From: Gammaproteobacteria bacterium
GTDB taxonomy: Bacteria; Pseudomonadota; Gammaproteobacteria; Chromatiales; Chromatiaceae
Direction of reading: 5' to 3'
Assembly: GCA_018812525.1 (NCBI GenBank)
Contig: JAHJDE010000093.1
Location: 91,288-155,287, forward strand
Length of the DNA: 64,000 nt
Shown here: piece after piece, positions 1 to 64,000 of the stretch
Position numbering within the stretch: position 1 is the first letter of the stretch
Layout: the number at the start of each line of letters is the position of its first letter
Made by a program: the position numbers and the translations under genes
Notes under the pieces: generated by a model
Seen by the model: the letters and a program-made list of their open reading frames with translations, nothing else
What the model was told of the DNA's origin: nothing
Database searches by the model: none

Positions 1-2070
1 GGGGATGGGACGCTCCTTACCCGGGAAAGGCTGCAACGGCTGGATGAGATCAGGGATGCCTTGGACGAATTGAGTATTGTAGCCGAGGTAACGGCCCCCT
101 CCTCGGTATACGCCGACGTCACTCCTTCCCCATTCGGCTTTCAATTCCGGCCTCTGCTAGATACGGTCCCCCCGGATGAGGAGGCCTTACCCAAATGGCG
201 TGAATCCATTCTGGCCGATGATCGCTTCACACCTACGTTTTTCTCCTCCGATGGCAAGCGGGGGGCAATCCTGGTGCGGCTCAATGTCGATGCTGATGAT
301 CTCTTTGCCATGCGGGGGGCCATGGAAGAGATCCGGGGCCTCCTCGGCCGCTTCAACGGGAAGGAGGGTTTGTCATACGCCCCGGCTGGCATGCCTGCCA
401 TTCGGGGCGGCCTGCTCAATGCAATGTTCGCTGACCAGTTCCTGCTCGCGCCACTCGCTATCCTGTTGGTAACACTCTTGCTTCTGGTTCTGTTCGGTAG
501 TTTGCACGGGCTGGTTATTCCGGGAATCGCGGCTACTGTGCCCATGGGGATGTTGCTCGGTGGAATGGGGTATGCGGGGGAGTCCATCGGATTGCTCAAT
601 CAGATCTATCTGGTGCTGATTCCCGTGATCGCATCGGCCGACGCCATCCACCTCATCGCCCGTTTCCATGAGGAGAATGGTGATCGGGTTGAGGAAGATT
701 CGCCGAATACAGGGCGCAGGGAGGCAGTGGTCAGGACCATGCAACACATGGGGGTGGCCTGCTTTCTTACCTCATTCACTACCATCGTCGGGTTCATGTC
801 ACTCAATATGACCCAGCTCCTGGTGTTACGCCGTTTCGGCACCTATGCCGCCGTCGGTGTGCTGCTCGCCTATTTGACGGTTCTGTTCATCATCCCGCTC
901 AGCCTGAACCTGACCCGCCGCAGCAAGAGACAAGGGTCTTCCGGAAGGGATGCACTGACCGGATTTCTCACCAGGGGCGCGCGCTGGTCCATGGGCCATC
1001 CCGTTCTCATCCTGGTCTTGGCGGGGGCGGTCACCCTGGGAGCGGGCATGGCCGGAGCGCAGGTGCGTGTGGATTACCGGCTAACGGGCATCTTTGACCC
1101 GGGCCATCCGGTAGCCGTCGCGAACACGCAGGTTGAAGATCATTTGGGAGGATTGCTCATCCTTGAATTCGATCTGGCCGGTACCGCCGGAGCATTCGAC
1201 GACCCGAAGGTCATCACGGCGCTTGGGGAAGCCGAGGGCCGGCTTGCCGCCCATCCCAAGGTGAAAGTGGTTCTGGGCCTGGGGCGGCTTCTGGCCTGGA
1301 CGAACCGGACCTTCGGCAACCACGAGGGCGCGGGGGATGCCGCTATTGCGCGGCTCATGCTGTTGGCCCAGCAAAGCGGCACCCTTGGTGAATTCGTCAC
1401 GCCGGGGCGGGACCATGCGCGAATGGTGGTGTGGATGGAGGATGTGGGTGCGGCCGATCTCATTGATCTGGCGGAGAGATTCAAGGCCCAGACGGACAAC
1501 CTGCTCAACCCCCTGGGGGTAAGTGTTCATCCGACCGGGAACCTGCTCATGGCCTACCGTGGCCTGGCCCAGGTCTCGTCGGATCTGCGTGACAGCCTGC
1601 TCTCGGCGACTCTGGTAATCGCGTTGACCATCGCCGTCCTGTTCCGGAGTCTCCCAATAGGCTTGCTCTCCCTGGTGCCGAACCTGATTCCGCTCATCAT
1701 CGGCTACGGGGTCTTAGGGTTTTTGGGCTGGAGCTTGGATCCCGCGCCGGCCGTCGTTTTCTGTGTCGCCCTTGGGCTTGTCGTGGACAGCAGCATCCAT
1801 ATCCTTGTGCGCTTTCGCGAGGAGCACCGAAAGGGCTGGGATGTAACTCAGGCGGTCGAGCGGGCGATCCGGTCCGCCGGACGTGCGGTGGCCATGACCA
1901 GCGTCATCCTGACCGGGGGCATGGGTGTGATTGCGTTATCCGCCTTCCCAGCCAATGCCACCTTCGGCACCCTCGGTGCCATTATTACCATCGTTGCGCT
2001 CATCTGTGACCTGTTTGTACTCCCCGCCTTGCTGGTGATCTTCTATGGGAGAAAGGTGCGGACGCCCTGA
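1..2070 (+). CDS. RND-superfamily (MMPL/HAE3-type) hydrophobe transporter, 5' truncated
   Basis: Inner-membrane RND permease of the MMPL/HAE3 type, which moves hydrophobic molecules by proton motive force. The frame is open from base 1, reading GDGTLLTRERLQRLDEIRDA before the first possible internal start at 61, so the gene begins outside the window; transmembrane segment 1 and part of the first periplasmic loop are missing. Visible parts are a membrane bundle (roughly residues 148-305, with the acidic helix IASADAIHLIARFHEE), a periplasmic loop (about 350-535), and a second bundle (about 540-685) with the paired motif VVDSSIHILVRFREEH. This duplicated layout is the family signature. It converges on the oxidosqualene cyclase gene with only 14 nt between stops. 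RND proteins of this kind carry hopanoids (HpnN) and bacterial sterols (BstA of Methylococcus), so sterol transport is a plausible inference, not something the sequence shows. Confidence 0.88.
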   Translation, partial: GDGTLLTRERLQRLDEIRDALDELSIVAEVTAPSSVYADVTPSPFGFQFRPLLDTVPPDEEALPKWRESILADDRFTPTFFSSDGKRGAILVRLNVDADDLFAMRGAMEEIRGLLGRFNGKEGLSYAPAGMPAIRGGLLNAMFADQFLLAPLAILLVTLLLLVLFGSLHGLVIPGIAATVPMGMLLGGMGYAGESIGLLNQIYLVLIPVIASADAIHLIARFHEENGDRVEEDSPNTGRREAVVRTMQHMGVACFLTSFTTIVGFMSLNMTQLLVLRRFGTYAAVGVLLAYLTVLFIIPLSLNLTRRSKRQGSSGRDALTGFLTRGARWSMGHPVLILVLAGAVTLGAGMAGAQVRVDYRLTGIFDPGHPVAVANTQVEDHLGGLLILEFDLAGTAGAFDDPKVITALGEAEGRLAAHPKVKVVLGLGRLLAWTNRTFGNHEGAGDAAIARLMLLAQQSGTLGEFVTPGRDHARMVVWMEDVGAADLIDLAERFKAQTDNLLNPLGVSVHPTGNLLMAYRGLAQVSSDLRDSLLSATLVIALTIAVLFRSLPIGLLSLVPNLIPLIIGYGVLGFLGWSLDPAPAVVFCVALGLVVDSSIHILVRFREEHRKGWDVTQAVERAIRSAGRAVAMTSVILTGGMGVIALSAFPANATFGTLGAIITIVALICDLFVLPALLVIFYGRKVRTP

Positions 2071-2084
2071 TCCCGGACAGCCTC

Positions 2085-4046
2085 TCAGGGCGCCGTGGCA
2101 CGAAGGTACTCGCCCAGTGCCCGGAGAGGGAAATAACGGCGGTAGTTGTCGTAGTGAATGAGACAGGTCTTGTTGAAGATGCCTGTTATGGGTTCGCGGG
2201 GCCAATCGCCATCAGGCTGCTGGAGCGATCCCAGAAAAGAGGCGGCACGCTGGGCGGCGTCGCCATGTGCTCGCCCCGCGCCAACCAGGGCCATGAGTGC
2301 CCATGCGGTGTTGACGGCACGGCTGGGTTCGGCTGCCACGTACCGGCGTTGCAGGCAGCTCTCGAAATGCTCGCCCCAGCCGCCGTCGGGGTTTTGATGG
2401 GCCAGGAGAAAATTCACCGCCTTGCAAATCGCCGGGACCTCGGGACCCTGGCCGGCGGCTCGCAGACCCTGGACGCCGTACCAGGCACCGATGGTAAAGC
2501 AGACGCCCCAGGCCCCCTCCCAGCTCCCATCGGCCCGCTGGTTGTGACGGATGAGTTTCGCTCCTCGCAGAACGGCGCGCTCCAGCTCCGTACCGAAAAG
2601 GTGCCCCAGGCATTCCTTGGCCACCGCCAGGGCCTGCACACAGGCCGAGGTGCATTCGGTATAGGAGTAATCGACCATGATGTCGGCGAACATATGAGAG
2701 GGATTGAAGCGTTCAAGCCACTTGGGGCCGCGGCGGAGTTCGTAAGAGGCCCAACCACCGTCCGGATTCTGGATCGAAAGCAGCCAGCGGATGGCTGCGT
2801 ACAGACGCTCCTCCGTCAGGGGCTCTTCGGCTATGCCCTGGAGGGCAACGGCGCTCTTGAAGCCCTCCGCCGTGCAGTCGCTCACGGCCCAGCCCTGGGC
2901 GCGGCTGCTGAAGGGCCAGCCCCCATAGGAAGGATGGCGATAATAATGTTCGGCCTGGGGAGGGTCCTCCAGGATCTGTGTCTCCTGAATGAAGGCTTGT
3001 GCTCTCCTGAGGCTCTCGATATGCGTCTGGGCGAAAGGTGTGGCAAGGATTGCCTGAACCGCGAAGGCAGTGTCCCAGAGGGCGGTGGAATCCTCGCCGT
3101 TCATCAGCAATCCCTCGGGGGCCTGCCAGAGGTAGCCGTCGAGGGCCTTGAAGTGTGCCCGGAAGGCTTGGCCGCCAGGCTCGCGAAAGTGGTGGACGAT
3201 GCTGTTGAGGACAGCGTTGACCGGGCCGATGTTGATCATACCGGTGGTGCGGTCCTCATAGTCGATATGGTCCAGTACCTGCTCAAGGGATCTGTTCCGC
3301 AGCCTTTGAAGGGGGCATCGCTCATAGGCGTGGAGTAGCCAGTTCACCAGGCGCAGCGGCAGGGAGGGCTTCACGTAGCTGTCGCAGGGGGCCAGGGTGC
3401 CGCGATGCTCCGCGAAGCGGATATGGGCGTAGGGTCGATCATAGATCTCCAGGCGCAGGGCCTGGATCAGGGCCGTCTCGGGGCAGCAGGAACGGTTGGC
3501 ATACAGATAGGAAAGCGGAAGGTAGACTTGCCGTGCGTGGCACCACAACCGGCCGGGGTGGAATGGCAGCCAGCGCGGCAACAGCCAGAGTTCCGGCGGG
3601 ACGGGTTGTACCCCTTCATAGCCGTAGAGGTTGAGGATCGCCAGGACGGACTTGCCCCAACTGGCCGAGCCGAGCGGGGTGTCATGGGAACGGATCCAGC
3701 CGCGCATGCTGACTGCGTAGGGGTCATCGGGCGATACACCTAGAATCCGCAGGGCCACATAGGCGAGGCTGGTGCAGAACATCGAACCCGGTGCCTCCGT
3801 ATGCAGTCCAATGCTGCCGTCAGGGTTCTGTACGGACCGAAAGTAGCGGATCATCTCCCGGCGCCGGTCATCCGGGATCTCTTGACCGGTGGCGTAGGCG
3901 CCGGCCACGTAGAGCGGCAGAAGAAACATCGGGCCGCCGTACTCCCCATCCCAGCGGCCATCCTCCCGCTGCCGCGAAACCAGATGGTCCACCCCGCGCC
4001 GAACGGCATCCAGAATCCGGTCAATCCCGGTCGTTTCAGTCTCCAT
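2085..4046 (-). CDS. Oxidosqualene cyclase (lanosterol synthase-like)
   Basis: Cyclises 2,3-oxidosqualene to a protosterol on the membrane face. The catalytic motif SDCTAE (D near residue 390) marks oxidosqualene cyclases; squalene-hopene cyclases have DXDDTA instead. Other family blocks are EYGGPMFLLP near the N-terminus, PPELWLLPRWLPFHPGRLWC, MINIGPVN, LWDTAFAVQAI, GVCFTIGAWYGV and FNKTCLIHYDNYRRYFPLRA. Several QW repeats (QNPDGSIG, QNPDGGW, QRADGSW, QNPDGGWGE) are present. The residues before the catalytic Asp are Q-G-W-A-V-S; Q and V at the positions equivalent to 477 and 481 of plant cycloartenol synthase favour lanosterol-type closure. I chose ATG 4046 (GGGGA seven bases upstream), giving 653 aa; ATG 4058 is possible, and a longer frame to 4265 only reads through the methyltransferase gene. 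The start overlaps the upstream gene's 3' end by 11 nt, so the two are probably translationally coupled. No squalene epoxidase is in the window. Confidence 0.95.
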   Translation of the reverse strand: METETTGIDRILDAVRRGVDHLVSRQREDGRWDGEYGGPMFLLPLYVAGAYATGQEIPDDRRREMIRYFRSVQNPDGSIGLHTEAPGSMFCTSLAYVALRILGVSPDDPYAVSMRGWIRSHDTPLGSASWGKSVLAILNLYGYEGVQPVPPELWLLPRWLPFHPGRLWCHARQVYLPLSYLYANRSCCPETALIQALRLEIYDRPYAHIRFAEHRGTLAPCDSYVKPSLPLRLVNWLLHAYERCPLQRLRNRSLEQVLDHIDYEDRTTGMINIGPVNAVLNSIVHHFREPGGQAFRAHFKALDGYLWQAPEGLLMNGEDSTALWDTAFAVQAILATPFAQTHIESLRRAQAFIQETQILEDPPQAEHYYRHPSYGGWPFSSRAQGWAVSDCTAEGFKSAVALQGIAEEPLTEERLYAAIRWLLSIQNPDGGWASYELRRGPKWLERFNPSHMFADIMVDYSYTECTSACVQALAVAKECLGHLFGTELERAVLRGAKLIRHNQRADGSWEGAWGVCFTIGAWYGVQGLRAAGQGPEVPAICKAVNFLLAHQNPDGGWGEHFESCLQRRYVAAEPSRAVNTAWALMALVGAGRAHGDAAQRAASFLGSLQQPDGDWPREPITGIFNKTCLIHYDNYRRYFPLRALGEYLRATAP

Positions 4047-5091
4047 TGAAGTCCCCATCCCGCTTTCGGGCGTGAAAAAAAAGCAGGGGGGTGAAGGTGC
4101 CCGCCTCTCCGGCCCGGACGAGTGAATCGCCGCACAGCCGGAGCAACCGGACAACGGCTCCCGCCCCGTGTGGAAGTATTCGGGTATGTTCCAGGGCGGC
4201 AACCATGCCCTGAAGGGCGATGCCGCCGAGGTGGCTTCGCTTGAGGGCCTGGCTTGAGAAGCCATCGCCCTTCAAGGGCAGATACCAGGGGGTCTCCGGG
4301 TCGCATTCCGGTGCCAGATCACGGCATTCGATCAGTTCGAACCCGTTTCCCCTGATGGCTTGTTCGATATCCTGCCGGGTCGTCAGTGAAGGCAGGCCGC
4401 TTCCCTCCTCGATACCTGCCCTGTCACGGCAATGCAGGGGGTTGTAAGGGTCATAATTTTCCGTCAGGCACCACTCGTAACCCATGATATATGCACGTCT
4501 CTTGAGCACCCGGTGGATCTGGCGAAAGAGCGCCCCCCGGTCGCCCGCATGGCAGGTTGCCTCGATGGCGTAGGCCGCATCGATGGTTTCCGCCGCGAGG
4601 GGCAGTTGCATCCAGTCACATTCAATGAGCCCGGTTTCTCCTTCAAGACCGGCCGCCCTATTGAGTTCACGGGCCCGGCGGACCTGATAGCCGTTGATGT
4701 TGACGCCCAGGACCCGCGCTCCCGTGGCTCGGGCAATGTTCCGCATGGGGCCGCCGATGCCGCACCCCAGATCAAGTACCTGCATCCCCGGCTTAAGGCC
4801 CAGTCCCTCGGCCAGGCGTAGCTCGTGTCGCACCAGGGAGGATTCGAGGCCCTCGCCCCGGCGCCGGACACCGAAATGGAACTTCTCTCCCCAGCCGTAT
4901 TCGTAGAGATCGGTCACCAGATCGTAGTAGTTCCGGGATAGCCTCCCGGCCTCCCTCCCCTGATCATCGGCGGCAGAGGCTCGCTGTTCGAGATACTGCG
5001 CCCTGTGCCAACGCACGGCCGACTCCGCCCCCCTCCTGCGGAAGTTGGATTTCAGGAGTCCCAGGAAGGATCGTTGTCTCATGCCAATCAT
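4036..5091 (-). CDS. Sterol C-24 methyltransferase-like SAM-dependent methyltransferase
   Basis: Expected to transfer methyl from S-adenosylmethionine to C-24 of a delta-24 sterol side chain, as Erg6/SMT enzymes do. The 351-residue protein carries the SMT region I signature YEYGWGEKFHF (near residue 64), followed by RHELRLAEGLGLKPG and the SAM-binding motif LDLGCGIGGPMRNIA. VLGVNINGYQVRRARELN, DAAYAIEATCHA, YEWCLTENYDP and IEEGSGLP also match family blocks. Length is typical of SMTs. Alternative starts at 5091 and 5082 both lack a strong ribosome site. Its 3' end overlaps the cyclase start, tying it to sterol synthesis. Related families are tocopherol and phosphoethanolamine methyltransferases, but the YGWGxxFHF block and the cyclase neighbour argue for a sterol substrate. 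Number of methyl additions and substrate cannot be read from sequence. Confidence 0.9.
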   Translation of the reverse strand: MIGMRQRSFLGLLKSNFRRRGAESAVRWHRAQYLEQRASAADDQGREAGRLSRNYYDLVTDLYEYGWGEKFHFGVRRRGEGLESSLVRHELRLAEGLGLKPGMQVLDLGCGIGGPMRNIARATGARVLGVNINGYQVRRARELNRAAGLEGETGLIECDWMQLPLAAETIDAAYAIEATCHAGDRGALFRQIHRVLKRRAYIMGYEWCLTENYDPYNPLHCRDRAGIEEGSGLPSLTTRQDIEQAIRGNGFELIECRDLAPECDPETPWYLPLKGDGFSSQALKRSHLGGIALQGMVAALEHTRILPHGAGAVVRLLRLCGDSLVRAGEAGTFTPLLFFHARKRDGDFNGD

Positions 5092-5218
5092 CGCTAAGAA
5101 TAATAGAACAAGATCGGGGACAGTGGCGCCATCTCACCCCTCCCGTTCGCGGTCGCAACAGGGGATCAGCTCCTAGACAGGGACTGGGCCTCGATGAAGC
5201 AGTCTGGCAGCCGTGGGA

Positions 5219-6319
5219 TTAGTGGAAGTCAGCCAGCCGGACCCGCTGGTAGCGGGCGCCCCAGTTGCCGGGCTGGGCCTCGAAGACGCCGTCGCAGGCG
5301 GTCCCGCAGCGGGGGCAGCGGGCATCGGTGGTCAGGTTCCAGGCTGTCAGGCGATACCAGTCGCGCCCGATCAATAGTTCACCGCACCCATGGCAGTAGG
5401 TGCTGTCCGCAGTCGGGTTGTGGACGTTGCCCACGTAGGCGTAGCGGACCCCGCTCCGCAGGGCAATGGCGCGGGCGCGGGTGAGGGTGGCCGGTCGCGT
5501 GGCCGGGGTGTCGAGCATCTTCCAGTCGGGGTGGAAGGCGCTGAAGTGCATGGGGACATCGGGGCCCAGTTCCTTGACCACCCAGCGGGTCATGGCCTCC
5601 AACTCCTCGTCTGAATCATTTTCACCGGGGATCAGCAAGGTGGTGGTCTCGATCCAGACAGCCGTTTCCTTCTTCAGATAGACCAGTGTGTCCAGGACTG
5701 GCTGCAAGTGGCCGCCGCAAAGCCTGTGGTAGAAGGCATCCGTGAATCCCTTGAGGTCCACGTTGGCGGCATCCATCCAGCGGTAGAACTCGGCGCGGGG
5801 CTCGGGCTCCACATAGCCGGCGGTCACAGCCACTGATTTGATTCCCCTCTCCCGGCAGGCGCGGGCAACGTCGATGGCGTATTCGTGGAAGATTACCGGG
5901 TCGTTGTAAGTGTAGGCGACGCTACGGCAGCCCAGGGCCTCGGCGGCGCGGGCGATGGTATCGGGCGCGGCCCGGTCCATCAGGGTATCCATCTGGCGTG
6001 ACTTGCTGATGTCCCAGTTCTGGCAAAACTTGCAGCTCAGATTGCAGCCGGCGGTGCCGAAGGAGAGGATGGGCGTCCCCGGCAGGAAGTGATTGAGGGG
6101 CTTCTTCTCGATGGGGTCGATGACATAGCCACTGGAGCGCCCATAGGTAGTCAGGACCAGCTTGCCGCCCTGGTTGCCCCGGACGAAACAGAGTCCACGC
6201 TGGCCCTCCCTGATACGGCAGTGGCGGGGACAGAGGTCGCACTCGATCCTCCCGTCATCCAAGGCATGCCAGTAAAGGGTCGGCCAGACATCGCCAAAGG
6301 CCTCGGTCTGGGAGTCCAT
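5219..6319 (-). CDS. amrS: AmmeMemoRadiSam system radical SAM enzyme (pyruvate formate-lyase activase-like)
   Basis: Radical SAM protein of the AmmeMemoRadiSam type, a family related to glycyl-radical activating enzymes and usually found with AMMECR1 and Memo proteins; its substrate is not established. A 4Fe-4S radical SAM cluster motif, CNLSCKFC, lies near residue 85, preceded by an N-terminal CDLCPRHC motif. Two CxxC pairs near the C-terminus (CHGCGE and CPRCGT) look like a zinc or rubredoxin-like knuckle. I chose ATG 6319 (366 aa), one base after the uspA stop and just downstream of GGGGAAA; the frame upstream of it reads through uspA. Neither AMMECR1 nor Memo partner is in the window. It lies 127 nt upstream of the sterol methyltransferase on the same strand, so co-transcription is possible but not shown. 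Confidence 0.85.
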   Translation of the reverse strand: MDSQTEAFGDVWPTLYWHALDDGRIECDLCPRHCRIREGQRGLCFVRGNQGGKLVLTTYGRSSGYVIDPIEKKPLNHFLPGTPILSFGTAGCNLSCKFCQNWDISKSRQMDTLMDRAAPDTIARAAEALGCRSVAYTYNDPVIFHEYAIDVARACRERGIKSVAVTAGYVEPEPRAEFYRWMDAANVDLKGFTDAFYHRLCGGHLQPVLDTLVYLKKETAVWIETTTLLIPGENDSDEELEAMTRWVVKELGPDVPMHFSAFHPDWKMLDTPATRPATLTRARAIALRSGVRYAYVGNVHNPTADSTYCHGCGELLIGRDWYRLTAWNLTTDARCPRCGTACDGVFEAQPGNWGARYQRVRLADFH

Positions 6320-6320
6320 C

Positions 6321-6758
6321 TCATTTCCCCACCGAAACCGCCAGCACATCACAGGGTGCAAGATGCAGTACCCCGTTGGCAGTGGAGCCCAGGAGGAGTT
6401 GCAGGCCGTGTCGCCCATGACTCCCGACGACGATAAGATCGACCGCGCTCTCCTCTGCCACCCGACAGATCTCATGCTTGGGCGAGCCGACCTGCACATG
6501 GATTCCGGCCCTGGCATGCCCCAATTTCAGGGCCAGTTCCCGCAGACGCTGGTCGGCGGATTCGGCTAGGCGCCTTTCCAGTTCCAGGTCGTCGGGGATG
6601 GGGAACTCGGGGTTGAAGCTGAGGCCCAGGAACTCCACTACGTGGACTAGGCTCAGGCGGGCATTGAACAAGCCCGCAAGCTGGGCGGCCTTGTCCGCCG
6701 CGGCCTGACTGCCGTCGGAAAAATCCACCGCCAACAGGATATGGGAATAGGACGCCAT
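6321..6758 (-). CDS. Universal stress protein, UspA family
   Basis: Small cytoplasmic Usp-domain protein of 145 aa. It starts with the usual HILLAVDFSDGS strand-loop. Near the end it has the ATP-binding signature VGSHGRHGLQLLLGSTANGV (G-2x-G-9x-G-S/T type), so it is probably the nucleotide-binding subclass. The start is ATG 6758 with GGAG six bases upstream. It is the first gene of a minus-strand run that continues one base later into the radical SAM gene. Specific role unknown; the family responds to stress and starvation. Confidence 0.9.
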   Translation of the reverse strand: MASYSHILLAVDFSDGSQAAADKAAQLAGLFNARLSLVHVVEFLGLSFNPEFPIPDDLELERRLAESADQRLRELALKLGHARAGIHVQVGSPKHEICRVAEESAVDLIVVGSHGRHGLQLLLGSTANGVLHLAPCDVLAVSVGK

Positions 6759-6860
6759 GGCGAGCTCCGTAAAAGGGTCTCACGGAAGTATTGACCAAGA
6801 ATCGCTGATTTCCAGGTGAAATAGGCCAGGCGTGGAAAATTGTGTACGGATTCGATAAGG

Positions 6861-6881
6861 AGCGGGGCTCTTGGCCCCGCT
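6861..6881 (-). terminator. GC-rich hairpin downstream of ferredoxin gene
   Basis: AGCGGGGC and GCCCCGCT form a perfect 8 bp stem with a 5 nt loop, 28 bases past the ferredoxin stop. On the minus strand it is followed by CCTTATCG, not a strong U-tract, so termination is likely but probably imperfect. Confidence 0.55.
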
Positions 6882-6908
6882 CTAAAGCCAGATAAGAGTC
6901 CTTACCCC

Positions 6909-7674
<766 letters not shown>

Positions 7675-7760
7675 TCATAAACACGACTTTCTCCTGGGCA
7701 CCAATTTCAACGCGGGACGGGAAGGATAGCGATATATCGGGACGTCGCAAATGATTTTAC

Positions 7761-8345
7761 TCATTGCGACAGGAAGGATTGAAATTGGACAAGCCCGTAG
7801 CGCACCTGTCCCGCCACCTTCTCACGCAGGGGGACAAGGCCCGGCGGCAGGGGTGGAAAGGGCTTGCCCGCCTCCGTCTCCAGATAGATCCTCGCCCCCT
7901 CCAGTAGCAGGTCGGTCCGCGCCAGGCCCTGGAGGGCCGGTTTCAGGAGACCGTCGGCAAAGGGAGGGTCGATGAACACCAGATCGAATGCCTCCTTGCA
8001 GGAGGCCAGCCAGATCAAGGCGTCCCCGGTCACTACCTCTACATTGGCAAGGCCCAGCTCCCGTGCATTTTCCTTCAGACGGGCCGCGACCTTAGGGTCG
8101 CGTTCCGTCATGACTACCCGCCCGGCGCCCCGGGAAGCAGCCTCGAAGCCGATGGCGCCGCTCCCGGCGAAGAGATCCAGGCAGCGGCTGCCAGGGATGA
8201 AGGGCTGCAGCCAGTTGAACAGAGTCTCCCGCACACGGCCGGCCGTGGGCCGAAGCCCGGCTGCGTCAGGGAAGGAAAGGAGCCTGCCCCGGTGGGTTCC
8301 GCCGATGATACGGACCCGATTGGTCACGCCGGGGCGCCGGCCCAT
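7761..8345 (-). CDS. rsmD: 16S rRNA (guanine(966)-N2)-methyltransferase
   Basis: Methylates G966 of 16S rRNA during 30S assembly, using SAM. The 194 aa protein has the family start RIIGGTHRGRLL, RPTAGRVRETLFNWL, SAM motif CLDLFAGSGAIGFEA, and catalytic motif DPPF in FDLVFIDPPFADGL. Its ATG lies one base after the TGA of the upstream M16 gene, with AAGGG as ribosome site, so translational coupling is likely. Confidence 0.96.
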   Translation of the reverse strand: MGRRPGVTNRVRIIGGTHRGRLLSFPDAAGLRPTAGRVRETLFNWLQPFIPGSRCLDLFAGSGAIGFEAASRGAGRVVMTERDPKVAARLKENARELGLANVEVVTGDALIWLASCKEAFDLVFIDPPFADGLLKPALQGLARTDLLLEGARIYLETEAGKPFPPLPPGLVPLREKVAGQVRYGLVQFQSFLSQ

Positions 8346-8346
8346 C

Positions 8347-9675
8347 TCAGCCCTTCCCGTCGCCGCCGGCGCCCACGGTGATGGTGATGAATCGTTCCGG
8401 TTTCAATCGGCGCTGGAAGGCGTCTCGAACCTGGTCCTTGGTCACCGCCTCCACGTTGGGCACCAGCCGGTCCAGGTAGTCCAGCGGCAGTCCGTAGAAA
8501 CCGATCATGGCCAGGTACTGTACGATTTTGGCGTTGCTCGCGACCGTCATGGGGAAGCCACCGCTGATGTTGCGTTTGGCTGACTCAAGCTCTTTCTCGG
8601 TCGGCCCTTCCTCCATGAAGCGCTGCAATGTTTCCCGCATCACACGCACAGCCACTCTGGCTTGGCTGTTCTGCGTTTGGGCCGTCATTTGGAACGGTCC
8701 CAACTGACTCATGGGCATGAAGTGACTGGAGACACTGTAGGAGAGCCCACGCTTTTCTCTCACCTCCTCACTGAGGATGGAAACCAGACCGTTGCCGCCC
8801 AGGATGTGGTTGCCCACATAGAGTGGGAAATAGTCGGGATCGCCGCGTTTGACGCCGGGCTGACCCAGGTAGATATGGGTCTGGGAGGAAGGGTAGTCGA
8901 TCCGTTTCTCAACCGCCTTGCCGGGGATAGCGGGTTCAGGCAGGGCGGGGGCCTTATCGCCCGCCTGGAGTCCGGAGACAGCCCTTTGTGCCACTGCCCT
9001 GGCCTCGGCGGGGGAGAGATCGCCAACGATGGCGACAATCGCATTATTGGCTACGTAATAGCGGCGGTAAAACGTCTTCACATCCTGTTCCGATAACAGC
9101 TTAAGGGATTCCAGGCTGCCGTTGGGGTTGGATCCATAGGGATGCCCCTGATAGACAGTCGCATAAAAGGCCTTTTCCGCGATATCTCCAAGCGACTCGG
9201 CCTCCTGCATCAGTGACGAGAGCAGGGTCTGGCGCAGGCGCTCCAGGTCGTCCGGGACGAAACGCGGTTCGGCCAGGACCGCTGCCAGGGTCTCCAGGGC
9301 CCTGTCCAGCACCCTCTTGTCGGTCAGGCTGCGAACAGTCACCCAGGCCATGTCGCGCTGGGCACCGTTACTCAGTACGGCACCGACGGACTCCATCCGC
9401 TCCGCCACCTCGTCGGCGCTCCACTTGCCGGCCGATTCGGTCAAGAGACCATTGGTCAATACCGCCGTTCCAGGCCTTGCGCCGTCACGGGCGCTGCCGG
9501 CATTGAACACCACCCGGATATCCACCATCGGTAGGCCCGGCGAAGGCACGAACAGCACCTTGGCGCCGTTTTCCGTGTTCCAGCTTTCGATCTTGGGGGC
9601 GGCCCAGGAATTACTGAATGGTATTAGCAGGCAGATCAAGGTCAGCCAGTGCATCCTCAGCCGCTTAAATATCAT
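8347..9675 (-). CDS. M16-family peptidase-like protein lacking the zinc site (partner subunit)
   Basis: Envelope-located member of the M16 (pitrilysin/MPP) family, 442 aa, with a signal peptide (MIFKRLRMHWLTLICLLIPF, cleavage probably after SWA-A). At the position where catalytic relatives have HxxEH it reads GTAVLTNGLLTES, so it cannot bind zinc in the standard way. It keeps the R/Y pair motif REKRGLSYSVSS in the C-terminal half. Its start overlaps the end of the upstream, catalytic M16 gene by 11 nt. This matches heterodimeric M16B pairs in which one subunit holds the zinc and the other supplies substrate-binding residues. Substrate unknown. Confidence 0.9.
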   Translation of the reverse strand: MIFKRLRMHWLTLICLLIPFSNSWAAPKIESWNTENGAKVLFVPSPGLPMVDIRVVFNAGSARDGARPGTAVLTNGLLTESAGKWSADEVAERMESVGAVLSNGAQRDMAWVTVRSLTDKRVLDRALETLAAVLAEPRFVPDDLERLRQTLLSSLMQEAESLGDIAEKAFYATVYQGHPYGSNPNGSLESLKLLSEQDVKTFYRRYYVANNAIVAIVGDLSPAEARAVAQRAVSGLQAGDKAPALPEPAIPGKAVEKRIDYPSSQTHIYLGQPGVKRGDPDYFPLYVGNHILGGNGLVSILSEEVREKRGLSYSVSSHFMPMSQLGPFQMTAQTQNSQARVAVRVMRETLQRFMEEGPTEKELESAKRNISGGFPMTVASNAKIVQYLAMIGFYGLPLDYLDRLVPNVEAVTKDQVRDAFQRRLKPERFITITVGAGGDGKG

Positions 9676-11047
9676 GGCGCACTCCCGGAATCATCGGTTT
9701 GGCGAAACCCTTTTCCTTGATCGGCTGAGGATCGAGCTCAGCCAGGGTCAGATTGTCATCACTGAGATATTTTTGCGCTGCCTTCATCACCTGCTCCGGG
9801 GTTATCTGCTTCATTCTCTCCACATGGTTCTCGGCCATGCGCCAATCGAGCCCGATGGTCTCCATCATGCCGATCTGCATTGCCTGATAGAAGACAGAAT
9901 CCCTCTCGTAGACCTTAGCCGCCACCAACTGATTGCGAACACGCTCCATCTCCTTCTCTGAAACCGGTTCCTTCTTGAGGCGATCAATCTGCTGCCGCAG
10001 GGCCTTTTCCAGGTCCGCCATGCTCTGTCCCTCGGCCGGGACCCCGTCGAGCATCAGCAACCCCGGCAAGCGGCTAAAGGCGCTGAAGCTGGCACTGGCC
10101 GCAACTGCAACCTTGTCGCGACGGATCAGTTCACGGGCGAAGCGGGCACTGCCGCCGCCGTCGAGTACCGCAGCCAGCATCTCAAGGGCATAGGGCTCCC
10201 ATTCCGCATCCCCTTTCGCCTCCTTGACCACAACGGGGGTCTTGTATCCCATGAGCAGATAGGGCTGTTGGGCCGGGGCCTTGACTCGGATGCGGGTCTC
10301 GCCGAGCTGGGGAGGTTCCGACTCGGGCTTGATCCTCGGCAATTCCGAGGGCTTAAGCTTGCCGAAATAGGTGTTAGCCATTTGAAAAATCCGTTCTGGC
10401 GCTACATCCCCGACCACAACAAGAGTTGCGTTGTTGGGGCTGTACCAGCGGCCGTACCAGTCGCGCAGGTCCTCGATGCGCATATTTTCCAGGTCTGTCA
10501 TCCAGCCGATGACCGGGTTCCTGTAAGGGGAGATCCGATAGGCTGCGGCGTTGAACTGCTCATAGGTTAGAGACTTGGGCTTGTCCTCCGTGCGAAGCCG
10601 GCGCTCTTCCCGCACTACCCGGATCTCTTTGGCGAACTCCTCATCCTTCAGGAGCAGATTGCGCATCCGGTCCGCTTCCAGCTCGAAGGCAATCTCCAGT
10701 CGGTCGCTGGCCAGGGTCTGAAAATAGGCCGTGTAGTCGTCGCCGGTAAAGGCGTTTTCCTGCCCCCCCTGATCGGCGATGATTTGGGAGAATTGATTGG
10801 GGCCGTGCTTTTCCGTCCCCTTAAACATCATGTGCTCCAGTGCGTGGGATACCCCGGTGATGCCGCGCGGTTCATAGCTGGCGCCAACCCTGTACCAGAC
10901 CTGCGTGACGCCAATGGGGGCGCGATGGTCCTCCTTGACGATGACTTTCATGCCGTTGTCGAGCATGCGCTCCTGGACGTGGGGTGGGGAGGCGGCCCAG
11001 AGGGGCCAGGCCAGCGAAAGCAGGCACCAGGGAAGGATTCTACGCAT
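9665..11047 (-). CDS. M16-family zinc peptidase, catalytic subunit
   Basis: Exported metallopeptidase of 460 aa. The N-terminal MRRILPWCLLSLAWPLWAA is a signal peptide. The inverted zinc motif HALEHMMF, with downstream acidic residues in GGQENAFTGDDYTAYF, shows a complete active site. The later R/Y segment reads RELIRRDKVAVAASASFS, without the usual GLxY, which the partner gene keeps; the two subunits therefore look complementary. I chose ATG 11047 because the frame upstream to 11170 encodes no signal peptide and reaches into the promoter region shared with divergent ftsY. The pair lies before rsmD and coaD on the same strand. Confidence 0.92.
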   Translation of the reverse strand: MRRILPWCLLSLAWPLWAASPPHVQERMLDNGMKVIVKEDHRAPIGVTQVWYRVGASYEPRGITGVSHALEHMMFKGTEKHGPNQFSQIIADQGGQENAFTGDDYTAYFQTLASDRLEIAFELEADRMRNLLLKDEEFAKEIRVVREERRLRTEDKPKSLTYEQFNAAAYRISPYRNPVIGWMTDLENMRIEDLRDWYGRWYSPNNATLVVVGDVAPERIFQMANTYFGKLKPSELPRIKPESEPPQLGETRIRVKAPAQQPYLLMGYKTPVVVKEAKGDAEWEPYALEMLAAVLDGGGSARFARELIRRDKVAVAASASFSAFSRLPGLLMLDGVPAEGQSMADLEKALRQQIDRLKKEPVSEKEMERVRNQLVAAKVYERDSVFYQAMQIGMMETIGLDWRMAENHVERMKQITPEQVMKAAQKYLSDDNLTLAELDPQPIKEKGFAKPMIPGVRHDI

Positions 11048-11206
11048 TACAGGACTCCATCGTAGGGATTTGGCAAGTGGGAGATGATAGGATGGGGGCT
11101 TGGTTAATTCCAAAAAAACCGAATATTTCCAGGGATTTTGCAAAATCCTGTTCTGAACCACATCCGACAACCCGCCCTTATTCAGGGTTCCCGAGATCGA
11201 CTAGAA

Positions 11207-12208
11207 ATGTTTGGATTCGGCAAGCGCAAAAACGAGGCAAAGACAGCGTCGAACCTGTCCCTGGCATCCTCTCAGGTGGATGATGAGACGCACTCCGGCC
11301 TCTTGCAGCGGCTCCGGAAGGGCCTGGGCAAGACCCGGGAAAACCTTGGCGGTGGTCTGGCTGGGCTCCTCGGCAGCAAAAGGATCAGCCGGGACACCCT
11401 CGAAGAACTCGAAACCCTGCTGCTGACTGCCGATTTAGGCGTGGAAGCGACCCGGGAGATTATCCGGGAACTGACCGCCCAGGTCGATCGCAAGGAGCTG
11501 ACCGACCCCATGCTGCTGGGCGCTGCCCTGAAGCGGCAGTTGGGCGGCATCCTCAAGGCCTGTGATCGTTCCCAGGTTGAGCCTGCCCCCGGCAGGCCGA
11601 GAGTGCTGATGATGGTCGGCATCAACGGCGCCGGCAAGACCACCACTATCGGCAAGCTGGCCCGACGCTTCCGGCGGGAAGGCAAGAAGGTGATGCTGGC
11701 GGCAGGAGACACCTTTCGCGCCGCTGCCGTGGAGCAGTTGCAGGTCTGGGGCGAGCGCAATGATGTTCAGGTCATTGCCCAGCAGACCGGGGCCGACGCA
11801 GCCTCGGTCTGCTTCGATGCCACCCAGGCGGCGGCTGCACGCGGCATGGACATCTTGATCGCCGACACTGCCGGCCGACTCCATACCAAGACCCACCTCA
11901 TGGACGAGCTGGCAAAGATCGTCCGTGTCATGAAGAAGGTGGACGAAACCGCACCCCACGAGACGCTGCTGGTGGTCGATGCCACCACCGGCCAGAACGC
12001 CGTCAACCAGGCGCTGGAGTTTAATCGGACCGTCGGCCTTACCGGTATCGTGCTGACCAAACTCGATGGAACCGCCAAGGGCGGCGTGGTCTTCGCACTG
12101 GCGCGTCGGGTCGGGGTGCCGATTCGCTATATCGGCATCGGCGAGGGTATCGAGGATCTGCGTCCCTTCGACGCTGACGCCTTCGTCGAGGCCCTTTTCG
12201 ACCAATAG
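11207..12208 (+). CDS. ftsY: Signal recognition particle receptor FtsY
   Basis: GTPase that docks ribosome-SRP complexes at the membrane for co-translational insertion. The 333 aa product starts MFGFGKRKNE and has only a short charged N-terminal stretch before the NG domain, shorter than the long acidic A domain of E. coli FtsY. GTPase motifs are GINGAGKTTTIGKLA, DTFRAAAVEQL, DTAGRLHT, TKLDGTAKGG and a C-terminal GIGEGIEDLRPF. I use ATG 11207 over the longer in-frame start at 11138, which lies in the upstream non-coding region. First gene of ftsY-ftsE-ftsX-rpoH. Confidence 0.97.
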   Translation: MFGFGKRKNEAKTASNLSLASSQVDDETHSGLLQRLRKGLGKTRENLGGGLAGLLGSKRISRDTLEELETLLLTADLGVEATREIIRELTAQVDRKELTDPMLLGAALKRQLGGILKACDRSQVEPAPGRPRVLMMVGINGAGKTTTIGKLARRFRREGKKVMLAAGDTFRAAAVEQLQVWGERNDVQVIAQQTGADAASVCFDATQAAAARGMDILIADTAGRLHTKTHLMDELAKIVRVMKKVDETAPHETLLVVDATTGQNAVNQALEFNRTVGLTGIVLTKLDGTAKGGVVFALARRVGVPIRYIGIGEGIEDLRPFDADAFVEALFDQ

Positions 12209-12218
12209 ATCTCTAGGA

Positions 12219-12899
12219 ATGATCCGTTTCGAACAAGTCACCAAGCGTTATCCCAGCGGCTATGAGGGGCTGCGGGAGGTCAGCTTCCACATCGAGCCGG
12301 GCGAAATGGTCTTTCTTACCGGTCCTTCGGGCGCCGGCAAGAGCACCCTGTTGAAATTGACCGGCCTGCTGGAGCGGTGCAGCCGTGGCCAGGTGATCGT
12401 CGACAATCGCAATCTGGCCCAGATGCCCCCCTCCGAGATCCCCTACCATCGGCGCAAGGTCGGGATGATATTTCAGGATCACCGCCTGCTGCACGACCGG
12501 CCTGTCTTCGACAATGTCGCCCTCCCCCTGATCGTTGCGGGGATTGGGTGGGATGAGACCGGCAAGCGGGTGCGGGCAGCCCTGGACCAGGTCGGCCTCC
12601 TCAAGAGAGAGAGGGCCATGCCAATTACCCTCTCGGGCGGCGAGCAGCAACGGGTCGGTATTGCCCGCGCCGTTGTCACCCGTCCCCCCGTGCTGCTGGC
12701 CGATGAGCCGACCGGCAACCTCGATCCGAGACTCTCGGCCGAGATAATGGCTCTGTTCGAGCGTTTCAATCAGGTAGGGGTCACCCTGCTGATCGCCAGT
12801 CATGACGTGAGCCTGATCCGGCGTATGGGCAAGCGCATCCTGGTCTTGGATCAAGGCGCCCTGACCCACGACCTACCGCCGGGGGCACTCAGCCGATGA
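12219..12899 (+). CDS. ftsE: Cell division ATP-binding protein FtsE
   Basis: ABC ATPase that works with FtsX at the division septum to control peptidoglycan hydrolases. The 226 aa protein has Walker A GPSGAGKST, Q-loop FQDHRLL, signature LSGGEQQR, Walker B VLLADEPTGNLD and switch SHD. The start ATG 12219 has AGGA just upstream and lies 10 nt after ftsY; the longer frame from 12066 overlaps ftsY and is not credible. It overlaps ftsX by 4 nt. Confidence 0.97.
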   Translation: MIRFEQVTKRYPSGYEGLREVSFHIEPGEMVFLTGPSGAGKSTLLKLTGLLERCSRGQVIVDNRNLAQMPPSEIPYHRRKVGMIFQDHRLLHDRPVFDNVALPLIVAGIGWDETGKRVRAALDQVGLLKRERAMPITLSGGEQQRVGIARAVVTRPPVLLADEPTGNLDPRLSAEIMALFERFNQVGVTLLIASHDVSLIRRMGKRILVLDQGALTHDLPPGALSR

Positions 12900-13837
12900 G
12901 CCGCTTCGAGCATCTCATTCCCCCCCCTGTCTTGCTGGCCCATCACCTGCAAACCGCCCTGGCCAGCCTCGGCCGGCTCAGCCGCAATCCCATCGGCAGC
13001 CTGATGACCGTTGCTGTCATCGGTATCGCTCTGGCGCTGCCCGCCGGGCTCCATTTGATTCTCTCCAACCTCCAGAGCCTGGGGGACAATTGGGACGGAT
13101 CCAGCAATCTCTCTCTCTTCCTCAAGAAGGAGGCCCCGGAAAGCGGGGGGCGCCGCTTGATGGAACGCATCGGCGGGATGGGCGAGGTCGGCAAGGTGAA
13201 GTTCGTAACGGCGGAGGAGGCACTGGCGGAATTTCGCCGCTTCAGCGGCTTTGCTGATGTCCTCGACCTACTCCAGGACAACCCCCTACCGGCGGTCATT
13301 CTGGTGCAGCCCAAAGAGCAAAGTTCCGATCCAGCCACTGTGGAAAAACTGGTTGAGCTGCTGAAAAAGGAGTCCTTGGTCGACCATATCCAGCTCGATC
13401 TTCAGTGGGTCAAACGCTTCGCCGCCATCACCCAGATCGCCCAGCGGGGGGTGCTGGTCCTGGCCGGTCTCCTGAGCATGGCCGTACTCTTGGTGATCGG
13501 CAACAGCATCCGGCTTGAGATCCAGAGCCGGCACGAAGAGATCGAGATCACCAAGCTCATCGGTGCCAGCAACGCCTTCATCCGCCGCCCCTTCCTCTAC
13601 AGCGGATTCTGGTTCGGTCTCCTCGGCGGTTTCTTTGCCTTGCTGCTGGTCCTGCTCTCCGCCTTCCTGCTCGATGAGCCGACATCTGAGTTGGCCCTTC
13701 TCTATAGCAGCGACTTTTCAGTCACTGCCCTGGATTCGACCAGCGTACTAGGGTTCCTTATCGGGAGCCCGGTCCTGGGGCTACTGGGCGCAGCCATCGC
13801 AGTCGGGCGCCACCTCAAGCGCATAGAGCCCAGCTAA
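12896..13837 (+). CDS. ftsX: Cell division permease FtsX
   Basis: Membrane partner of FtsE, 313 aa. The first transmembrane helix lies near residues 40-65 (IGSLMTVAVIGIALALPAGL), then a periplasmic domain with LSLFLKKE. Three more helices follow at about 180-205, 235-260 and 280-305, the usual 4-TM FtsX topology. The motif IRLEIQSRHEEIEITKLIGAS before TM3 is characteristic. The ATG overlaps the ftsE stop by 4 nt, indicating coupled translation. Confidence 0.96.
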   Translation: MSRFEHLIPPPVLLAHHLQTALASLGRLSRNPIGSLMTVAVIGIALALPAGLHLILSNLQSLGDNWDGSSNLSLFLKKEAPESGGRRLMERIGGMGEVGKVKFVTAEEALAEFRRFSGFADVLDLLQDNPLPAVILVQPKEQSSDPATVEKLVELLKKESLVDHIQLDLQWVKRFAAITQIAQRGVLVLAGLLSMAVLLVIGNSIRLEIQSRHEEIEITKLIGASNAFIRRPFLYSGFWFGLLGGFFALLLVLLSAFLLDEPTSELALLYSSDFSVTALDSTSVLGFLIGSPVLGLLGAAIAVGRHLKRIEPS

Positions 13838-13841
13838 CGCC

Positions 13842-13869
13842 TGTCGAACTATTTTTACTTTAGTACAAT
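13842..13869 (+). promoter_or_regulatory. Candidate sigma-70 promoter of rpoH
   Basis: TGTCGA and TACAAT are separated by 16 bases in the AT-rich gap after ftsX. The predicted start of transcription, about seven bases past TACAAT, falls at the left edge of the CIRCE operator. The -35 box is weak, so this is a prediction from pattern only. Confidence 0.5.
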
Positions 13870-13876
13870 CAAAGCA

Positions 13877-13903
13877 TTAGCACTCCCCGCGGTCGAGTGC
13901 TAG
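13877..13903. promoter_or_regulatory. CIRCE operator (HrcA binding site) upstream of rpoH
   Basis: TTAGCACTC, nine bases, then GAGTGCTAG. This is the CIRCE inverted repeat (TTAGCACTC-N9-GAGTGCTAA) with a single mismatch in the last base. It lies at the predicted transcription start of rpoH, the usual position for repression by HrcA. It implies that the heat-shock sigma factor is itself repressed by HrcA. Confidence 0.88.
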
Positions 13904-13979
13904 AATCCATCCTCATTGCCTTGCCCCAATTCAGGGTGTAGCATTAATAGTGTAGTGAATTAGTGAGGTATAGAGCGAC

Positions 13980-14831
13980 ATGTCCAAGGAACTTGCTTTG
14001 TCCACCGGCATGGTACCGACCGGGAGCATCGATGCCTACATCAGTGCTTCCTATCAATTGCCCATGCTGTCCCCCGAGGAGGAGCACGATTACGCGCTAC
14101 GCCTCCGCGATCAAGGCGACCTGAACGCGGCACGTGCCATGGTTCTTTCCCATCTTCGCTTCGTGGTGCGCATCGCCCGTGGCTATTCCGGCTATGGCCT
14201 GGCCCTGAACGACCTGATCCAGGAAGGGACGGTAGGCCTGATGAAGGCGGTACGCCGTTTCGACCCGGACCAGGGGGTCCGGCTGGTCTCTTTCGCCGTG
14301 CATTGGATTCGGGCCGAGATCCACGAATTCATCCTGCGCAATTGGCGCATCGTCAAAGTTGCCACGACCAAGGCCCAGCGCAAGCTCTTCTTTAACCTGC
14401 GTAGTGCCAAGAAGCGCCTCGGCTGGTTCAATCAGGAAGAGGTGGCGGCGGTCGCCAGGGAACTTGGGGTCAAGCCGGCCGAGGTACTGGAGATGGAGAG
14501 CCGCCTTGCCAACCAGGATATAGCCTTCGACACTCCGGACAGCGATGATGACGATGCCCTGGGGGTGACCCCCTCCGCCTATCTGGGTGATGCGCGTTCG
14601 GAGCCTCTGGCCCTACTGGAACGCAAGGACGCCGAGGAATACCGGCTGACAAGGCTGCATGCCGCCCTGCAGAGCCTGGACGAGCGCAGTCGTGCCATTC
14701 TTAATGACCGCTGGCTGTCCGACGACAAGCGGACCCTTCACGAACTTGCGGCCGAATACGGCGTCTCGGCCGAACGCATCCGACAGATCGAGAAAAATGC
14801 CATGGAGAAGATTCGTCAGCGGATGGAATAA
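13980..14831 (+). CDS. rpoH: RNA polymerase heat-shock sigma factor (sigma-32)
   Basis: Directs RNA polymerase to heat-shock promoters. The 283 aa protein has region 2 ([22 protein letters not shown] and [15 protein letters not shown]), the RpoH box [16 protein letters not shown] near residue 137 that distinguishes sigma-32, and region 4 with the helix-turn-helix [21 protein letters not shown]. It is the last gene after ftsYEX but has its own promoter region of 142 nt holding a CIRCE element. A long palindrome starts at its stop codon. Confidence 0.98.
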
Positions 14832-14903
14832 AATTACGGTGACACTTTACTAAATGCACTTAATTAGTAATTAAGCGCATTTAGTAAAGTGTCACCGTAA
14901 TTT
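14831..14903. repeat. 73-nt near-perfect palindrome between rpoH and the zinc metallopeptidase gene
   Basis: Left arm starts AAATTACGGTGACACTTTAC and the right arm ends GTAAAGTGTCACCGTAATTT. The inner part CTTAATTA/TAATTAAG continues the pairing, so about 35 of 36 positions match, with one A/C mismatch. It spans both stop codons of the converging genes and can act as a two-way terminator. Its AT content is unlike the flanking genes. The ACGGTGACA...TGTCACCGT ends resemble dispersed REP/MITE-type elements mobilised by IS200-like transposases; that link is from memory and unverified. Confidence 0.85.
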
Positions 14904-15816
14904 AAAGACTTCGTGCGGAAAAGGTATCGCAGCTGTTCAGGCTGCCGCTCTCGATACCGATCTTGAACCACTTCACCCGCTGGGCGGAGGTGCCGTGGGT
15001 GAAGGAATCCGGCGTGACAGTGCCACTCGACTGTCGCTGCAAGCGGTCATCGCCAATGGCGCTGGCGGCATTCAGCGCCTCCTGGACATCACCCTGCTCC
15101 AGGATGTTTCGAGCCCTGTCGGCATGGTGGGCCCAAACCCCGGCAAAGCAATCCGCCTGTAACTCCTGGCGCACCGAGAGCCTGTTGGCCTCCACTTCGC
15201 CGACCCTGTCCCTGGTTTGCGCTATCCGCTGCGAGATCCCCAGCAGTGTCTGCACATGGTGGCCCACCTCATGGGCGATAACATAGGCCTGGGCGAAGTC
15301 GCCCGGGGCATTGTGCCGTTTCTTCATGTCCTCGTAAAAACTCAGGTCGATGTATACCCTGTGATCGCCCGGGCAGTAGAAGGGACCCATGGCGGCCTGC
15401 GCCATGCCGCAGGCGGAGCGGACGGCGCCCCGGAAGAGTACCAGCCTGGGTTCCTGATATTGCTTGCCCAATTGGCGGAACTGCTGGGTCCAGGTGTCCT
15501 CTGTATCCGCCAGGACTACCTTGACGAACTCAACCAATTCCTTCTCTGCGGCGTTTTCCTGCACCTGTCCCTGGCGGGAAGAGGGCGCAGGCCCTACCTG
15601 CACTCCGGTTAGGCCGCTAAGGAGCCCGCCCAGGTCACCGCCGGTGAAATACATGAAGGCGACAACGATGAGGATGGTCCAGATCCCCCCCCTGCGTCCA
15701 CCAAGACGCAGGAGCATCGGCAGCAGGGGGATGCCACCACCGCCACCGGCAAACCCACCGCCTTCGGAGCGCTGGTCTTCCACATTGTCACTTCTTCTTC
15801 CGCTACGCCAACGCAT
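14902..15816 (-). CDS. Neutral zinc metallopeptidase, YpfJ family
   Basis: Membrane-anchored putative zinc peptidase of 304 aa. A Gly/Pro-rich N-terminus precedes one transmembrane helix (GGIWTILIVVAFMYFTGG, about residues 41-58). The zinc-binding motif is HEVGHH near residue 174, followed by QADCFAGVWAHHA as the third-ligand region; FYCPGDHRVYIDLSFY is a family block. No substrate is established. It converges on rpoH with the palindrome between them. Confidence 0.9.
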   Translation of the reverse strand: MRWRSGRRSDNVEDQRSEGGGFAGGGGGIPLLPMLLRLGGRRGGIWTILIVVAFMYFTGGDLGGLLSGLTGVQVGPAPSSRQGQVQENAAEKELVEFVKVVLADTEDTWTQQFRQLGKQYQEPRLVLFRGAVRSACGMAQAAMGPFYCPGDHRVYIDLSFYEDMKKRHNAPGDFAQAYVIAHEVGHHVQTLLGISQRIAQTRDRVGEVEANRLSVRQELQADCFAGVWAHHADRARNILEQGDVQEALNAASAIGDDRLQRQSSGTVTPDSFTHGTSAQRVKWFKIGIESGSLNSCDTFSARSL

Positions 15817-15848
15817 CGGACACCCCCGTTGTCTAGGAGAAAGAGGGC

Positions 15849-16316
15849 TCAGCCTTCCCGTGCTGGGCTATTCATGAGGCCAATCAGCAACATGACGACC
15901 CCCAGGGTAATGGCGCTGTCGGCCAGATTGAAGGCCGGCCAGTGCCAGGTACCGTAGTAGAGGTCGATAAAATCGGTCACGCGGCCAAAGAGTACCCGGT
16001 CAATCAGGTTCCCCCAGGCCCCCCCGAGTATAAGCGCCAGGGCGGCAGCGGCAGAACGCTCATGCCGTTTCAAATTGTCGAGCCAATTGTAGAGCACCAG
16101 GGAGATCACCAGTGCCAGGCCGACGAAAAACCAGCGCTGCCAGCCACCCGCGTCGCTGAGAAAGCTGAAGGCAGCCCCTTCGTTGTAGACCAGGAGCAGA
16201 TTGAAAAACCCGGTCAGCGGCAGATACTCGTCCTCCGTCATCGACGACTGCACCCCGTATTTGCTCCCCTGGTCCAGGGCGACCACCAGCAGGGTGAGCC
16301 AGAGCCATACGCGCAT
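15849..16316 (-). CDS. lspA: Lipoprotein signal peptidase (signal peptidase II)
   Basis: Cleaves the signal peptides of prolipoproteins in the inner membrane. The 155 aa protein has four hydrophobic segments and the conserved blocks VVALDQGSK, YNEGAAFSFL, ILGGAWGNLIDRV and FNLADSAITLGV, which contain the two catalytic aspartates. I chose ATG 16316 (MRVWLWLTLLV), 14 nt after ileS; the longer frame to 16616 lies inside ileS. Confidence 0.97.
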   Translation of the reverse strand: MRVWLWLTLLVVALDQGSKYGVQSSMTEDEYLPLTGFFNLLLVYNEGAAFSFLSDAGGWQRWFFVGLALVISLVLYNWLDNLKRHERSAAAALALILGGAWGNLIDRVLFGRVTDFIDLYYGTWHWPAFNLADSAITLGVVMLLIGLMNSPAREG

Positions 16317-16330
16317 GGGATGGAACTCCT

Positions 16331-19159
16331 TTAAGCAAAGCGCCGAGACTCGCCGCCGCCGGCGACATTCTCGACACAACGCCCGCACAGTTCCGGATGT
16401 GCCCCATCGGCCCCAACATCCTCGCGGTGGTGCCAGCAGCGTACGCATTTGCTGTGCCCCGAGGCCTTCACAGTCAGCCGCAAGCCGGGCAGATCGGTCT
16501 CCAGCGCGTCGGTCGGGGCCGCCTCCAGGGAATGAAGCCGGGCATGGGAGCTGATCAGGACAAAGCGAAGCTCGTCGCCCAGGGATGACAACAGCGACAT
16601 CCTGGCCGGGTCGCAATAGAGGTCGAGCTCGGCATCCAGGGAGCCCCCGATGCTACCCTCCTTGCGCGCCTGCTCCAGGTGTTTGGAGGTCGCCGAGCGG
16701 ACCGTCAGCACCTCGTCCCAGAAGGCGCGCCCCAGGGCATCGCCCTCGGCCAGAGGAAAGAGCCCTGCGTACCAGGTCTCAAGAAAGACAGATTCGCTCC
16801 GCTCACCCGGCAGGTAGTCCCACATCTCGTCGGTGGTGAAGCTCAGTACCGGGGCCAGCCAGCGAACGAAGGCCTCGGCAATGTGGTACATGGCCGTCTG
16901 GGTGGAGCGGCGGGCGATACTGTCAGCCCGGCATGTATATTGGCGGTCCTTGGTCACATCCAGGTAGAAGCCACCCAGGTCGGTGACGCAAAAGTTATGG
17001 ACCTTTTGATAGATCAGGTGGAACTGATAGTCGCGGTAGGCCTGGACGATCTCCTGTTGCAACTGAAAGGCCCGATCGACCGCCCAGCGGTCGAGGGCGA
17101 GCATTTCGCCCGGTGCCACCTGATCCCTGGCCGGATCGAAGCCGGCCAGATTCGATAGGAGATAGCGGCCGGTGTTGCGGATGCGCCGGTAGGCATCGGA
17201 CATGCGCTTGAGGATCTCGTCTGAGACCGACATTTCGCTGCGGTAGTCGGTCGCCGCCACCCAGAGGCGAATGATGTCCGCCCCCAGCGTCTTCATCACG
17301 TCCTGTGGCCGCACGACGTTGCCAAGGGATTTGGACATCTTGCGGCCCTCGGCATCGACGGTGAAGCCGTGGGTCAGCACCTCACGATAAGGCGCTCGGT
17401 CGCTCATGGCCACCGAGGAGATGAGCGAGGATTGGAACCAGCCGCGATGTTGGTCTGAGCCCTCCAGATAGAGATCGGCGGGGACAGCCAGTCCCTCCCG
17501 CCGCTCCAGCACAGAGGCGTGGGTCACGCCGGAGTCGAACCAGACATCCAGAGTGTCTAACACCTTCTCGTACTGATTCGCCTCCGCGCCCAGCAGATCT
17601 TCCGTCTTCAGATCGAACCAGGCCTGGATGCCTTCTGCCTCGATCCGCTTGGCTACTTCCTCAATCAGACGAGGGGTCTCGGGATGCAGCTCATTGCTCT
17701 GACCATGCACGAAGAGGGTAATCGGCACACCCCAAGTACGCTGCCGGGAGATGCACCAGTCGGGCCGATTGGCCACCATCCCTTCGATGCGCGCCTTGCC
17801 CCAGTCAGGCATCCAGCGCACCTGGTCTATCTCCCGCAGGGCGGCCTCGCGTAGCCCTTTGCGCTCCATACCGATGAACCACTGGGGGGTGGCGCGAAAG
17901 ATAATCGGGGTCTTGTGGCGCCAGCAGTGGGGGTAGCTGTGTTTTATTCGCGCCTCGGCCACCAATGCCCCCCTCGTCTTGAGCACATCGATCACCTTCT
18001 CGTTGGCGGTAAAGACGTGCTCCCCCTCGAAAAGTGCAGTGCCTTCGACAAATCGACCATCGCCACCGACGGGGTTGTCCACCGGCAGGTGGTAGCGCTG
18101 TCCGACGATATAGTCGTCCAGGCCGTGGCCGGGTGCGGTATGGACGGCGCCAGTGCCGGCGTCCAGGGTAACGTGCTCACCCAGGACTACGGGGACATCG
18201 CGGTCGTAGAAGGGGTGTTGTAGCCGGAGCCCCTCCAAGGCAGCGCCATGGCCGTAGGCGATCACCCGGTAGGACTCCATGCCCCAGCGGCTGAGGGTAT
18301 CCGTCAACAGCCCCTCAGCGACCAGCAGGCGCTCCTTGCCATGCGAGCCCTCAACCTGCACCAGGGCATATTCCAGCGCAGGATTGAGCGCTACCGCCTG
18401 GTTTGCCGGCAGGGTCCAGGGGGTTGTGGTCCAGATCACCGCCGAGACCGGTCCTTCCCCGTGACCGTCTGGCACAGAGTGGCAGAGGGTGAAGAGTGCC
18501 TCCTCGTCCAGGACCGGGAAGCGGACGTCGATAGCGAAGGACTCCCTGTCCACGTATTCCACTTCTGCCTCAGCCAGGGCCGAGCCGCAATCGGTACACC
18601 AGTGGACCGGCTTGTAGCCCTTCTGCACATGGCCGTTGGCCACGATCCTGCCAAGGGCGCGGACGATGTCCGCCTCAGTCTCGTAGTCCATGGTCAGGTA
18701 GGGATGGTCCCAGTCACCCAGGACGCCGAGCCGCTTGAAGTCCTCACGCTGCCGCTTCACCTGCTTGGTGGCGTATTCTCGGCAAGACTGGCGGAACTGG
18801 GCGGGGGTCACCTTGCGGCCCGGCTTGCCCACTTCCTTCTCAACCTGCAACTCGATGGGCAGGCCGTGACAGTCCCAGCCCGGAACATAAGGCGCGTCGA
18901 AACCATCCAGGGTCCGGCTCTTGACGATGAGGTCCTTCAGCACCTTGTTGACTGCGTGGCCGATATGGATCTCACCGTTGGCATAGGGAGGACCGTCGTG
19001 GAGGATGAATTTGGGCCGCCCGGCGCAGGCCGCGCGGATCATCCGGTAGAGATCCTTCTCCTGCCAGGCCGCCAGCATCCCGGGCTCGCGCTGGGCCAGG
19101 TTGGCCTTCATGGGAAAGCCGGTATTCGGCAGATTCAGGGTTTCCTTGTAGTTGCTCAC
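16331..19159 (-). CDS. ileS: Isoleucyl-tRNA synthetase
   Basis: Class I synthetase charging tRNA-Ile, 942 aa, the bacterial type with a C-terminal zinc finger. The signatures are [12 protein letters not shown] (HIGH) and KMSKSLGN (KMSKS), with the editing domain block TWTLPANQA-like [15 protein letters not shown] and [12 protein letters not shown]. The zinc ligands at the end are CVRCWHHR and CGRC. It starts with GTG at 19159 (GAAGG upstream). Order ribF-ileS-lspA is the standard gammaproteobacterial arrangement; fkpB and ispH, which often follow, are absent here. Confidence 0.98.
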
Positions 19160-19239
19160 GGAGTTACCTTCAATTGTGACTGACCCGTTCAGGCCAGCCG
19201 TTTATGTCATAAAGATCTGTATTGTACGGCAAACCGGGC

Positions 19240-20172
19240 TCAAGCCAGGCCGAGGATATGTCTCGCTTCGTAGGCATCATGGTCTATCTGGCGCCGCAAC
19301 TGCTCGAAGGAGTCGAAGCGCCGCACCTCGCGGATGCGCTGGACGAACTCCACCTCCAGATGGCGGCCGTAGATCTCGCGGCTGAAGTCGAAGAGATGCA
19401 CCTCCAGGAGATAGCGCCCATCCCCCGCTACGGTGGGGCGTACACCGATATTGGCGACACCCGGCAGGCATCCCCCTTCCAGGCCGAAGACGCGGACGGC
19501 GAAGACCCCGCTCAAGGGGCTGATGAGACGATGGAGATTGAGGTTGGCGGTCGGGAAGCCCAGGGTACGTCCCCGTTTGTCTCCATGGGAGACGCGTCCT
19601 CCAATGCGGTAACTCCGGCCCAGGCAAGTGGCGGCCGTCGTCAGATCGCCCGCCTCCAAAGCATTGCGGACGCGGGTGCTACTGATCCGCGCCCCGTCCA
19701 AGGCGACCGTCGGGAGATGGTCCACGCTGAAACCTGCTTCGACGCCGATTCGCCGAAGCAGGCCCACATCCCCTTCGCGACCCTTGCCGAAGCGGAAGTC
19801 GTCTCCCACATAGAGATGGCGCACCCCGAGCCCCGCCGCCAGGATGTGCCGGACGAATGCTTCGGCATCCATGGCCGCAAGTTTTTGGCCGAACTCCAGC
19901 AACAACAACCGCTGGATGCCAGCGTCCCGGATCGCCAAGACCTTCTCCCGAAAACGTGTCAGACGGGCAGGTGCTCTGGCTGGGGCGAAAAATTCCAGCG
20001 GCTGCGGTTCGAAGATGATCACCGTCGCCGGCACCCCCAAAACGCGCCCCTCAGCCAATAACTCGGCAAAGACAGCCAGATGACCGCGATGGACGCCATC
20101 GAAATTGCCGATCGTTGCCACACAACCTCTGTGTTCGGTGCGAAGATTATGGAGACCGCGAATGAGCTGCAT
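19240..20172 (-). CDS. ribF: Bifunctional riboflavin kinase / FAD synthetase
   Basis: Makes FMN and FAD from riboflavin. The 310 aa protein has an N-terminal adenylyltransferase domain (ATIGNFDGVHRGHLAV, then LYVGDDFRFGKGREGD and ISSTRVRNALEAGDL) and a C-terminal kinase domain (GRVSHGDKRGRTLGFPTANL). ATG 20172 is preferred over the TTG at 20181, with AGG upstream and the usual MQLIRGLHNLR beginning. It precedes ileS by 80 nt. Confidence 0.97.
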   Translation of the reverse strand: MQLIRGLHNLRTEHRGCVATIGNFDGVHRGHLAVFAELLAEGRVLGVPATVIIFEPQPLEFFAPARAPARLTRFREKVLAIRDAGIQRLLLLEFGQKLAAMDAEAFVRHILAAGLGVRHLYVGDDFRFGKGREGDVGLLRRIGVEAGFSVDHLPTVALDGARISSTRVRNALEAGDLTTAATCLGRSYRIGGRVSHGDKRGRTLGFPTANLNLHRLISPLSGVFAVRVFGLEGGCLPGVANIGVRPTVAGDGRYLLEVHLFDFSREIYGRHLEVEFVQRIREVRRFDSFEQLRRQIDHDAYEARHILGLA

Positions 20173-20323
20173 CGATGCCAACCTGCCAGACCTGCTAAAA
20201 GTGAAAATAGGGGACAGACCAATATTCTCCCTGCCAACGGATTTGCTCGATCCGTCCTTCTACACCCATCGGCAGGGTAGCCTATAATCACCGCATCCCG
20301 CGAATATTAACCGAGGTTTCCCC

Positions 20324-20445
20324 ATGGCCCTTGCCGTTGCCCCCTCCAATACATTCAGGGCGAGCTTTGCTCGGAAGTTCGTCACGAATACATCGACGGA
20401 CGGGTCTACGCCATGTCCGGCGCGGGCAAGAAACACAACCGCCTA
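20324..20445 (+). pseudogene. Remnant of a Uma2-family (DUF820) endonuclease gene
   Basis: An ATG frame reads MALAVAPSN, then a different frame from 20353 reads IQGELCSEVRHEYIDGRVY and AMSGAGKKHNRL, the N-terminal signature of Uma2/DUF820 restriction-endonuclease-like proteins. About 150 residues of the usual C-terminal part are missing. The change of frame and loss of the 3' part mark it as a broken copy. The rest of the 20173-20550 gap holds a short hairpin and the ribF promoter region, with no other gene seen. Confidence 0.7.
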
Positions 20446-20480
20446 TTTTCGCGGCAGAGCCGCTCCCACCGCCGCGAAAA
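20446..20480. repeat. 10-bp inverted repeat at the end of the Uma2 remnant
   Basis: TTTTCGCGGC and GCCGCGAAAA pair perfectly around a 15-base loop. It lies exactly where the Uma2 homology stops and may mark the deletion point, or serve as a terminator of speE on the minus strand. Confidence 0.6.
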
Positions 20481-20550
20481 GAGATCGGTAGCGCTGACGG
20501 ACTACCATCGGACGGTGTCGGCGCGACCCGTAGGAGCAAATGACCAACCA

Positions 20551-21420
20551 CTAACCTTTGCTGCACCACCCAGCGACTGCCTGTTTGAAGAATTCTGGCT
20601 GGGCGAGGGAGCCGCGATGGATGTCGGCGTTGTAGTAGCGGGTCTGGAAGGGGCGTCCTTCCACGTCCGCTTCCCGGAAGCCTTCGATCTTGCCGCCCTT
20701 GCGGCCGATGGTGGCGCTCCACCAGCCCGAGGGATAGATGGGCTGGGGGAAGAAGAGGGTGCGCACATCGTCGAATCCGGCCTTGCGCAGGCTCTTGTGC
20801 ATCTTTTCGATGATCTCCATGTGCAGCAGGGGCGATTCGCTCTGCTGCACCACCATGCCGCGCTCGCCAAGCGCCTGGTGGCAACCTTTGTAGAATTCCG
20901 GGGTGAAGAGGACTTCGCCGGGGCCGATCGGGTCGGTGCTATCGACAATGACCACATCCAGCGATCCGGCCGGGGCCTCGCAAATCCACTTGATCCCATC
21001 GTCAAACAGGAGTTCGGCGCGGGGATCGCCGTTGGATTCACAGAGTTCGGGGAAATGGACCTCGGAGAGGCGGGTGACCAATTCGTCGATGTCGATCTGA
21101 GTCGCCCTTTCCACGGTCGGGTGCTTCAGCACCTCGCGCAGGGTGCCGCAGTCGCCGCCGCCGATGATAGCCACCCGGCGCGGGTTTTCATGGGTGAACA
21201 GCACGGGGTGGGACATCATTTCGTGATAGAGGAAATTGTCCCGGCTGGTTACCATGGTGCAGCCGTCGATCACCATGAAGCGGCCCCAGTCGGTGGTGTC
21301 GTATATGGTGATTTTCTGAAACGGGCTCTGTTCCTCGTCGAGTTTGGCTTTGACTTGCAACGAGAACGCCGAGCTGGTGCCATGGTGGATTTCGGTAAAC
21401 CAGTTTTTATCCAGAGACAT
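20551..21420 (-). CDS. speE: Spermidine synthase
   Basis: Transfers an aminopropyl group from decarboxylated SAM to putrescine. The 289 aa protein begins MSLDKNWFTEIH and has FMVIDGCTMVTSRDNFLYHEM, the binding motif VAIIGGGDCGTLREVLKH, QIDIDELV and the catalytic-loop block VVIVDSTDPIGPGEVLF. ATG 21420 has GGTGA upstream. It overlaps, head to head, the start codon of the plus-strand thioredoxin-like gene. speA, another polyamine gene, lies 2.7 kb away. Confidence 0.97.
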   Translation of the reverse strand: MSLDKNWFTEIHHGTSSAFSLQVKAKLDEEQSPFQKITIYDTTDWGRFMVIDGCTMVTSRDNFLYHEMMSHPVLFTHENPRRVAIIGGGDCGTLREVLKHPTVERATQIDIDELVTRLSEVHFPELCESNGDPRAELLFDDGIKWICEAPAGSLDVVIVDSTDPIGPGEVLFTPEFYKGCHQALGERGMVVQQSESPLLHMEIIEKMHKSLRKAGFDDVRTLFFPQPIYPSGWWSATIGRKGGKIEGFREADVEGRPFQTRYYNADIHRGSLAQPEFFKQAVAGWCSKG

Positions 21421-22675
21421 GTCGATCACCCTATTGAAAAGATGGCGGCATTTTAGCCTATCGGCGCTGCTGCCCCTCATGATTTTGGCCTCTTCCCCCC
21501 AAGAGGTCTTCGCGCAGACGCCCGCGAATGCCAGTCATGCCCATGAACGAGTCCAGATGTATTTCTTCTGGTCCGCCAAGTGTCCCCATTGCCGCGAAGC
21601 CCTGCCTTTCATCAAGTCCCTGCAACAGGAATTGGATTGGCTGGATGTTCAGAGTCGCGAACTGACCCAGAGCCGCGAGAGTGTCCGTCTCTACCAGTCC
21701 ATGGCGGCGGAGGTTGGGGAGGAGGCCCGCTCGGTCCCAGCCTTTTTCATCTGTGGCCGTATGTACGTGGGCTACGACAACCCCGACGGCATGGGCAAGA
21801 CCTTGCGACAGGCCTTGCTTGATTGCCGCCAGGGATTGGCAGCCACGGAGACTTACTCAGCCCTGCCGGGGGGCATAGACCCGAACCGGATGTCCCTTCC
21901 CCTCTTCACCCTCACCATCGCAGCCCTCGACGCCTTCAATCCCTGCGCCTTTTTTGTCCTGCTCTTTCTGCTCAGCCTTATGGTCAATGTCCGCAATCGA
22001 TGGCGCATGCTGCTGGTTGGCGGGGTCTATGTCTTCATCTCCGGCCTAGTTTATTTCCTCTTCATGGCTGCCTGGCTCAAGCTCTTTCTGGTGATCGGAG
22101 CGCTGCCTTGGGTCACCGGTGCCGCCGGCCTGCTGGCCCTCACCATCGGCGGCCTGAATATCAAGGACTTCTTCCTGTTCAAGAGAGGCCCCTCCCTTTC
22201 CATTCCGGATTCCGCCAAACCGGGCCTTTTCGACCGCATGCGCAAGCTGTTGTCGGCGGAGAACATGACTGCCATGTTGATCGGAACCACCGTGCTGGCA
22301 GTGGCCGCCAATGGTTACGAATTGCTCTGCACCGCCGGGTTCCCCATGGTCTATACGCGGGTGTTGACCCTACAGGCCGGCGCCGAGCCTGCTTATTATC
22401 TATACCTGCTGCTCTACAACCTGGTCTACGTCACCCCCTTGCTGGCCATCGTGCTGATCTTTACCGCTACCATGGGCCGCCGGAAGTTGAGCGAACGGGA
22501 GGGGCGTGGTCTGAAGCTCCTTTCTGGCCTGATGATGGCGGGGCTGGGTCTTCTGCTCCTGATCGCACCCCAGGCCCTGGGCAATCTTTTCTCTGGCTTG
22601 GGCTTGCTGGCCGGGGCTTGCGTTATCACCTTGCTTTCGCTGCGTTTCCTGGGGGGCGGCACGGAGCCGGTGTAA
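21419..22675 (+). CDS. Thioredoxin-domain / DsbD-like transmembrane fusion protein
   Basis: 418 aa protein that probably carries reducing equivalents across the inner membrane. A signal-like N-terminus (KRWRHFSLSALLPLMILA, then VFAQTPA) is followed by a periplasmic thioredoxin fold with the redox pair CPHC (near residue 52) and VPAFFICG. From about residue 165 there are six or seven hydrophobic helices with a conserved Cys in NPCAFFVLLFLL and another in ANGYELLCTAGFP, matching the paired membrane cysteines of the CcdA/DsbD family. Start ATG 21419 gives the best signal peptide; TTG 21434 is possible. No cytochrome-maturation or Dsb genes are adjacent, so the periplasmic target is unknown. Confidence 0.75.
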   Translation: MSITLLKRWRHFSLSALLPLMILASSPQEVFAQTPANASHAHERVQMYFFWSAKCPHCREALPFIKSLQQELDWLDVQSRELTQSRESVRLYQSMAAEVGEEARSVPAFFICGRMYVGYDNPDGMGKTLRQALLDCRQGLAATETYSALPGGIDPNRMSLPLFTLTIAALDAFNPCAFFVLLFLLSLMVNVRNRWRMLLVGGVYVFISGLVYFLFMAAWLKLFLVIGALPWVTGAAGLLALTIGGLNIKDFFLFKRGPSLSIPDSAKPGLFDRMRKLLSAENMTAMLIGTTVLAVAANGYELLCTAGFPMVYTRVLTLQAGAEPAYYLYLLLYNLVYVTPLLAIVLIFTATMGRRKLSEREGRGLKLLSGLMMAGLGLLLLIAPQALGNLFSGLGLLAGACVITLLSLRFLGGGTEPV

Positions 22676-22756
22676 ATTGACGAATGTCAGAAGTGCGTTG
22701 GTCGATCCGTGTTTTGATGCCGACCTTTCGACCTTAATGATGTTAGGAGTATGGGG

Positions 22757-23650
22757 ATGATCCCGGAGCAGAGCCCGTTCAACCTGAGTAACGATGAGGC
22801 ATACCGCGCATGGCGTGATACCAAGCTGGAGTCCTACCCGGCCTCCATCGAACAATTGATCGTCGAAATCAAGGACCCGCGTCAACTGACCCCCACGGAG
22901 CGGGAGGCCATCCTGGCGCGTGTCCGTAAGGCCAATATGGCGGTCTATGTCAGCGACACCGTTGGCGATGAGGACAAGCAGATTTCGCACAGGGTAAGCG
23001 CCCAATTCGGTCTCACTCGTCTCTGGCTCGATCCCAACCGGCTGGCCGACGATGATGGGGTTACCTCGCTGAGGGTGCGCGAGGACGACGAGGTCCGGAC
23101 CCTTTACATCCCCTACACCAACCGCCCCATCCACTGGCATACCGATGGCTATTACAACGAGCCGGACAAGCAGATCGGCGGCCTGAATCTTCACTGTGTG
23201 CGCCCCGCCAAGGAGGGAGGAGAAAATACCCTGATGGATCACGAGATCGCCTACATCCTGCTGCGCGATGCCGACCCGGAATATATCCGCGCCTTCATGG
23301 AGCCGGATGCCATGACCATCCCGCTCAACGACCAGCATGGCTTCAACCGGCCGGATCGGCCAGGCCCGGTCTTTTCGGTGCATCCCGAAAGGGGTTATTT
23401 GCACATGCGCTACACCGCGCGCAGGCGCAACATTTTCTGGAAAGATGATGAACAAACCCGGCGTGCGAGGGAGGCGCTGGAATCCCTACTCGCCAGCGAT
23501 ACCCCCTACATCTATCGCGCCACGCTTCAACCTGGCATGGGTCTGATCAGCAACAACATTTTGCATGATCGAAGTGGTTTCAATGACGATCCTGCGCATC
23601 CGCGCTTGCTCTATCGGGCGCGGTTCTACGATCGGGTTGGTGGCACCTGA
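22757..23650 (+). CDS. TauD/TfdA-like Fe(II)/2-oxoglutarate dioxygenase family protein
   Basis: 297 aa protein resembling 2-oxoglutarate-dependent oxygenases. The metal motif is HWHTDGYYN (HxD, near residue 133). A distal His lies in NNILHDRSGF, and the Arg of LLYRARFYD is in the position that binds 2-oxoglutarate. ATG 22757 has AGGAG seven bases upstream; ATG 22751 is too close to it. It stands alone between the thioredoxin gene and a small secreted protein. Substrate unknown; related genes recur in sulfur-oxidising Gammaproteobacteria, a recollection not checked here. Confidence 0.7.
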   Translation: MIPEQSPFNLSNDEAYRAWRDTKLESYPASIEQLIVEIKDPRQLTPTEREAILARVRKANMAVYVSDTVGDEDKQISHRVSAQFGLTRLWLDPNRLADDDGVTSLRVREDDEVRTLYIPYTNRPIHWHTDGYYNEPDKQIGGLNLHCVRPAKEGGENTLMDHEIAYILLRDADPEYIRAFMEPDAMTIPLNDQHGFNRPDRPGPVFSVHPERGYLHMRYTARRRNIFWKDDEQTRRAREALESLLASDTPYIYRATLQPGMGLISNNILHDRSGFNDDPAHPRLLYRARFYDRVGGT

Positions 23651-23796
23651 GGGACCAACTCTCGGTCTGAATAAGCTGGCAGATTGTATTTTGCAGGTGA
23701 CGATGGGGCTCACTCGTCCCTAGAATAGGCTGCGCCAGCCAGTTCTATCCCGCATGGCGTGATGCGCTATCAACCAACTCCAGGAGCGATCCACAG

Positions 23797-24018
23797 ATGC
23801 ACAAGTTTGCCGTAGCCGTGCTTTTGGCAACCCTCCCCCTCTCCTCCTTGGCCGGGGAGGCTGATATACAGGCCCAGTGCGAACAATATGCCATCGAGGA
23901 CAGGGTGGCTGCCGATGAGAAGGAGGCCTATATGAAGGATTGCATCCTCTATCTGACCGAGGAGCAGGCCGCCGGTGAGGGCCAGGGCCAGGAGGAGGCC
24001 CCGCCCGCCAAGGAATGA
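23797..24018 (+). CDS. Small secreted protein, unknown function
   Basis: 73 aa. The first 19 residues (MHKFAVAVLLATLPLSSLA) are a signal peptide with cleavage at LAG. The mature part is about 54 residues, very acidic, with two cysteines (QAQCEQYA and MKDCILYL) that could form one disulfide, and a Glu/Gln/Pro-rich tail. I do not recognise the family. It lies alone ahead of a hairpin and speA. Codon use looks like its neighbours, supporting a real gene. Confidence 0.65.
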   Translation: MHKFAVAVLLATLPLSSLAGEADIQAQCEQYAIEDRVAADEKEAYMKDCILYLTEEQAAGEGQGQEEAPPAKE

Positions 24019-24063
24019 AATAACTGATCACGTCCTTCCTCAGCGCAATATTTCCTTGCGCAT

Positions 24064-24093
24064 AGGCCCATCCGTCCGGGTGAGGATGGGCCT
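24064..24093 (+). terminator. Hairpin terminator after the small secreted protein
   Basis: AGGCCCATCC and GGATGGGCCT form a perfect 10 bp stem with a 10-base loop, followed by GTTCTCG, a weak U-tract. It separates the small gene from speA. Confidence 0.6.
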
Positions 24094-24164
24094 GTTCTCG
24101 CTGCTTCCCTCCTCTTGCAGACTCTGGGACACTAGCCGGCAATCTCTTCTTCGAAGCAGCGGCC

Positions 24165-26042
24165 ATGACAGAAACGACCAAAGCCATTCAGCAGACATAC
24201 GGTATCAGCCGCTGGGGCAGCGGATTCTTCGAGATCGGTGAAAACGGCCACCTTTTCGCGCGACCCAACCCCCAGGGCGAGACCTGCATCGATCTTTACC
24301 GGCTGGCCCATGAGATCCGGGAAACCGGCCTCTCCTGGCCGGTCCTGGTCCGCTTCACAGATATCCTGCATCATCGGGTTGCTTCCCTCTGCGCAGCCTT
24401 CCGGGAAGCCGCCGCCGAGCTCGACTATGGCGGCAGGCACAGCTCAATCTACCCCATCAAAGTGAACCAGCAGCGGATCGTGGTCGAGGAGATCCTTGCC
24501 AAGGGGGGGGGGTGCGTTGGCCTGGAGGCGGGGAGCAAGCCGGAGCTGATGGCGGTGCTGGCCCTATCCCGCCCCGGAAGCGTCATTGTCTGCAACGGCT
24601 ACAAGGACCGCGAATATATTCGTATGGCCCTGATTGGCCTTGCCCTGGGCCATCGCGTCTATATTGTCATCGAGAAGCCTTCCGAGTTCGATCTGGTGCT
24701 GGGCGAGTCGGACGATCTGGGCATCCAGCCCTTGCTAGGGGTTCGGGTACGGCTGGCCGCCTCGGCCTCGGGCAACTGGCAGAACAGTGGCGGCGATAAA
24801 TCAAAATTTGGCCTTGCCTCTATGCAGGTGCTGGAGTTGATCGATAGGCTACAACAGGAGGGTCTGCTCGACAGCCTGCGCCTCATCCATACCCACATCG
24901 GTTCGCAAATCCCCAATCTGCGCGATATCCGCCGCGGCATGGGGGAGGTTGCCCGATTCTATGGGGAGTTGCGCCGGCTCGGGGCAGGGATTGAGATTGT
25001 GGATGTAGGTGGCGGGCTCGGCGTGGATTACGAGGGCACAGCCACTCGCCACTATTGCTCCATGAACTACAGCATGGAGGCCTACGCCCGCGAAGTGGTA
25101 AAGGCATTGAATCGCATCTGCCAGGAACAGGGGCTGCCCGCGCCCGACATCTTCACCGAGTCGGGCCGGGCCGTTACGGCCCATCATGCCGTCCTGATCG
25201 CAAACGTCAGCGACCGGGAATACGCCCCCGAGGTCCTCCAGCCCCCACCCGTTCCCGACAACGCCCCCGAAGTCCTCCACACCCTGGCCCACAACTTCCA
25301 CCACGCCGATGAAGTCTCCACTTTGGAGCTCTACCAGGAGGCCCGTCATGGCCTGGAGGAGTCCCACGAGCTCTTTCAGCAGGGGGGCATGACCCTGGAA
25401 CAGCGCGCCTTGGCGGAGCAGCTCTTCTACGCCACCTGCCATCGCGTCTATCCGCTCCTTCAGCCGGGCTCTCAGCGCCACGGCGAGATCCTCGCCGAAC
25501 TGCACGAGACCCTCGCCGACAAGCTCTTCATGAACCTGTCCCTGTTCCAGTCCATGCCTGACATCTGGGCCATCGATCAGATATTCCCGGTAGCTCCCCT
25601 CCATCGCTTGGACGAAGAGCCCACCCGTAGCGCCATCATGCATGACCTGACCTGCGATTCCGATGGCCGCATCCAATTCTATGTCGAGCGTGACGGCGTG
25701 GAATCTACGCTCCCCGTGCATGCACCCGTACCCGGCGAACCCTATCTGTTCGGTTTTTTTCTGGTGGGCGCCTACCAGGAGATCCTCGGCGATATGCACA
25801 ATCTGTTTGGGGACACAGACGCCGTCAATGTGGAACTGACCCCGGACGGCTACCGGCTGACCCAGCCCGAGCAGGGCGATACTGTCGATGAGCTGCTGCG
25901 CTACGTCCATTTCGATATCGATGCCATGCTCGACAGCTACCGCAAAAAACTCCATGCCGCCAGGATTCCTGCCCGCGCGGCCGACCAATACTACGACGAA
26001 CTCAAGGCCGGCCTGCACGGTTACACCTACCTAGAAGACTGA
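24165..26042 (+). CDS. speA: Biosynthetic arginine decarboxylase
   Basis: PLP enzyme turning arginine into agmatine, the first step of putrescine synthesis by the agmatine route. The 625 aa length is normal. PLP lysine lies in SSIYPIKVNQQ near residue 100, followed by the barrel blocks GLEAGSKPELM, KFGLASMQVLELI, IHTHIGSQIPN and VDVGGGLGVDYEGT, and the second-domain motif FTESGRAVTAHHAV. polA begins only 4 nt later, so the two may be co-transcribed. Confidence 0.97.
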   Translation: MTETTKAIQQTYGISRWGSGFFEIGENGHLFARPNPQGETCIDLYRLAHEIRETGLSWPVLVRFTDILHHRVASLCAAFREAAAELDYGGRHSSIYPIKVNQQRIVVEEILAKGGGCVGLEAGSKPELMAVLALSRPGSVIVCNGYKDREYIRMALIGLALGHRVYIVIEKPSEFDLVLGESDDLGIQPLLGVRVRLAASASGNWQNSGGDKSKFGLASMQVLELIDRLQQEGLLDSLRLIHTHIGSQIPNLRDIRRGMGEVARFYGELRRLGAGIEIVDVGGGLGVDYEGTATRHYCSMNYSMEAYAREVVKALNRICQEQGLPAPDIFTESGRAVTAHHAVLIANVSDREYAPEVLQPPPVPDNAPEVLHTLAHNFHHADEVSTLELYQEARHGLEESHELFQQGGMTLEQRALAEQLFYATCHRVYPLLQPGSQRHGEILAELHETLADKLFMNLSLFQSMPDIWAIDQIFPVAPLHRLDEEPTRSAIMHDLTCDSDGRIQFYVERDGVESTLPVHAPVPGEPYLFGFFLVGAYQEILGDMHNLFGDTDAVNVELTPDGYRLTQPEQGDTVDELLRYVHFDIDAMLDSYRKKLHAARIPARAADQYYDELKAGLHGYTYLED

Positions 26043-26046
26043 TGCA

Positions 26047-28746
26047 GTGACCGATGAAAAACCCCTGATCCTGGTCGATGGCTCTTCCTATCTCTTCCGT
26101 GCCTATCACGCCCTGCCCCCGCTGACCAATTCCAGGGGCGAGCCAACCGGCGCCGTGGTGGGTGTCGTGAATATGCTCAAGAAGCTGATGGACCAGTACC
26201 ATCCCAGCCACATGGCCGTGGTCTTCGATGCCCCCGGCCCCACCTTCCGCGACGAGCTTTACGCTCAATACAAGGCCCATCGCCCGCCGGCCCCCGAGGA
26301 TCTCAAGGCGCAGATCCCCCTGCTGCATGAGGTGGTACGGGCCCTGGGCCTGCCATTGCTTATGGAGGAAGGTGTCGAGGCCGACGACGTGATTGGGACC
26401 CTGGCCGTTCGCGCCAAGGGTCCGGTCCTGATCTCCAGCGGTGACAAGGACATCGCCCAACTGGTGAATGAGCGTATTACCCAGGTCGATACCATGAATG
26501 ACCGCCGCTACGACCCTCAGGCTGTAGTGGACAAGTTTGGTGTCAATCCAGGGCAGATCGTGGATTATCTTGCCCTGATCGGCGATGCATCCGACAACAT
26601 TCCCGGTGTGCCCAGGTGCGGCCCCAAGACCGCGGTAAAGTGGCTCCTGCAATACAGTGATATCGACAACCTGCTGGCCCATGCGGACGAAATTCCAGGC
26701 AAGGTCGGAGAGAGTCTGCGCGCCTCCCTGGACCAACTGCCCCTGTCACGCCGTCTCACGACCCTCAAGCTTGATGTCGGGCTGCCGCTTTCCGCCGAGA
26801 CGCTTCTTGTCAAGCCACCAGACCGGGAGCGCTTGCGCGCGCTTTACAAGGGCATGGATGCAGGCAGGCTGCTGGCAGAGCTGGAAGGTTCCGGCAGTGT
26901 CAACCCCCTCCCATCTGCCAGGGTCACCGAGCCTAGCGACTACCGCACCATCCTTGACCGGGAGGATTTCGAATCCTGGGTCGAGCGGCTGCGTAACGCT
27001 GATCTCTTCTCTTTCGATACGGAAACCACCGGCCTCGATTACATGCAGGCCGAACTGGTAGGCCTCAGCTTCGCCGTACAATCCGGCGAGGCCGCCTATG
27101 TCCCCCTGGCCCACAGAGCCCCTGGCACCCCACCGCAACTGGATCGGGACTGGGTACTCGCCTGCCTCAGGCCCTTGCTTGAGGACACTGCCCGGCGCAA
27201 GGTCATGCAAAATCTCAAATTCGATATGAGTGTGCTGGCCCGCTATGGCATAGCGCTGCGAGGCGTTGCGCATGACACCATGCTGGAGTCTTATGTGCTC
27301 GATGCGGCCGCTCGCCACGACATGGACTCCCTGGCGCAACGACACCTGGGGATCAGGACCATCAAGTTTGAGGATGTTGCCGGCAAGGGCGCCAAGCAGA
27401 TCTGTTTCGACCAGGTTCCACTGGAAAACGCGGGGCCTTACGCCGCAGAGGATGCCGATATTACCCTGCGCCTACACAGCCACCTCTGGCCCCTCCTGGA
27501 GCCGGAGCAGGCGCTGGCAGCCCTTTACTCCGATGTGGAGCTGCCCCTGGCCGGCGTGCTGTCTCGCATGGAGCGCACCGGGGTGCGTATCGATGCCAGT
27601 ATGCTGCGGGCGCAAAGCACCGAACTGGCCCGGCGCATGATCGAGCTGGAGTCGTGCGCCTTCGACCTCGCCGGCCACCCCTTCAACCTGGGCTCTCCCA
27701 AGCAGATCGCCCAGATCTTTTTCGAGGAGCTGAAGCTCCCCTCCAATGCCAAGACGCCCACTGGAGCCCCCTCTACGGCAGAATCAGTATTGGAGGCGTT
27801 GGCCGAAATCCATGAACTGCCCAGGGTATTGCTGGAGCATCGCGGCCTGAGCAAGCTGAAGTCGACCTACACCGACAAGCTCCCACTGCTGATCAATCCG
27901 GTCACTGGTCGTTTGCATACCTCATACCATCAGGCGGTAGCTGCCACGGGCCGGCTCAGTTCCAGCGATCCCAATCTGCAAAACATCCCGGTCCGTAGCG
28001 AAGAGGGCCGCCGCATACGCCAGGCCTTCGTGCCGGAGCCTGGCTATCGTATGGTCGCGGCCGATTATTCCCAGATAGAGCTGCGCATCCTGGCCCATCT
28101 CTGCGGTGATCAAAACCTGCTGCAAGCCTTCGACAGAGGTGTCGACATCCATCGCGCCACCGCCGCCGAGGTCTTCGCCGGCGGCGATATCGGGGCGGTA
28201 ACGCCGGATCAGCGGCGCTCGGCCAAGGCCATCAATTTTGGTCTGATCTATGGCATGTCCGCCTTCGGGCTGGCGCGGCAGTTAGGAATAGCGCGGAGCG
28301 ACGCCCAGGACTACGTGGATCTCTACTTTCGCCGCTACCCCGGCGTCAAGGTCTTCATGGATCGGATTCGCGAGGAGGCGCATCAGCGGGGTTACGTGGA
28401 GACCCTGTTCGGCCGCCGCCTCTATCTGTCCGAGATCAACGCACGCAACGGCAACCGCCGCGCCTCTGCCGAACGCACAGCCATCAACGCCCCCATGCAG
28501 GGGACTGCGGCCGATATCATCAAGCGCGCCATGCTATCGGTAGACCGCTGGATCCAAGCGATTTCTGATCGAGAGGCTGTGCGCATGCTTATGCAGGTGC
28601 ATGACGAATTGGTTTTTGAAATCCGCGAGGATCGTCTTGGTACTTCAATCGAAAGGATTCGGCAACTGATGGAGGGGGCCGCCGACCTGAGGGTGCCCTT
28701 GGTGGTGGATATTGGTGTCGGCAACAACTGGGATGAGGCCCACTGA
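26047..28746 (+). CDS. polA: DNA polymerase I
   Basis: Repair and Okazaki-fragment polymerase with three domains in 899 aa. The 5'-3' exonuclease (about 1-290) has LVDGSSYLFRAYHALPPL and DALIGDASDNIPGV-like YLALIGDASDNIPGVPRCG. The 3'-5' exonuclease (about 300-490) keeps the acidic DxE motif in FSFDTETTGLDY, so proofreading is probably active. The polymerase has VAADYSQIELRILAHL, RRSAKAINFGLIYG and MQVHDELVFE. It starts with GTG at 26047. Confidence 0.98.
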   Translation: MTDEKPLILVDGSSYLFRAYHALPPLTNSRGEPTGAVVGVVNMLKKLMDQYHPSHMAVVFDAPGPTFRDELYAQYKAHRPPAPEDLKAQIPLLHEVVRALGLPLLMEEGVEADDVIGTLAVRAKGPVLISSGDKDIAQLVNERITQVDTMNDRRYDPQAVVDKFGVNPGQIVDYLALIGDASDNIPGVPRCGPKTAVKWLLQYSDIDNLLAHADEIPGKVGESLRASLDQLPLSRRLTTLKLDVGLPLSAETLLVKPPDRERLRALYKGMDAGRLLAELEGSGSVNPLPSARVTEPSDYRTILDREDFESWVERLRNADLFSFDTETTGLDYMQAELVGLSFAVQSGEAAYVPLAHRAPGTPPQLDRDWVLACLRPLLEDTARRKVMQNLKFDMSVLARYGIALRGVAHDTMLESYVLDAAARHDMDSLAQRHLGIRTIKFEDVAGKGAKQICFDQVPLENAGPYAAEDADITLRLHSHLWPLLEPEQALAALYSDVELPLAGVLSRMERTGVRIDASMLRAQSTELARRMIELESCAFDLAGHPFNLGSPKQIAQIFFEELKLPSNAKTPTGAPSTAESVLEALAEIHELPRVLLEHRGLSKLKSTYTDKLPLLINPVTGRLHTSYHQAVAATGRLSSSDPNLQNIPVRSEEGRRIRQAFVPEPGYRMVAADYSQIELRILAHLCGDQNLLQAFDRGVDIHRATAAEVFAGGDIGAVTPDQRRSAKAINFGLIYGMSAFGLARQLGIARSDAQDYVDLYFRRYPGVKVFMDRIREEAHQRGYVETLFGRRLYLSEINARNGNRRASAERTAINAPMQGTAADIIKRAMLSVDRWIQAISDREAVRMLMQVHDELVFEIREDRLGTSIERIRQLMEGAADLRVPLVVDIGVGNNWDEAH

Positions 28747-28789
28747 GTGATCAACACTGGATTCCGGACGGAAATAATCGGGAATTCTT

Positions 28790-28816
28790 GAACTTTTCAC
28801 GAAATGTCCAGTCACA
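28790..28816 (+). promoter_or_regulatory. Candidate sigma-E (RpoE/AlgU)-type promoter for the polA-engB intergenic RNA
   Basis: GAACTT, 16 bases, TCACA. This fits the extracytoplasmic sigma-E consensus (GGAACTT - N15 to N17 - TCnnA). It is placed so that transcription would start about 28822-28824, just before the structured RNA. In Pseudomonas the RNA in this position, ErsA, is controlled by AlgU. Confidence 0.6.
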
Positions 28817-28822
28817 GTTACT

Positions 28823-28932
28823 GAACGACGAGAGGAAAGGACCGTTTCTCCTCCCTAGACGGTCCGCTCCCGAACCCTTCGGGAGTACGTTCTGCCCCGG
28901 CCTGCATTTCCCCCATGCGCCGGGGCTTTTTT
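28823..28932 (+). ncRNA. Candidate small regulatory RNA in the Spot 42 / ErsA position (polA-engB)
   Basis: About 110 nt with three clear stem-loops. Hairpin 1 is GGACCGT/ACGGTCC (28839-28865) with a pyrimidine loop holding CTCCTCCC, able to pair with Shine-Dalgarno sequences. Hairpin 2 is CTCCCGAA/TTCGGGAG (28867-28885). Hairpin 3 is a Rho-independent terminator, GCCCCGGC/GCCGGGGC with an inner GCAT/ATGC (28894-28926), and six T. polA upstream and engB downstream is the conserved locus of Spot 42 in enterics and ErsA in Pseudomonas. No open frame is present. Sequence identity with those RNAs is not claimed. Confidence 0.78.
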
Positions 28933-29545
28933 ATGCGTTTTCGGGTTCGGGCATTTCCAGCCATTTATCCAGCAGGGCGTGGGCTTCGTCTATGCCCTGT
29001 TTTTTCAGGGCTGAAAAGAGCTGTGCCGTAATCCCCTCCTGCCTTCCAGTCAGGGCCTTCTTAACCTGAATCAGGGTCTTGTTGGCGTCATTCCGGGTGA
29101 GCTTGTCGGCCTTGGTTAGAAGGATATGGCAAGGGATATGGAAATGACCGGACCAGTCGAGCATTTGCAGATCAAACTCCTTGAGTGGATTTCGGATGTC
29201 CATTACCAGAATGACTCCCTTGAGGCAGTCGCGCGTCTCCAGATAGCTGCCCATGGATAGCTGCCATTCACGTTTAATGCCTTCGGATACCTTGGCATAG
29301 CCGTACCCTGGCAAATCCACCAGTCTGCGCTCGTCGTCCACCGCGAAGAAGTTGAGCAACTGGGTCCTGCCGGGCGTCTTCGAGGTCCTGGCCAGGCCCT
29401 TTTGGTCACAGAGGGCATTCAGGGCACAAGACTTGCCCGCATTGGAGCGCCCGGCAAAGGCCGCTTCATAACCCCGGTCTGGCGGGGCCTGCGCTGGTTT
29501 TGCGGCACTGGTGAGAAAATGGGTCTTTCGATAGTTGGGGTTCAT
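28931..29545 (-). CDS. engB: Ribosome biogenesis GTPase EngB/YsxC
   Basis: GTPase needed for 50S subunit assembly. The 204 aa protein has G1 GRSNAGKS, G2 region KTPGRTQLLNFF, G3 DLPGYG, G4 TKAD and a C-terminal FSALKKQG (G5). It converges on polA, with the candidate small RNA between them; its last codon overlaps the RNA's T-tract. Start ATG 29545 gives the usual short N-terminal extension with the HFLTSAA motif. Confidence 0.97.
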   Translation of the reverse strand: MNPNYRKTHFLTSAAKPAQAPPDRGYEAAFAGRSNAGKSCALNALCDQKGLARTSKTPGRTQLLNFFAVDDERRLVDLPGYGYAKVSEGIKREWQLSMGSYLETRDCLKGVILVMDIRNPLKEFDLQMLDWSGHFHIPCHILLTKADKLTRNDANKTLIQVKKALTGRQEGITAQLFSALKKQGIDEAHALLDKWLEMPEPENA

Positions 29546-29760
29546 GAGGCGGATATTATCCTGATCACATCGGGGTGGATAGGCGCAGGTTTGTGGTATA
29601 AAGCGCAGTCCCGGTGTGAGATGCCTTGCTTTACTGCCCTGTTGTCCCTAATCCGTTCATATTGTCTTTTCTCCCAACTTGGCTCAACGATTTGCACCTT
29701 TTTCCACCATAATGGGCGAAAAATACACTCGGCAAATGGATCGATCTCCGGAACTTTTTG
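29546..29760. other. Divergent intergenic region engB / SCO gene
   Basis: 215 nt, more AT-rich than the flanking genes, holding the promoters of engB and the copper genes. I see no small gene, operator repeat or terminator that can be named with confidence. Confidence 0.4.
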
Positions 29761-30366
29761 ATGACCAACCGCATTCTTGTTGCTGCCATCTTGCTGGTGA
29801 GCCTTTTCCTGGCAGTTATCTTGCTGTGGCGGCCCGCCATATCCCCTGACGTGAGTCCTCTTGCAAAGGCCCCTCCGGGTGGAGGGTTCAGGTTGAATAG
29901 CGCGGATGGCCCAGTGTCTCTCGGCGATTTCAAGGGCAAGGTGGTACTGCTTTATTTTGGTTATACCTTCTGCCCCGACATCTGTCCCTCATCGCTAGCC
30001 CTGCTCTCCGCCGCCTTGCATCAACTCTCCCCCGAGGATCAGGCCCGCATTCAGCCGCTGTTTGTGAGCGTCGACCCGGAGCGGGACAGCCTGGAAAAGT
30101 TACGTCAGTACAGTCGCTATTTCCATGAGAGCTTCATCGGCTTGACCGGTTCGCCCGAAGCGGTCAGGGGCGTAGCAGATCTTTATGGCGCCGCCTACCG
30201 GAAGGTCTTGGAGCCATCGTCTACGGCTTATACGGTGGACCACTCCGCCAATCTCTACCTGATCGACTCCCAGGGAAAACTGGCTGGCCAACTGCCGCAC
30301 GGCACAGCACCCGAGGAAATTCGTTCGGCCCTGCAGCAACTCTTACACCCCAAAACGAAGGAGTAA
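29761..30366 (+). CDS. SCO1/SenC-family copper chaperone
   Basis: Membrane-anchored periplasmic thioredoxin-fold protein, 201 aa, that delivers copper to the CuA site of cytochrome oxidase. A single N-terminal helix (RILVAAILLVSLFLAVILL) is followed by the copper motif CPDIC in YTFCPDICPSS. The distant copper-binding His lies in TVDHSANLYLID, and SVDPERDS is also typical. ATG 29761 is used rather than the TTG one codon earlier. Four nt separate it from the PCuAC gene, a usual partner. Confidence 0.93.
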   Translation: MTNRILVAAILLVSLFLAVILLWRPAISPDVSPLAKAPPGGGFRLNSADGPVSLGDFKGKVVLLYFGYTFCPDICPSSLALLSAALHQLSPEDQARIQPLFVSVDPERDSLEKLRQYSRYFHESFIGLTGSPEAVRGVADLYGAAYRKVLEPSSTAYTVDHSANLYLIDSQGKLAGQLPHGTAPEEIRSALQQLLHPKTKE

Positions 30367-30369
30367 TCC

Positions 30370-30849
30370 ATGAAACGAGCATTTATCGCCACCCTTTTGT
30401 CCCTCTCCCTGTCCCTCTCCCTGTCCGGCCCCCTCGTGGCAGCCGGCAGTGACAATGTCTCTGCCAAGGATCCCTATGTTCGCGCCGTACCTCCCGGTAT
30501 GGCCAATTCCGCCGCCTTCATGCAACTCAATAACGGCGATAAGGGCGATCATGCCCTGGTTGCCGCCGAAAGCCCCGTCGCTCAAACAGTAGAGCTGCAT
30601 ACCCATGTCCAGGAGGGCGGCATGATGATGATGCGCAAGATCGAGAAGATCGACCTCCCTGCTGGCCAGACCGTTGCTCTGCAACCCGGTGGGTTGCATG
30701 TGATGCTCATCGGCCTCGTCAAAGAACTCAAACCCGGCGATCAGGTGGAGCTGACCCTGGTCTATGAGGATGGGAGTAAGAGCAGGGTCAGCGCGCCGGT
30801 GAAAATGATCCAGGGCATGCAGATGCAACATAAAGCAATGCAGCACTAA
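30370..30849 (+). CDS. Periplasmic copper chaperone, PCuAC family
   Basis: Secreted copper(I)-binding protein of 159 aa that works with SCO to load cytochrome oxidase. The signal peptide contains a repeated Leu-Ser stretch (LSLSLSLSLSG), coded by a short tandem repeat near 30401-30427. The mature protein has the family metal motif: His in ELHTHVQEGG, a Met cluster (GGMMMMRKI), then GGLHVMLIGL with the second His and Met. A Met/His-rich tail (QGMQMQHKAMQH) adds a further possible copper site. It follows the SCO gene by 3 nt. Confidence 0.94.
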   Translation: MKRAFIATLLSLSLSLSLSGPLVAAGSDNVSAKDPYVRAVPPGMANSAAFMQLNNGDKGDHALVAAESPVAQTVELHTHVQEGGMMMMRKIEKIDLPAGQTVALQPGGLHVMLIGLVKELKPGDQVELTLVYEDGSKSRVSAPVKMIQGMQMQHKAMQH

Positions 30850-30862
30850 CCCTGTAGCTGTG

Positions 30863-30884
30863 CCCCGCCTGCGCGACGGCGGGG
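30863..30884 (+). terminator. GC-rich hairpin after the copper-chaperone pair
   Basis: CCCCGCC and GGCGGGG form a 7 bp stem with an 8-base loop, 13 bases past the PCuAC stop. The following bases (TACTCTCCC) are pyrimidine-rich but not a T-run, so terminator strength is doubtful. Confidence 0.45.
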
Positions 30885-30987
30885 TACTCTCCCTGGACGA
30901 ATCTTACTTTCAAGGCAACGGGCAATAAATTCAGCCCAGCAACCGATTTTTTGCTACTGTTGCGCGGAACTATCTTGTGAGTCGTCC

Positions 30988-31389
30988 ATGTACCGGTTTT
31001 ATCCTGTATTTTTCTTCCCGCTGCTGCTGATTCTTCTCTCCGGCTGCGACAGCATGCCCCTCACCCCCAGCCATGAAAAGTTGAGACAAACTTTGCGAAG
31101 CTACGAGGTAACCCTGCGCTGGACCAGCATTGCGGACACCTATAAGTTCCTTACCCCCGAGTTGGCTACAGATACTCCCATCCCAACCGGGCTTGAGAAC
31201 ATCAAGATTACCGATTATGAGATCCTCTCCCCCGCAACGCTGAACGGTGACCGAGCCCAGCAGCGGGTGAGGATTCGATACATCTTCCAGGATCGCCAAA
31301 TCGTCAGGGAATTGGTCGATAACCAACAATGGTTTGATCATCCCGAGCAGGGTTGGAAGAGGTCCAATCCGATCCCTCGTTTCCAGTAA
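30988..31389 (+). CDS. Putative lipoprotein, unknown function
   Basis: 133 aa with a type II signal peptide: MYRFYPVFFFPLLLILLSGC, lipobox LSGC, Cys at position 20. The mature part is about 113 residues of mixed alpha/beta character with an aromatic C-terminal half (QQWFDHPEQGWKRS). No family recognised with certainty. It overlaps no neighbour if the next gene starts at 31428. Confidence 0.75.
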   Translation: MYRFYPVFFFPLLLILLSGCDSMPLTPSHEKLRQTLRSYEVTLRWTSIADTYKFLTPELATDTPIPTGLENIKITDYEILSPATLNGDRAQQRVRIRYIFQDRQIVRELVDNQQWFDHPEQGWKRSNPIPRFQ

Positions 31390-31427
31390 GCTATCCCATT
31401 GGATTGGCCTATCACTCGCGCATCGCC

Positions 31428-32105
31428 ATGAAGGTTCCATTCAGTCAGCGTCCCGGACGCCATGAGCGGCACTTTCGCCGCAAGCTGTGCAATCCCCTTT
31501 TTCCCCGCCCCATCGACAGGGCCGACGATGATGCGTTGCTGGAGGTACAGCGGCGGGATCATGAGGAGCTGGTGGGATTCATTCACCATCTCAAGGACTT
31601 GGTGACTAGAGCCGCAAGCCTGCCCCCGCGCATAGAGAGCGATGTGATCCTTGGTCTCAAGGAGGAATTGGACAGGGCCTTTGAAACCGCGTCCGGTTTG
31701 GCCGATGACCAATCCGAGCATCTATACGCCGTTCGAAAGCTCACTGAAGTAATCATGGCCAGGGTACGCAAGGGTGCCCAGGGAGACGCGCTTGCCGCAT
31801 CCGAACTCCAATCCGAGGCCCAGGCCCGTGAGGCGCATTATGCCTTGCTGGGGAACCCCCTTGGCGCCGACCTGCTGCACCCAGAATCATTGATTGAACC
31901 CGACGAGCTGGCCGCGACCCTGCTGTGCGAGGGAGAGCCGGCCCTGGCCGCCGCCCTTTCCCTTTTCGACCCACCGCAACTTACCGAGCTTATCGCCCAG
32001 TCCAGACGCCTGTTAGCTGACCGGACGGGCCCGGAATCCGCTCAGAAACGGCTATTGCAGATGGCGACTTATTTGAAGGCGGCCAGCGCGGGTCTGCTCA
32101 ATTAA
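31428..32105 (+). CDS. Conserved hypothetical protein, unknown function
   Basis: 225 aa from ATG 31428 (MKVPFSQRPGRHERHF). The earlier in-frame start at 31353 would overlap the lipoprotein gene. There is no signal peptide or membrane segment. The protein is rich in Glu, Ala and Leu and appears mostly helical, with a central DLVTRAASLPPRIESDVILG block. I do not recognise a domain. It is in the same direction as the lipoprotein, with 38 nt between them. Confidence 0.6.
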   Translation: MKVPFSQRPGRHERHFRRKLCNPLFPRPIDRADDDALLEVQRRDHEELVGFIHHLKDLVTRAASLPPRIESDVILGLKEELDRAFETASGLADDQSEHLYAVRKLTEVIMARVRKGAQGDALAASELQSEAQAREAHYALLGNPLGADLLHPESLIEPDELAATLLCEGEPALAAALSLFDPPQLTELIAQSRRLLADRTGPESAQKRLLQMATYLKAASAGLLN

Positions 32106-32116
32106 TCAGCGCCTGC

Positions 32117-35100
32117 TCACAACAGCACCCGCTCGATTCCGCCCTCCTTCAGGCGAAGGACAATATCCCGCCGCCACTCCTCTCCCAGCAAAGCTCTGGC
32201 CAGCTCGCAAACGATGTAGGTCGGCATCAAGCCCGTGTCGTCCGTATAGCGGCTCAATCCCTGCTGGCAGGCAGGGCAGGTTGTTAGCAGCCGCTGCTCC
32301 TTGTTTGTCCCCAGGACGCGAATGGCTGATTGCAGCTCCTCCAGCTTGCGGAACCGGAGCTGATTAGCAATATCGGGGCGGGCTGTCCCCAGGGTTCCCG
32401 CCTCTCCGCAACAGCGAGCTGAGAGTATGGGCCTGCTGCCGAGCAATCTCTCCCCCACCAGCAAGGGATCGTAGTGCTTGATGGGACTGTGGCAGGGGTC
32501 GTGGTAAATGATGCCCTGCTCTTGCTGGTTGAGTCGCACCCCCTTTTCCATCAGGTATTCGTGGATATCCAATAGGCGACTGCCGGGGAATATCTTATCG
32601 AACTCGTATTCCAGCAGTTGATCCATGCAGGTGCCACAGGAGACCACTACAGTGCGTATATCCAGATAATTCAGGGTATTGGCGACGCGATGGAAGAGCA
32701 CCCGGTTTTCGGTTGTGATCCTGCGCCCCTTATCGAACAGCCCTGCCGATGTCTGTGGGTAACCGCAGCAGAGGTAGCCTGGCGGGAGCAGGATTTCTGC
32801 ACCGGTCTGATAGAGCATGGCGATAGTGGCCAGGCCGATTTCGCTGAACAACCGCTCCGATCCGCATCCGGGGAAATAGAATACCGCCTCCGCATCCTCC
32901 TCCTTGCGGCCGGGGTCTCGGATGATAGCCACCGTACTCCGATCCTCCAGCCCGAGTTCGGCCCGCAGGGTCATGGCCGGGACAGCGACGCGCATCGGCC
33001 GCTGCACCAGATTCCGCAACTGATCCTTGGGCTGCCCTGTTGTTGCGGCTGGTATTTCGCCCGGCCTGGGCAGCAATCTACTGCGTCTCATAATGAGGTG
33101 GGCGATGTTGATCGCCTTGAAGCCGATCCTGGCTAAGAGGGTGCGCATGGCGCGTACGGCGCGGGGATCGACCAGGTTCAGGAAGATCAGGGCAGCCCAG
33201 GCGGCCAGGTTGCGTCGCTTTTTCCCACGCTCAACCAGAATCTTCCGCATTCTTGTGGTCACATCCCCAAAGTCGATGTTGACCGGGCAGGGTGTTCGGC
33301 ACTTGTGGCAGATGGTGCAGTGATCGGCCAGGTCGTTCATTTCACTAAAGTGTCGCAGGGAGAGTCCCCTTCGGGTCTGCTCTTCGTAGAGGAATGCCTC
33401 TATGATCAGGCCGGTGGCAAGGATCTTGTTGCGGGGCGAATAGAGCAGGTTTGCCCTGGGTACATGGGTCATGCACACGGACTTGCATTTCCCGCATCGG
33501 AGGCAATGCTTGATCTCGTCGTTCAATTGGCCGAGTTCGCTTTCCTCCAGGATCAGTGCCTCCTGCTCCACCAGTTGCAGCGATGGGGTATAGGCCCTCT
33601 CCAGGCCCGAGCCGGGCATGAGTTTGCCGCGATTGAAATGCCCCTTGGGGTCCACCGCCATTTTATAGGCGAAGAACCGCTCCAGTTTTTCCGGCTCCAG
33701 ATATTGGATCTTGGTGAGTCCGATACCGTGCTCACCCGAGATGACGCCGCCAAGGGATTGTGCCAGCGCCATGATGCGGTCAACGATGCGGTCGGCCCGA
33801 TGCAGCATCTCATAGTTCTGGGAATGGACCGGGATGTTGGTATGGACGTTGCCGTCTCCGGCATGCATGTGCAGGGCCACGAAGAGACGGGCGTTCCTGA
33901 TCTCGGCATGGATGGCGTCCAGTCTGGCGCGTACCCCCGCCAAGGCATCTCCGTTAAATATCACCCGGAGCTGGCCCGCTACCTCTTTGCGATAGGACAG
34001 AACCAGCTCCCTGCGCAACAACAGATCCAACAGGCTCTCGCCCCCTTCCGGTTTGACGTCATTGGTTATGAGGTCAGGGTGCTCCCTTGACGGCTCATCC
34101 AGAGATGCAAGGATCTTTGACCAGCGCAGTCTTGCAGCGGCTACCCGCTCGATGGCCGCCGCGCGCTTTTGCCTGAGGATTTGGGCATCCTCGTCCGAAG
34201 CCTCGACCCTCTCGTCGATACGCGCCTCGGTGATATCTCCCGAAAGGTAGTAGATCAGGGCATCCATGATGCGGATCTTATTTTCTATCGACTGCTCAAT
34301 ATTGATGCGCTCGATGCCTTTGCTGTAGTCGGCCAGACGCCCAAGGGGGATCACCACATCCTCGTTGACCTTGAAGGCGTTGGTATGGGCAGATATGGCG
34401 GCGGTTCGGGAGCGATCCAGCCAGAAGCGCCGTCGAGCCTCCTGGCTATGTGCGATGAACCCTTCCGCGCCGCGGGTCTTGGCCAACTCCACCACGCGGG
34501 CAGCGGCCTCTGCGACCGCCCCGTCTTCCTCGCCCACCACATCGGCCAGCAATAGCATTTTCGGCAACTGCTGCCGTGCGGCCTTGGTGGAATACTTGAT
34601 CGCCTTGAGATAGCGTTCGTCCAGATGTTCCAGGCCGGAAAGCCGGACCTGGCCATTCCCGTCCAGGTATTCCTTGATCTCGACGATGGCCGGTACGGCG
34701 CGGGACAGGTCGTTGCCGAAGAACTCCAGGCAGAGGGTTCGGATGGACGGCGGCATGCGATGCAGGAGGAATCGGGCCGAGGTTATCAGTCCGTCACAAC
34801 CTTCTTTTTGCACACCGGGCAGTCCACTCAGAAACTTGTCGGTGACATCTTTTCCGAGCCCCGCTTTGCGAAAGGCCGATCCCGGCATCTCCATCTCTTC
34901 CGGCGACCCCAATGCTGTCTTGCCGTCAGCCTCAAATCGGCTGATACGAAAGCGGACCCGTGCCTGATCATGGATCTTGCCCAGGTTATGATCCAGCCGC
35001 TCCACCTCAAGCCAGTTGGCATCCGGGGTCACCATGCGCCAGGAGATAAGATTATCCAGGGTGGTTCCCCAGAGCACCGCCTTCTTTCCCCCGGCGTTCA

Positions 35101-35944
35101 TGGCGATGTTGCCGCCAATGGTAGAGGAGTCCTGGGAGGTGGGATCGACGGCGAAGGCCAGACCATTATCTTCGGCCAGTTCTGAAACCCGCCGCGTCAC
35201 CACGCCGCAGCCAACCCGCACAGTTGCAGCCTCGGCCTGGCTTCCGGGGAGATTCATCCGCTCGACGGGACAGATTCGATCCAGTTTTTCCGTGTTGATC
35301 ACGGCGGTAAGCAGTTCCAGGGGCACCCCCGATCCGGTGTATCCCGTGCCGCCCCCCCGAGGAATGATAGTCAAACCGGTCTCGATGCAAGCAGACACTA
35401 TGGGGGCTACCTCCTCCTCACTATCCGGCGTTATCACAACGAAAGGCAGTTCGACACGCCAGTCAGTGGCGTCAGTGGCATGGGCAACGCGGGCCATGCC
35501 GCCGAAATCGATGTTATCTGCCCGAGTGACCCCGAGCAGCCGCCTTCTCACCTGGGCGCGCAGTCCGATCTGCTCCACCAGACAGCTTTCGAATCCCGTC
35601 ACGGCGCGGCGCGCGGCCTGCAGGAGGGTAATGGCCTTCTGGTTATCGTTGGTTCGTAGATCGAATTGATCCAGGCGGTGACTCAAGGCGCCAATCAGGG
35701 CCTTCCTGCGATCAGCGTTTTCCAGCAGATCGTCCTGCAAATAAGGGTTGCGGTTGACCACCCACATGTCCCCCAGGACCTCGAATAGCATCCGTGCCGA
35801 TCGCCCCGTGCGGCGAGAACCGCGCAATGCCTGGATCAGGTCCCAACAATCCTCGCCAAGCAGGCGTATGACGATCTCCCGGTCAGAATAGGAGGTGTAG
35901 TTATAGGGTATTTCACGTATTCGCGATTGGTTGGGCTCTTTCAT
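32117..35944 (-). CDS. FAD-linked oxidoreductase fused to Fe-S/CCG subunit (DUF3683, GlcD-GlpC type)
   Basis: 1275-residue fusion. The N-terminal DUF3683-like part (about 1-140) is followed by a PCMH-type FAD-binding domain ([18 protein letters not shown], then [20 protein letters not shown]) and a FAD-oxidase C domain ([26 protein letters not shown]). Next are two 4Fe-4S motifs ([12 protein letters not shown] and [13 protein letters not shown]) and two CCG-type cysteine-rich domains ([10 protein letters not shown] and CCGEAGTLG). This is the architecture of large 2-hydroxyacid (lactate/glycolate-type) dehydrogenases that pass electrons through Fe-S centres. The exact substrate is unknown. 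It lies 3 nt after tsaC. Confidence 0.9.
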
Positions 35945-35947
35945 CGA

Positions 35948-36502
35948 TCAAGCCCTGAGTAGGGCGCCGGTTCGTGCGTCGCGGATGGGGGTGGGATGAT
36001 TGAGTGTGCCGAGGGGGCCGGACAAGAGCCAGTCGATCCCATGGCCGAATTGCCGCCGCACCTCGGCTGGGGAGCGGGCCGGGCGGTGGCCGCTACGGTT
36101 GGCGCTGGTGGAGACCAGGGCCGTGCCGGTGGCCAGGCACAGTGCGGCGGCTATAGGATGGTCCGTCACCCTGACAGCGATGGTTTCATGCCGGCCGCGA
36201 ATCCAGGTGGGTGCCGAGGATCGGGCGGGCAGTAGCCAGGTGAAAGGACCGGGCCATGAGGCCAGCACCTGGTACATGGCCCCCCTGTCTAAAGGGACGA
36301 CGTAATCCCGCAATTGGCTGAAATCGGCTGCAATCAGAATCAGGCCTTTGCCGATGTTGCGGCCTTTCAGGGCCAGCAGGCGCATGACCGCATCCTCCTG
36401 CCGAGGGTGGCAGCCGAGCCCATAGACCGCCTCGGTCGGGTAGGCGACGATGCCCCCCGCCCAAATTAGATGGGCAGCGTGGCGGAGGCGGAAATCGCTC
36501 AC
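35948..36502 (-). CDS. tsaC: Threonylcarbamoyl-AMP synthase (YrdC/Sua5 family)
   Basis: Makes threonylcarbamoyl-AMP from threonine, bicarbonate and ATP for the t6A37 modification of tRNA. The 184 aa length fits the short TsaC form without the Sua5 extension. Conserved blocks are GGIVAYPTEAVYGLGC, KGRNIGKGLILIA, WPGPFTWLLPA, TIAVRVTDHPIA and ALVSTSANRSGH. It follows purE with one base between them, so the two are probably co-translated. Confidence 0.96.
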   Translation of the reverse strand: MSDFRLRHAAHLIWAGGIVAYPTEAVYGLGCHPRQEDAVMRLLALKGRNIGKGLILIAADFSQLRDYVVPLDRGAMYQVLASWPGPFTWLLPARSSAPTWIRGRHETIAVRVTDHPIAAALCLATGTALVSTSANRSGHRPARSPAEVRRQFGHGIDWLLSGPLGTLNHPTPIRDARTGALLRA

Positions 36503-36503
36503 T

Positions 36504-37007
36504 TCAGTTCAGCGAGGCCTGAAGTTCGGCATCCGCCGCCTTGACGCCCTCTGCATTGGCAGCGCGCTCGGCACGGATGCGCTCAGCCAGTGCCATATCG
36601 GCAAGGGCCAGTATCTGGGCGGCCAGGTACCCCGCGTTTTTGGCGCCTGCACTGCCGACGGCGACGGTGGCCACCGGTATGCCGCCAGGCATCTGTACGG
36701 TGGAGAGCAGCGAATCCATCCCCTGGAGCGGGCCGGCATCGAGCGGAATGCCGATGACCGGCTTGAGGGTCAGGCCGGCAACGGTCCCTGCCAAGTGGGC
36801 CGCCAAGCCAGCGGCCGCAATGAAGATCTGGCAGCCGCGTTGCTCAGCGTCCTTCACATAGGCGTGGGTGACATCCGGCGTGCGGTGAGCGGAGGTGATC
36901 TTGACCTCGAAGGGAATCGCAAGCGTCTTCAGGACTTCAAGGGTTTTTTCAAGCACGGGCAGGTCGGACTTGGAGCCCATGAGTACTGCGACGAAGGGTT
37001 TGTTCAT
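36504..37007 (-). CDS. purE: N5-carboxyaminoimidazole ribonucleotide mutase
   Basis: Purine synthesis enzyme converting N5-CAIR to CAIR. The 167 aa protein has [41 protein letters not shown] and [17 protein letters not shown], all family signatures. The mutase type normally needs PurK, but purK is not beside it here; tsaC follows directly. Confidence 0.97.
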
Positions 37008-37118
37008 GTTGAGACGTCCGCTGATGATGGTCGGGAAAGACGACGGAGATTACTGGTGTTTCCCCTTCCTTTTCAAGAGCTGCGGGTGGAAAGGCCTTGC
37101 CACGAGATCAATTAACCC

Positions 37119-37163
37119 GAGGAACTTGCGGAATTGCCATCCTGACAATTCCGCAAGTTCCTC
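37119..37163. repeat. Perfect 18-bp inverted repeat upstream of purE / downstream of topA
   Basis: GAGGAACTTGCGGAATTG pairs base for base with CAATTCCGCAAGTTCCTC around a 9-base loop. It lies 30 nt beyond the topA stop. There is no T-run on either side, so it is an atypical terminator at best. It could be a dispersed intergenic repeat or an RNA hairpin in the topA-purE transcript. Confidence 0.9.
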
Positions 37164-37192
37164 ATCTGAAACGGAAGATCAAGTGCCGCTGA

Positions 37193-39478
37193 TCAGGCGT
37201 CGCCGCCCTCGATATCCTCGACAAAGCCACAGTCCTTTTGCGGACAGACCTTCTGGGCCCCGCTACGCTTGGTGACCTTGAGGGTAAGGATGGGCCAGCC
37301 GCAGGAGGGGCATTTCTCGTTCAGGGGCTCGTTCCAGACCGCGTAGTCACAGGCGGGGTAGGTGGAGCAGGAGTAGAAGATCTTGCTCCGGCGCGATTTC
37401 CGCTTGAGCAGGGTGCCCTTGTCGCACTGGGGGCAGGTGACGCCGGTATCGGCGGGTTTCTCCAGGGCCTCGATATGGCGGCACTGGGGATAGTTGCCGC
37501 AGCCGATGAACTTGCCGTAGCGGCCCAGCTTGATTAGCAGGGGCGAGCCGCATTCGGGGCAGTCGCGCCCCTCCAGGATCTCCGGCTTTTCCGCCCCCCC
37601 CTTGTCGTCCCCCAAGTTGCGGGTGTAGGAGCAGGCCGGGTAGTCGGTGCAGCCGATGAAGCGGCCGTGCCGGCCCAGCCGGATCGCGAGCGGTTTGCCA
37701 CACTCGGGGCAGGCCTCATCGAGCAACTCCTGGGTGACATCGCTCCGCTTGACGTTCTCCTGAGTATGATCGACCTGGTCCTTGAAGGGTTGCCAGAATC
37801 GGTTCAGTAAGCCGATCCATTCCTCCTCTCCGCGTGAGACGGCATCCAATTGGTCCTCCAACTGGGCCGTGAAGTCGTAATCCACATAGCGGGTGAAGTA
37901 GTCGGTAAGGAAGCGGTTGACGATGCGGCCGATGTCGGTCGGCTGGAAACGTTTTTTATCGAGCGTGACGTATTCCCGCTCTTGCAAGGTCGAGATGATG
38001 GCGGCATAGGTGGAGGGGCGTCCGATACCATGCTCCTCCAGAGTCTTGACCAGGCTGGCCTCGGTGTAGCGCGGCGGGGGTTCGGTGAAGTGCTGCTCCG
38101 GTCGTATCTTAGTGAGATCGACCCTGTCGCCCTCCTTCAGGGCCGGCAGCATTTTCTCATCATCCTCGGCGCCCTTGGCGTCGTCGACGCTCTCCTGATA
38201 GAGAACGATAAATCCGGGGTCGATGAGGGTCGATCCGGTGGCGCGGAAGAGATTGCCTTCGCCCGCGCTTAAATCCACGGTAACCGTGGACAGGGTGGCA
38301 TGGAGCATCTGGCAGGCAATGGTCCGCTTCCAGACCAGCTCGTAGAGTCGGTACTGGTCGGCGCTGAGGTGCGGTTTGACCTCATCTGGTGTGCGCCATG
38401 CCGATGTGGGGCGGATTGCCTCGTGGGCCTCCTGGGCGTTCTTGGCCTTGGTCTTGTAGTGGCGGACCTGCTCCGGCAGGGACTGGGGGCCGAAGCGTTC
38501 GGTAATGAATTCGCGGATCTCGGCCAGGGCCTCGTCGGCCAGGTGGACTGAATCGGTGCGCATGTAGCTGATCAGGCCGACGGCGCCGCTGCCGGTATCG
38601 ACACCCTCGTAGAGCTGCTGTGCGGTGCGCATGGTCCGCTGGGTGGTGAAGCCGAGCTTGCGTGATGCCTCCTGCTGGAGGGTGGAGGTAGTGAAGGGAG
38701 GCGCCGGATTGCGTTTGCGCTGGCGTTTCTCGACCCTTTCGACCTTGAGCGAACCTGCGGCGGCATCGGCCAGGCGTTGCTCCACCGCTTCGGCCCTTTC
38801 CCTGCCGGTAATACTGAACTGCTCAAGCTTCTCCCCCTCAAAGTGGGTCAGCTTGGCCTCGAAACCCTGTTGCCGGTGCTCGAGGTCGGCTTCCAGGGTC
38901 CAGTATTCGCGGGTCTGAAAGGCCTCGATCTCCAGCTCCCGTTCCACGATCATACGCAGGGCGGGGCTCTGCACCCGGCCGGCGGAGAGTCCGCGCCGGA
39001 TCTTGCGCCACAGCAGGGGCGAGAGATTGAAGCCGACCAGATAGTCGAGTGCCCGGCGGGTCTGCTGCGCGTTGATCAGGTCCATGGAGAGTTCGCGCGG
39101 GTGGGCGACGGCATCCTGGATGGCCCGTTTGGTGATTTCATGGAAGACCACGCGGTGGACCGGTTTGTTCTTGAGCAGGCCGCGGGCCTTGAGCAACTCG
39201 AAGAGGTGCCAGGAGATGGCTTCGCCCTCACGGTCGGGGTCGGTGGCCAGATAGAGGGCATCCGATTTCTTCAATTCCTTGGCAATGGCCTGCACATGCT
39301 TGTCGTTGCGTTCGATCACCTGATACTTCATCTTGAAATTGTCGTCGGGATCGACGGCCCCCTCCTTGGGCACGAGGTCGCGCACATGGCCATAGGAGGC
39401 CAGGACCTCGAAGTCTTTGCCGAGGTATTTCTTGATGGTTTTGGCCTTGGCCGGCGATTCGACGATAACCAGATTCAT
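37193..39478 (-). CDS. topA: DNA topoisomerase I
   Basis: Type IA topoisomerase relaxing negative supercoils, 761 aa. The Toprim domain begins NLVIVESPAKAKTIKKYLG and has ATDPDREGEAISWH. The active tyrosine is in GLISYMRTDSV. The C-terminus has four zinc-ribbon units starting CPECGKP, CPECGSP, CPQCDKG and CPSCGWP, the last degenerate. ATG 39478 is used; a TTG two codons earlier (39484) has the better spaced AGGA and may be the true start. Confidence 0.98.
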   Translation of the reverse strand: MNLVIVESPAKAKTIKKYLGKDFEVLASYGHVRDLVPKEGAVDPDDNFKMKYQVIERNDKHVQAIAKELKKSDALYLATDPDREGEAISWHLFELLKARGLLKNKPVHRVVFHEITKRAIQDAVAHPRELSMDLINAQQTRRALDYLVGFNLSPLLWRKIRRGLSAGRVQSPALRMIVERELEIEAFQTREYWTLEADLEHRQQGFEAKLTHFEGEKLEQFSITGRERAEAVEQRLADAAAGSLKVERVEKRQRKRNPAPPFTTSTLQQEASRKLGFTTQRTMRTAQQLYEGVDTGSGAVGLISYMRTDSVHLADEALAEIREFITERFGPQSLPEQVRHYKTKAKNAQEAHEAIRPTSAWRTPDEVKPHLSADQYRLYELVWKRTIACQMLHATLSTVTVDLSAGEGNLFRATGSTLIDPGFIVLYQESVDDAKGAEDDEKMLPALKEGDRVDLTKIRPEQHFTEPPPRYTEASLVKTLEEHGIGRPSTYAAIISTLQEREYVTLDKKRFQPTDIGRIVNRFLTDYFTRYVDYDFTAQLEDQLDAVSRGEEEWIGLLNRFWQPFKDQVDHTQENVKRSDVTQELLDEACPECGKPLAIRLGRHGRFIGCTDYPACSYTRNLGDDKGGAEKPEILEGRDCPECGSPLLIKLGRYGKFIGCGNYPQCRHIEALEKPADTGVTCPQCDKGTLLKRKSRRSKIFYSCSTYPACDYAVWNEPLNEKCPSCGWPILTLKVTKRSGAQKVCPQKDCGFVEDIEGGDA

Positions 39479-39572
39479 GGACAAGCGGGGTTCCTGAGAC
39501 GTGCGCTTTTTTTAGTGAAAATGGCCTGGACCTATTTTGTCAAGCCCAAGGGGCTCTCGCCGGCCGAAAGGA

Positions 39573-40049
39573 TCAATGGATGTAGGCGGGCTCGTCGCTG
39601 TAGACCAGGTCTTCCATGCGGGCGAAGGCCATCTCCTGGCCGGGTTGGTTCATCAACACCAGCAGTACGATCCATTTGAGTTCCTCCTCACCAACCATGC
39701 CCGTGTCCAGGGCCATGGCGCGTTCGATGACCATCTCCCGGCTAAGGGGGTCGAGCATCTCGTTCTGTTCCAGAAACAGCAGCAGGCCGCGGCAGTCCTG
39801 ATCGAGCCGTTGCTTCTCAGCGTCGGTGTAAATGCGCATGGCGTTGAGCCGGGAGGGCTTGACACTGGGTTCCATCTGCATCAAGGCCAATTCGTCGAGC
39901 CACTGAATGGCCCTTTCGACCACCACGTTGGGGAAGCCCGCCATGGCAAGTTCGTCCATCAGGCTGTTCTGGTCGGCGGGCGGGTGCGTCTCGCCGTCCA
40001 TGTATTTTTCGTAAAGATAAATCAGCACATCCACCATGGTGTCGGTCAT
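39573..40049 (-). CDS. smg: Smg family protein (DUF494)
   Basis: 158 aa protein of unknown biochemical role, conserved between dprA and topA in Gammaproteobacteria. It starts MTDTMVDVLIYLYEKYMDGE and has LDEMLDPLSREMVIERAMAL-like central helices and LEWIVLLVLMNQPG near the end. AAAGGG lies seven bases before ATG 40049. Identification rests on sequence pattern and position. Confidence 0.9.
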   Translation of the reverse strand: MTDTMVDVLIYLYEKYMDGETHPPADQNSLMDELAMAGFPNVVVERAIQWLDELALMQMEPSVKPSRLNAMRIYTDAEKQRLDQDCRGLLLFLEQNEMLDPLSREMVIERAMALDTGMVGEEELKWIVLLVLMNQPGQEMAFARMEDLVYSDEPAYIH

Positions 40050-40106
40050 GCCAGGCCCTTTGACTATATGGGGTTATAGATGTTCCTGTTTCCGGTATGC
40101 CGCCTG

Positions 40107-41210
40107 TCACTGAACACGGCAATAGAAACCACCTGGCGCGGATAATACATGACCTTCAAGTTCTAGCAAGAGAAGCATCGAGGAGACCTCCTCCACCCGC
40201 CGGCCGCTCCGTTGCACCAGCTCATCCACTGTAACGGGGTCGAAACCCATGTTTTCGAGCAATTGCCGGTAATCCTCATCCACCTTGGGCTGGTCGCCAG
40301 CAGCGCTGGACTTGCCCTCGGATTCCTCCTCAAGCAGCGTGCCGAGCAAGGGCGCCAGTTCCTCGACGATGTCCTGGGCGGATTCAACCAATTTGGCCCC
40401 GTTGCGGATCAGGGCATGGCAACCCCGTGCCATGGGATTGTGGATGGAGCCGGGGATGGCGAAGACCTCTCGCCCCTGTTCCGAGGCGAGGCGGGCCGTA
40501 ATCAGGGAGCCGCTACGTAGGGCTGCCTCCACGACCAGGACGCCGAGACTGAGTCCGCTGATGATGCGGTTTCGTCGCGGGAAGTTGCCAGCGAGCGGGG
40601 CGCTGCCCAAGGGCAATTCGCTGACCAGAGCCCCGCCTCCGCCGACAATGGCGTGGGCCAGTTCCCTGTTGCAGGCGGGGTAGATGCGGTCAACGCCGGT
40701 ACCCATTACGGCGAGGGTCCTGCCGCCCTCCAGGGCACCACGATGGGCCGCCCCATCTATACCGTCGGCCAAGCCGCTGGTGATGGCGAGTCCTCGGAAG
40801 GCCAGGTGTTTCGAAAAATCCCTGGCGGTCTTTTGTCCGCCGGGGCTGGGCCTGCGGCTGCCGACGACCGCCAGTTGCGGCAGATGCAGCAACTCAGGGT
40901 CGCCGCAGACGAAGAGCAAGGGCGGGGGGTCGGGGAGATCCCTGAGCAGTTTGGGGTAATCGTCGGAGAGGATGGTGATGAGGTGGTGGCCGGGGCATTC
41001 CAGCCAGCCCAGCTCCCGCTCCAGGGCCGCCGGGTCCGGCGCCAGCAGGCATGAAAGGCTTTCCTGGCCCAGGCCGGATTCCCGTAATCGGCTGGGCGCC
41101 TGGGAGAGAATCCGGTTTGGTTGTCCGAATCTTTCCAGCAGTTGCACCAGGGTTCGCGCCCCGATGCCGGGGGTGCGGTGCAGGGTCAGCCAGGCGCTGG
41201 TTTCATCCAT
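40107..41210 (-). CDS. dprA: DNA-processing protein DprA
   Basis: Loads RecA on incoming single strands during natural transformation. The 367 aa protein has a SAM/HhH-like N-terminal region and the Rossmann domain (VGSRRPSPGGQKTARDFSKHL, SGLADGIDGAAHRGAL, GTGVDRIYPACNREL, EXALRSGSLITARLA-like VEAALRSGSLITARLA). A C-terminal winged-helix (DLVQRSGRRVEEVSSMLL-type) closes it. It follows the LysM gene by 16 nt. Confidence 0.96.
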   Translation of the reverse strand: MDETSAWLTLHRTPGIGARTLVQLLERFGQPNRILSQAPSRLRESGLGQESLSCLLAPDPAALERELGWLECPGHHLITILSDDYPKLLRDLPDPPPLLFVCGDPELLHLPQLAVVGSRRPSPGGQKTARDFSKHLAFRGLAITSGLADGIDGAAHRGALEGGRTLAVMGTGVDRIYPACNRELAHAIVGGGGALVSELPLGSAPLAGNFPRRNRIISGLSLGVLVVEAALRSGSLITARLASEQGREVFAIPGSIHNPMARGCHALIRNGAKLVESAQDIVEELAPLLGTLLEEESEGKSSAAGDQPKVDEDYRQLLENMGFDPVTVDELVQRSGRRVEEVSSMLLLLELEGHVLSAPGGFYCRVQ

Positions 41211-41226
41211 GAGGGGCGGCGAGAAA

Positions 41227-42387
41227 TCAGTAAGGGGTGGGACTGTGCGCAGAATCGCCTTCTCGGATGGCGTCCTCGGCTCTCAGAATCAGCGCGAAGC
41301 TCAAACGCGGGAGGGTGCGGAAGACCATGAGGGTGCCGATCCGTTCGTCGGGCAATGTCTCTTTGGCCTCGGGATCGGGGATGATGTATTTCTCCACATC
41401 GGGGAATTTACGCTCCCCATCGAAGAATTCCACCATGTGCCGGCCGCGCCGCTCGGGGGCCTCCTCATCCTCGTAGAGGGGGTCATAGATTGTTCTGCCC
41501 TCCTCCTTAATAACCATGACATCGCCTTCTACGACACCCTCCCTGTTGCCGCAGTCGAGGGCGACCACGTCATACTGACCGATCATCTCATGTTCGGTGA
41601 GGGAGCTGAGAATAGAACATTCCAAACGGGGGTTCGCGGGTGCCTTGGGGAAATAGTTGTTGGTTGGTAAGGACTGAGTCATGGGGACCAGCCGGTCTCC
41701 CTGGATGACCTCAAGGGCGCTCTCGACGATCTCAACGGTAGCGGGGTCTCCCTGTCGAACGACTTGGACCTCACCAACGTAACGGGCCTCCTGGCCCAGT
41801 TTTTCACCGGTCTCATCGTGTTTGTACATCTCTCCGGGGCGGACCACATGATACCTGGTATCGGCCAGGCGGCGTTCCTCGGGGTCGCGGACATAGACCC
41901 TTTGGCCGGGGGCGCCGACCAAACGATCCCGGCTAATGGCCAGTACATGAGGTGCATCTTCCATGTCGTCAGGGGACACCACATAGGGCCGGACCAGGAA
42001 GTTCCGGATGGCATCGATGGGGATGGTGGGAATGGCCTGCGTCAGTTCTTCGATCCGGACCCTGGGCGATAGCTTGATGGCGCTTCCGCCGCCATTGCGT
42101 TCCAGGGAGAGTATGGGCTTACCATTGGCGTCAAAACTCAAGGCAATGACATCGCCGGGATAGATGAGATGGGGGTCGGGTATCTGGGGATTGACCTGCC
42201 AGACATCGGGCCAGCGCCAGGGGGCCTCCAGGAAGCGGGCTGCGATGTCCCAGAGGGTGTCACCCACTTGCACCTCATAGCGGTCTGGATGGTTGGCGTT
42301 GACGGCGATTTTATCCGCCGCCTGGAGGTTGAGAGACAAGAGCAGCCCCGCGAAAACCCCGATAATTTTGCGGCTGAACTTGGACAT
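41227..42387 (-). CDS. LysM-domain peptidoglycan-binding protein
   Basis: Secreted 386 aa protein. A signal peptide (FSRKIIGVFAGLLLSLNLQA) is followed by one LysM domain (YEVQVGDTLWDIAARFLEAP ... PHLIYPGDVI), which binds peptidoglycan. The remaining 300 residues have no catalytic motif I recognise. The same gene lies before dprA and divergent from def in many Gammaproteobacteria. Role probably structural at the cell wall. Confidence 0.92.
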   Translation of the reverse strand: MSKFSRKIIGVFAGLLLSLNLQAADKIAVNANHPDRYEVQVGDTLWDIAARFLEAPWRWPDVWQVNPQIPDPHLIYPGDVIALSFDANGKPILSLERNGGGSAIKLSPRVRIEELTQAIPTIPIDAIRNFLVRPYVVSPDDMEDAPHVLAISRDRLVGAPGQRVYVRDPEERRLADTRYHVVRPGEMYKHDETGEKLGQEARYVGEVQVVRQGDPATVEIVESALEVIQGDRLVPMTQSLPTNNYFPKAPANPRLECSILSSLTEHEMIGQYDVVALDCGNREGVVEGDVMVIKEEGRTIYDPLYEDEEAPERRGRHMVEFFDGERKFPDVEKYIIPDPEAKETLPDERIGTLMVFRTLPRLSFALILRAEDAIREGDSAHSPTPY

Positions 42388-42534
42388 GGCTATTCCTTTG
42401 ATGAAGAATTGATGTCAGTGTAGCCCAAAGCGCCACTGTTTCAAAACAAAATGATGCGCTTACTGTTAGATGCATCATAAGGTTAGCGTAAAAATCTATA
42501 GTTTGCTCGAAGTTTGTGTTCAGGGTTCAGAATA

Positions 42535-43074
42535 ATGGTCTCAAAACTTGAAATCCTCCGCTTCCCCGATCCCCGTCTGCGTACCAAGGCGAAACCCCTG
42601 TCTGAGATTGACGAGTCGATCCGTCGCCTGGTCCGTGAGATGCTCGAAACCATGTATGCTGCCCCAGGCATCGGACTGGCAGCGACCCAGGTGAACGTGC
42701 ATAAGCGGGTGATCGTGGTCGATGTGACGGAGGATCGCTCCGACCCTTTGGTGCTGATCAATCCGGAGATTCTCGAAAGGCGTGGCGAGGAAACCATGGA
42801 TGAGGGCTGCCTCTCCGTGCCCGGTTTCCATGAAAGCGTCACCCGGTCCGAGTGGGTCAGGGTGAGGGCGCTGGACCTGGACGGCAATTCCGTCGAACTG
42901 GAGACGGACGGGCTGAAGGCCGTTTGCATCCAGCATGAGATCGATCACCTGGAGGGCAAGCTGTTTGTCGATTACCTCTCCAGCCTCAAGCGCCAGCGTA
43001 TCCGGAAAAAACTGGAGAAGGGTGCGCCCCCGCGCGAGGAGGAGGCCCCTGTGCCGGCCCATAAGGACCTTTGA
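42535..43074 (+). CDS. def: Peptide deformylase
   Basis: Metalloenzyme removing the N-formyl group of new proteins, 179 aa from ATG 42535; the upstream TTG at 42514 only lengthens the frame. All three active-site motifs are intact: [16 protein letters not shown] and QHEIDHLEG. It starts the plus-strand run def-fmt-rsmB-DUF4390-ntrY-ntrX-trkA and is divergent from the LysM gene with a 147-nt shared promoter region. Confidence 0.98.
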
Positions 43075-43166
43075 TCAGATGCCGGGGCGCATCCAAGGAC
43101 GGAAAGGGCGCCGGGAAAGGGATAGAATCGGAGCGTTTCACGTCCCATAGGTCCCTGTAGTACCCA

Positions 43167-44096
43167 ATGCGTATCATTTTTGCCGGAACCCCCGAATTTT
43201 CCGTTCCGCCCCTGCGAGCCTTGCTGGGGAGCGGGCACCGAGTGATCGCGGTCTATACCCAGCCCGACCGGCCCGCTGGCCGAGGGCGCAAGCTGACCCC
43301 TGGCCCTGTGAAGGCGTTGGCCCTGGAGGCCGGGGTGCCGGTCCATCAGCCGCTGAATTTCAAGGCGGAACAGGATCTGGCCGCAGTCGAATCCCTGGGT
43401 GCCGATCTTATGGTGGTGGTCGCCTATGGTCTGTTGTTGCCCCAGCGGGTCCTAGACGCCCCCCGGCTCGGCTGCATCAATATCCACGCATCCCTTCTGC
43501 CTCGCTGGCGCGGGGCGGCGCCGATCCAGCGCGCCATTGCGGCGGGGGATCGGGAGACCGGGATCAGCATCATGCAGATGGAGGCTGGGCTGGATACGGG
43601 ACCGATGCATTTGGTCAGGTCTTGCCCCATCGGGGAGCGGGAGACGGACGAGAGCCTGCATGACAAGCTTTCTGCCCTGGGCGCCGAGGCGCTGATGGCG
43701 TCGCTGCCTTGCATAGAGGCGGGGACATCCCCCCCCCTGCCCCAGGACGATGCCTTGGCTACCTATGCCCATAAGCTCAAAAAGGAGGAGTCCCTGATCG
43801 ATTGGAGGCTGCCGGCCCATAGGATTGATCAACTGGTGCGCGCCTACAATCCCTGGCCTGTGGCGCAGACGTCCTGCGGGGAGGCGGTGTTGCGCATTTG
43901 GGATGCGGTGGCGCTGGATGCCAGGGGGGCCGAAGGGGTTGCCGGTGCCGTCGTTGCGTCCGGACCGGCGGGTATAGATGTCATGACCGGCCAGGGCCTG
44001 TTGCGCATCACCCGATTGCAGATGCCGGGCAAGCGCGCCATGGAAGCGGCCGATTTCCTCAATGCCCATTCAGTGGAGGGCCTTGTCCTTGGCTGA
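43167..44096 (+). CDS. fmt: Methionyl-tRNA formyltransferase
   Basis: Formylates initiator Met-tRNA, 309 aa. It begins MRIIFAGTPEFSVPPLRALL and has the catalytic block INIHASLLPRWRGAAPIQRAI and ETGISIMQMEAGLDTGPM. No clear Shine-Dalgarno precedes its ATG. Its end overlaps the proposed start of rsmB by 8 nt. Confidence 0.98.
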   Translation: MRIIFAGTPEFSVPPLRALLGSGHRVIAVYTQPDRPAGRGRKLTPGPVKALALEAGVPVHQPLNFKAEQDLAAVESLGADLMVVVAYGLLLPQRVLDAPRLGCINIHASLLPRWRGAAPIQRAIAAGDRETGISIMQMEAGLDTGPMHLVRSCPIGERETDESLHDKLSALGAEALMASLPCIEAGTSPPLPQDDALATYAHKLKKEESLIDWRLPAHRIDQLVRAYNPWPVAQTSCGEAVLRIWDAVALDARGAEGVAGAVVASGPAGIDVMTGQGLLRITRLQMPGKRAMEAADFLNAHSVEGLVLG

Positions 44097-45408
44097 TGGC
44101 GCCGATCGCGAGGGCGTAGCATCGCGGATCTGTGCGGCGCGGATCATCGCAGCCGTATACGCTGGGCGCTCCCTGACGGATGCCCTGGCGATTTCCTGTG
44201 CCCAGGGGGAGAGCCAGCCCTTCATCCAGGCGATCTGTTATGGGGTGCTGCGGGAGTATCCCCGCCACAGGCTATTGCTGAGACGCTTGCTGAAAAAGCC
44301 GTTCAAGCCCGCCGACGGTGATATCGATGCCCTTGCCCAGGCGGCGCTTTACCAGATCGACCGCATGCGTGTGCCTCCCCATGCCGCCGTGAATGAATCG
44401 GTGCAGGCGGCCAAACACATGGGCAAGGCCTGGGCGAGTGGCTTACTCAATGCCCTGTTGCGGCGTTACCTGCGTGAAGGCAAAGAACTCAATGCGCATC
44501 TGGACGAAGACGAGGAGGCCCGGCTACGCATGCCGACCTGGCTGCTGCGACGCCTGCGCCAAGACTGGCCCGGGCAGTGGCAAGCCATTGCCGAGGCGAG
44601 CGCGCTGCAGGCCGGCCTGACCTTGCGCGTCAATCGCATGAGAATCGACCCCAGGGGCTATGCGCAACTGCTTGCGGAACAGGCTATTGCCGCCAGTCCC
44701 CATGCCCATGCGCCCGAAGCGCTGATGCTCGATAAGGCCATGCCGGTTGAGCTGTTGCCGGGATTCGCCGAGGGGTTGGTTTCGGTACAGGATGCCGGCG
44801 CCCAACTGGCTGCCGCCCTGCTAAATGCCGCCAGGGGGGAGCGGGTGCTGGATGCCTGCGCCGCGCCGGGGGGCAAGAGCTGCCACATTCTGGAGCGGGT
44901 CGGCGGGGACTTGGATCTGACCGCCGTAGACCTGGACGCGACCCGCCTCCTAAGGGTGGGAGAGAATCTGAATCGGCTGGGCCTCAAGGCCCGCTGCTGT
45001 GTCGGGGATGGGGCGGAACCTGCCGGTGATTGGGCCCAAGGGGGCTATCAACGAATTCTGCTCGATGCCCCCTGTTCCGCCACCGGCGTCATTCGTCGGC
45101 ATCCGGATATCAAGGTCCTGCGCAAGCCGGATGATTTGCCCGTCCTGGTGGATCTCCAGCGACGCTGCCTGGAGGCCCTCTGGGCGCTGCTGGCGCCAGG
45201 GGGTATGCTCCTTTATGCGACCTGCTCCATCCTGCCGGAGGAAAATGAGTGGCAGCTGGCCGGCTTCCTCGCGCATCACGGAGATGCACGGGAACTGCCG
45301 ATCGAGGCATCATGGGGCATGGCTAGGCAGGTCGGTCGCCAAACCCTGCCGGGAGAAGAGGGCATGGATGGTTTTTATTACGCCTGTTTGGAAAAGATCC
45401 CAGGATGA
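44089..45408 (+). CDS. rsmB: 16S rRNA (cytosine(967)-C5)-methyltransferase
   Basis: Methylates C967 of 16S rRNA with SAM. A NusB-like RNA-binding N-terminal domain (about 1-140, with AALYQIDRMRVPPHAAVNESV) precedes the methyltransferase domain. The latter has SAM motif DACAAPGGKSCHILE, motif DAPCSATGVIRRHPD with the supporting Cys, and the catalytic Cys in LLYATCSILPEENE. I favour TTG 44089, with GGAGGG eight bases before it (439 aa); ATG 44062 is an alternative. It overlaps DUF4390 by 4 nt. Confidence 0.96.
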   Translation: MADGADREGVASRICAARIIAAVYAGRSLTDALAISCAQGESQPFIQAICYGVLREYPRHRLLLRRLLKKPFKPADGDIDALAQAALYQIDRMRVPPHAAVNESVQAAKHMGKAWASGLLNALLRRYLREGKELNAHLDEDEEARLRMPTWLLRRLRQDWPGQWQAIAEASALQAGLTLRVNRMRIDPRGYAQLLAEQAIAASPHAHAPEALMLDKAMPVELLPGFAEGLVSVQDAGAQLAAALLNAARGERVLDACAAPGGKSCHILERVGGDLDLTAVDLDATRLLRVGENLNRLGLKARCCVGDGAEPAGDWAQGGYQRILLDAPCSATGVIRRHPDIKVLRKPDDLPVLVDLQRRCLEALWALLAPGGMLLYATCSILPEENEWQLAGFLAHHGDARELPIEASWGMARQVGRQTLPGEEGMDGFYYACLEKIPG

Positions 45409-46016
45409 TCAGGGCAGCAAGTTTCAAGCTGATCGATAGTCCACCCCATGGCGGGAAGGGGGCCTTTCCCGCGTTGTCGCGGTGGCTGTCCGTCCTCCTC
45501 CTGGCGAGCCTCTCGGCCGTGGCTGCGGCCGATGGCATCGAGGTCGAGAGTCTCTCTTCCCGCCTGCAGGAGGGTGTTTACCTGCTCGATGCGCAGATCC
45601 TTTATCAACCTTCCAAGGCGATATTGGATGCCTTGGAGCACGGCGTATCCCTAACCTTCGAAACAAGGCTGGAGGTCCTCCGGAAGGATGCCTGGATCTG
45701 GGAGAGGTCGATCGCCAAGCATCGCCTGCGCTATCAGTTGCGTTACCATGCCCTGGTCTCCAGGTACGAATTATTTCTTCCGGACAAACGGTCTTTGCGG
45801 TTCGCCACCCTGGAGGGGGCCTTGCGTGCCTTGGGTGAAATGGCCGACGTCGCGATCGTCAAGGAGTCCGCGTTGGAAGTGGGCCAGGAATACCAGCTAC
45901 GCCTGGGGGTGAAACTCGATATCGAGTCCTTGCCCGTTCCCCTGAGGCCCAGGGCCTACCTCTCCTCCGATTGGTCCCTCTCCTACGAGCCCCGCACATG
46001 GCCCCTGGTCCGCTGA
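45405..46016 (+). CDS. DUF4390 domain protein, exported
   Basis: 203 aa with an N-terminal hydrophobic segment (WLSVLLLASLSAVAAA, about 27-42), probably a signal peptide, and the DUF4390 domain (GVYLLDAQILYQPSKAILDAL ... LRYQLRYHALVSRYEL). Function unknown. It sits between rsmB and ntrY in many Gammaproteobacteria and overlaps both here (4 nt and 19 nt), so it may act with the NtrY sensor. Confidence 0.9.
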   Translation: MIRAASFKLIDSPPHGGKGAFPALSRWLSVLLLASLSAVAAADGIEVESLSSRLQEGVYLLDAQILYQPSKAILDALEHGVSLTFETRLEVLRKDAWIWERSIAKHRLRYQLRYHALVSRYELFLPDKRSLRFATLEGALRALGEMADVAIVKESALEVGQEYQLRLGVKLDIESLPVPLRPRAYLSSDWSLSYEPRTWPLVR

Positions 46017-48211
46017 AGCTGTCCCGTAGCGGCTGGCCGATAGGGGGGCTGCTGTTGGTTTTGTTGCTCGTGCTCCATTTTCTGAGCAGTGCTGTCCAGA
46101 ACGAGGATGGGTCAAGCCGCTTCTTCGTTCCCCTCCTGCTCTTCGCCATTGGCGGCCTGATACTCCTTGCCTTCCTGATCATCGTCAGTGGTATCCGGTT
46201 GTGGCTGGAATATCGGCGAAAAAGGGTGGGCTCGCGCCTGACCCTGCGCATGGTCGTCGTGTTCCTGCTATTGTCCCTGCCGCCGGTTTCCCTGGTTTAT
46301 TACTACTCCATGGAGATCATGTTGCAGGGGATCGAGCACTGGTTCGATGTGGATATCGATGGCGCCGTGGAGGATGCCCTCAAGCTCAGTCAGGTTTCGC
46401 TTGATCTGCATAAGCGGGAGAAACTCCGCCTGACCAATTACCTCATGATGGGAGTGGAGGATAGCTCCGAGACGGCGCTGGCACTCAGCATCGATGATAT
46501 GCGCGAGCGCTTCGACGTGCGGGAACTGGTATTGATGGATTTGAAAAACCGCGTTATTGCATCCAGCAGCGCCAATCCCGCCGATTTGGTGCCGACCTTG
46601 CCGGAAATGGATGCGGTGCGCCAGGTCAAAGAGGGGGAGCCCTTTGTCGACCTGGTTCCCGGCAGCGACGAAGGCGGCATGATGGTGCGGGTGGTAGTGG
46701 CCGACCCCAAGGGCAGGCCCTTCATCCTACAGGCAGTCTATCAGACCTCCGAGCAGATCAGCGCCATGACAGGAAAGGTGCAGGACTCTTTCCGGCGCTA
46801 TCGGGAGCTGGCCTATTTGCGCGATTCCCTGAAGTTCAGCTTCGGGTTGACGCTGGTGCTGGTCCTGCTCTATGCAACCCTGGCGGCGATCTGGGCCGCC
46901 TTTTTCTCCGCCCGGCGACTTGTGGCCCCGGTGACTCAAATTGCCGAGGGGACCCGTGCGGTAGCGGAGGGCAATTACGACAAGCAACTACCCATGCCCA
47001 GGGGGCGGGATGAGCTGAGTTTTCTCGTCTCCTCCTTCAACTCCATGACACGCAGCATCGCCCTGGCGCGTGACATGGCCGAGCAAAGCCAGCATGAGGT
47101 GGAGACCCAGCGGGCCTATTTGCAAACGGTGCTGGGGCGGTTGTCGTCCGGGGTGATGGCCTTTGACTCGAACCTCTGCCTGCAAACGGCCAATCCCTCG
47201 GCGCGGCAGATTCTTGGGGTGGACCTTGACGCCATGCATGGCCAACCCCTCTACCAATTGGGAGCGGAATACCCCGGTCTGCAATCCTTTGTCGAAGCCA
47301 TCGAGCCGCCCCTGGCTCAGGGCCATGAGGAGTGGCGGGGCGAGGTGGCCCTCTTCACCGGGGAGGGGCGCAAGGTCCTGCTCTGCAGCGTCTCCCCCCT
47401 GGCCCCGTCGAGGGATGAGGCGGCGGGCCATGTCCTGGTGTTCGACGATGTCTCCGCCCTGTTGCAGGCGCAGCGGAACGCGGCCTGGGGCGGTGTCGCG
47501 CGGCGTCTGGCGCATGAGATAAAAAATCCGCTGACCCCGATTCAATTGTCGGCCGAACGGTTACGCCACAAGCTCCTCGACAAGTTGGTCGAGGAGGACA
47601 GGTCGATGCTGGATCGCGCTACCCGCACCATCGTGCAGCAGGTCGAGGCGATGAAGGAGATGGTCAATGCCTTTTCCGATTTTGCCCGGCCACCCAGGAT
47701 GCGGGTGGAGCCCGTCCTCTTCGATGCCTTCGTGAACGATGCCCTCGATCTCTATCGGGTGGCGGGCCATGGCCCGACGCTCAGTGTCGATCTGGCGGCC
47801 GGTTCTGCGAAAGTTGACGCAGACCCGAACCGATTGCGGCAGATACTGGTGAACCTGGTTAAAAATGCCCTGGAGGCACTGGAGCCGGTGCCTGACGGCC
47901 GCATCCTGGTAGCCAGCCGGCTCGGGAAAGGGGCTGAAAACCATTTCGTGGAGCTGGAGGTGAGTGATAATGGCCCCGGTTTTTCCAGTCAGGCGCTGCA
48001 ACAGCTGTTCGAACCCTACGTCACCACCAAGACCAAGGGTAGTGGCCTGGGACTGGCCATTGTGAAGAAGATCGTGGAAGAGCACGGCGGCATGATCCGT
48101 GCGGAAAATCTGAATGAGGGCGGCGCCCGTGTCCTGCTGTATTTGCCTTTGCTGAATACCGACGGCGAGGTTGGAGAAGTGGCGTTGCCCTTGGAGATGG
48201 CGCACAAATGA
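45998..48211 (+). CDS. NtrY-like two-component sensor histidine kinase
   Basis: 737 aa membrane kinase. Two or three transmembrane helices (about 15-35, 45-70 and 88-108) are followed by a periplasmic sensor segment, another helix near residue 285, HAMP (LVAPVTQIAEGTRAVAEGNYD) and a PAS-like domain. HisKA has the phospho-His in AHEIKNPLTPIQLSAERL, and the ATPase domain has NLVKNALEAL, DNGPGF and GSGLGLAIVKKI. ATG 45998 is used. It overlaps its response regulator by 4 nt. Signal unknown; NtrY systems have been linked to nitrogen, redox and envelope responses. Confidence 0.93.
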   Translation: MAPGPLKLSRSGWPIGGLLLVLLLVLHFLSSAVQNEDGSSRFFVPLLLFAIGGLILLAFLIIVSGIRLWLEYRRKRVGSRLTLRMVVVFLLLSLPPVSLVYYYSMEIMLQGIEHWFDVDIDGAVEDALKLSQVSLDLHKREKLRLTNYLMMGVEDSSETALALSIDDMRERFDVRELVLMDLKNRVIASSSANPADLVPTLPEMDAVRQVKEGEPFVDLVPGSDEGGMMVRVVVADPKGRPFILQAVYQTSEQISAMTGKVQDSFRRYRELAYLRDSLKFSFGLTLVLVLLYATLAAIWAAFFSARRLVAPVTQIAEGTRAVAEGNYDKQLPMPRGRDELSFLVSSFNSMTRSIALARDMAEQSQHEVETQRAYLQTVLGRLSSGVMAFDSNLCLQTANPSARQILGVDLDAMHGQPLYQLGAEYPGLQSFVEAIEPPLAQGHEEWRGEVALFTGEGRKVLLCSVSPLAPSRDEAAGHVLVFDDVSALLQAQRNAAWGGVARRLAHEIKNPLTPIQLSAERLRHKLLDKLVEEDRSMLDRATRTIVQQVEAMKEMVNAFSDFARPPRMRVEPVLFDAFVNDALDLYRVAGHGPTLSVDLAAGSAKVDADPNRLRQILVNLVKNALEALEPVPDGRILVASRLGKGAENHFVELEVSDNGPGFSSQALQQLFEPYVTTKTKGSGLGLAIVKKIVEEHGGMIRAENLNEGGARVLLYLPLLNTDGEVGEVALPLEMAHK

Positions 48212-49578
48212 GCGAAGCCTACATTTTGGTTGTGGATGACGAGCCGGATATCCGGGGCCTGGTCCAGGAGATTCTCCAGGACGAAGGTTATCGGGTGGCC
48301 GTGGCGGAAAACGGTGAATGCGCGCGCAAGGCCATGCGGGAGCGTCGTCCCGATCTGGCCCTGCTGGATATCTGGATGCCGGATGTGGATGGCATCACCC
48401 TGCTCAAGGAATGGGGCGAGAGCGGTGACCTTCCCTGCCCGATCGTCATGATGTCGGGGCATGGGACGGTCGAGACGGCGGTCGAGGCCACTCGTCTGGG
48501 TGCCTATGATTTCCTGGAAAAGCCCCTGTCGCTGGCCAAGCTGTTGCTGACAGTGGAGCGGGCCTTGGAGACCGACCGCTTGCAGCAGGAAAATCTGGGC
48601 CTGCGCAGCCAGTCCTCGCAGCCGATGGAACCCGTTGGCAAGAGCGCAGCCATGCACCGCCTGCGCGAGCAGGTTCGCCGCATCGCCGTGCATGACACCT
48701 GGGTCTTGATCACAGGTGAACCCGGTAGCGGGCGCGAGACCTTTGCCCATTTCCTCCATTCGCAGAGCCCGCGCCGTGCCAATCCCTTCGTTAAGGTGGC
48801 AGTCTCCGCCATTCCCCGGGAGAACGCCGCCCGTGAATTGTTCGGGAGCGAGCAGGATGGACAGATCCGTTACGGTATCTTCGAGCAGGCCAGGGGCGGG
48901 ACCCTTTTTCTCGACGAGGTGGCCGACATGGACGAGGAGGCGCAGTCCCATCTCCTGGGTGCCCTTGAGAAGAATGCCTTCGTGCGGGTGGGCGGCAGCG
49001 AGCCGGTCAGCATTAATGCCCGTATTGTGGCGGCAACCCAGGAGAATCTGGCCGAGCGGGTAAGGCAGGGCGAGTTTCGCGAGGAGCTTTTTTTTCACCT
49101 CAATGTTGTTCCCCTGCACATCCCTTCCCTTCGTGAGCACGCCGAGGATATTTCAGAGTTGTTGTGCTATTACGTGGACCACTTCGTCATCCACGAGCGG
49201 CTCCCGTACCGCCATTTCGATGTGAGGGCGCAGAATTTCATGCGCAACTACCCTTGGCCGGGCAATGTGCGCGAACTGAAGAATTTGGTGCAGCGCTTGA
49301 TGATCCTGGGATCTTCCGAGGAGGTTGGACTGGAAGAAGTGCAGACGGCCTTGACCGCTGCAGTCAGTGAAGGCCCTGGCGGTGCACCGTTTGCGCTGAA
49401 TCTTGACCAGCCCTTGCGTCAGGCGCGCGAGGAGTTCGAGAAGATCTACCTTGAGTATCAGTTGGATAAATACAAGGGGAACGTCAGCCGGGTGGCCCAG
49501 GAGGTCGGCATGGAACGGACGCACCTCTACCGGAAGATGCGTGCCGTCGGGATCGAGATCAAGGATCGCAAGCCATGA
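48208..49578 (+). CDS. NtrX-like response regulator lacking the sigma-54 contact motif
   Basis: 456 aa. A receiver domain (phospho-Asp in [13 protein letters not shown]) precedes an AAA+ domain and a Fis-type DNA-binding end ([20 protein letters not shown]). The AAA+ domain is altered: Walker A is GEPGSGRE, with Arg for the nucleotide-binding Lys, and the GAFTGA loop between LFG and GIFEQA is deleted ([18 protein letters not shown]). Walker [13 protein letters not shown] and the sensor region remain. It therefore probably acts as a DNA-binding regulator of sigma-70-type promoters rather than a sigma-54 activator. It overlaps trkA by 4 nt. Confidence 0.92.
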
Positions 49579-50951
49579 AGATACTGATCCTGGGCGCCGG
49601 GCAGGTCGGCTCCTCGGTTGCGGAAAACCTGGCCAGCGAGTCGAACGATATCACCGTCATAGACCAGGACGGGCGGCTCTTGCAGGAGATGCAGGATCGT
49701 CTGGATATCCGCACTGTGCTGGGACATGCAGCCCATCCGGGGGTATTGCTGCGGGCGGGGGCGGAGGATGTCGACATGGTCATCGCAGTGACCAACAGCG
49801 ACGAGACCAACATGGTGGCCTGTCAGGTCCTCCATACCCTATTCCGCACGCCGACCCGTATCGCCCGCGTTCGTGCGGTGGAGTACCTTCAGGAACCAGC
49901 CCTGTTTGGCGCGAACGCCCTGCCGATCGATGTCTTGATCAGCCCTGAGCAATTGGTGACCGATTATATCCTGCGGGTGATTCAGCACCCCGGCGCCCTG
50001 CAGGTCCTGGATTTCGCCGATGGCAAGGTTCGCCTGGTGGCATTGCGGGCCTACCACGGAGGTACATTGGTGGGGAGCGAGCTTAGAGAACTGCGTTCCC
50101 ATATGCCACCCAAGGCCGATGCCCGGGTTGCCGCCATCTATCGCAAGGGCAAGGCCATCAAGCCCCAAGGCCATACCCTCATCGAGGCCGAGGATGAGGT
50201 CTTCTTTATCGCCGCTTCCAAGAACATTCGCGCGGTAATGGCTGAGTTGAGAGGTAAGGAGAAACCCTCCCGCCGCATCATCATCGCTGGTGGCGGCAAC
50301 ATCGGTGTCCGCCTGGCCCGCGCCCTGCAAAAGGATTACCGGGTCAAGATCATTGAGTGCAATCTCGACGGGGCACGGCGCATTTCAGAGGAGTTGAGCC
50401 GCACCATCGTGCTGCATGGGGATGCCGCCGACGGCGATCTGCTGCTGGAGGAGAATATCGAGGGCACCGATATCTTTGTCGCCGTTACCAACGATGATGA
50501 GGTGAATATCCTCTCCGCCATGCTGGCCAAGCAGCTCGGGGCCAAAAAGGTGATGGCCCTGATCAACCGGCAGGCCTACGTGGATCTAGTCGAGAGCGGC
50601 CCCATCGATATCGCCATCTCGCCGCAACAGGCCACAATCGGGACCCTTCTCACCTATGTGCGCAAGGCCGACGTGAGCGCGGTCCACTCACTGCGAAAGG
50701 GGGCGGCCGAGGCCATAGAGGCGGTGGCACACGGGGATCGCGCCTCCTCAAAAGTTGTCGGTCGCGCCATCGAGGATATCGATCTGCCGGACGGGGCGAG
50801 CATCGCAGCAGTCGTTCGGGGTGAGGAAGTGATCATTGCCCACCATGACACGGTCATAGAGGAGGAGGACCATGTCATCCTCTTTCTGGTGGACAAGCGC
50901 AAGGTGACCGAGGTGGAGCGTCTGTTTCAGGTCGGGATTACCTTTCTTTGA
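49575..50951 (+). CDS. trkA: Trk potassium transport regulatory protein TrkA
   Basis: NAD-binding peripheral subunit that controls the TrkH/G potassium channel. The 458 aa protein contains two KTN/RCK modules, each a Rossmann domain ([17 protein letters not shown] and [18 protein letters not shown]) followed by a TrkA-C domain. The closing partner trkH is not in the window. Start overlaps ntrX, typical of this operon. Confidence 0.97.
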
Positions 50952-50973
50952 GATATTGCAGAGCGCAGCCTTG

Positions 50974-51615
50974 TCACTCTTCTGGGCGAAACAGGGCCAA
51001 TGTCTCGGCGGCAATCTCGCTGACCTCCGGGTTGTCATCGTCCAGCAGGGACTCGACGAGGGGGCGGGAGGAGGCATCGCCGCAAATGCCGAGATAGTGG
51101 CAGGCATCGGCCCTGACCTGGGGTTCGCCAGAGGATATCAACTGGGCCAGGGGGGCAACCGCGTATTGCAGGGCATCGTCGCCTTCCAGATCCTCCACCA
51201 GGGCGCCGATGCCGATGCGCAGGGCCATTGGGACCCTCGTGTCGCCGAGCAGGGGGATGATCTCTGTCAGGGTGGAGGGGCGCTCCCTGATTCGCCGCCT
51301 CGCCTCGGGGAGCCGGCGTTGCTCGACCAGGTAGGCGATGTATTGCGACTGGCCGCTGTTGTTGGCGGTGTGGTCGGCCCAATCAGCCAGTTCGGATGGG
51401 CTGCGCACCCCTTCGAGCCTGAACTCTCCGATCTGGCACCAGGGCACGGAGCGCACACCATGTGCCTCGGCCACTTCGGCATGGAGGCCGACATTGACGA
51501 TCTCCAGCCGCCCCAGTTTTCCCTGTTTGACCAATTGGGTCAGGTGGTCAATCATGGCCGGGCACTGGGGGCAGCCAGTGGCAACAAGCAGCAGGGCGTC
51601 GGTGCCGTCAGGCAT
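50974..51615 (-). CDS. Thioredoxin-like protein with HEAT repeats
   Basis: 213 aa. The N-terminal half is a thioredoxin fold with the redox pair CPQC (LLLVATGCPQCPAM, near residue 13) and the cis-Pro block GVRSVPWCQIG, which adds a third Cys. The C-terminal half contains armadillo/HEAT-like helices (EPQVRADACHYLGICGDASS, DDNPEVSEIAAETLALF). ATG 51615 is used; the longer frame to 51804 reads through the repeat element. Probable role is thiol exchange with a docking surface for a partner. It is transcribed away from aprBA. Confidence 0.75.
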   Translation of the reverse strand: MPDGTDALLLVATGCPQCPAMIDHLTQLVKQGKLGRLEIVNVGLHAEVAEAHGVRSVPWCQIGEFRLEGVRSPSELADWADHTANNSGQSQYIAYLVEQRRLPEARRRIRERPSTLTEIIPLLGDTRVPMALRIGIGALVEDLEGDDALQYAVAPLAQLISSGEPQVRADACHYLGICGDASSRPLVESLLDDDNPEVSEIAAETLALFRPEE

Positions 51616-51717
51616 GGCATGGGTCCTTTGGAAGTCTGTCCGTCCTATATATATGAAACCGGTGGCGATCTCTAGCGCATACAGCGACAATCCGCCTAAT
51701 TGCCTTCCCCTGATCGT

Positions 51718-51800
51718 TCCCTCTCCCCAACCCTGAGCAGGCTGCTCCCGGCGTTGCCAACCGACTACCTCCCTGTAGTCGTCTCCCAGAGGGAGAGGGA
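51718..51800. repeat. Nested inverted-repeat element upstream of aprB
   Basis: Outer arms TCCCTCTCCC and GGGAGAGGGA (51718-51727, 51791-51800) enclose two inner hairpins: GAGCA/TGCTC (51735-51747) and CGACTAC/GTAGTCG (51762-51781). The result is a cruciform-like fold resembling REP or small non-autonomous elements. It lies in the 477-nt gap between the thioredoxin/HEAT gene and aprB. Confidence 0.65.
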
Positions 51801-52041
51801 GCAAGCGGGCGCTCCGCGACCTTCATTGAAAGGGCGATGACTCGGGAAACCCTTATGGAAATGGTCAAATAAAGCGACCTTATGGGATCAGTTTATAAAA
51901 CTGTTTGGCGCAAGCCCCCGTTAATCATTATCTTCCCACTTCCCAAATTATGTGTGGATGGGCTATTCATGCCCACCTGATGTCAGGACCCGCGCATGAT
52001 GTTTTTCGCGGGGGGGTCTTGGGGCCGCGTTTCACTTTAAA

Positions 52042-52075
52042 CGCCTCGTGCGAGGCGCTGTTTCACTGCAAGTGA
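52042..52075 (+). promoter_or_regulatory. Two stem-loops in the aprB leader
   Basis: CGCCTCG/CGAGGCG (52042-52057) and TCACT/AGTGA (52063-52075) lie just before the ribosome site TTTTAGGAGA and the aprB ATG. They could stabilise the 5' end of a highly expressed mRNA or affect initiation. A third, imperfect GC-rich pairing (GACCCGCG with CGCGGG...GGTC) lies near 51992-52018. No -35/-10 promoter could be fixed with confidence in this gap. Confidence 0.55.
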
Positions 52076-52092
52076 TTTTAGGAGAACCGACT

Positions 52093-52566
52093 ATGCCAAC
52101 ATTTGTGCGTACTGATAAGTGCGATGGCTGTAAGGGCCAGGACAAGACTGCGTGCATGTACATCTGCCCGCACAACCTGATGAAACTGGACAAGGACGGT
52201 TCCGAGACCGGCCACGCCATGAAGTCCTTCAATCAGGAGCCCGAACAGTGCTGGGAATGCTATTCCTGTATCAAGATCTGCCCACAGCAGGCCATTGAAG
52301 CCCGTCCCTATGCCGACATCGTTCCCCTGGGCGGCTCCGTGCAGCCCCTGCGCGGCACTGATTCCATCATGTGGACCATCAAGTTCCGCAATGGCACCAT
52401 GAAGCGCTTCAAGTTCCCGATCCGCACCACCCCCGAAGGCTCCATTGATTGCTACGGCGGCAAGCCCGCTGCAGATATCACCAAGATTGGCTCGTCTGGT
52501 TTCTTCAACCACAACGAGCAGAAAGGCTATCGCGACGGCAATCCCGCTGAGCTGATTTGCAAGTAA
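52093..52566 (+). CDS. aprB: Adenylylsulfate (APS) reductase, beta subunit
   Basis: Electron-transfer subunit of APS reductase, 157 aa. It holds two 4Fe-4S clusters bound by CDGCKGQDKTACMYICP and CWECYSCIKICP. A C-terminal tail (SIMWTIKFRNGTMKRFKFPIRT) wraps the alpha subunit. ATG 52093 has AGGAGA eight bases upstream and matches the usual start MPTFVRTDKCDGC. In a sulfur oxidiser the complex runs from sulfite and AMP to adenylylsulfate. aprA follows after 52 nt. Confidence 0.98.
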   Translation: MPTFVRTDKCDGCKGQDKTACMYICPHNLMKLDKDGSETGHAMKSFNQEPEQCWECYSCIKICPQQAIEARPYADIVPLGGSVQPLRGTDSIMWTIKFRNGTMKRFKFPIRTTPEGSIDCYGGKPAADITKIGSSGFFNHNEQKGYRDGNPAELICK

Positions 52567-52618
52567 GGCGTTTGCCGACTGCTGCAAACCTATTTCTGAA
52601 ATTTTAGAGGTAAGAATA

Positions 52619-54649
52619 ATGGCTGGAGAATTTGGAAATCCCGAGGTAGTCCAGGAAGAAGTTGACATCCTCATCATCGGTGGTGGCATGGGCGCCTGCG
52701 GCGCTGCATACGAAATCGGTCCCTGGCTCGACGCTGCCAAGCAGCAGGGCGTAGACATCAAGGTCAAGGTTGTCGATAAGGCCGCCCTCGACCGTTCCGG
52801 CGCCGTCGCTCAGGGCCTGTCCGCTATCAACACCTACATTGGTCCCGAGCAGGACCCCGCTGACTACGCCCGCATGGTCTCCAACGACCTGATGGGCATC
52901 ACTCGCGACGATCTGGCTTACGACCTGGGTCGCCACGTTGACGAGTCCGTGCATCTGTTCGAAGAGTGGGGCCTGCCGATCTGGAAGCTCGATGCCAACG
53001 GCGAGCGTCATGACGGTGCAGCCGCCATCGGCGAAGGCCTGGCCAGCCTGAAGGATGGCGGCAAGCCCGTCCGTTCCGGCAAGTGGCAGATCATGATCAA
53101 CGGCGAATCCTATAAGTGGATCGTTGCCGAGGCCGCCAAGAAGGCCCTGGGCATGGATCGCATCCAGGAACGTGTCTTCATCGTCAAGCTGGTCAATGAC
53201 AAGAACGATAAGAATCGAGTTGCCGGAGCCGTCGGCTTCTCCGTTCGTGAACACAAGCTGTTCGTCTACAAGTTCAAGGCCTGCCTGCTGGTTGCCGGCG
53301 GCTGCGTCAACCTGTTCCGTCCCCGCTCCGTCGGTGAAGGTCAGGGCCGCGCCTGGTATCCCGTTTGGAACGCCGGCTCCACCTACGCCATGGCCGCCGA
53401 GGCCGGCGCTGAGCTGACCATGATGGAAAACCGCTTCGTACCCGCCCGCTTCAAGGACGGTTACGGCCCTGTGGGCGCATGGTTCCTCCTGTTCAAGTCC
53501 CAGGCCACCAACGCCTTTGGTGAAGTCTACATGGTGCGCAACAAGGAGATGTTGAACGACTATCCTCCCTACGGTCAGGCTGCCGTTCCCGCCTCTTGCC
53601 TTCGTAACCACCTGATGCTCAAGGAGATGAAGGAAGGCCGCGGCCCCATCTGGATGGATACCGTCACCGCCCTCGCCAAGCTGCGCGATACCCTGTCTCC
53701 CCGCGAAGTCAAGCACCTGGAAGCAGAGGCTTGGGAAGACTTCCTTGATATGTGTATCGGCCAGTGCGGTATCTGGGCCGGTGAAAACATCGAACCGGAG
53801 AAGAAGAACTCCGAACTGATGCCCACCGAACCCTACCTGCTTGGTTCACACTCCGGTTGCTGTGGTATCTGGGTCTCCGGTCCCGAGGACGTCGGTGCGC
53901 CGACTTCCGAAGAGCATGCCGAGAAGGGCAAGGTCCCGGCTCACCTGCCGCAGGGCTGGAACTGGGGTTATCGCGGGATGACCACCGTCAAGGGTCTGTT
54001 CACCGCTGCTGACGGTGTTGGCGCGTCCGGCCACAAGTTCTCCTCCGGTTCCCATGCCGAAGGCCGCATGTGTGCCAAGTCCATGGTGAAGTACGTCATG
54101 GACAATAAGGACATGGCTCCTGAGCTGGATACCGACGTAGACACCCTGATCACCGAGATCTATCGTCCGGTCCGCAACTTCCTGGAGTTTAAGGACTACA
54201 GCACCGCCATCGACGTCAACCCCAACTACATCACCCCCAAGATGTTGCAGTTCCGACTGCAGAAGATCATGGACGAGTATGTTGCCGGTGTGGCCACCTA
54301 CTACACCACCAACAACATCATGTTGGATCTTGCCGAGCAGAAGTTGGGCATGCTGAAGGAAGATGCGCTCAAGATGCGTGCAAAGGACCTGCACGAGCTG
54401 CTGCGTGCATGGGAAAACTACCATCGCATCCTGACCGCCGAAGCTCACATGAAACACATCCAGTTCCGTGAAGAATCCCGTTATCCGGGCTTCTACTACC
54501 GCATGGACAAGAACTTCGTGGACGAAGAAAACTGGAAGTGCTTCGTGAACTCCATCTACGACAAGAGCACCAAGACCTGGACCGTGTTCAAGCGCGCCCA
54601 CAAGGATCTGGTGGACAAGAGCAAGCTGTTCAAGGCTGCCGCCCACTAA
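52619..54649 (+). CDS. aprA: Adenylylsulfate (APS) reductase, alpha subunit
   Basis: FAD-containing catalytic subunit, 676 aa, working in the cytoplasm. The FAD-binding start is VDILIIGGGMGACGAAYEIG. Other family blocks are RSGAVAQGLSAINTY, ARMVSNDLMGITRDDLAYD, RFVPARFKDGYGPVGAWF, GSHSGCCGIWVSGPED and GWNWGYRGMTTVKGLFTAAD. No aprM membrane anchor follows; with the qmo genes close by, this is the Apr arrangement that uses Qmo as electron acceptor. A strong terminator follows 26 nt later. Confidence 0.98.
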   Translation: MAGEFGNPEVVQEEVDILIIGGGMGACGAAYEIGPWLDAAKQQGVDIKVKVVDKAALDRSGAVAQGLSAINTYIGPEQDPADYARMVSNDLMGITRDDLAYDLGRHVDESVHLFEEWGLPIWKLDANGERHDGAAAIGEGLASLKDGGKPVRSGKWQIMINGESYKWIVAEAAKKALGMDRIQERVFIVKLVNDKNDKNRVAGAVGFSVREHKLFVYKFKACLLVAGGCVNLFRPRSVGEGQGRAWYPVWNAGSTYAMAAEAGAELTMMENRFVPARFKDGYGPVGAWFLLFKSQATNAFGEVYMVRNKEMLNDYPPYGQAAVPASCLRNHLMLKEMKEGRGPIWMDTVTALAKLRDTLSPREVKHLEAEAWEDFLDMCIGQCGIWAGENIEPEKKNSELMPTEPYLLGSHSGCCGIWVSGPEDVGAPTSEEHAEKGKVPAHLPQGWNWGYRGMTTVKGLFTAADGVGASGHKFSSGSHAEGRMCAKSMVKYVMDNKDMAPELDTDVDTLITEIYRPVRNFLEFKDYSTAIDVNPNYITPKMLQFRLQKIMDEYVAGVATYYTTNNIMLDLAEQKLGMLKEDALKMRAKDLHELLRAWENYHRILTAEAHMKHIQFREESRYPGFYYRMDKNFVDEENWKCFVNSIYDKSTKTWTVFKRAHKDLVDKSKLFKAAAH

Positions 54650-54674
54650 TCCCCTGGGGATAGTGGACTAGGAG

Positions 54675-54707
54675 TCCGGGCGTCCTTGGGCGCCCGGATT
54701 TTTTTTT
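54675..54707 (+). terminator. Rho-independent terminator after aprBA
   Basis: TCCGGGCG and CGCCCGGA form an 8 bp stem with an 8-base loop, followed by nine T. Confidence 0.93.
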
Positions 54708-54791
54708 GCCATCGATTAAGCCGTGGTTTTTTGACGGCTGTCATTGATTTATCCTTCCCCGGATTTGAACGAACTCGAATTGGCTAAGTAA

Positions 54792-55685
54792 ATGAGCGAA
54801 AAGTTTGACATCCCATTTAAGAGCAAAGTGGTCCCCGCCGTCCTGGAAGAGGGCGCCCGGATCAGATTCCGTTGCCACAAGGAGATCTCCTGCTTCAATG
54901 CCTGTTGCCGGAACGCCGATATCACTCTGACCCCCTATGATGTGATCCGCCTGAAGCAGCGGTTGGGCCTGGGCTCTGCTGAGGTCCTCAGGGAACATAG
55001 CCTGCCCTTTGAAATGGACAATCATGGGCTTCCCGGCATCAAGATGAAGACTTCGGATAGCGGTGCCTGCCTCTTCATGCGCGAGGGGGAGGGCTGCTCC
55101 GTCTACGAGGACAGGCCTACCGCCTGCCGATACTATCCCATCGCCATGTTGGCCATGAAGCCCAGTGACGAGCCAACCGAAAGGCATGCCTATAGCCTGG
55201 TCAGGGAGGCCCATTGCAAAGGGCATGAGGAGTCGGCTGAGCAAACCGTTGAGGAATACCGGCGGGCCCAGGGGGTCGCCGAGTACGATGAGATCAATCG
55301 GGATTTTTACCAGCTCATCCTCAAGAAAAAATCCACAGGTCCTGCGGTGGGCCGTCCCTCCGAGACCAGCCTGCAACTCTTCTTCATGGCCTGTTATGAC
55401 ATCGACCGGTTCAAGACCTTTGCCCTGAGCCCATCTTTCCGCGCCTCTTACAAGCTGGATCCGTCGGTATTCGAACAGATCGAAATCGACGACACCTTTG
55501 CCCTGCAATTTTCCATGGCCTTTCTCAAGCAGGTGTTGTTCGGTGAGAAAACCATTGCGGAGCAGGAGGGTGCCTGGGAGAAGCGCGTTGCCGAGCGCAA
55601 GGAAATATGGGAATTACGCCGTCAGGCCGAGATTGCCAGGGCCGAGCAGAAGAAAGAGGAGTTGATGCGGGAAGTGGAGTCCTGA
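54792..55685 (+). CDS. YkgJ-family cysteine-cluster protein
   Basis: 297 aa. The N-terminal half has the YkgJ (CxxxCxxC-type) cysteine cluster: CHKEISCFNACCRN, then CLFMREGEGCSVYEDRPTAC, likely to bind Fe-S or zinc. The last 50 residues are a charged coiled-coil (EKRVAERKEIWELRRQAE). There is no signal peptide. It lies alone between aprBA and the convergent qmo genes, so maturation or regulation of the sulfur-oxidation enzymes is an inference from place only. Confidence 0.82.
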   Translation: MSEKFDIPFKSKVVPAVLEEGARIRFRCHKEISCFNACCRNADITLTPYDVIRLKQRLGLGSAEVLREHSLPFEMDNHGLPGIKMKTSDSGACLFMREGEGCSVYEDRPTACRYYPIAMLAMKPSDEPTERHAYSLVREAHCKGHEESAEQTVEEYRRAQGVAEYDEINRDFYQLILKKKSTGPAVGRPSETSLQLFFMACYDIDRFKTFALSPSFRASYKLDPSVFEQIEIDDTFALQFSMAFLKQVLFGEKTIAEQEGAWEKRVAERKEIWELRRQAEIARAEQKKEELMREVES

Positions 55686-55757
55686 GCATCCAGCAAGCCG
55701 AAGATTCAGGATTGAGGTGAAAAAACCCCGGGTCAATTTCTGGACAGCCTGACCCTG

Positions 55758-55790
55758 AAAAAAAGGCCCTCATAATGAGGGCCTTTTTTT
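55758..55790. terminator. Bidirectional terminator between ykgJ-type gene and hdrB
   Basis: GGCCCTCAT and ATGAGGGCC are flanked by seven A on the left and seven T on the right, so the hairpin ends transcription from both converging genes. A further GGGTCA/TGACCC pairing precedes it. Confidence 0.92.
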
Positions 55791-55810
55791 GAGCCGCTTG
55801 CGACCGTCTG

Positions 55811-56710
55811 TTATTTCTTGGCGATCTCTTCCAGTTGCTTGGCGGAAACCACCTGTCCGTCCAGTGCGGCATCCTTGGCGGAACGGCCGAAGGCAACGGC
55901 CATCAGGCTGGAGTAATAGACCACGGGCATCTTGAACTTGGTGCCATAGGTACTATTGATCTGGTCCTGATAGATCTCCACATTGGCCTGGCAGAGGGGG
56001 CAGGGGGTGACGATCATGTCGGCGCCATGGTCATAGGCGGCCTCGATGATGCCCTTGATCATCTCCTGGGATTTCTCCGGTTCAGAGAAGGCCAGGGCGC
56101 CGCCGCAGCACTGCACCTTCTTTTCATAGGTCGGGATCGATTCGGCACCCAGGGTCTCGACCAGCCGGTCCAGATAGAGGGGGTTCTCGTAGGACTCGCC
56201 GGCGATGCCGAAGGGGCGGTTGGTCTGGCAGCCGACATAGCCCGCGATCTTAAGGCCCTCCAATGGCTTCTTGACCTTGGAGCCTATCTCCGCATACCCG
56301 ATGTCTTCCACCAGGACTTCCGCCATGTGCTTGATCGGTGTGGCATTGTTGAGCTTGAGTCCGGCCTCTGCCAAGGCCTGGCTGGCCTCTGCCATCAGTG
56401 CGCCATCGTGGTGGAAGCGCTCGGCGGCCTCGCGCGTCGCAAGCCAGCAGGCCGCGCAGGTTGCCACTATGTCCTGTCCGGCATTGTGTTGCTCGGAAAG
56501 GGCGATGTTACGGGCCGAAAGGGCCAGCCGAGGCAGGACGCCGCCTCCGCCGTAGCCGATGGATGCCGCACAGCAGTTCCAGTCAGGGATCTCGTTGAGC
56601 TTGATATCAAGCTCCTCGCACATGGTCTGGACGGAGACCAGATAGTTCGAGGAGGATGCGCCCTTCTGGGAGGAACAGCCCGGATAGAAGGAATATTCAC
56701 GCTTTGCCAT
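55811..56710 (-). CDS. HdrB-like subunit of the Qmo complex (CCG-domain protein)
   Basis: 299 aa heterodisulfide reductase subunit B family protein with two CCG cysteine-rich domains. The first runs from YPGCSSQKGA through WNCCAAS to CAACW. The second has GYVGCQTN, CCGGALAF and CPLCQAN. Such domains bind non-cubane Fe-S clusters. With HdrC it replaces the QmoC membrane subunit in many sulfur oxidisers. ATG 56710 has GAGGAG nine bases upstream; the frame above it extends into hdrC only. It is the last gene of qmoA-qmoB-hdrC-hdrB. Confidence 0.93.
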   Translation of the reverse strand: MAKREYSFYPGCSSQKGASSSNYLVSVQTMCEELDIKLNEIPDWNCCAASIGYGGGGVLPRLALSARNIALSEQHNAGQDIVATCAACWLATREAAERFHHDGALMAEASQALAEAGLKLNNATPIKHMAEVLVEDIGYAEIGSKVKKPLEGLKIAGYVGCQTNRPFGIAGESYENPLYLDRLVETLGAESIPTYEKKVQCCGGALAFSEPEKSQEMIKGIIEAAYDHGADMIVTPCPLCQANVEIYQDQINSTYGTKFKMPVVYYSSLMAVAFGRSAKDAALDGQVVSAKQLEEIAKK

Positions 56711-56723
56711 CAGTGCCGTCTCC

Positions 56724-57350
56724 TCATTTACCGTATTTCGCGATGCGCGCGTCTTCAAGTTCCTGCGCCTTTCTGATCATCTTTTGCAGGCCGGAAACAT
56801 CCTTGACGCCGTGGCCGCCGAAGAATTCGACAGCGTTCATGCGCTTGGCCTTTATCATGTTCTGCCCCAGTTTCATGTTGGCCAGGGAGTTCTTGATGCC
56901 CTGCACAAAGCCATCCTTGTAATAGAGGGAGAGGCCAAGCTTCAGTTCGTTGACTCGGCCGGCCTTCATCATGTTGTCCCAGAAAATCTGGGCGAATGCC
57001 ATGGTCGGCTGTCCCTTTGGTGCCAGGCCAAGGCGTCTCGCATAATGGGCCAGGCCGTGCATGATGTGGGTGATGGGCAGCTCGCGGGGACAGCGGACGA
57101 TGCAGTTGTAGCAGGAGGTGCACATCCACATCGCGTCGGAGCTGAGCACTGCCTCGCGCTGGCCGGCACGGATCATCATGAAGATTTCCTGCGGGGGGTG
57201 TGCCCAGTGCTTGCCGAGGGGGCAAGAACCCGAGCAGACGCCACACTGCATGCACATCTTCACCCATTCGCCTTCTTCGACATTTGCTTCGACTTCCTTG
57301 AGGAAGCTGTTGCGATACTTTTCGATCATGTTTTGATTGAGGTCGCTCAT
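56724..57350 (-). CDS. HdrC-like subunit of the Qmo complex (4Fe-4S protein)
   Basis: 208 aa soluble iron-sulfur protein. Two clusters are bound by CMQCGVCSGSCP and CTSCYNCIVRCP. The remainder is helical. It matches the N-terminal half of QmoC but lacks the cytochrome b-like membrane part. It probably links QmoB to HdrB. The start is ATG 57350 with AAGGGAG upstream; 12 nt separate it from qmoB. Confidence 0.93.
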   Translation of the reverse strand: MSDLNQNMIEKYRNSFLKEVEANVEEGEWVKMCMQCGVCSGSCPLGKHWAHPPQEIFMMIRAGQREAVLSSDAMWMCTSCYNCIVRCPRELPITHIMHGLAHYARRLGLAPKGQPTMAFAQIFWDNMMKAGRVNELKLGLSLYYKDGFVQGIKNSLANMKLGQNMIKAKRMNAVEFFGGHGVKDVSGLQKMIRKAQELEDARIAKYGK

Positions 57351-57362
57351 CTGCGGGCTCCC

Positions 57363-59645
57363 TTAGAACTTGAACGGGCTTTGGCCGATACGGGCGATGG
57401 TATCGGCCATATCGTTAATCAGCTTGGGTGCGCGCTCTATGTCGGTGATAGCCACTTCGTAGAGAGCGACACGCTCGGGTTCGAGGTTGAGCGAGGAGAG
57501 GGTATCCCCGACCTTGCTCATGCGCTCGGCAGCTATGGCGGAACCCCGCACAAAGTGACACTGGTAGTCGTCGTCACGGCGGCAACCCATCAACACCACG
57601 CCATCGTAACCGCTGTTCAGCGAGTCGGTAATCCAGGAGAGGTTGATTGACCCCAGGCAGCGAACCGGGATGACGCGCGCCCAGGGGGTTAGCTCCCTGC
57701 CCGACATGGATGCCTGGTCGAGGGCCGGATAGGCATCGTTTTCACAGGCGAACACCAGGACGCGCGGCTTTTCGGCGAACTCGTCCGGGATATTGCAGTT
57801 CTTGATCTGCTGATTGACCGATTCGACCGAATAGTTCTCGAAGGAGATGACGCGGACTGGGCAGGCACCCATGCAGGTCCCGCAACGGCGGCAGCGGGCC
57901 TCGTTGTAGAGTGGGTAGCCCTTATCATCCTCATTGATGGCGCCAAAGGGGCATTCAACCGTGCAGCGTTTGCATTGGGTGCAGCCTTCCTTGCGGAAAC
58001 TGGGGAAACTCAGATCGCCGGAACGGGGATGGGCCGCGCGGCCAAGACCGGCGTTTTCAACCGCCTGGATTGCCTTCATGGCGGCGCCGGCGGCATCATC
58101 CATGGCCTGCTGGATGTCCATGGGTCGACGCACGGGGCCAGCGGCGTAGATGCCGGTGCGCCGGGTCTCATAGGGGAAACAGATGAAGTGGGAGTCGGTA
58201 AATCCGTGACGCAGGTGCGGCAGGTCTGTACCTTGACGGTAGCTGAGATTCAGGATGGACGGCGGGGCCACTTCCAGTGCCTTTCTCAGCGTCTCTTTCT
58301 CGCTGGAGCCTTCCGCAGCCTCATCGAAGGCGAGTTGGGCATAGGGATCGGGGCCGGAATTGGCGACAATGCCAGTGGCCAGAACCACCAGGTCACAGGT
58401 TATTTCAGTGGCTTCGTTCAGGATCAGGTCCTGGAACCTGACCAACAGGCTGCTGCCTGGAACAACCTCAGTGGCCTTGCCCTTGGAGAAGGTCACCATC
58501 TTCTGCTGGCCGGCGCGGTAGAAGTCTTCACCGGCCGCGCCAGGGGTGCGTAGGTCATCAAAGAGGATGGTGGCGTCGCAGCCGGGATTCTGGTCCTTGA
58601 AATAGATCGCCTGCTTGATGGAAGTGGTACAGCAGAAGCCGGAGCAGTAAGGGAGGTGTGCCTCCCTCTCGGACCGTTGCCCGGCGCACTGGATGAAGGC
58701 GACGCTCTGAACCTCTTTTCCATCGGACGGACGCCTGATCGGGCCGTTGCCGGCCTCTTTCGCCAGCTGTTCCAGTTCCAGGTTGGTGACCACGTCGGGG
58801 CTCGCGCCGTAGGCAAATTCGCCGAGCTGGCCGGCATCGTATGGCTTGAAGCCCGAAGCCTGGATGATGGCGCCGAAGTCGGCGGAAATGGTCGGGCCGG
58901 AGGCGGTAGCAATTTCTACGGAGAAACGACCGGGCGCGCCGGAGGTCTTGGCTACTGTGCTATTAAGCTGCACCGAGATGTTGCCGGCAGATTCAATGCG
59001 CGTGATCAGCTCAGCGACATTGTTGTCGACCGGCTGCGGCAGATCGGCGGTGCGGCTGTTGGTGGTGCCAATGGCTGCGGCGCGATGGGGTACCCGCTTG
59101 TGCAGAAGGGCGGCATGGCCACCCAGGGCACCGCTTTTCTCGACCAAGGTGACTGGGTAGCCCGCCGCGGCGGCTTCCAGAGACGCAGTCATGCCGGTTA
59201 CGCCACCACCCACGACCAGGATGTTTTTGTTCAGGCTTTGCTCGCCAGAGGATGAGGGTTTGTTGATGGTCCTCAGCTCGGCGCAGGCCATGCGGATGTA
59301 ATCCTCGGCCATCTCTTGGGTTGTTTCGCCGTTTTCGTCCGTTGCGGGGCGTACCCAGATGACCCCTTCACGCAGATTGGCGCGGGTCATGGCCGCCTCG
59401 GGGAAGTTGAAGGCCTCGACCTTGGCGCGGCGAGAGCAGGCGGCGATCATGATATGGGTGGCGCCTTCGGTGATGTCGTCCTTGATCATCTTTACGCCCT
59501 CGGCGTTGCACAGCATCTCGTGCTGCTTGCACTCCTGGAGTTTGCCTTCACGTTTTGCGGTGGACAAGAGCTGTTTGGCATCAAGGCGATCGCCAATGCC
59601 GCATCCGGTGCAGAGGTAACCCACTAATTTCTTTTCGGCAGACAC
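57363..59645 (-). CDS. qmoB: Quinone-interacting oxidoreductase subunit QmoB
   Basis: 760 aa flavo-iron-sulfur protein related to HdrA. It has an N-terminal CTGCGIGDRL motif, the FAD dinucleotide fold ILVVGGGVTGMTASLEAAAAG, and the HdrA-type cysteines CAGQRSEREAHLPYCSGFCC. Two 4Fe-4S motifs follow (CTQCKRCTVECP, CRRCGTCMGACP). The C-terminal MvhD-like domain begins ACENDAYPALDQ. It starts with GTG at 59645 (GGAGGG upstream), 3 nt after qmoA. Subunits A and B carry electrons from AprBA. Confidence 0.95.
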   Translation of the reverse strand: MSAEKKLVGYLCTGCGIGDRLDAKQLLSTAKREGKLQECKQHEMLCNAEGVKMIKDDITEGATHIMIAACSRRAKVEAFNFPEAAMTRANLREGVIWVRPATDENGETTQEMAEDYIRMACAELRTINKPSSSGEQSLNKNILVVGGGVTGMTASLEAAAAGYPVTLVEKSGALGGHAALLHKRVPHRAAAIGTTNSRTADLPQPVDNNVAELITRIESAGNISVQLNSTVAKTSGAPGRFSVEIATASGPTISADFGAIIQASGFKPYDAGQLGEFAYGASPDVVTNLELEQLAKEAGNGPIRRPSDGKEVQSVAFIQCAGQRSEREAHLPYCSGFCCTTSIKQAIYFKDQNPGCDATILFDDLRTPGAAGEDFYRAGQQKMVTFSKGKATEVVPGSSLLVRFQDLILNEATEITCDLVVLATGIVANSGPDPYAQLAFDEAAEGSSEKETLRKALEVAPPSILNLSYRQGTDLPHLRHGFTDSHFICFPYETRRTGIYAAGPVRRPMDIQQAMDDAAGAAMKAIQAVENAGLGRAAHPRSGDLSFPSFRKEGCTQCKRCTVECPFGAINEDDKGYPLYNEARCRRCGTCMGACPVRVISFENYSVESVNQQIKNCNIPDEFAEKPRVLVFACENDAYPALDQASMSGRELTPWARVIPVRCLGSINLSWITDSLNSGYDGVVLMGCRRDDDYQCHFVRGSAIAAERMSKVGDTLSSLNLEPERVALYEVAITDIERAPKLINDMADTIARIGQSPFKF

Positions 59646-59648
59646 TGT

Positions 59649-60929
59649 TTAGCCCTCCGTTCCGGCGACTCGGTTAACGACTTGGATGGCGCGAAGAGCG
59701 GCCCCGGTGGCATGCTGGACGGAACGGTTTACGTCCAGGGCGTCGGAGGCGCTGCCGGCGGCGAAAACGCCACCGTTTTCCGATGCGGGCTCGATGAAGC
59801 CCTCGCGGTTGATCACGATAGGGACCGGGAAGCTGCCCGCTTCGACGCTGGGTTCCATGCCAACGGCCAGGACCACCAGGTCATGGGTGTTGGCATAACG
59901 ATGGTAGCCCTCGGTGTTGACGCCGTGCAGGACCGGGTTAGCCTCCTTGTCCTGAGTGACGGAGGCTACCTTGGACTTGATGAAGCTGACATTGTCCTTG
60001 GCCTTGACCTTGGCATAGAAATCCTCGAACCGGTCAATGGCGCGGATATCAATGTAGTAGACGCTGACCGTTGCGTCGGCGTAGGCATCGGTCACGTAAT
60101 GGCACTGCTTCAGGGTTGCCATGCAACAGATACGCGAGCAGTGGAGCAGGTGATTGCGGTCACGAGAGCCGGCGCACTGGATGAAGGCGACATTCTTCGC
60201 CTCTTTGCCGTCGGAGGGACGGATGATCCTGCCGCCGGTGGGACCGCTGGGGTCGGCCATGCGCTCGAATTCGACATTGGTGATGACGTTCGAGAAGCGG
60301 TCATAGCCATAGGGCTGGATCCGAGCGGCATCATAGGGCTTCCAGCCCGTCGCCCAGACCACGGCGCCGCAGGGAATGCTGATTTCCTCATCCTGCATAT
60401 CGAGGTCGATGGCGTTGTATTTGCAGGCGTCCTTGGCCTTTTGCGCCTCATCGGACCCCAACATAGCGGGATCGATGACGTACCGCATGGGGTGGGCCAT
60501 GGTGTTCGGCAGGTAGGCGCCCTTACGCTTGCTCAGGCCGTAGTCGAATTCGTTGGGGAATTCGGCGCTGACCGCCTTGCCGCACTCGCCGCAGGCCGTG
60601 CAGTTCTCGTTCACATAACGGGGGTTGATCTTGACGGTGGCGGTATAGCTGCCCGCCTCGCCGCTGAGTCCGGTAACCTCGGCCATGGTCAGAATGGTCA
60701 GGTTGGGGTTCATCTTGGCGCGGCGTTGATTGATCTCCAGACCACAGGCAGGGAAGCACAGCTTGGGGAAATACTTGTGAAGCTGGCTTACACGGCCGCC
60801 CAGGTAGGGGCGTTTTTCAACCAGAACGACCTGCTTCCCGGTTTCAGCGGCTTCCAGGGCGGCCGTCATGCCGCTGATGCCACCGCCTACCACCAGAATG
60901 GTCTGATTGGTTGCGACTACTTCCGTCAT
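59649..60929 (-). CDS. qmoA: Quinone-interacting oxidoreductase subunit QmoA
   Basis: 426 aa HdrA-like flavoprotein. The FAD fold starts ILVVGGGISGMTAALEAAETG, the HdrA block is EKRPYLGGRVSQLHKYFP with nearby Cys, and one cluster region reads CAGSRDRNHLLHCSRICC. A single CTACGECGKAV-type Cys group is near residue 115. It is the first gene of the minus-strand qmoAB-hdrCB run, with GGAGGG upstream of ATG 60929. Confidence 0.95.
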   Translation of the reverse strand: MTEVVATNQTILVVGGGISGMTAALEAAETGKQVVLVEKRPYLGGRVSQLHKYFPKLCFPACGLEINQRRAKMNPNLTILTMAEVTGLSGEAGSYTATVKINPRYVNENCTACGECGKAVSAEFPNEFDYGLSKRKGAYLPNTMAHPMRYVIDPAMLGSDEAQKAKDACKYNAIDLDMQDEEISIPCGAVVWATGWKPYDAARIQPYGYDRFSNVITNVEFERMADPSGPTGGRIIRPSDGKEAKNVAFIQCAGSRDRNHLLHCSRICCMATLKQCHYVTDAYADATVSVYYIDIRAIDRFEDFYAKVKAKDNVSFIKSKVASVTQDKEANPVLHGVNTEGYHRYANTHDLVVLAVGMEPSVEAGSFPVPIVINREGFIEPASENGGVFAAGSASDALDVNRSVQHATGAALRAIQVVNRVAGTEG

Positions 60930-61256
60930 GGATAACCCTCCGTCACGGATTTGGATTTAGGCTTGTAGCGACGGGGTAGGGCCTATAGAATCCCGACATC
61001 ATCGCTTGGTTATTTTCAGGATGGGGCGCTGATCCCCCCTGATTTTTGAACTGCCAACCATACTCCCCTTCCTCGCGCCCCGCCATAAGGTAGCTGCAGA
61101 AGTTTGATCGAAATTTCAAATACGCTGATAGAACTTGCGTATAGTCTGAGGGCTCAGCAATGCACAAGGCTGTTCATGTCCTCAAGCCCGAGGAAAACCC
61201 CATCGCCGATGGCGGGGGGTGCTGAGCGCGGTCAACGCACTCCCCGCCTCGATTTT
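60930..61256. other. qmoA upstream region with GC-rich hairpin
   Basis: 327 nt without a credible gene. It holds the qmoA promoter, which I could not pin down. Near the metallophosphoesterase end, GGCGGGGGGTGC and GCACTCCCCGCC (61211-61222, 61237-61248) form a 12 bp stem with one G-U pair, probably a terminator for that gene on the minus strand. Confidence 0.5.
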
Positions 61257-62195
61257 CTAGGCACAGCGCAAGCGGTGCAGCGTCACCTCTGGCGGGCAAT
61301 TCAGGCGAACACTGACGATACAGGTCCCCGCACCGACCGAGGTATAGCCAAGCATGTCGTGATAGTGCCAGGGGCCGGAACCCATCTGCCGTGGGCATTT
61401 TGCGTCAAGCGTGACCGGTACCCCGCCGGGAAGGCAGATCTGGCCGCCGTGGGTGTGGCCACAGAGCATCAGATCGAAACCTGCATGGGCGGCTTGGCGA
61501 TAGATCTCCGGGGTATGGGAGAGGAGGATTGATACCGCCTCAGGGGGGACATCCCGGGCTGCCTTCTGGATATTGTCGACACGGTAGTAATGGGCGTCGT
61601 CTATACCCACCAGATAGATCCATTCATCACCACGCTCCAGGCGAATGGCGTCATTGAGCAAGACGCTCACCCCCATCCCCTCCAGCCCCGGCAACATGCG
61701 GATGCTGTCGTGGTTGCCGAGTACGCCATAGATGGGATTGTGCAGGCGGGCGCAGAGGATCTCCATGCCGCGCAAGGCCTCATCGATGGGGCCATAGGTC
61801 TTGGCGCGGTAGTCGCCGGTCAGCACGCAAAGATCGTACTCCAGTTCACCGGCCAGAGCGGCCAGTGCCTGCATGGCCGGTGGGTTCATGTCGGCGTGCA
61901 GGTCGCTGATGTGCAGCAGCGTGAGGCCCTCGAATGTCTGGGGCAGGCCCCTGATGGGCACCTCGTTGAGCCTCACCTGGATATCGAGGGTGTTGCGCCA
62001 GCCGCGCTTGTAAAGGCCCGCGGCCCGCAGAGTTTTGCGAATCAGAGAATGGACCGAGTACCAGTTTTCAGGGTGGAAGAAGTTGATCCCGCCGCCGAAG
62101 ATGCGCGGCTCAGACTCGGACTCAATGCCCAGCCGCTGGCGGGCATGGAGCCGACCGAGGCGCCGTTCAAGCTGTTCGAGCAGATCCTGTTCCAT
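61257..62195 (-). CDS. Metallophosphoesterase (YkuE-like calcineurin fold)
   Basis: 312 aa from ATG 62195. All five metal-site motifs are present: HISDLHAD, TGDYRAK, LGNHDS, LLSHTPE and CGHTHGGQI. The N-terminal 100 residues are family-variable, with no transmembrane helix seen. YkuE-type proteins dephosphorylate or cleave lipid-linked or nucleotide substrates; the substrate here is unknown. Frame above 62195 is rejected because it has no coding character. Confidence 0.9.
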   Translation of the reverse strand: MEQDLLEQLERRLGRLHARQRLGIESESEPRIFGGGINFFHPENWYSVHSLIRKTLRAAGLYKRGWRNTLDIQVRLNEVPIRGLPQTFEGLTLLHISDLHADMNPPAMQALAALAGELEYDLCVLTGDYRAKTYGPIDEALRGMEILCARLHNPIYGVLGNHDSIRMLPGLEGMGVSVLLNDAIRLERGDEWIYLVGIDDAHYYRVDNIQKAARDVPPEAVSILLSHTPEIYRQAAHAGFDLMLCGHTHGGQICLPGGVPVTLDAKCPRQMGSGPWHYHDMLGYTSVGAGTCIVSVRLNCPPEVTLHRLRCA

Positions 62196-62326
62196 ACGTA
62201 GCAATCTAGCCTGGAACCGGCATCGAGGCCAGTGGGGGATGGGCTGACAAACGATCAAATGGCCGTTGCAATGCCACATGGGCGGGGTCATAGTTCCCAC
62301 GTACTTTGCTATCCATCCAGTCGCCG

Positions 62327-63436
62327 ATGAACAAAGAGACCTCTCTCTATCTGGATCTGGTGCGCTTCGTCAGCGCCTTGCTGGTCTTGTTCGCCCATTT
62401 TTCCATGCCCCGCTTCAGCGATGCTGTCCTCGCGGATCTCTACCCGCTTGGACATGGGGCCGTCATCGTTTTCTTCGTGCTGAGCGGTTATGTCATCGCC
62501 TTTGTAGCCGACACCAAGGAGCGGAATCTCTGTTCCTTTGCCATCAGCCGCTTCGCCCGGCTCTACTCGGTGCTGGTGCCCGCCTTGTTGTTGGTGCCGC
62601 TGCTGGATGCCCTGGGACAGTCGGTCAATGCCCTTGTCTACCTGGATCAGACGCGAAGCTCCTATTTTCTGGGGAGATTCCTCGCCCATCTCTTGTTTGT
62701 GCAAGAGTTCTGGTGGGGGAGCGTCAGGTATTTCAGTGACGCTCCCCTCTGGTCGCTGGGCTTCGAGTTTTGGTACTACCTGCTCTTTGCCGTGGCGGTC
62801 TACCTGAACGGACGCAAGCGGCTCCTGCTTCTGCTGGCCGGTTGTCTGCTGGCGGGTCCCAAGATATTGGTGCTGATGCCGCCCTGGCTGCTGGGCGTTG
62901 CCCTGTATCATTTCCACCGGGACCGGCAGTTGTCGCCGCTGTCCGCGAGGGTTTGCTTCCTTGGCTCGCTGATCTTGCTGCCGGCGCTCTTCCCCTATTA
63001 CAGGGCCATCGATTCCGCCCTGGACGCCTTACTGCCCTGGCTGACCTATGAACGGTTCGGCAATGCGGAGGGCTTCATCACCGACTACCTCACCGCCGCC
63101 CTGGTGGGGCTCAATATCCTCGGCATCCCCTACCTGCGGTGGGATCTCTTCCGCCGGGGACTGACCGCGCTGGAGCGGCCCATCCGTTATCTCGCCAATG
63201 GCTCCTTCAGCCTCTACGTCTTTCATTTCCCGCTGCTGCTGTTCTGGGCCGCCATCCGCCAGCACAACCCAGAGAATTTCACCGACCGGGCGATCTTGCT
63301 GGTCCTGACCCTGGTCAGTTGTCTGCTGCTGGCCGAGATTACCGAGAAGCGGAAATATCTCTGGAAGCGCGGTTTGACCTGGCTGTCCCGGATACGTGCC
63401 GGGCGCTTGCCCTGTCCCCAAACGTCTGGGGATTAG
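62327..63436 (+). CDS. Acyltransferase 3 family membrane protein
   Basis: 369 aa integral membrane O-acyltransferase-like protein with about ten hydrophobic segments. It has the family start TSLYLDLVRFVSALLVLFAHF, with the conserved His in the first helix, then GAVIVFFVLSGYVIAF and LWSLGFEFWYYLLF, and YVFHFPLLLFW near the C-terminus. Such enzymes acetylate surface sugars or lipids. No polysaccharide genes are adjacent. ATG 62327 is used over the TTG at 62306. Confidence 0.9.
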   Translation: MNKETSLYLDLVRFVSALLVLFAHFSMPRFSDAVLADLYPLGHGAVIVFFVLSGYVIAFVADTKERNLCSFAISRFARLYSVLVPALLLVPLLDALGQSVNALVYLDQTRSSYFLGRFLAHLLFVQEFWWGSVRYFSDAPLWSLGFEFWYYLLFAVAVYLNGRKRLLLLLAGCLLAGPKILVLMPPWLLGVALYHFHRDRQLSPLSARVCFLGSLILLPALFPYYRAIDSALDALLPWLTYERFGNAEGFITDYLTAALVGLNILGIPYLRWDLFRRGLTALERPIRYLANGSFSLYVFHFPLLLFWAAIRQHNPENFTDRAILLVLTLVSCLLLAEITEKRKYLWKRGLTWLSRIRAGRLPCPQTSGD

Positions 63437-64000
63437 TGAGGCTATTTCTCCTTCCGGTCGACGCATAGAGGGCGAAATCGGCCTGGTTGAATAACTCGGC
63501 GACATTGCGCATGCCGGCCTTGAATTCCGCGATGCCAATGGAGAGGCTGGTTCTGATCTGATGCTGACCGTAGGGTAGGGGCTTGTCATGGAACAGGGCC
63601 AGCAAGCGGTCCCCGATCAGCCGGGCCTCCCGGATGGATGATCCTTCCAGCAACAGAACGAATTCGTGCTCCGAATAGCGGGCCAGGAGATGGGTCTTCC
63701 TGAGTCCCTATGTTGTGAATGCGGTGAATACCGCGGACCAGGAGAACATCCTGGATCTGCTCACCGTATTGGCTGGCTATCCCCTCGATGGCATCGAAGG
63801 TGAACAGGAGCAAGCTCAAGGGAATTTCCTCTGTGGCCGCCTTGCGGAAAGCACGATTGAGGTGCGTATTCAGGACATGCTTGGTATGGCAGCCGGTCAG
63901 CGCATCCGTTTTGGCCGGATGGTGGCCGTCATCCAGTTCGCCCCGTGCCGGGTCTTTACCGGAGATGAATTTGAGCCGGGTCTTGCCGACCCTAATGATA
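63339..64000 (-). pseudogene. Degenerate, frameshifted GGDEF-domain gene (right end of window)
   Basis: Reading from the right edge, one frame gives a GGDEF start (TDALTGCHTKHVLNTHLNRA, then LLLFTFDAIEGIASQYGEQI). After a shift near 63700-63720 the next frame gives ARYSEHEFVLLLEGS and LSIGIAEFKAG ... LFNQADFALYAST. The active-site motif GG(D/E)EF reads SEHEF and the FK of the nucleotide loop is missing, so activity would be lost even without the frameshift. The 3' end overlaps the acyltransferase gene by 98 nt. A sequencing error at the shift cannot be excluded. Confidence 0.75.

Follow-up and report, generated by a model that had tools for sequence, protein, structure and literature searches.

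Bacterial gene clusters that unite a sterol C-24 methyltransferase (SMT) with an oxidosqualene cyclase (OSC) have already been described, with in vitro activity shown for many of their SMTs (Brown et al. 2023, PMC10070321). When bacterial OSCs were surveyed, none came from an anaerobe, and an alternate anaerobic route was left open (PMC4919349). The window analyzed here, the whole stretch of 64,000 nucleotides from a gammaproteobacterial contig, carries a further SMT-OSC pair. The initial annotation called this two-gene unit possibly undescribed, which is too strong given the published clusters (PMC10070321); what look new are the host, the gene overlap, the private residues of the active site, and a link between related OSCs and proteins of the peptidase U32 family. 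We propose that the pair belongs to a small locus, gained by horizontal transfer, for making a lanosterol-type triterpenol with a methylated side chain, a reading that we give a probability of about 0.6 on the strength of sequence comparison. The features of the locus are:

L004:11925-13136, reverse strand, just outside the left end of the window: squalene synthase, divergently oriented
1-2070, forward strand, beginning left of the window: MMPL/RND transporter with a sterol-sensing-domain match (PF03176 and PF12349, above cut-off)
2085-4046, reverse strand: oxidosqualene cyclase, lanosterol-synthase-like, 653 aa (Pfam, NCBIfam and PDB matches, catalytic residues, tree)
4036-5091, reverse strand: sterol C-24 methyltransferase, 351 aa, the upstream gene of the pair (Sterol_MT_C, Methyltransf_11)

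The cyclase-methyltransferase pair and its surroundings

The OSC reading frame is intact, and the ATG at 4046 gives the 653-aa form. The longest open reading frame (726 aa, from 4265) adds only a part outside the homologous region, alignments beginning at about residue 14 of the 653-aa form. The protein is 44% identical over its whole length to human lanosterol synthase (LSS; PDB 1W6K), matches both the N and C SQHop_cyclase domains of Pfam, and scores 607 bits against the squalene/oxidosqualene cyclase model TIGR01787 (cut-off 322.7). Its top-scoring model is TIGR03463 "osq_cycl" (728 bits, E 6e-219), a bacterial OSC subfamily whose cut-off of 851 bits it does not reach; the family assignment of this divergent OSC therefore rests on other features. 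These include a DCTAE motif at residues 390-394 and the catalytic set D390, C391, C465, H170, and Y435, with F379 also kept. In a tree with a squalene-hopene cyclase outgroup, the window OSC falls with the OSCs. The window OSC bears only a distant likeness to squalene-hopene cyclase. Motif, profile scores, and tree rule out a squalene-hopene cyclase, the identity against which the initial annotation had asked for a phylogeny, and its description of a cyclase with DCTAE and other eukaryote-like blocks holds. We confirm 2085-4046 as a eukaryote-like OSC, predicted to cyclize 2,3-oxidosqualene; no second triterpene cyclase was found in the window genome.

The upstream gene is likewise intact. It scores 46.6 bits against Sterol_MT_C (cut-off 21.7), lies above the cut-off for Methyltransf_11, carries the motifs YEYGWG..FHF, LDLGCGIGGP (GCGxGGP), YAIEATCH, and GYEW, and shares 38-43% identity with the SMTs of four other OSC genomes. 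We confirm 4036-5091 as a sterol C-24 methyltransferase, with methylation of a delta-24 sterol as its predicted activity. As first noticed from its YEYGWGxxFHF signature, this gene overlaps the cyclase start: the OSC ATG (4046-4044) and the SMT stop (4038-4036) give an overlap of 11 nt. The start codon thus lies within the last codons of the SMT, and GGGGA stands five bases upstream of it, which together suggest that the two genes are translationally coupled. A promoter and terminator scan of the OSC-SMT locus returned nothing. True SMTs (E below 1e-70) were found in four of the 49 other OSC genomes searched, never beside the OSC. Within the clade of the window OSC, Spirochaetes RBG_16_49_21 (L028/L226) combines an OSC and an SMT in a genome with no squalene epoxidase (SE).

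The MMPL gene is convergent with the OSC at a distance of 14 nt and encodes a full protein of 770 aa (L004:13046-15358). It falls far under the cut-offs of the HpnN model TIGR03480 (94.5 against 751.9) and the BstA model (19.4 against 1400); judged from its position only, it is a possible lipid exporter. At about 40-46% identity, the squalene synthase most resembles enzymes from Myxococcaceae and Methyloceanibacter, and its GC content is somewhat below that of core genes, as if gained together with the OSC. The group is bordered by a MutM-like gene to its left and by CoaD-, FtsY-, and FtsE-like genes to its right. The initial annotation had considered a chimera at a contig end. The locus lies mid-contig, about 91-96 kb into 181,474 bases (the window starts at base 91,288), and the OSC and SMT resemble core genes in GC and codon use; there is thus no sign of a chimera, and one is unlikely here. 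Apr- and Qmo-like genes, also named in that first reading, are present at about 52093-60929 of the window together with heterodisulfide-reductase-like genes, recognized by eye from translations. They are in line with a sulfur-oxidizing lifestyle.

Among 147 sampled genomes of the host's order, the window genome alone carries an OSC, and G027, a genome of the same genus, has none. When 84,980 species genomes were scanned with a method that depends on two peptide patterns, 117 relatives emerged, 80 of which were kept. These are mostly from Myxococcota, with others from Spirochaetota, Bacteroidota, methanotrophs, Verrucomicrobiota, and Actinomycetota, so the earlier list of the main bacterial holders of sterol cyclases (Methylococcales, Planctomycetes, and myxobacteria) is roughly right. 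In the tree, L020 is the sister of the window OSC (SH-aLRT 89), and both lie inside a 19-member group (97); the window OSC is nested among OSCs from Myxococcota and Spirochaetota. Its isolation among the 147 genomes, its absence from G027, and this nesting argue for horizontal gain.

Active site and predicted product

In human LSS numbering, the window OSC keeps Y98, H232, W387, F444, D455, C456, Y503, C533, W581, and F696; squalene-hopene cyclase differs, with D at both 455 and 456 and with V at 533. Position 453 holds V, the lanosterol-type residue (PMC4919349, PMC6423090), where other bacterial OSCs mostly have I, and F444 is also a lanosterol-type residue (PMC9236903). The combination of V453 and F444 points to a lanosterol-type rather than a cycloartenol- or parkeol-type outcome. 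Q449 accompanies them; T381 and C/Q449 are further product-class residues of lanosterol synthases. The enzyme also carries private changes. Positions 381 and 587, which are Y in all 84 of the other bacterial OSCs, hold E and I, respectively, and P452A and F591Y are present as well; counted along the window protein, residues 318E, 387A, 519I, and 523Y are absent from all 84 other OSCs. Because of these private residues, the enzyme may be impaired or may yield something other than lanosterol; a shift in product may be their effect. In the window protein, substituted positions of the active site and its neighborhood are 318, 384, 387, 388, 519, and 523.

The initial annotation had recommended a search for C-14 demethylation genes. 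A search of the window genome gave zero P450 matches, so CYP51 demethylation at C-14 is not expected and the 14-methyl group would be kept. Given the SMT, our most economical guess at the product is a 24-methylated, eburicol-like 14-methyl sterol. In the pathway that we propose, squalene synthase would join farnesyl diphosphate into squalene, and an enzyme with no assigned gene in the window genome would convert squalene to 2,3-oxidosqualene. The OSC would fold this substrate via the protosteryl cation into a lanosterol-like protosterol, which the SMT, with SAM, would methylate at C-24 to a compound such as 24-methylene-dihydrolanosterol (eburicol). This lipid would retain its 14-methyl group, and its movement towards the outer membrane may be the task of the MMPL protein.

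This reading draws on the identities of the OSC and SMT, on the catalytic Asp-Cys set with H232/Y503, F444, and V453, and on the neighboring squalene synthase in a genome with no other triterpene cyclase to use squalene. Against it stand the private residues at or near the active site (E for Y at 381 and I for Y at 587, together with 452 and 591) and the missing substrate step, as neither a canonical SE nor the U32 partner described below was found; in an assembly of 215 contigs a gene may have been lost despite a listed completeness of 100. We infer the activity, the product, its transport, and the descent of the cyclase from a lineage with a possible U32 oxygen supply.

Substrate supply and the U32 protein

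A profile search of the window genome for SE found none; the best match (3e-6) is of UbiH type. It was ruled out as an epoxidase: its gene is one of two neighboring UbiH-family genes that follow a PepP-like gene, and the same search also gives a match in E. coli. The FA_hydroxylase superfamily (PF04116) includes sterol desaturases and alternative squalene epoxidases, and the genome encodes a single member (281 aa; G000:C99, L125). It showed no link to the OSC locus, and its candidacy as an alternative epoxidase is unsupported. Across 68 other OSC genomes, the same search gave a clear SE in 49 (E 1e-13 to 1e-91), none in 17, and weak UbiH-like traces only in the remaining two (L025 and L065). 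The 17 SE-less genomes are found chiefly among the nearest relatives of the window OSC, and the gap in the window genome is probably not just an artifact. The initial annotation had named absence of SE as a result that would refute its reading; the absence stands in the profile search, but it does not refute OSC function because SE-less genomes are the rule in the clade.

Neighborhood clustering of the SE-less OSC loci revealed a conserved protein of about 430 residues that adjoins the OSC and matches PF01136 (peptidase U32; 33-45 bits, cut-off 22.4). The best fold match of its predicted model is the U32 structure 5D88, with modest TM-scores. By an HMM of this protein, 16 of those 17 genomes without SE carry a member of this one subfamily, full-length or contig-split (E below 1e-200), next to the OSC wherever the contig permits; in the 17th the contig ends at the OSC. 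Four of the SE-positive OSC genomes searched also have it. Within the 19-member group around the window OSC, 14 members are SE-less with U32 (or, in L030, have the upstream side cut off), two have both SE and U32, and one with U32 was scored for U32 only; the others are L025 and the window. The U32 gene lies directly upstream of the OSC in L019, L020, L024, L026, L028, L031-L034, L046, and L070, on the opposite strand, adjacent or near, in L021, L062, and L218, one gene away in L029, L037, and L211, and in the same cluster in L224+L210 and L225+L212. An apparent U32-OSC fusion in L019 was dismissed, as the long open frame there is not the reading frame of the U32 gene.

The mutase domain of the bifunctional chorismate mutase-DAHP synthase (CM) makes prephenate, and this enzyme adjoins the U32 gene in many genomes. 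U32 and CM also occur within clusters of mevalonate-pathway, prenyl synthase, and OSC genes (L211, L210+L224, L212+L225, L218, L029, and L070), some of which hold squalene-forming genes as well; whole clusters run to HMGS, HMGR, MVK, FPPS, HpnE, CM, U32, GGR, and OSC. Known U32 oxidases hydroxylate in the absence of O2, and TrhP, RlhA, and UbiUV depend on prephenate as their likely oxygen source (PMC6599085, PMC11574389, PMC6747719). This context suggests that the OSC substrate could be formed by a route independent of O2. The best-surviving alternative account of the missing step, tentative and short of even odds, is that the cyclases of the clade receive an oxygenated substrate from this U32 protein, acting as a prephenate-using iron-sulfur enzyme with no need of O2, and that the window genome inherited such a cyclase but relies on another enzyme, or one lost or unassembled. 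In 46 scored OSC genomes, the counts were 16 SE-/U32+, 2 SE-/U32-, 4 SE+/U32+, and 24 SE+/U32- (Fisher p 1e-6, a value inflated by shared ancestry); about three contrasts are independent, about two of them in the expected direction, which is too few for significance. The CX6CX15CX3C motif of U32 oxidases is absent from the OSC-linked protein, whose invariant cysteines are C182-x3-C186, C216, and the C-terminal C360/365/368/371, and characterized U32 enzymes act on quinone rings or RNA bases rather than alkenes. The subfamily was not found in the window genome by HMM. The three U32 proteins there are TrhP-, UbiU-, and UbiV-like, and we rejected them as the missing partner, for they are not orthologous to the OSC-linked U32. 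CM-U32 pairs also turn up where the fetched flanks, roughly 2-8 kb long, contain no OSC (L204-L207, L217, L219-L221); the protein is not strictly OSC-bound, and its function is therefore maybe broader or different.

A second alternative, which we consider doubtful, is that a canonical or divergent SE exists in the organism, unassembled or beneath the reach of the profile, and serves an ordinary aerobic pathway. The 215 contigs leave room for this. L025, a clade member for which the searches gave no clear SE and no U32 protein, has three P450-like genes downstream of its OSC (3505-4782, 7216-8589, and 8603-9994), as an aerobic pathway would. However, the listed completeness is 100, and the profile was able to detect SE elsewhere, in 49 OSC genomes, down to divergent sequences at 1e-13.

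It is improbable that the cyclase uses squalene to form a 3-deoxy tetracycle, or is remodeled for another substrate with DCTAE kept by descent: the missing epoxidase and the private substitutions would fit, but the epoxide-activating D455/C456/C533 are intact, unlike in squalene-hopene cyclase, and the SMT would require a sterol-like substrate. No better are the chances of an acquired, non-functional remnant, which a cyclase unique in its order and lacking the upstream step might suggest, but which sits poorly with intact frames, core-like codon use, and conserved catalytic residues.

We retain the reading of a horizontally acquired locus for a methylated triterpenol. The window contributes a putative sulfur oxidizer with an OSC of the SE-less clade, an overlapping SMT, and an active site unlike those of all OSCs compared. 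The broader outcome is a coherent set of OSC genomes in which SE is undetectable, U32 is mostly beside the cyclase, and a prephenate-making enzyme is adjacent in many; with this set, the formation of sterol-type lipids in the absence of O2 is directly testable with two or three genes. Steranes are taken as markers of eukaryotes and of oxygen. If, as we suppose with confidence well below one half, a prephenate-dependent U32 protein oxygenates the clade's substrate with no need of O2, sterol-type lipids, some of them side-chain methylated, could be made anaerobically and would not by themselves be evidence of oxygen.

Comparison with known systems

Our literature search found nothing that links U32 proteins to squalene, oxidosqualene, or sterols, and nothing relevant on sterols, Chromatiales, and oxidosqualene together; subscription papers and preprints were outside its scope, so the novelty of the U32 link is stated provisionally. 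The OSCs of Myxococcota (nearest L019 and L020; also Corallococcus and Myxococcus) are the closest relatives of the window OSC, at 58-59% identity to the nearest, and share its DCTAE motif and H232/Y503. In contrast to them, the window OSC has E-Q-V where they have Y-H-I (LSS positions 381/449/453), as well as I in place of Y at 587, and its host carries Apr/Qmo-like sulfur-oxidation genes. Relative to human LSS (1W6K), it features E for T at 381, I for Y at 587, and a shorter N-terminus.

The OSC-linked U32 protein resembles UbiU/UbiV, TrhP, and RlhA in its PF01136 match, a predicted fold nearest to 5D88, and a link to prephenate supply; it differs from them in its cysteine pattern and its company of isoprenoid genes, and is absent from the window genome. 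Finally, the clusters of Brown et al. 2023 (PMC10070321), like the window, hold SMT and OSC together in one bacterial cluster. Their sources are sponge symbionts, a Sandaracinus MAG, and further metagenomes, and many of the clusters include sdmA/sdmB, whereas the window locus comprises squalene synthase, MMPL, OSC, and SMT only, with an 11-nt overlap between the last two, in a genome with neither SE nor P450.
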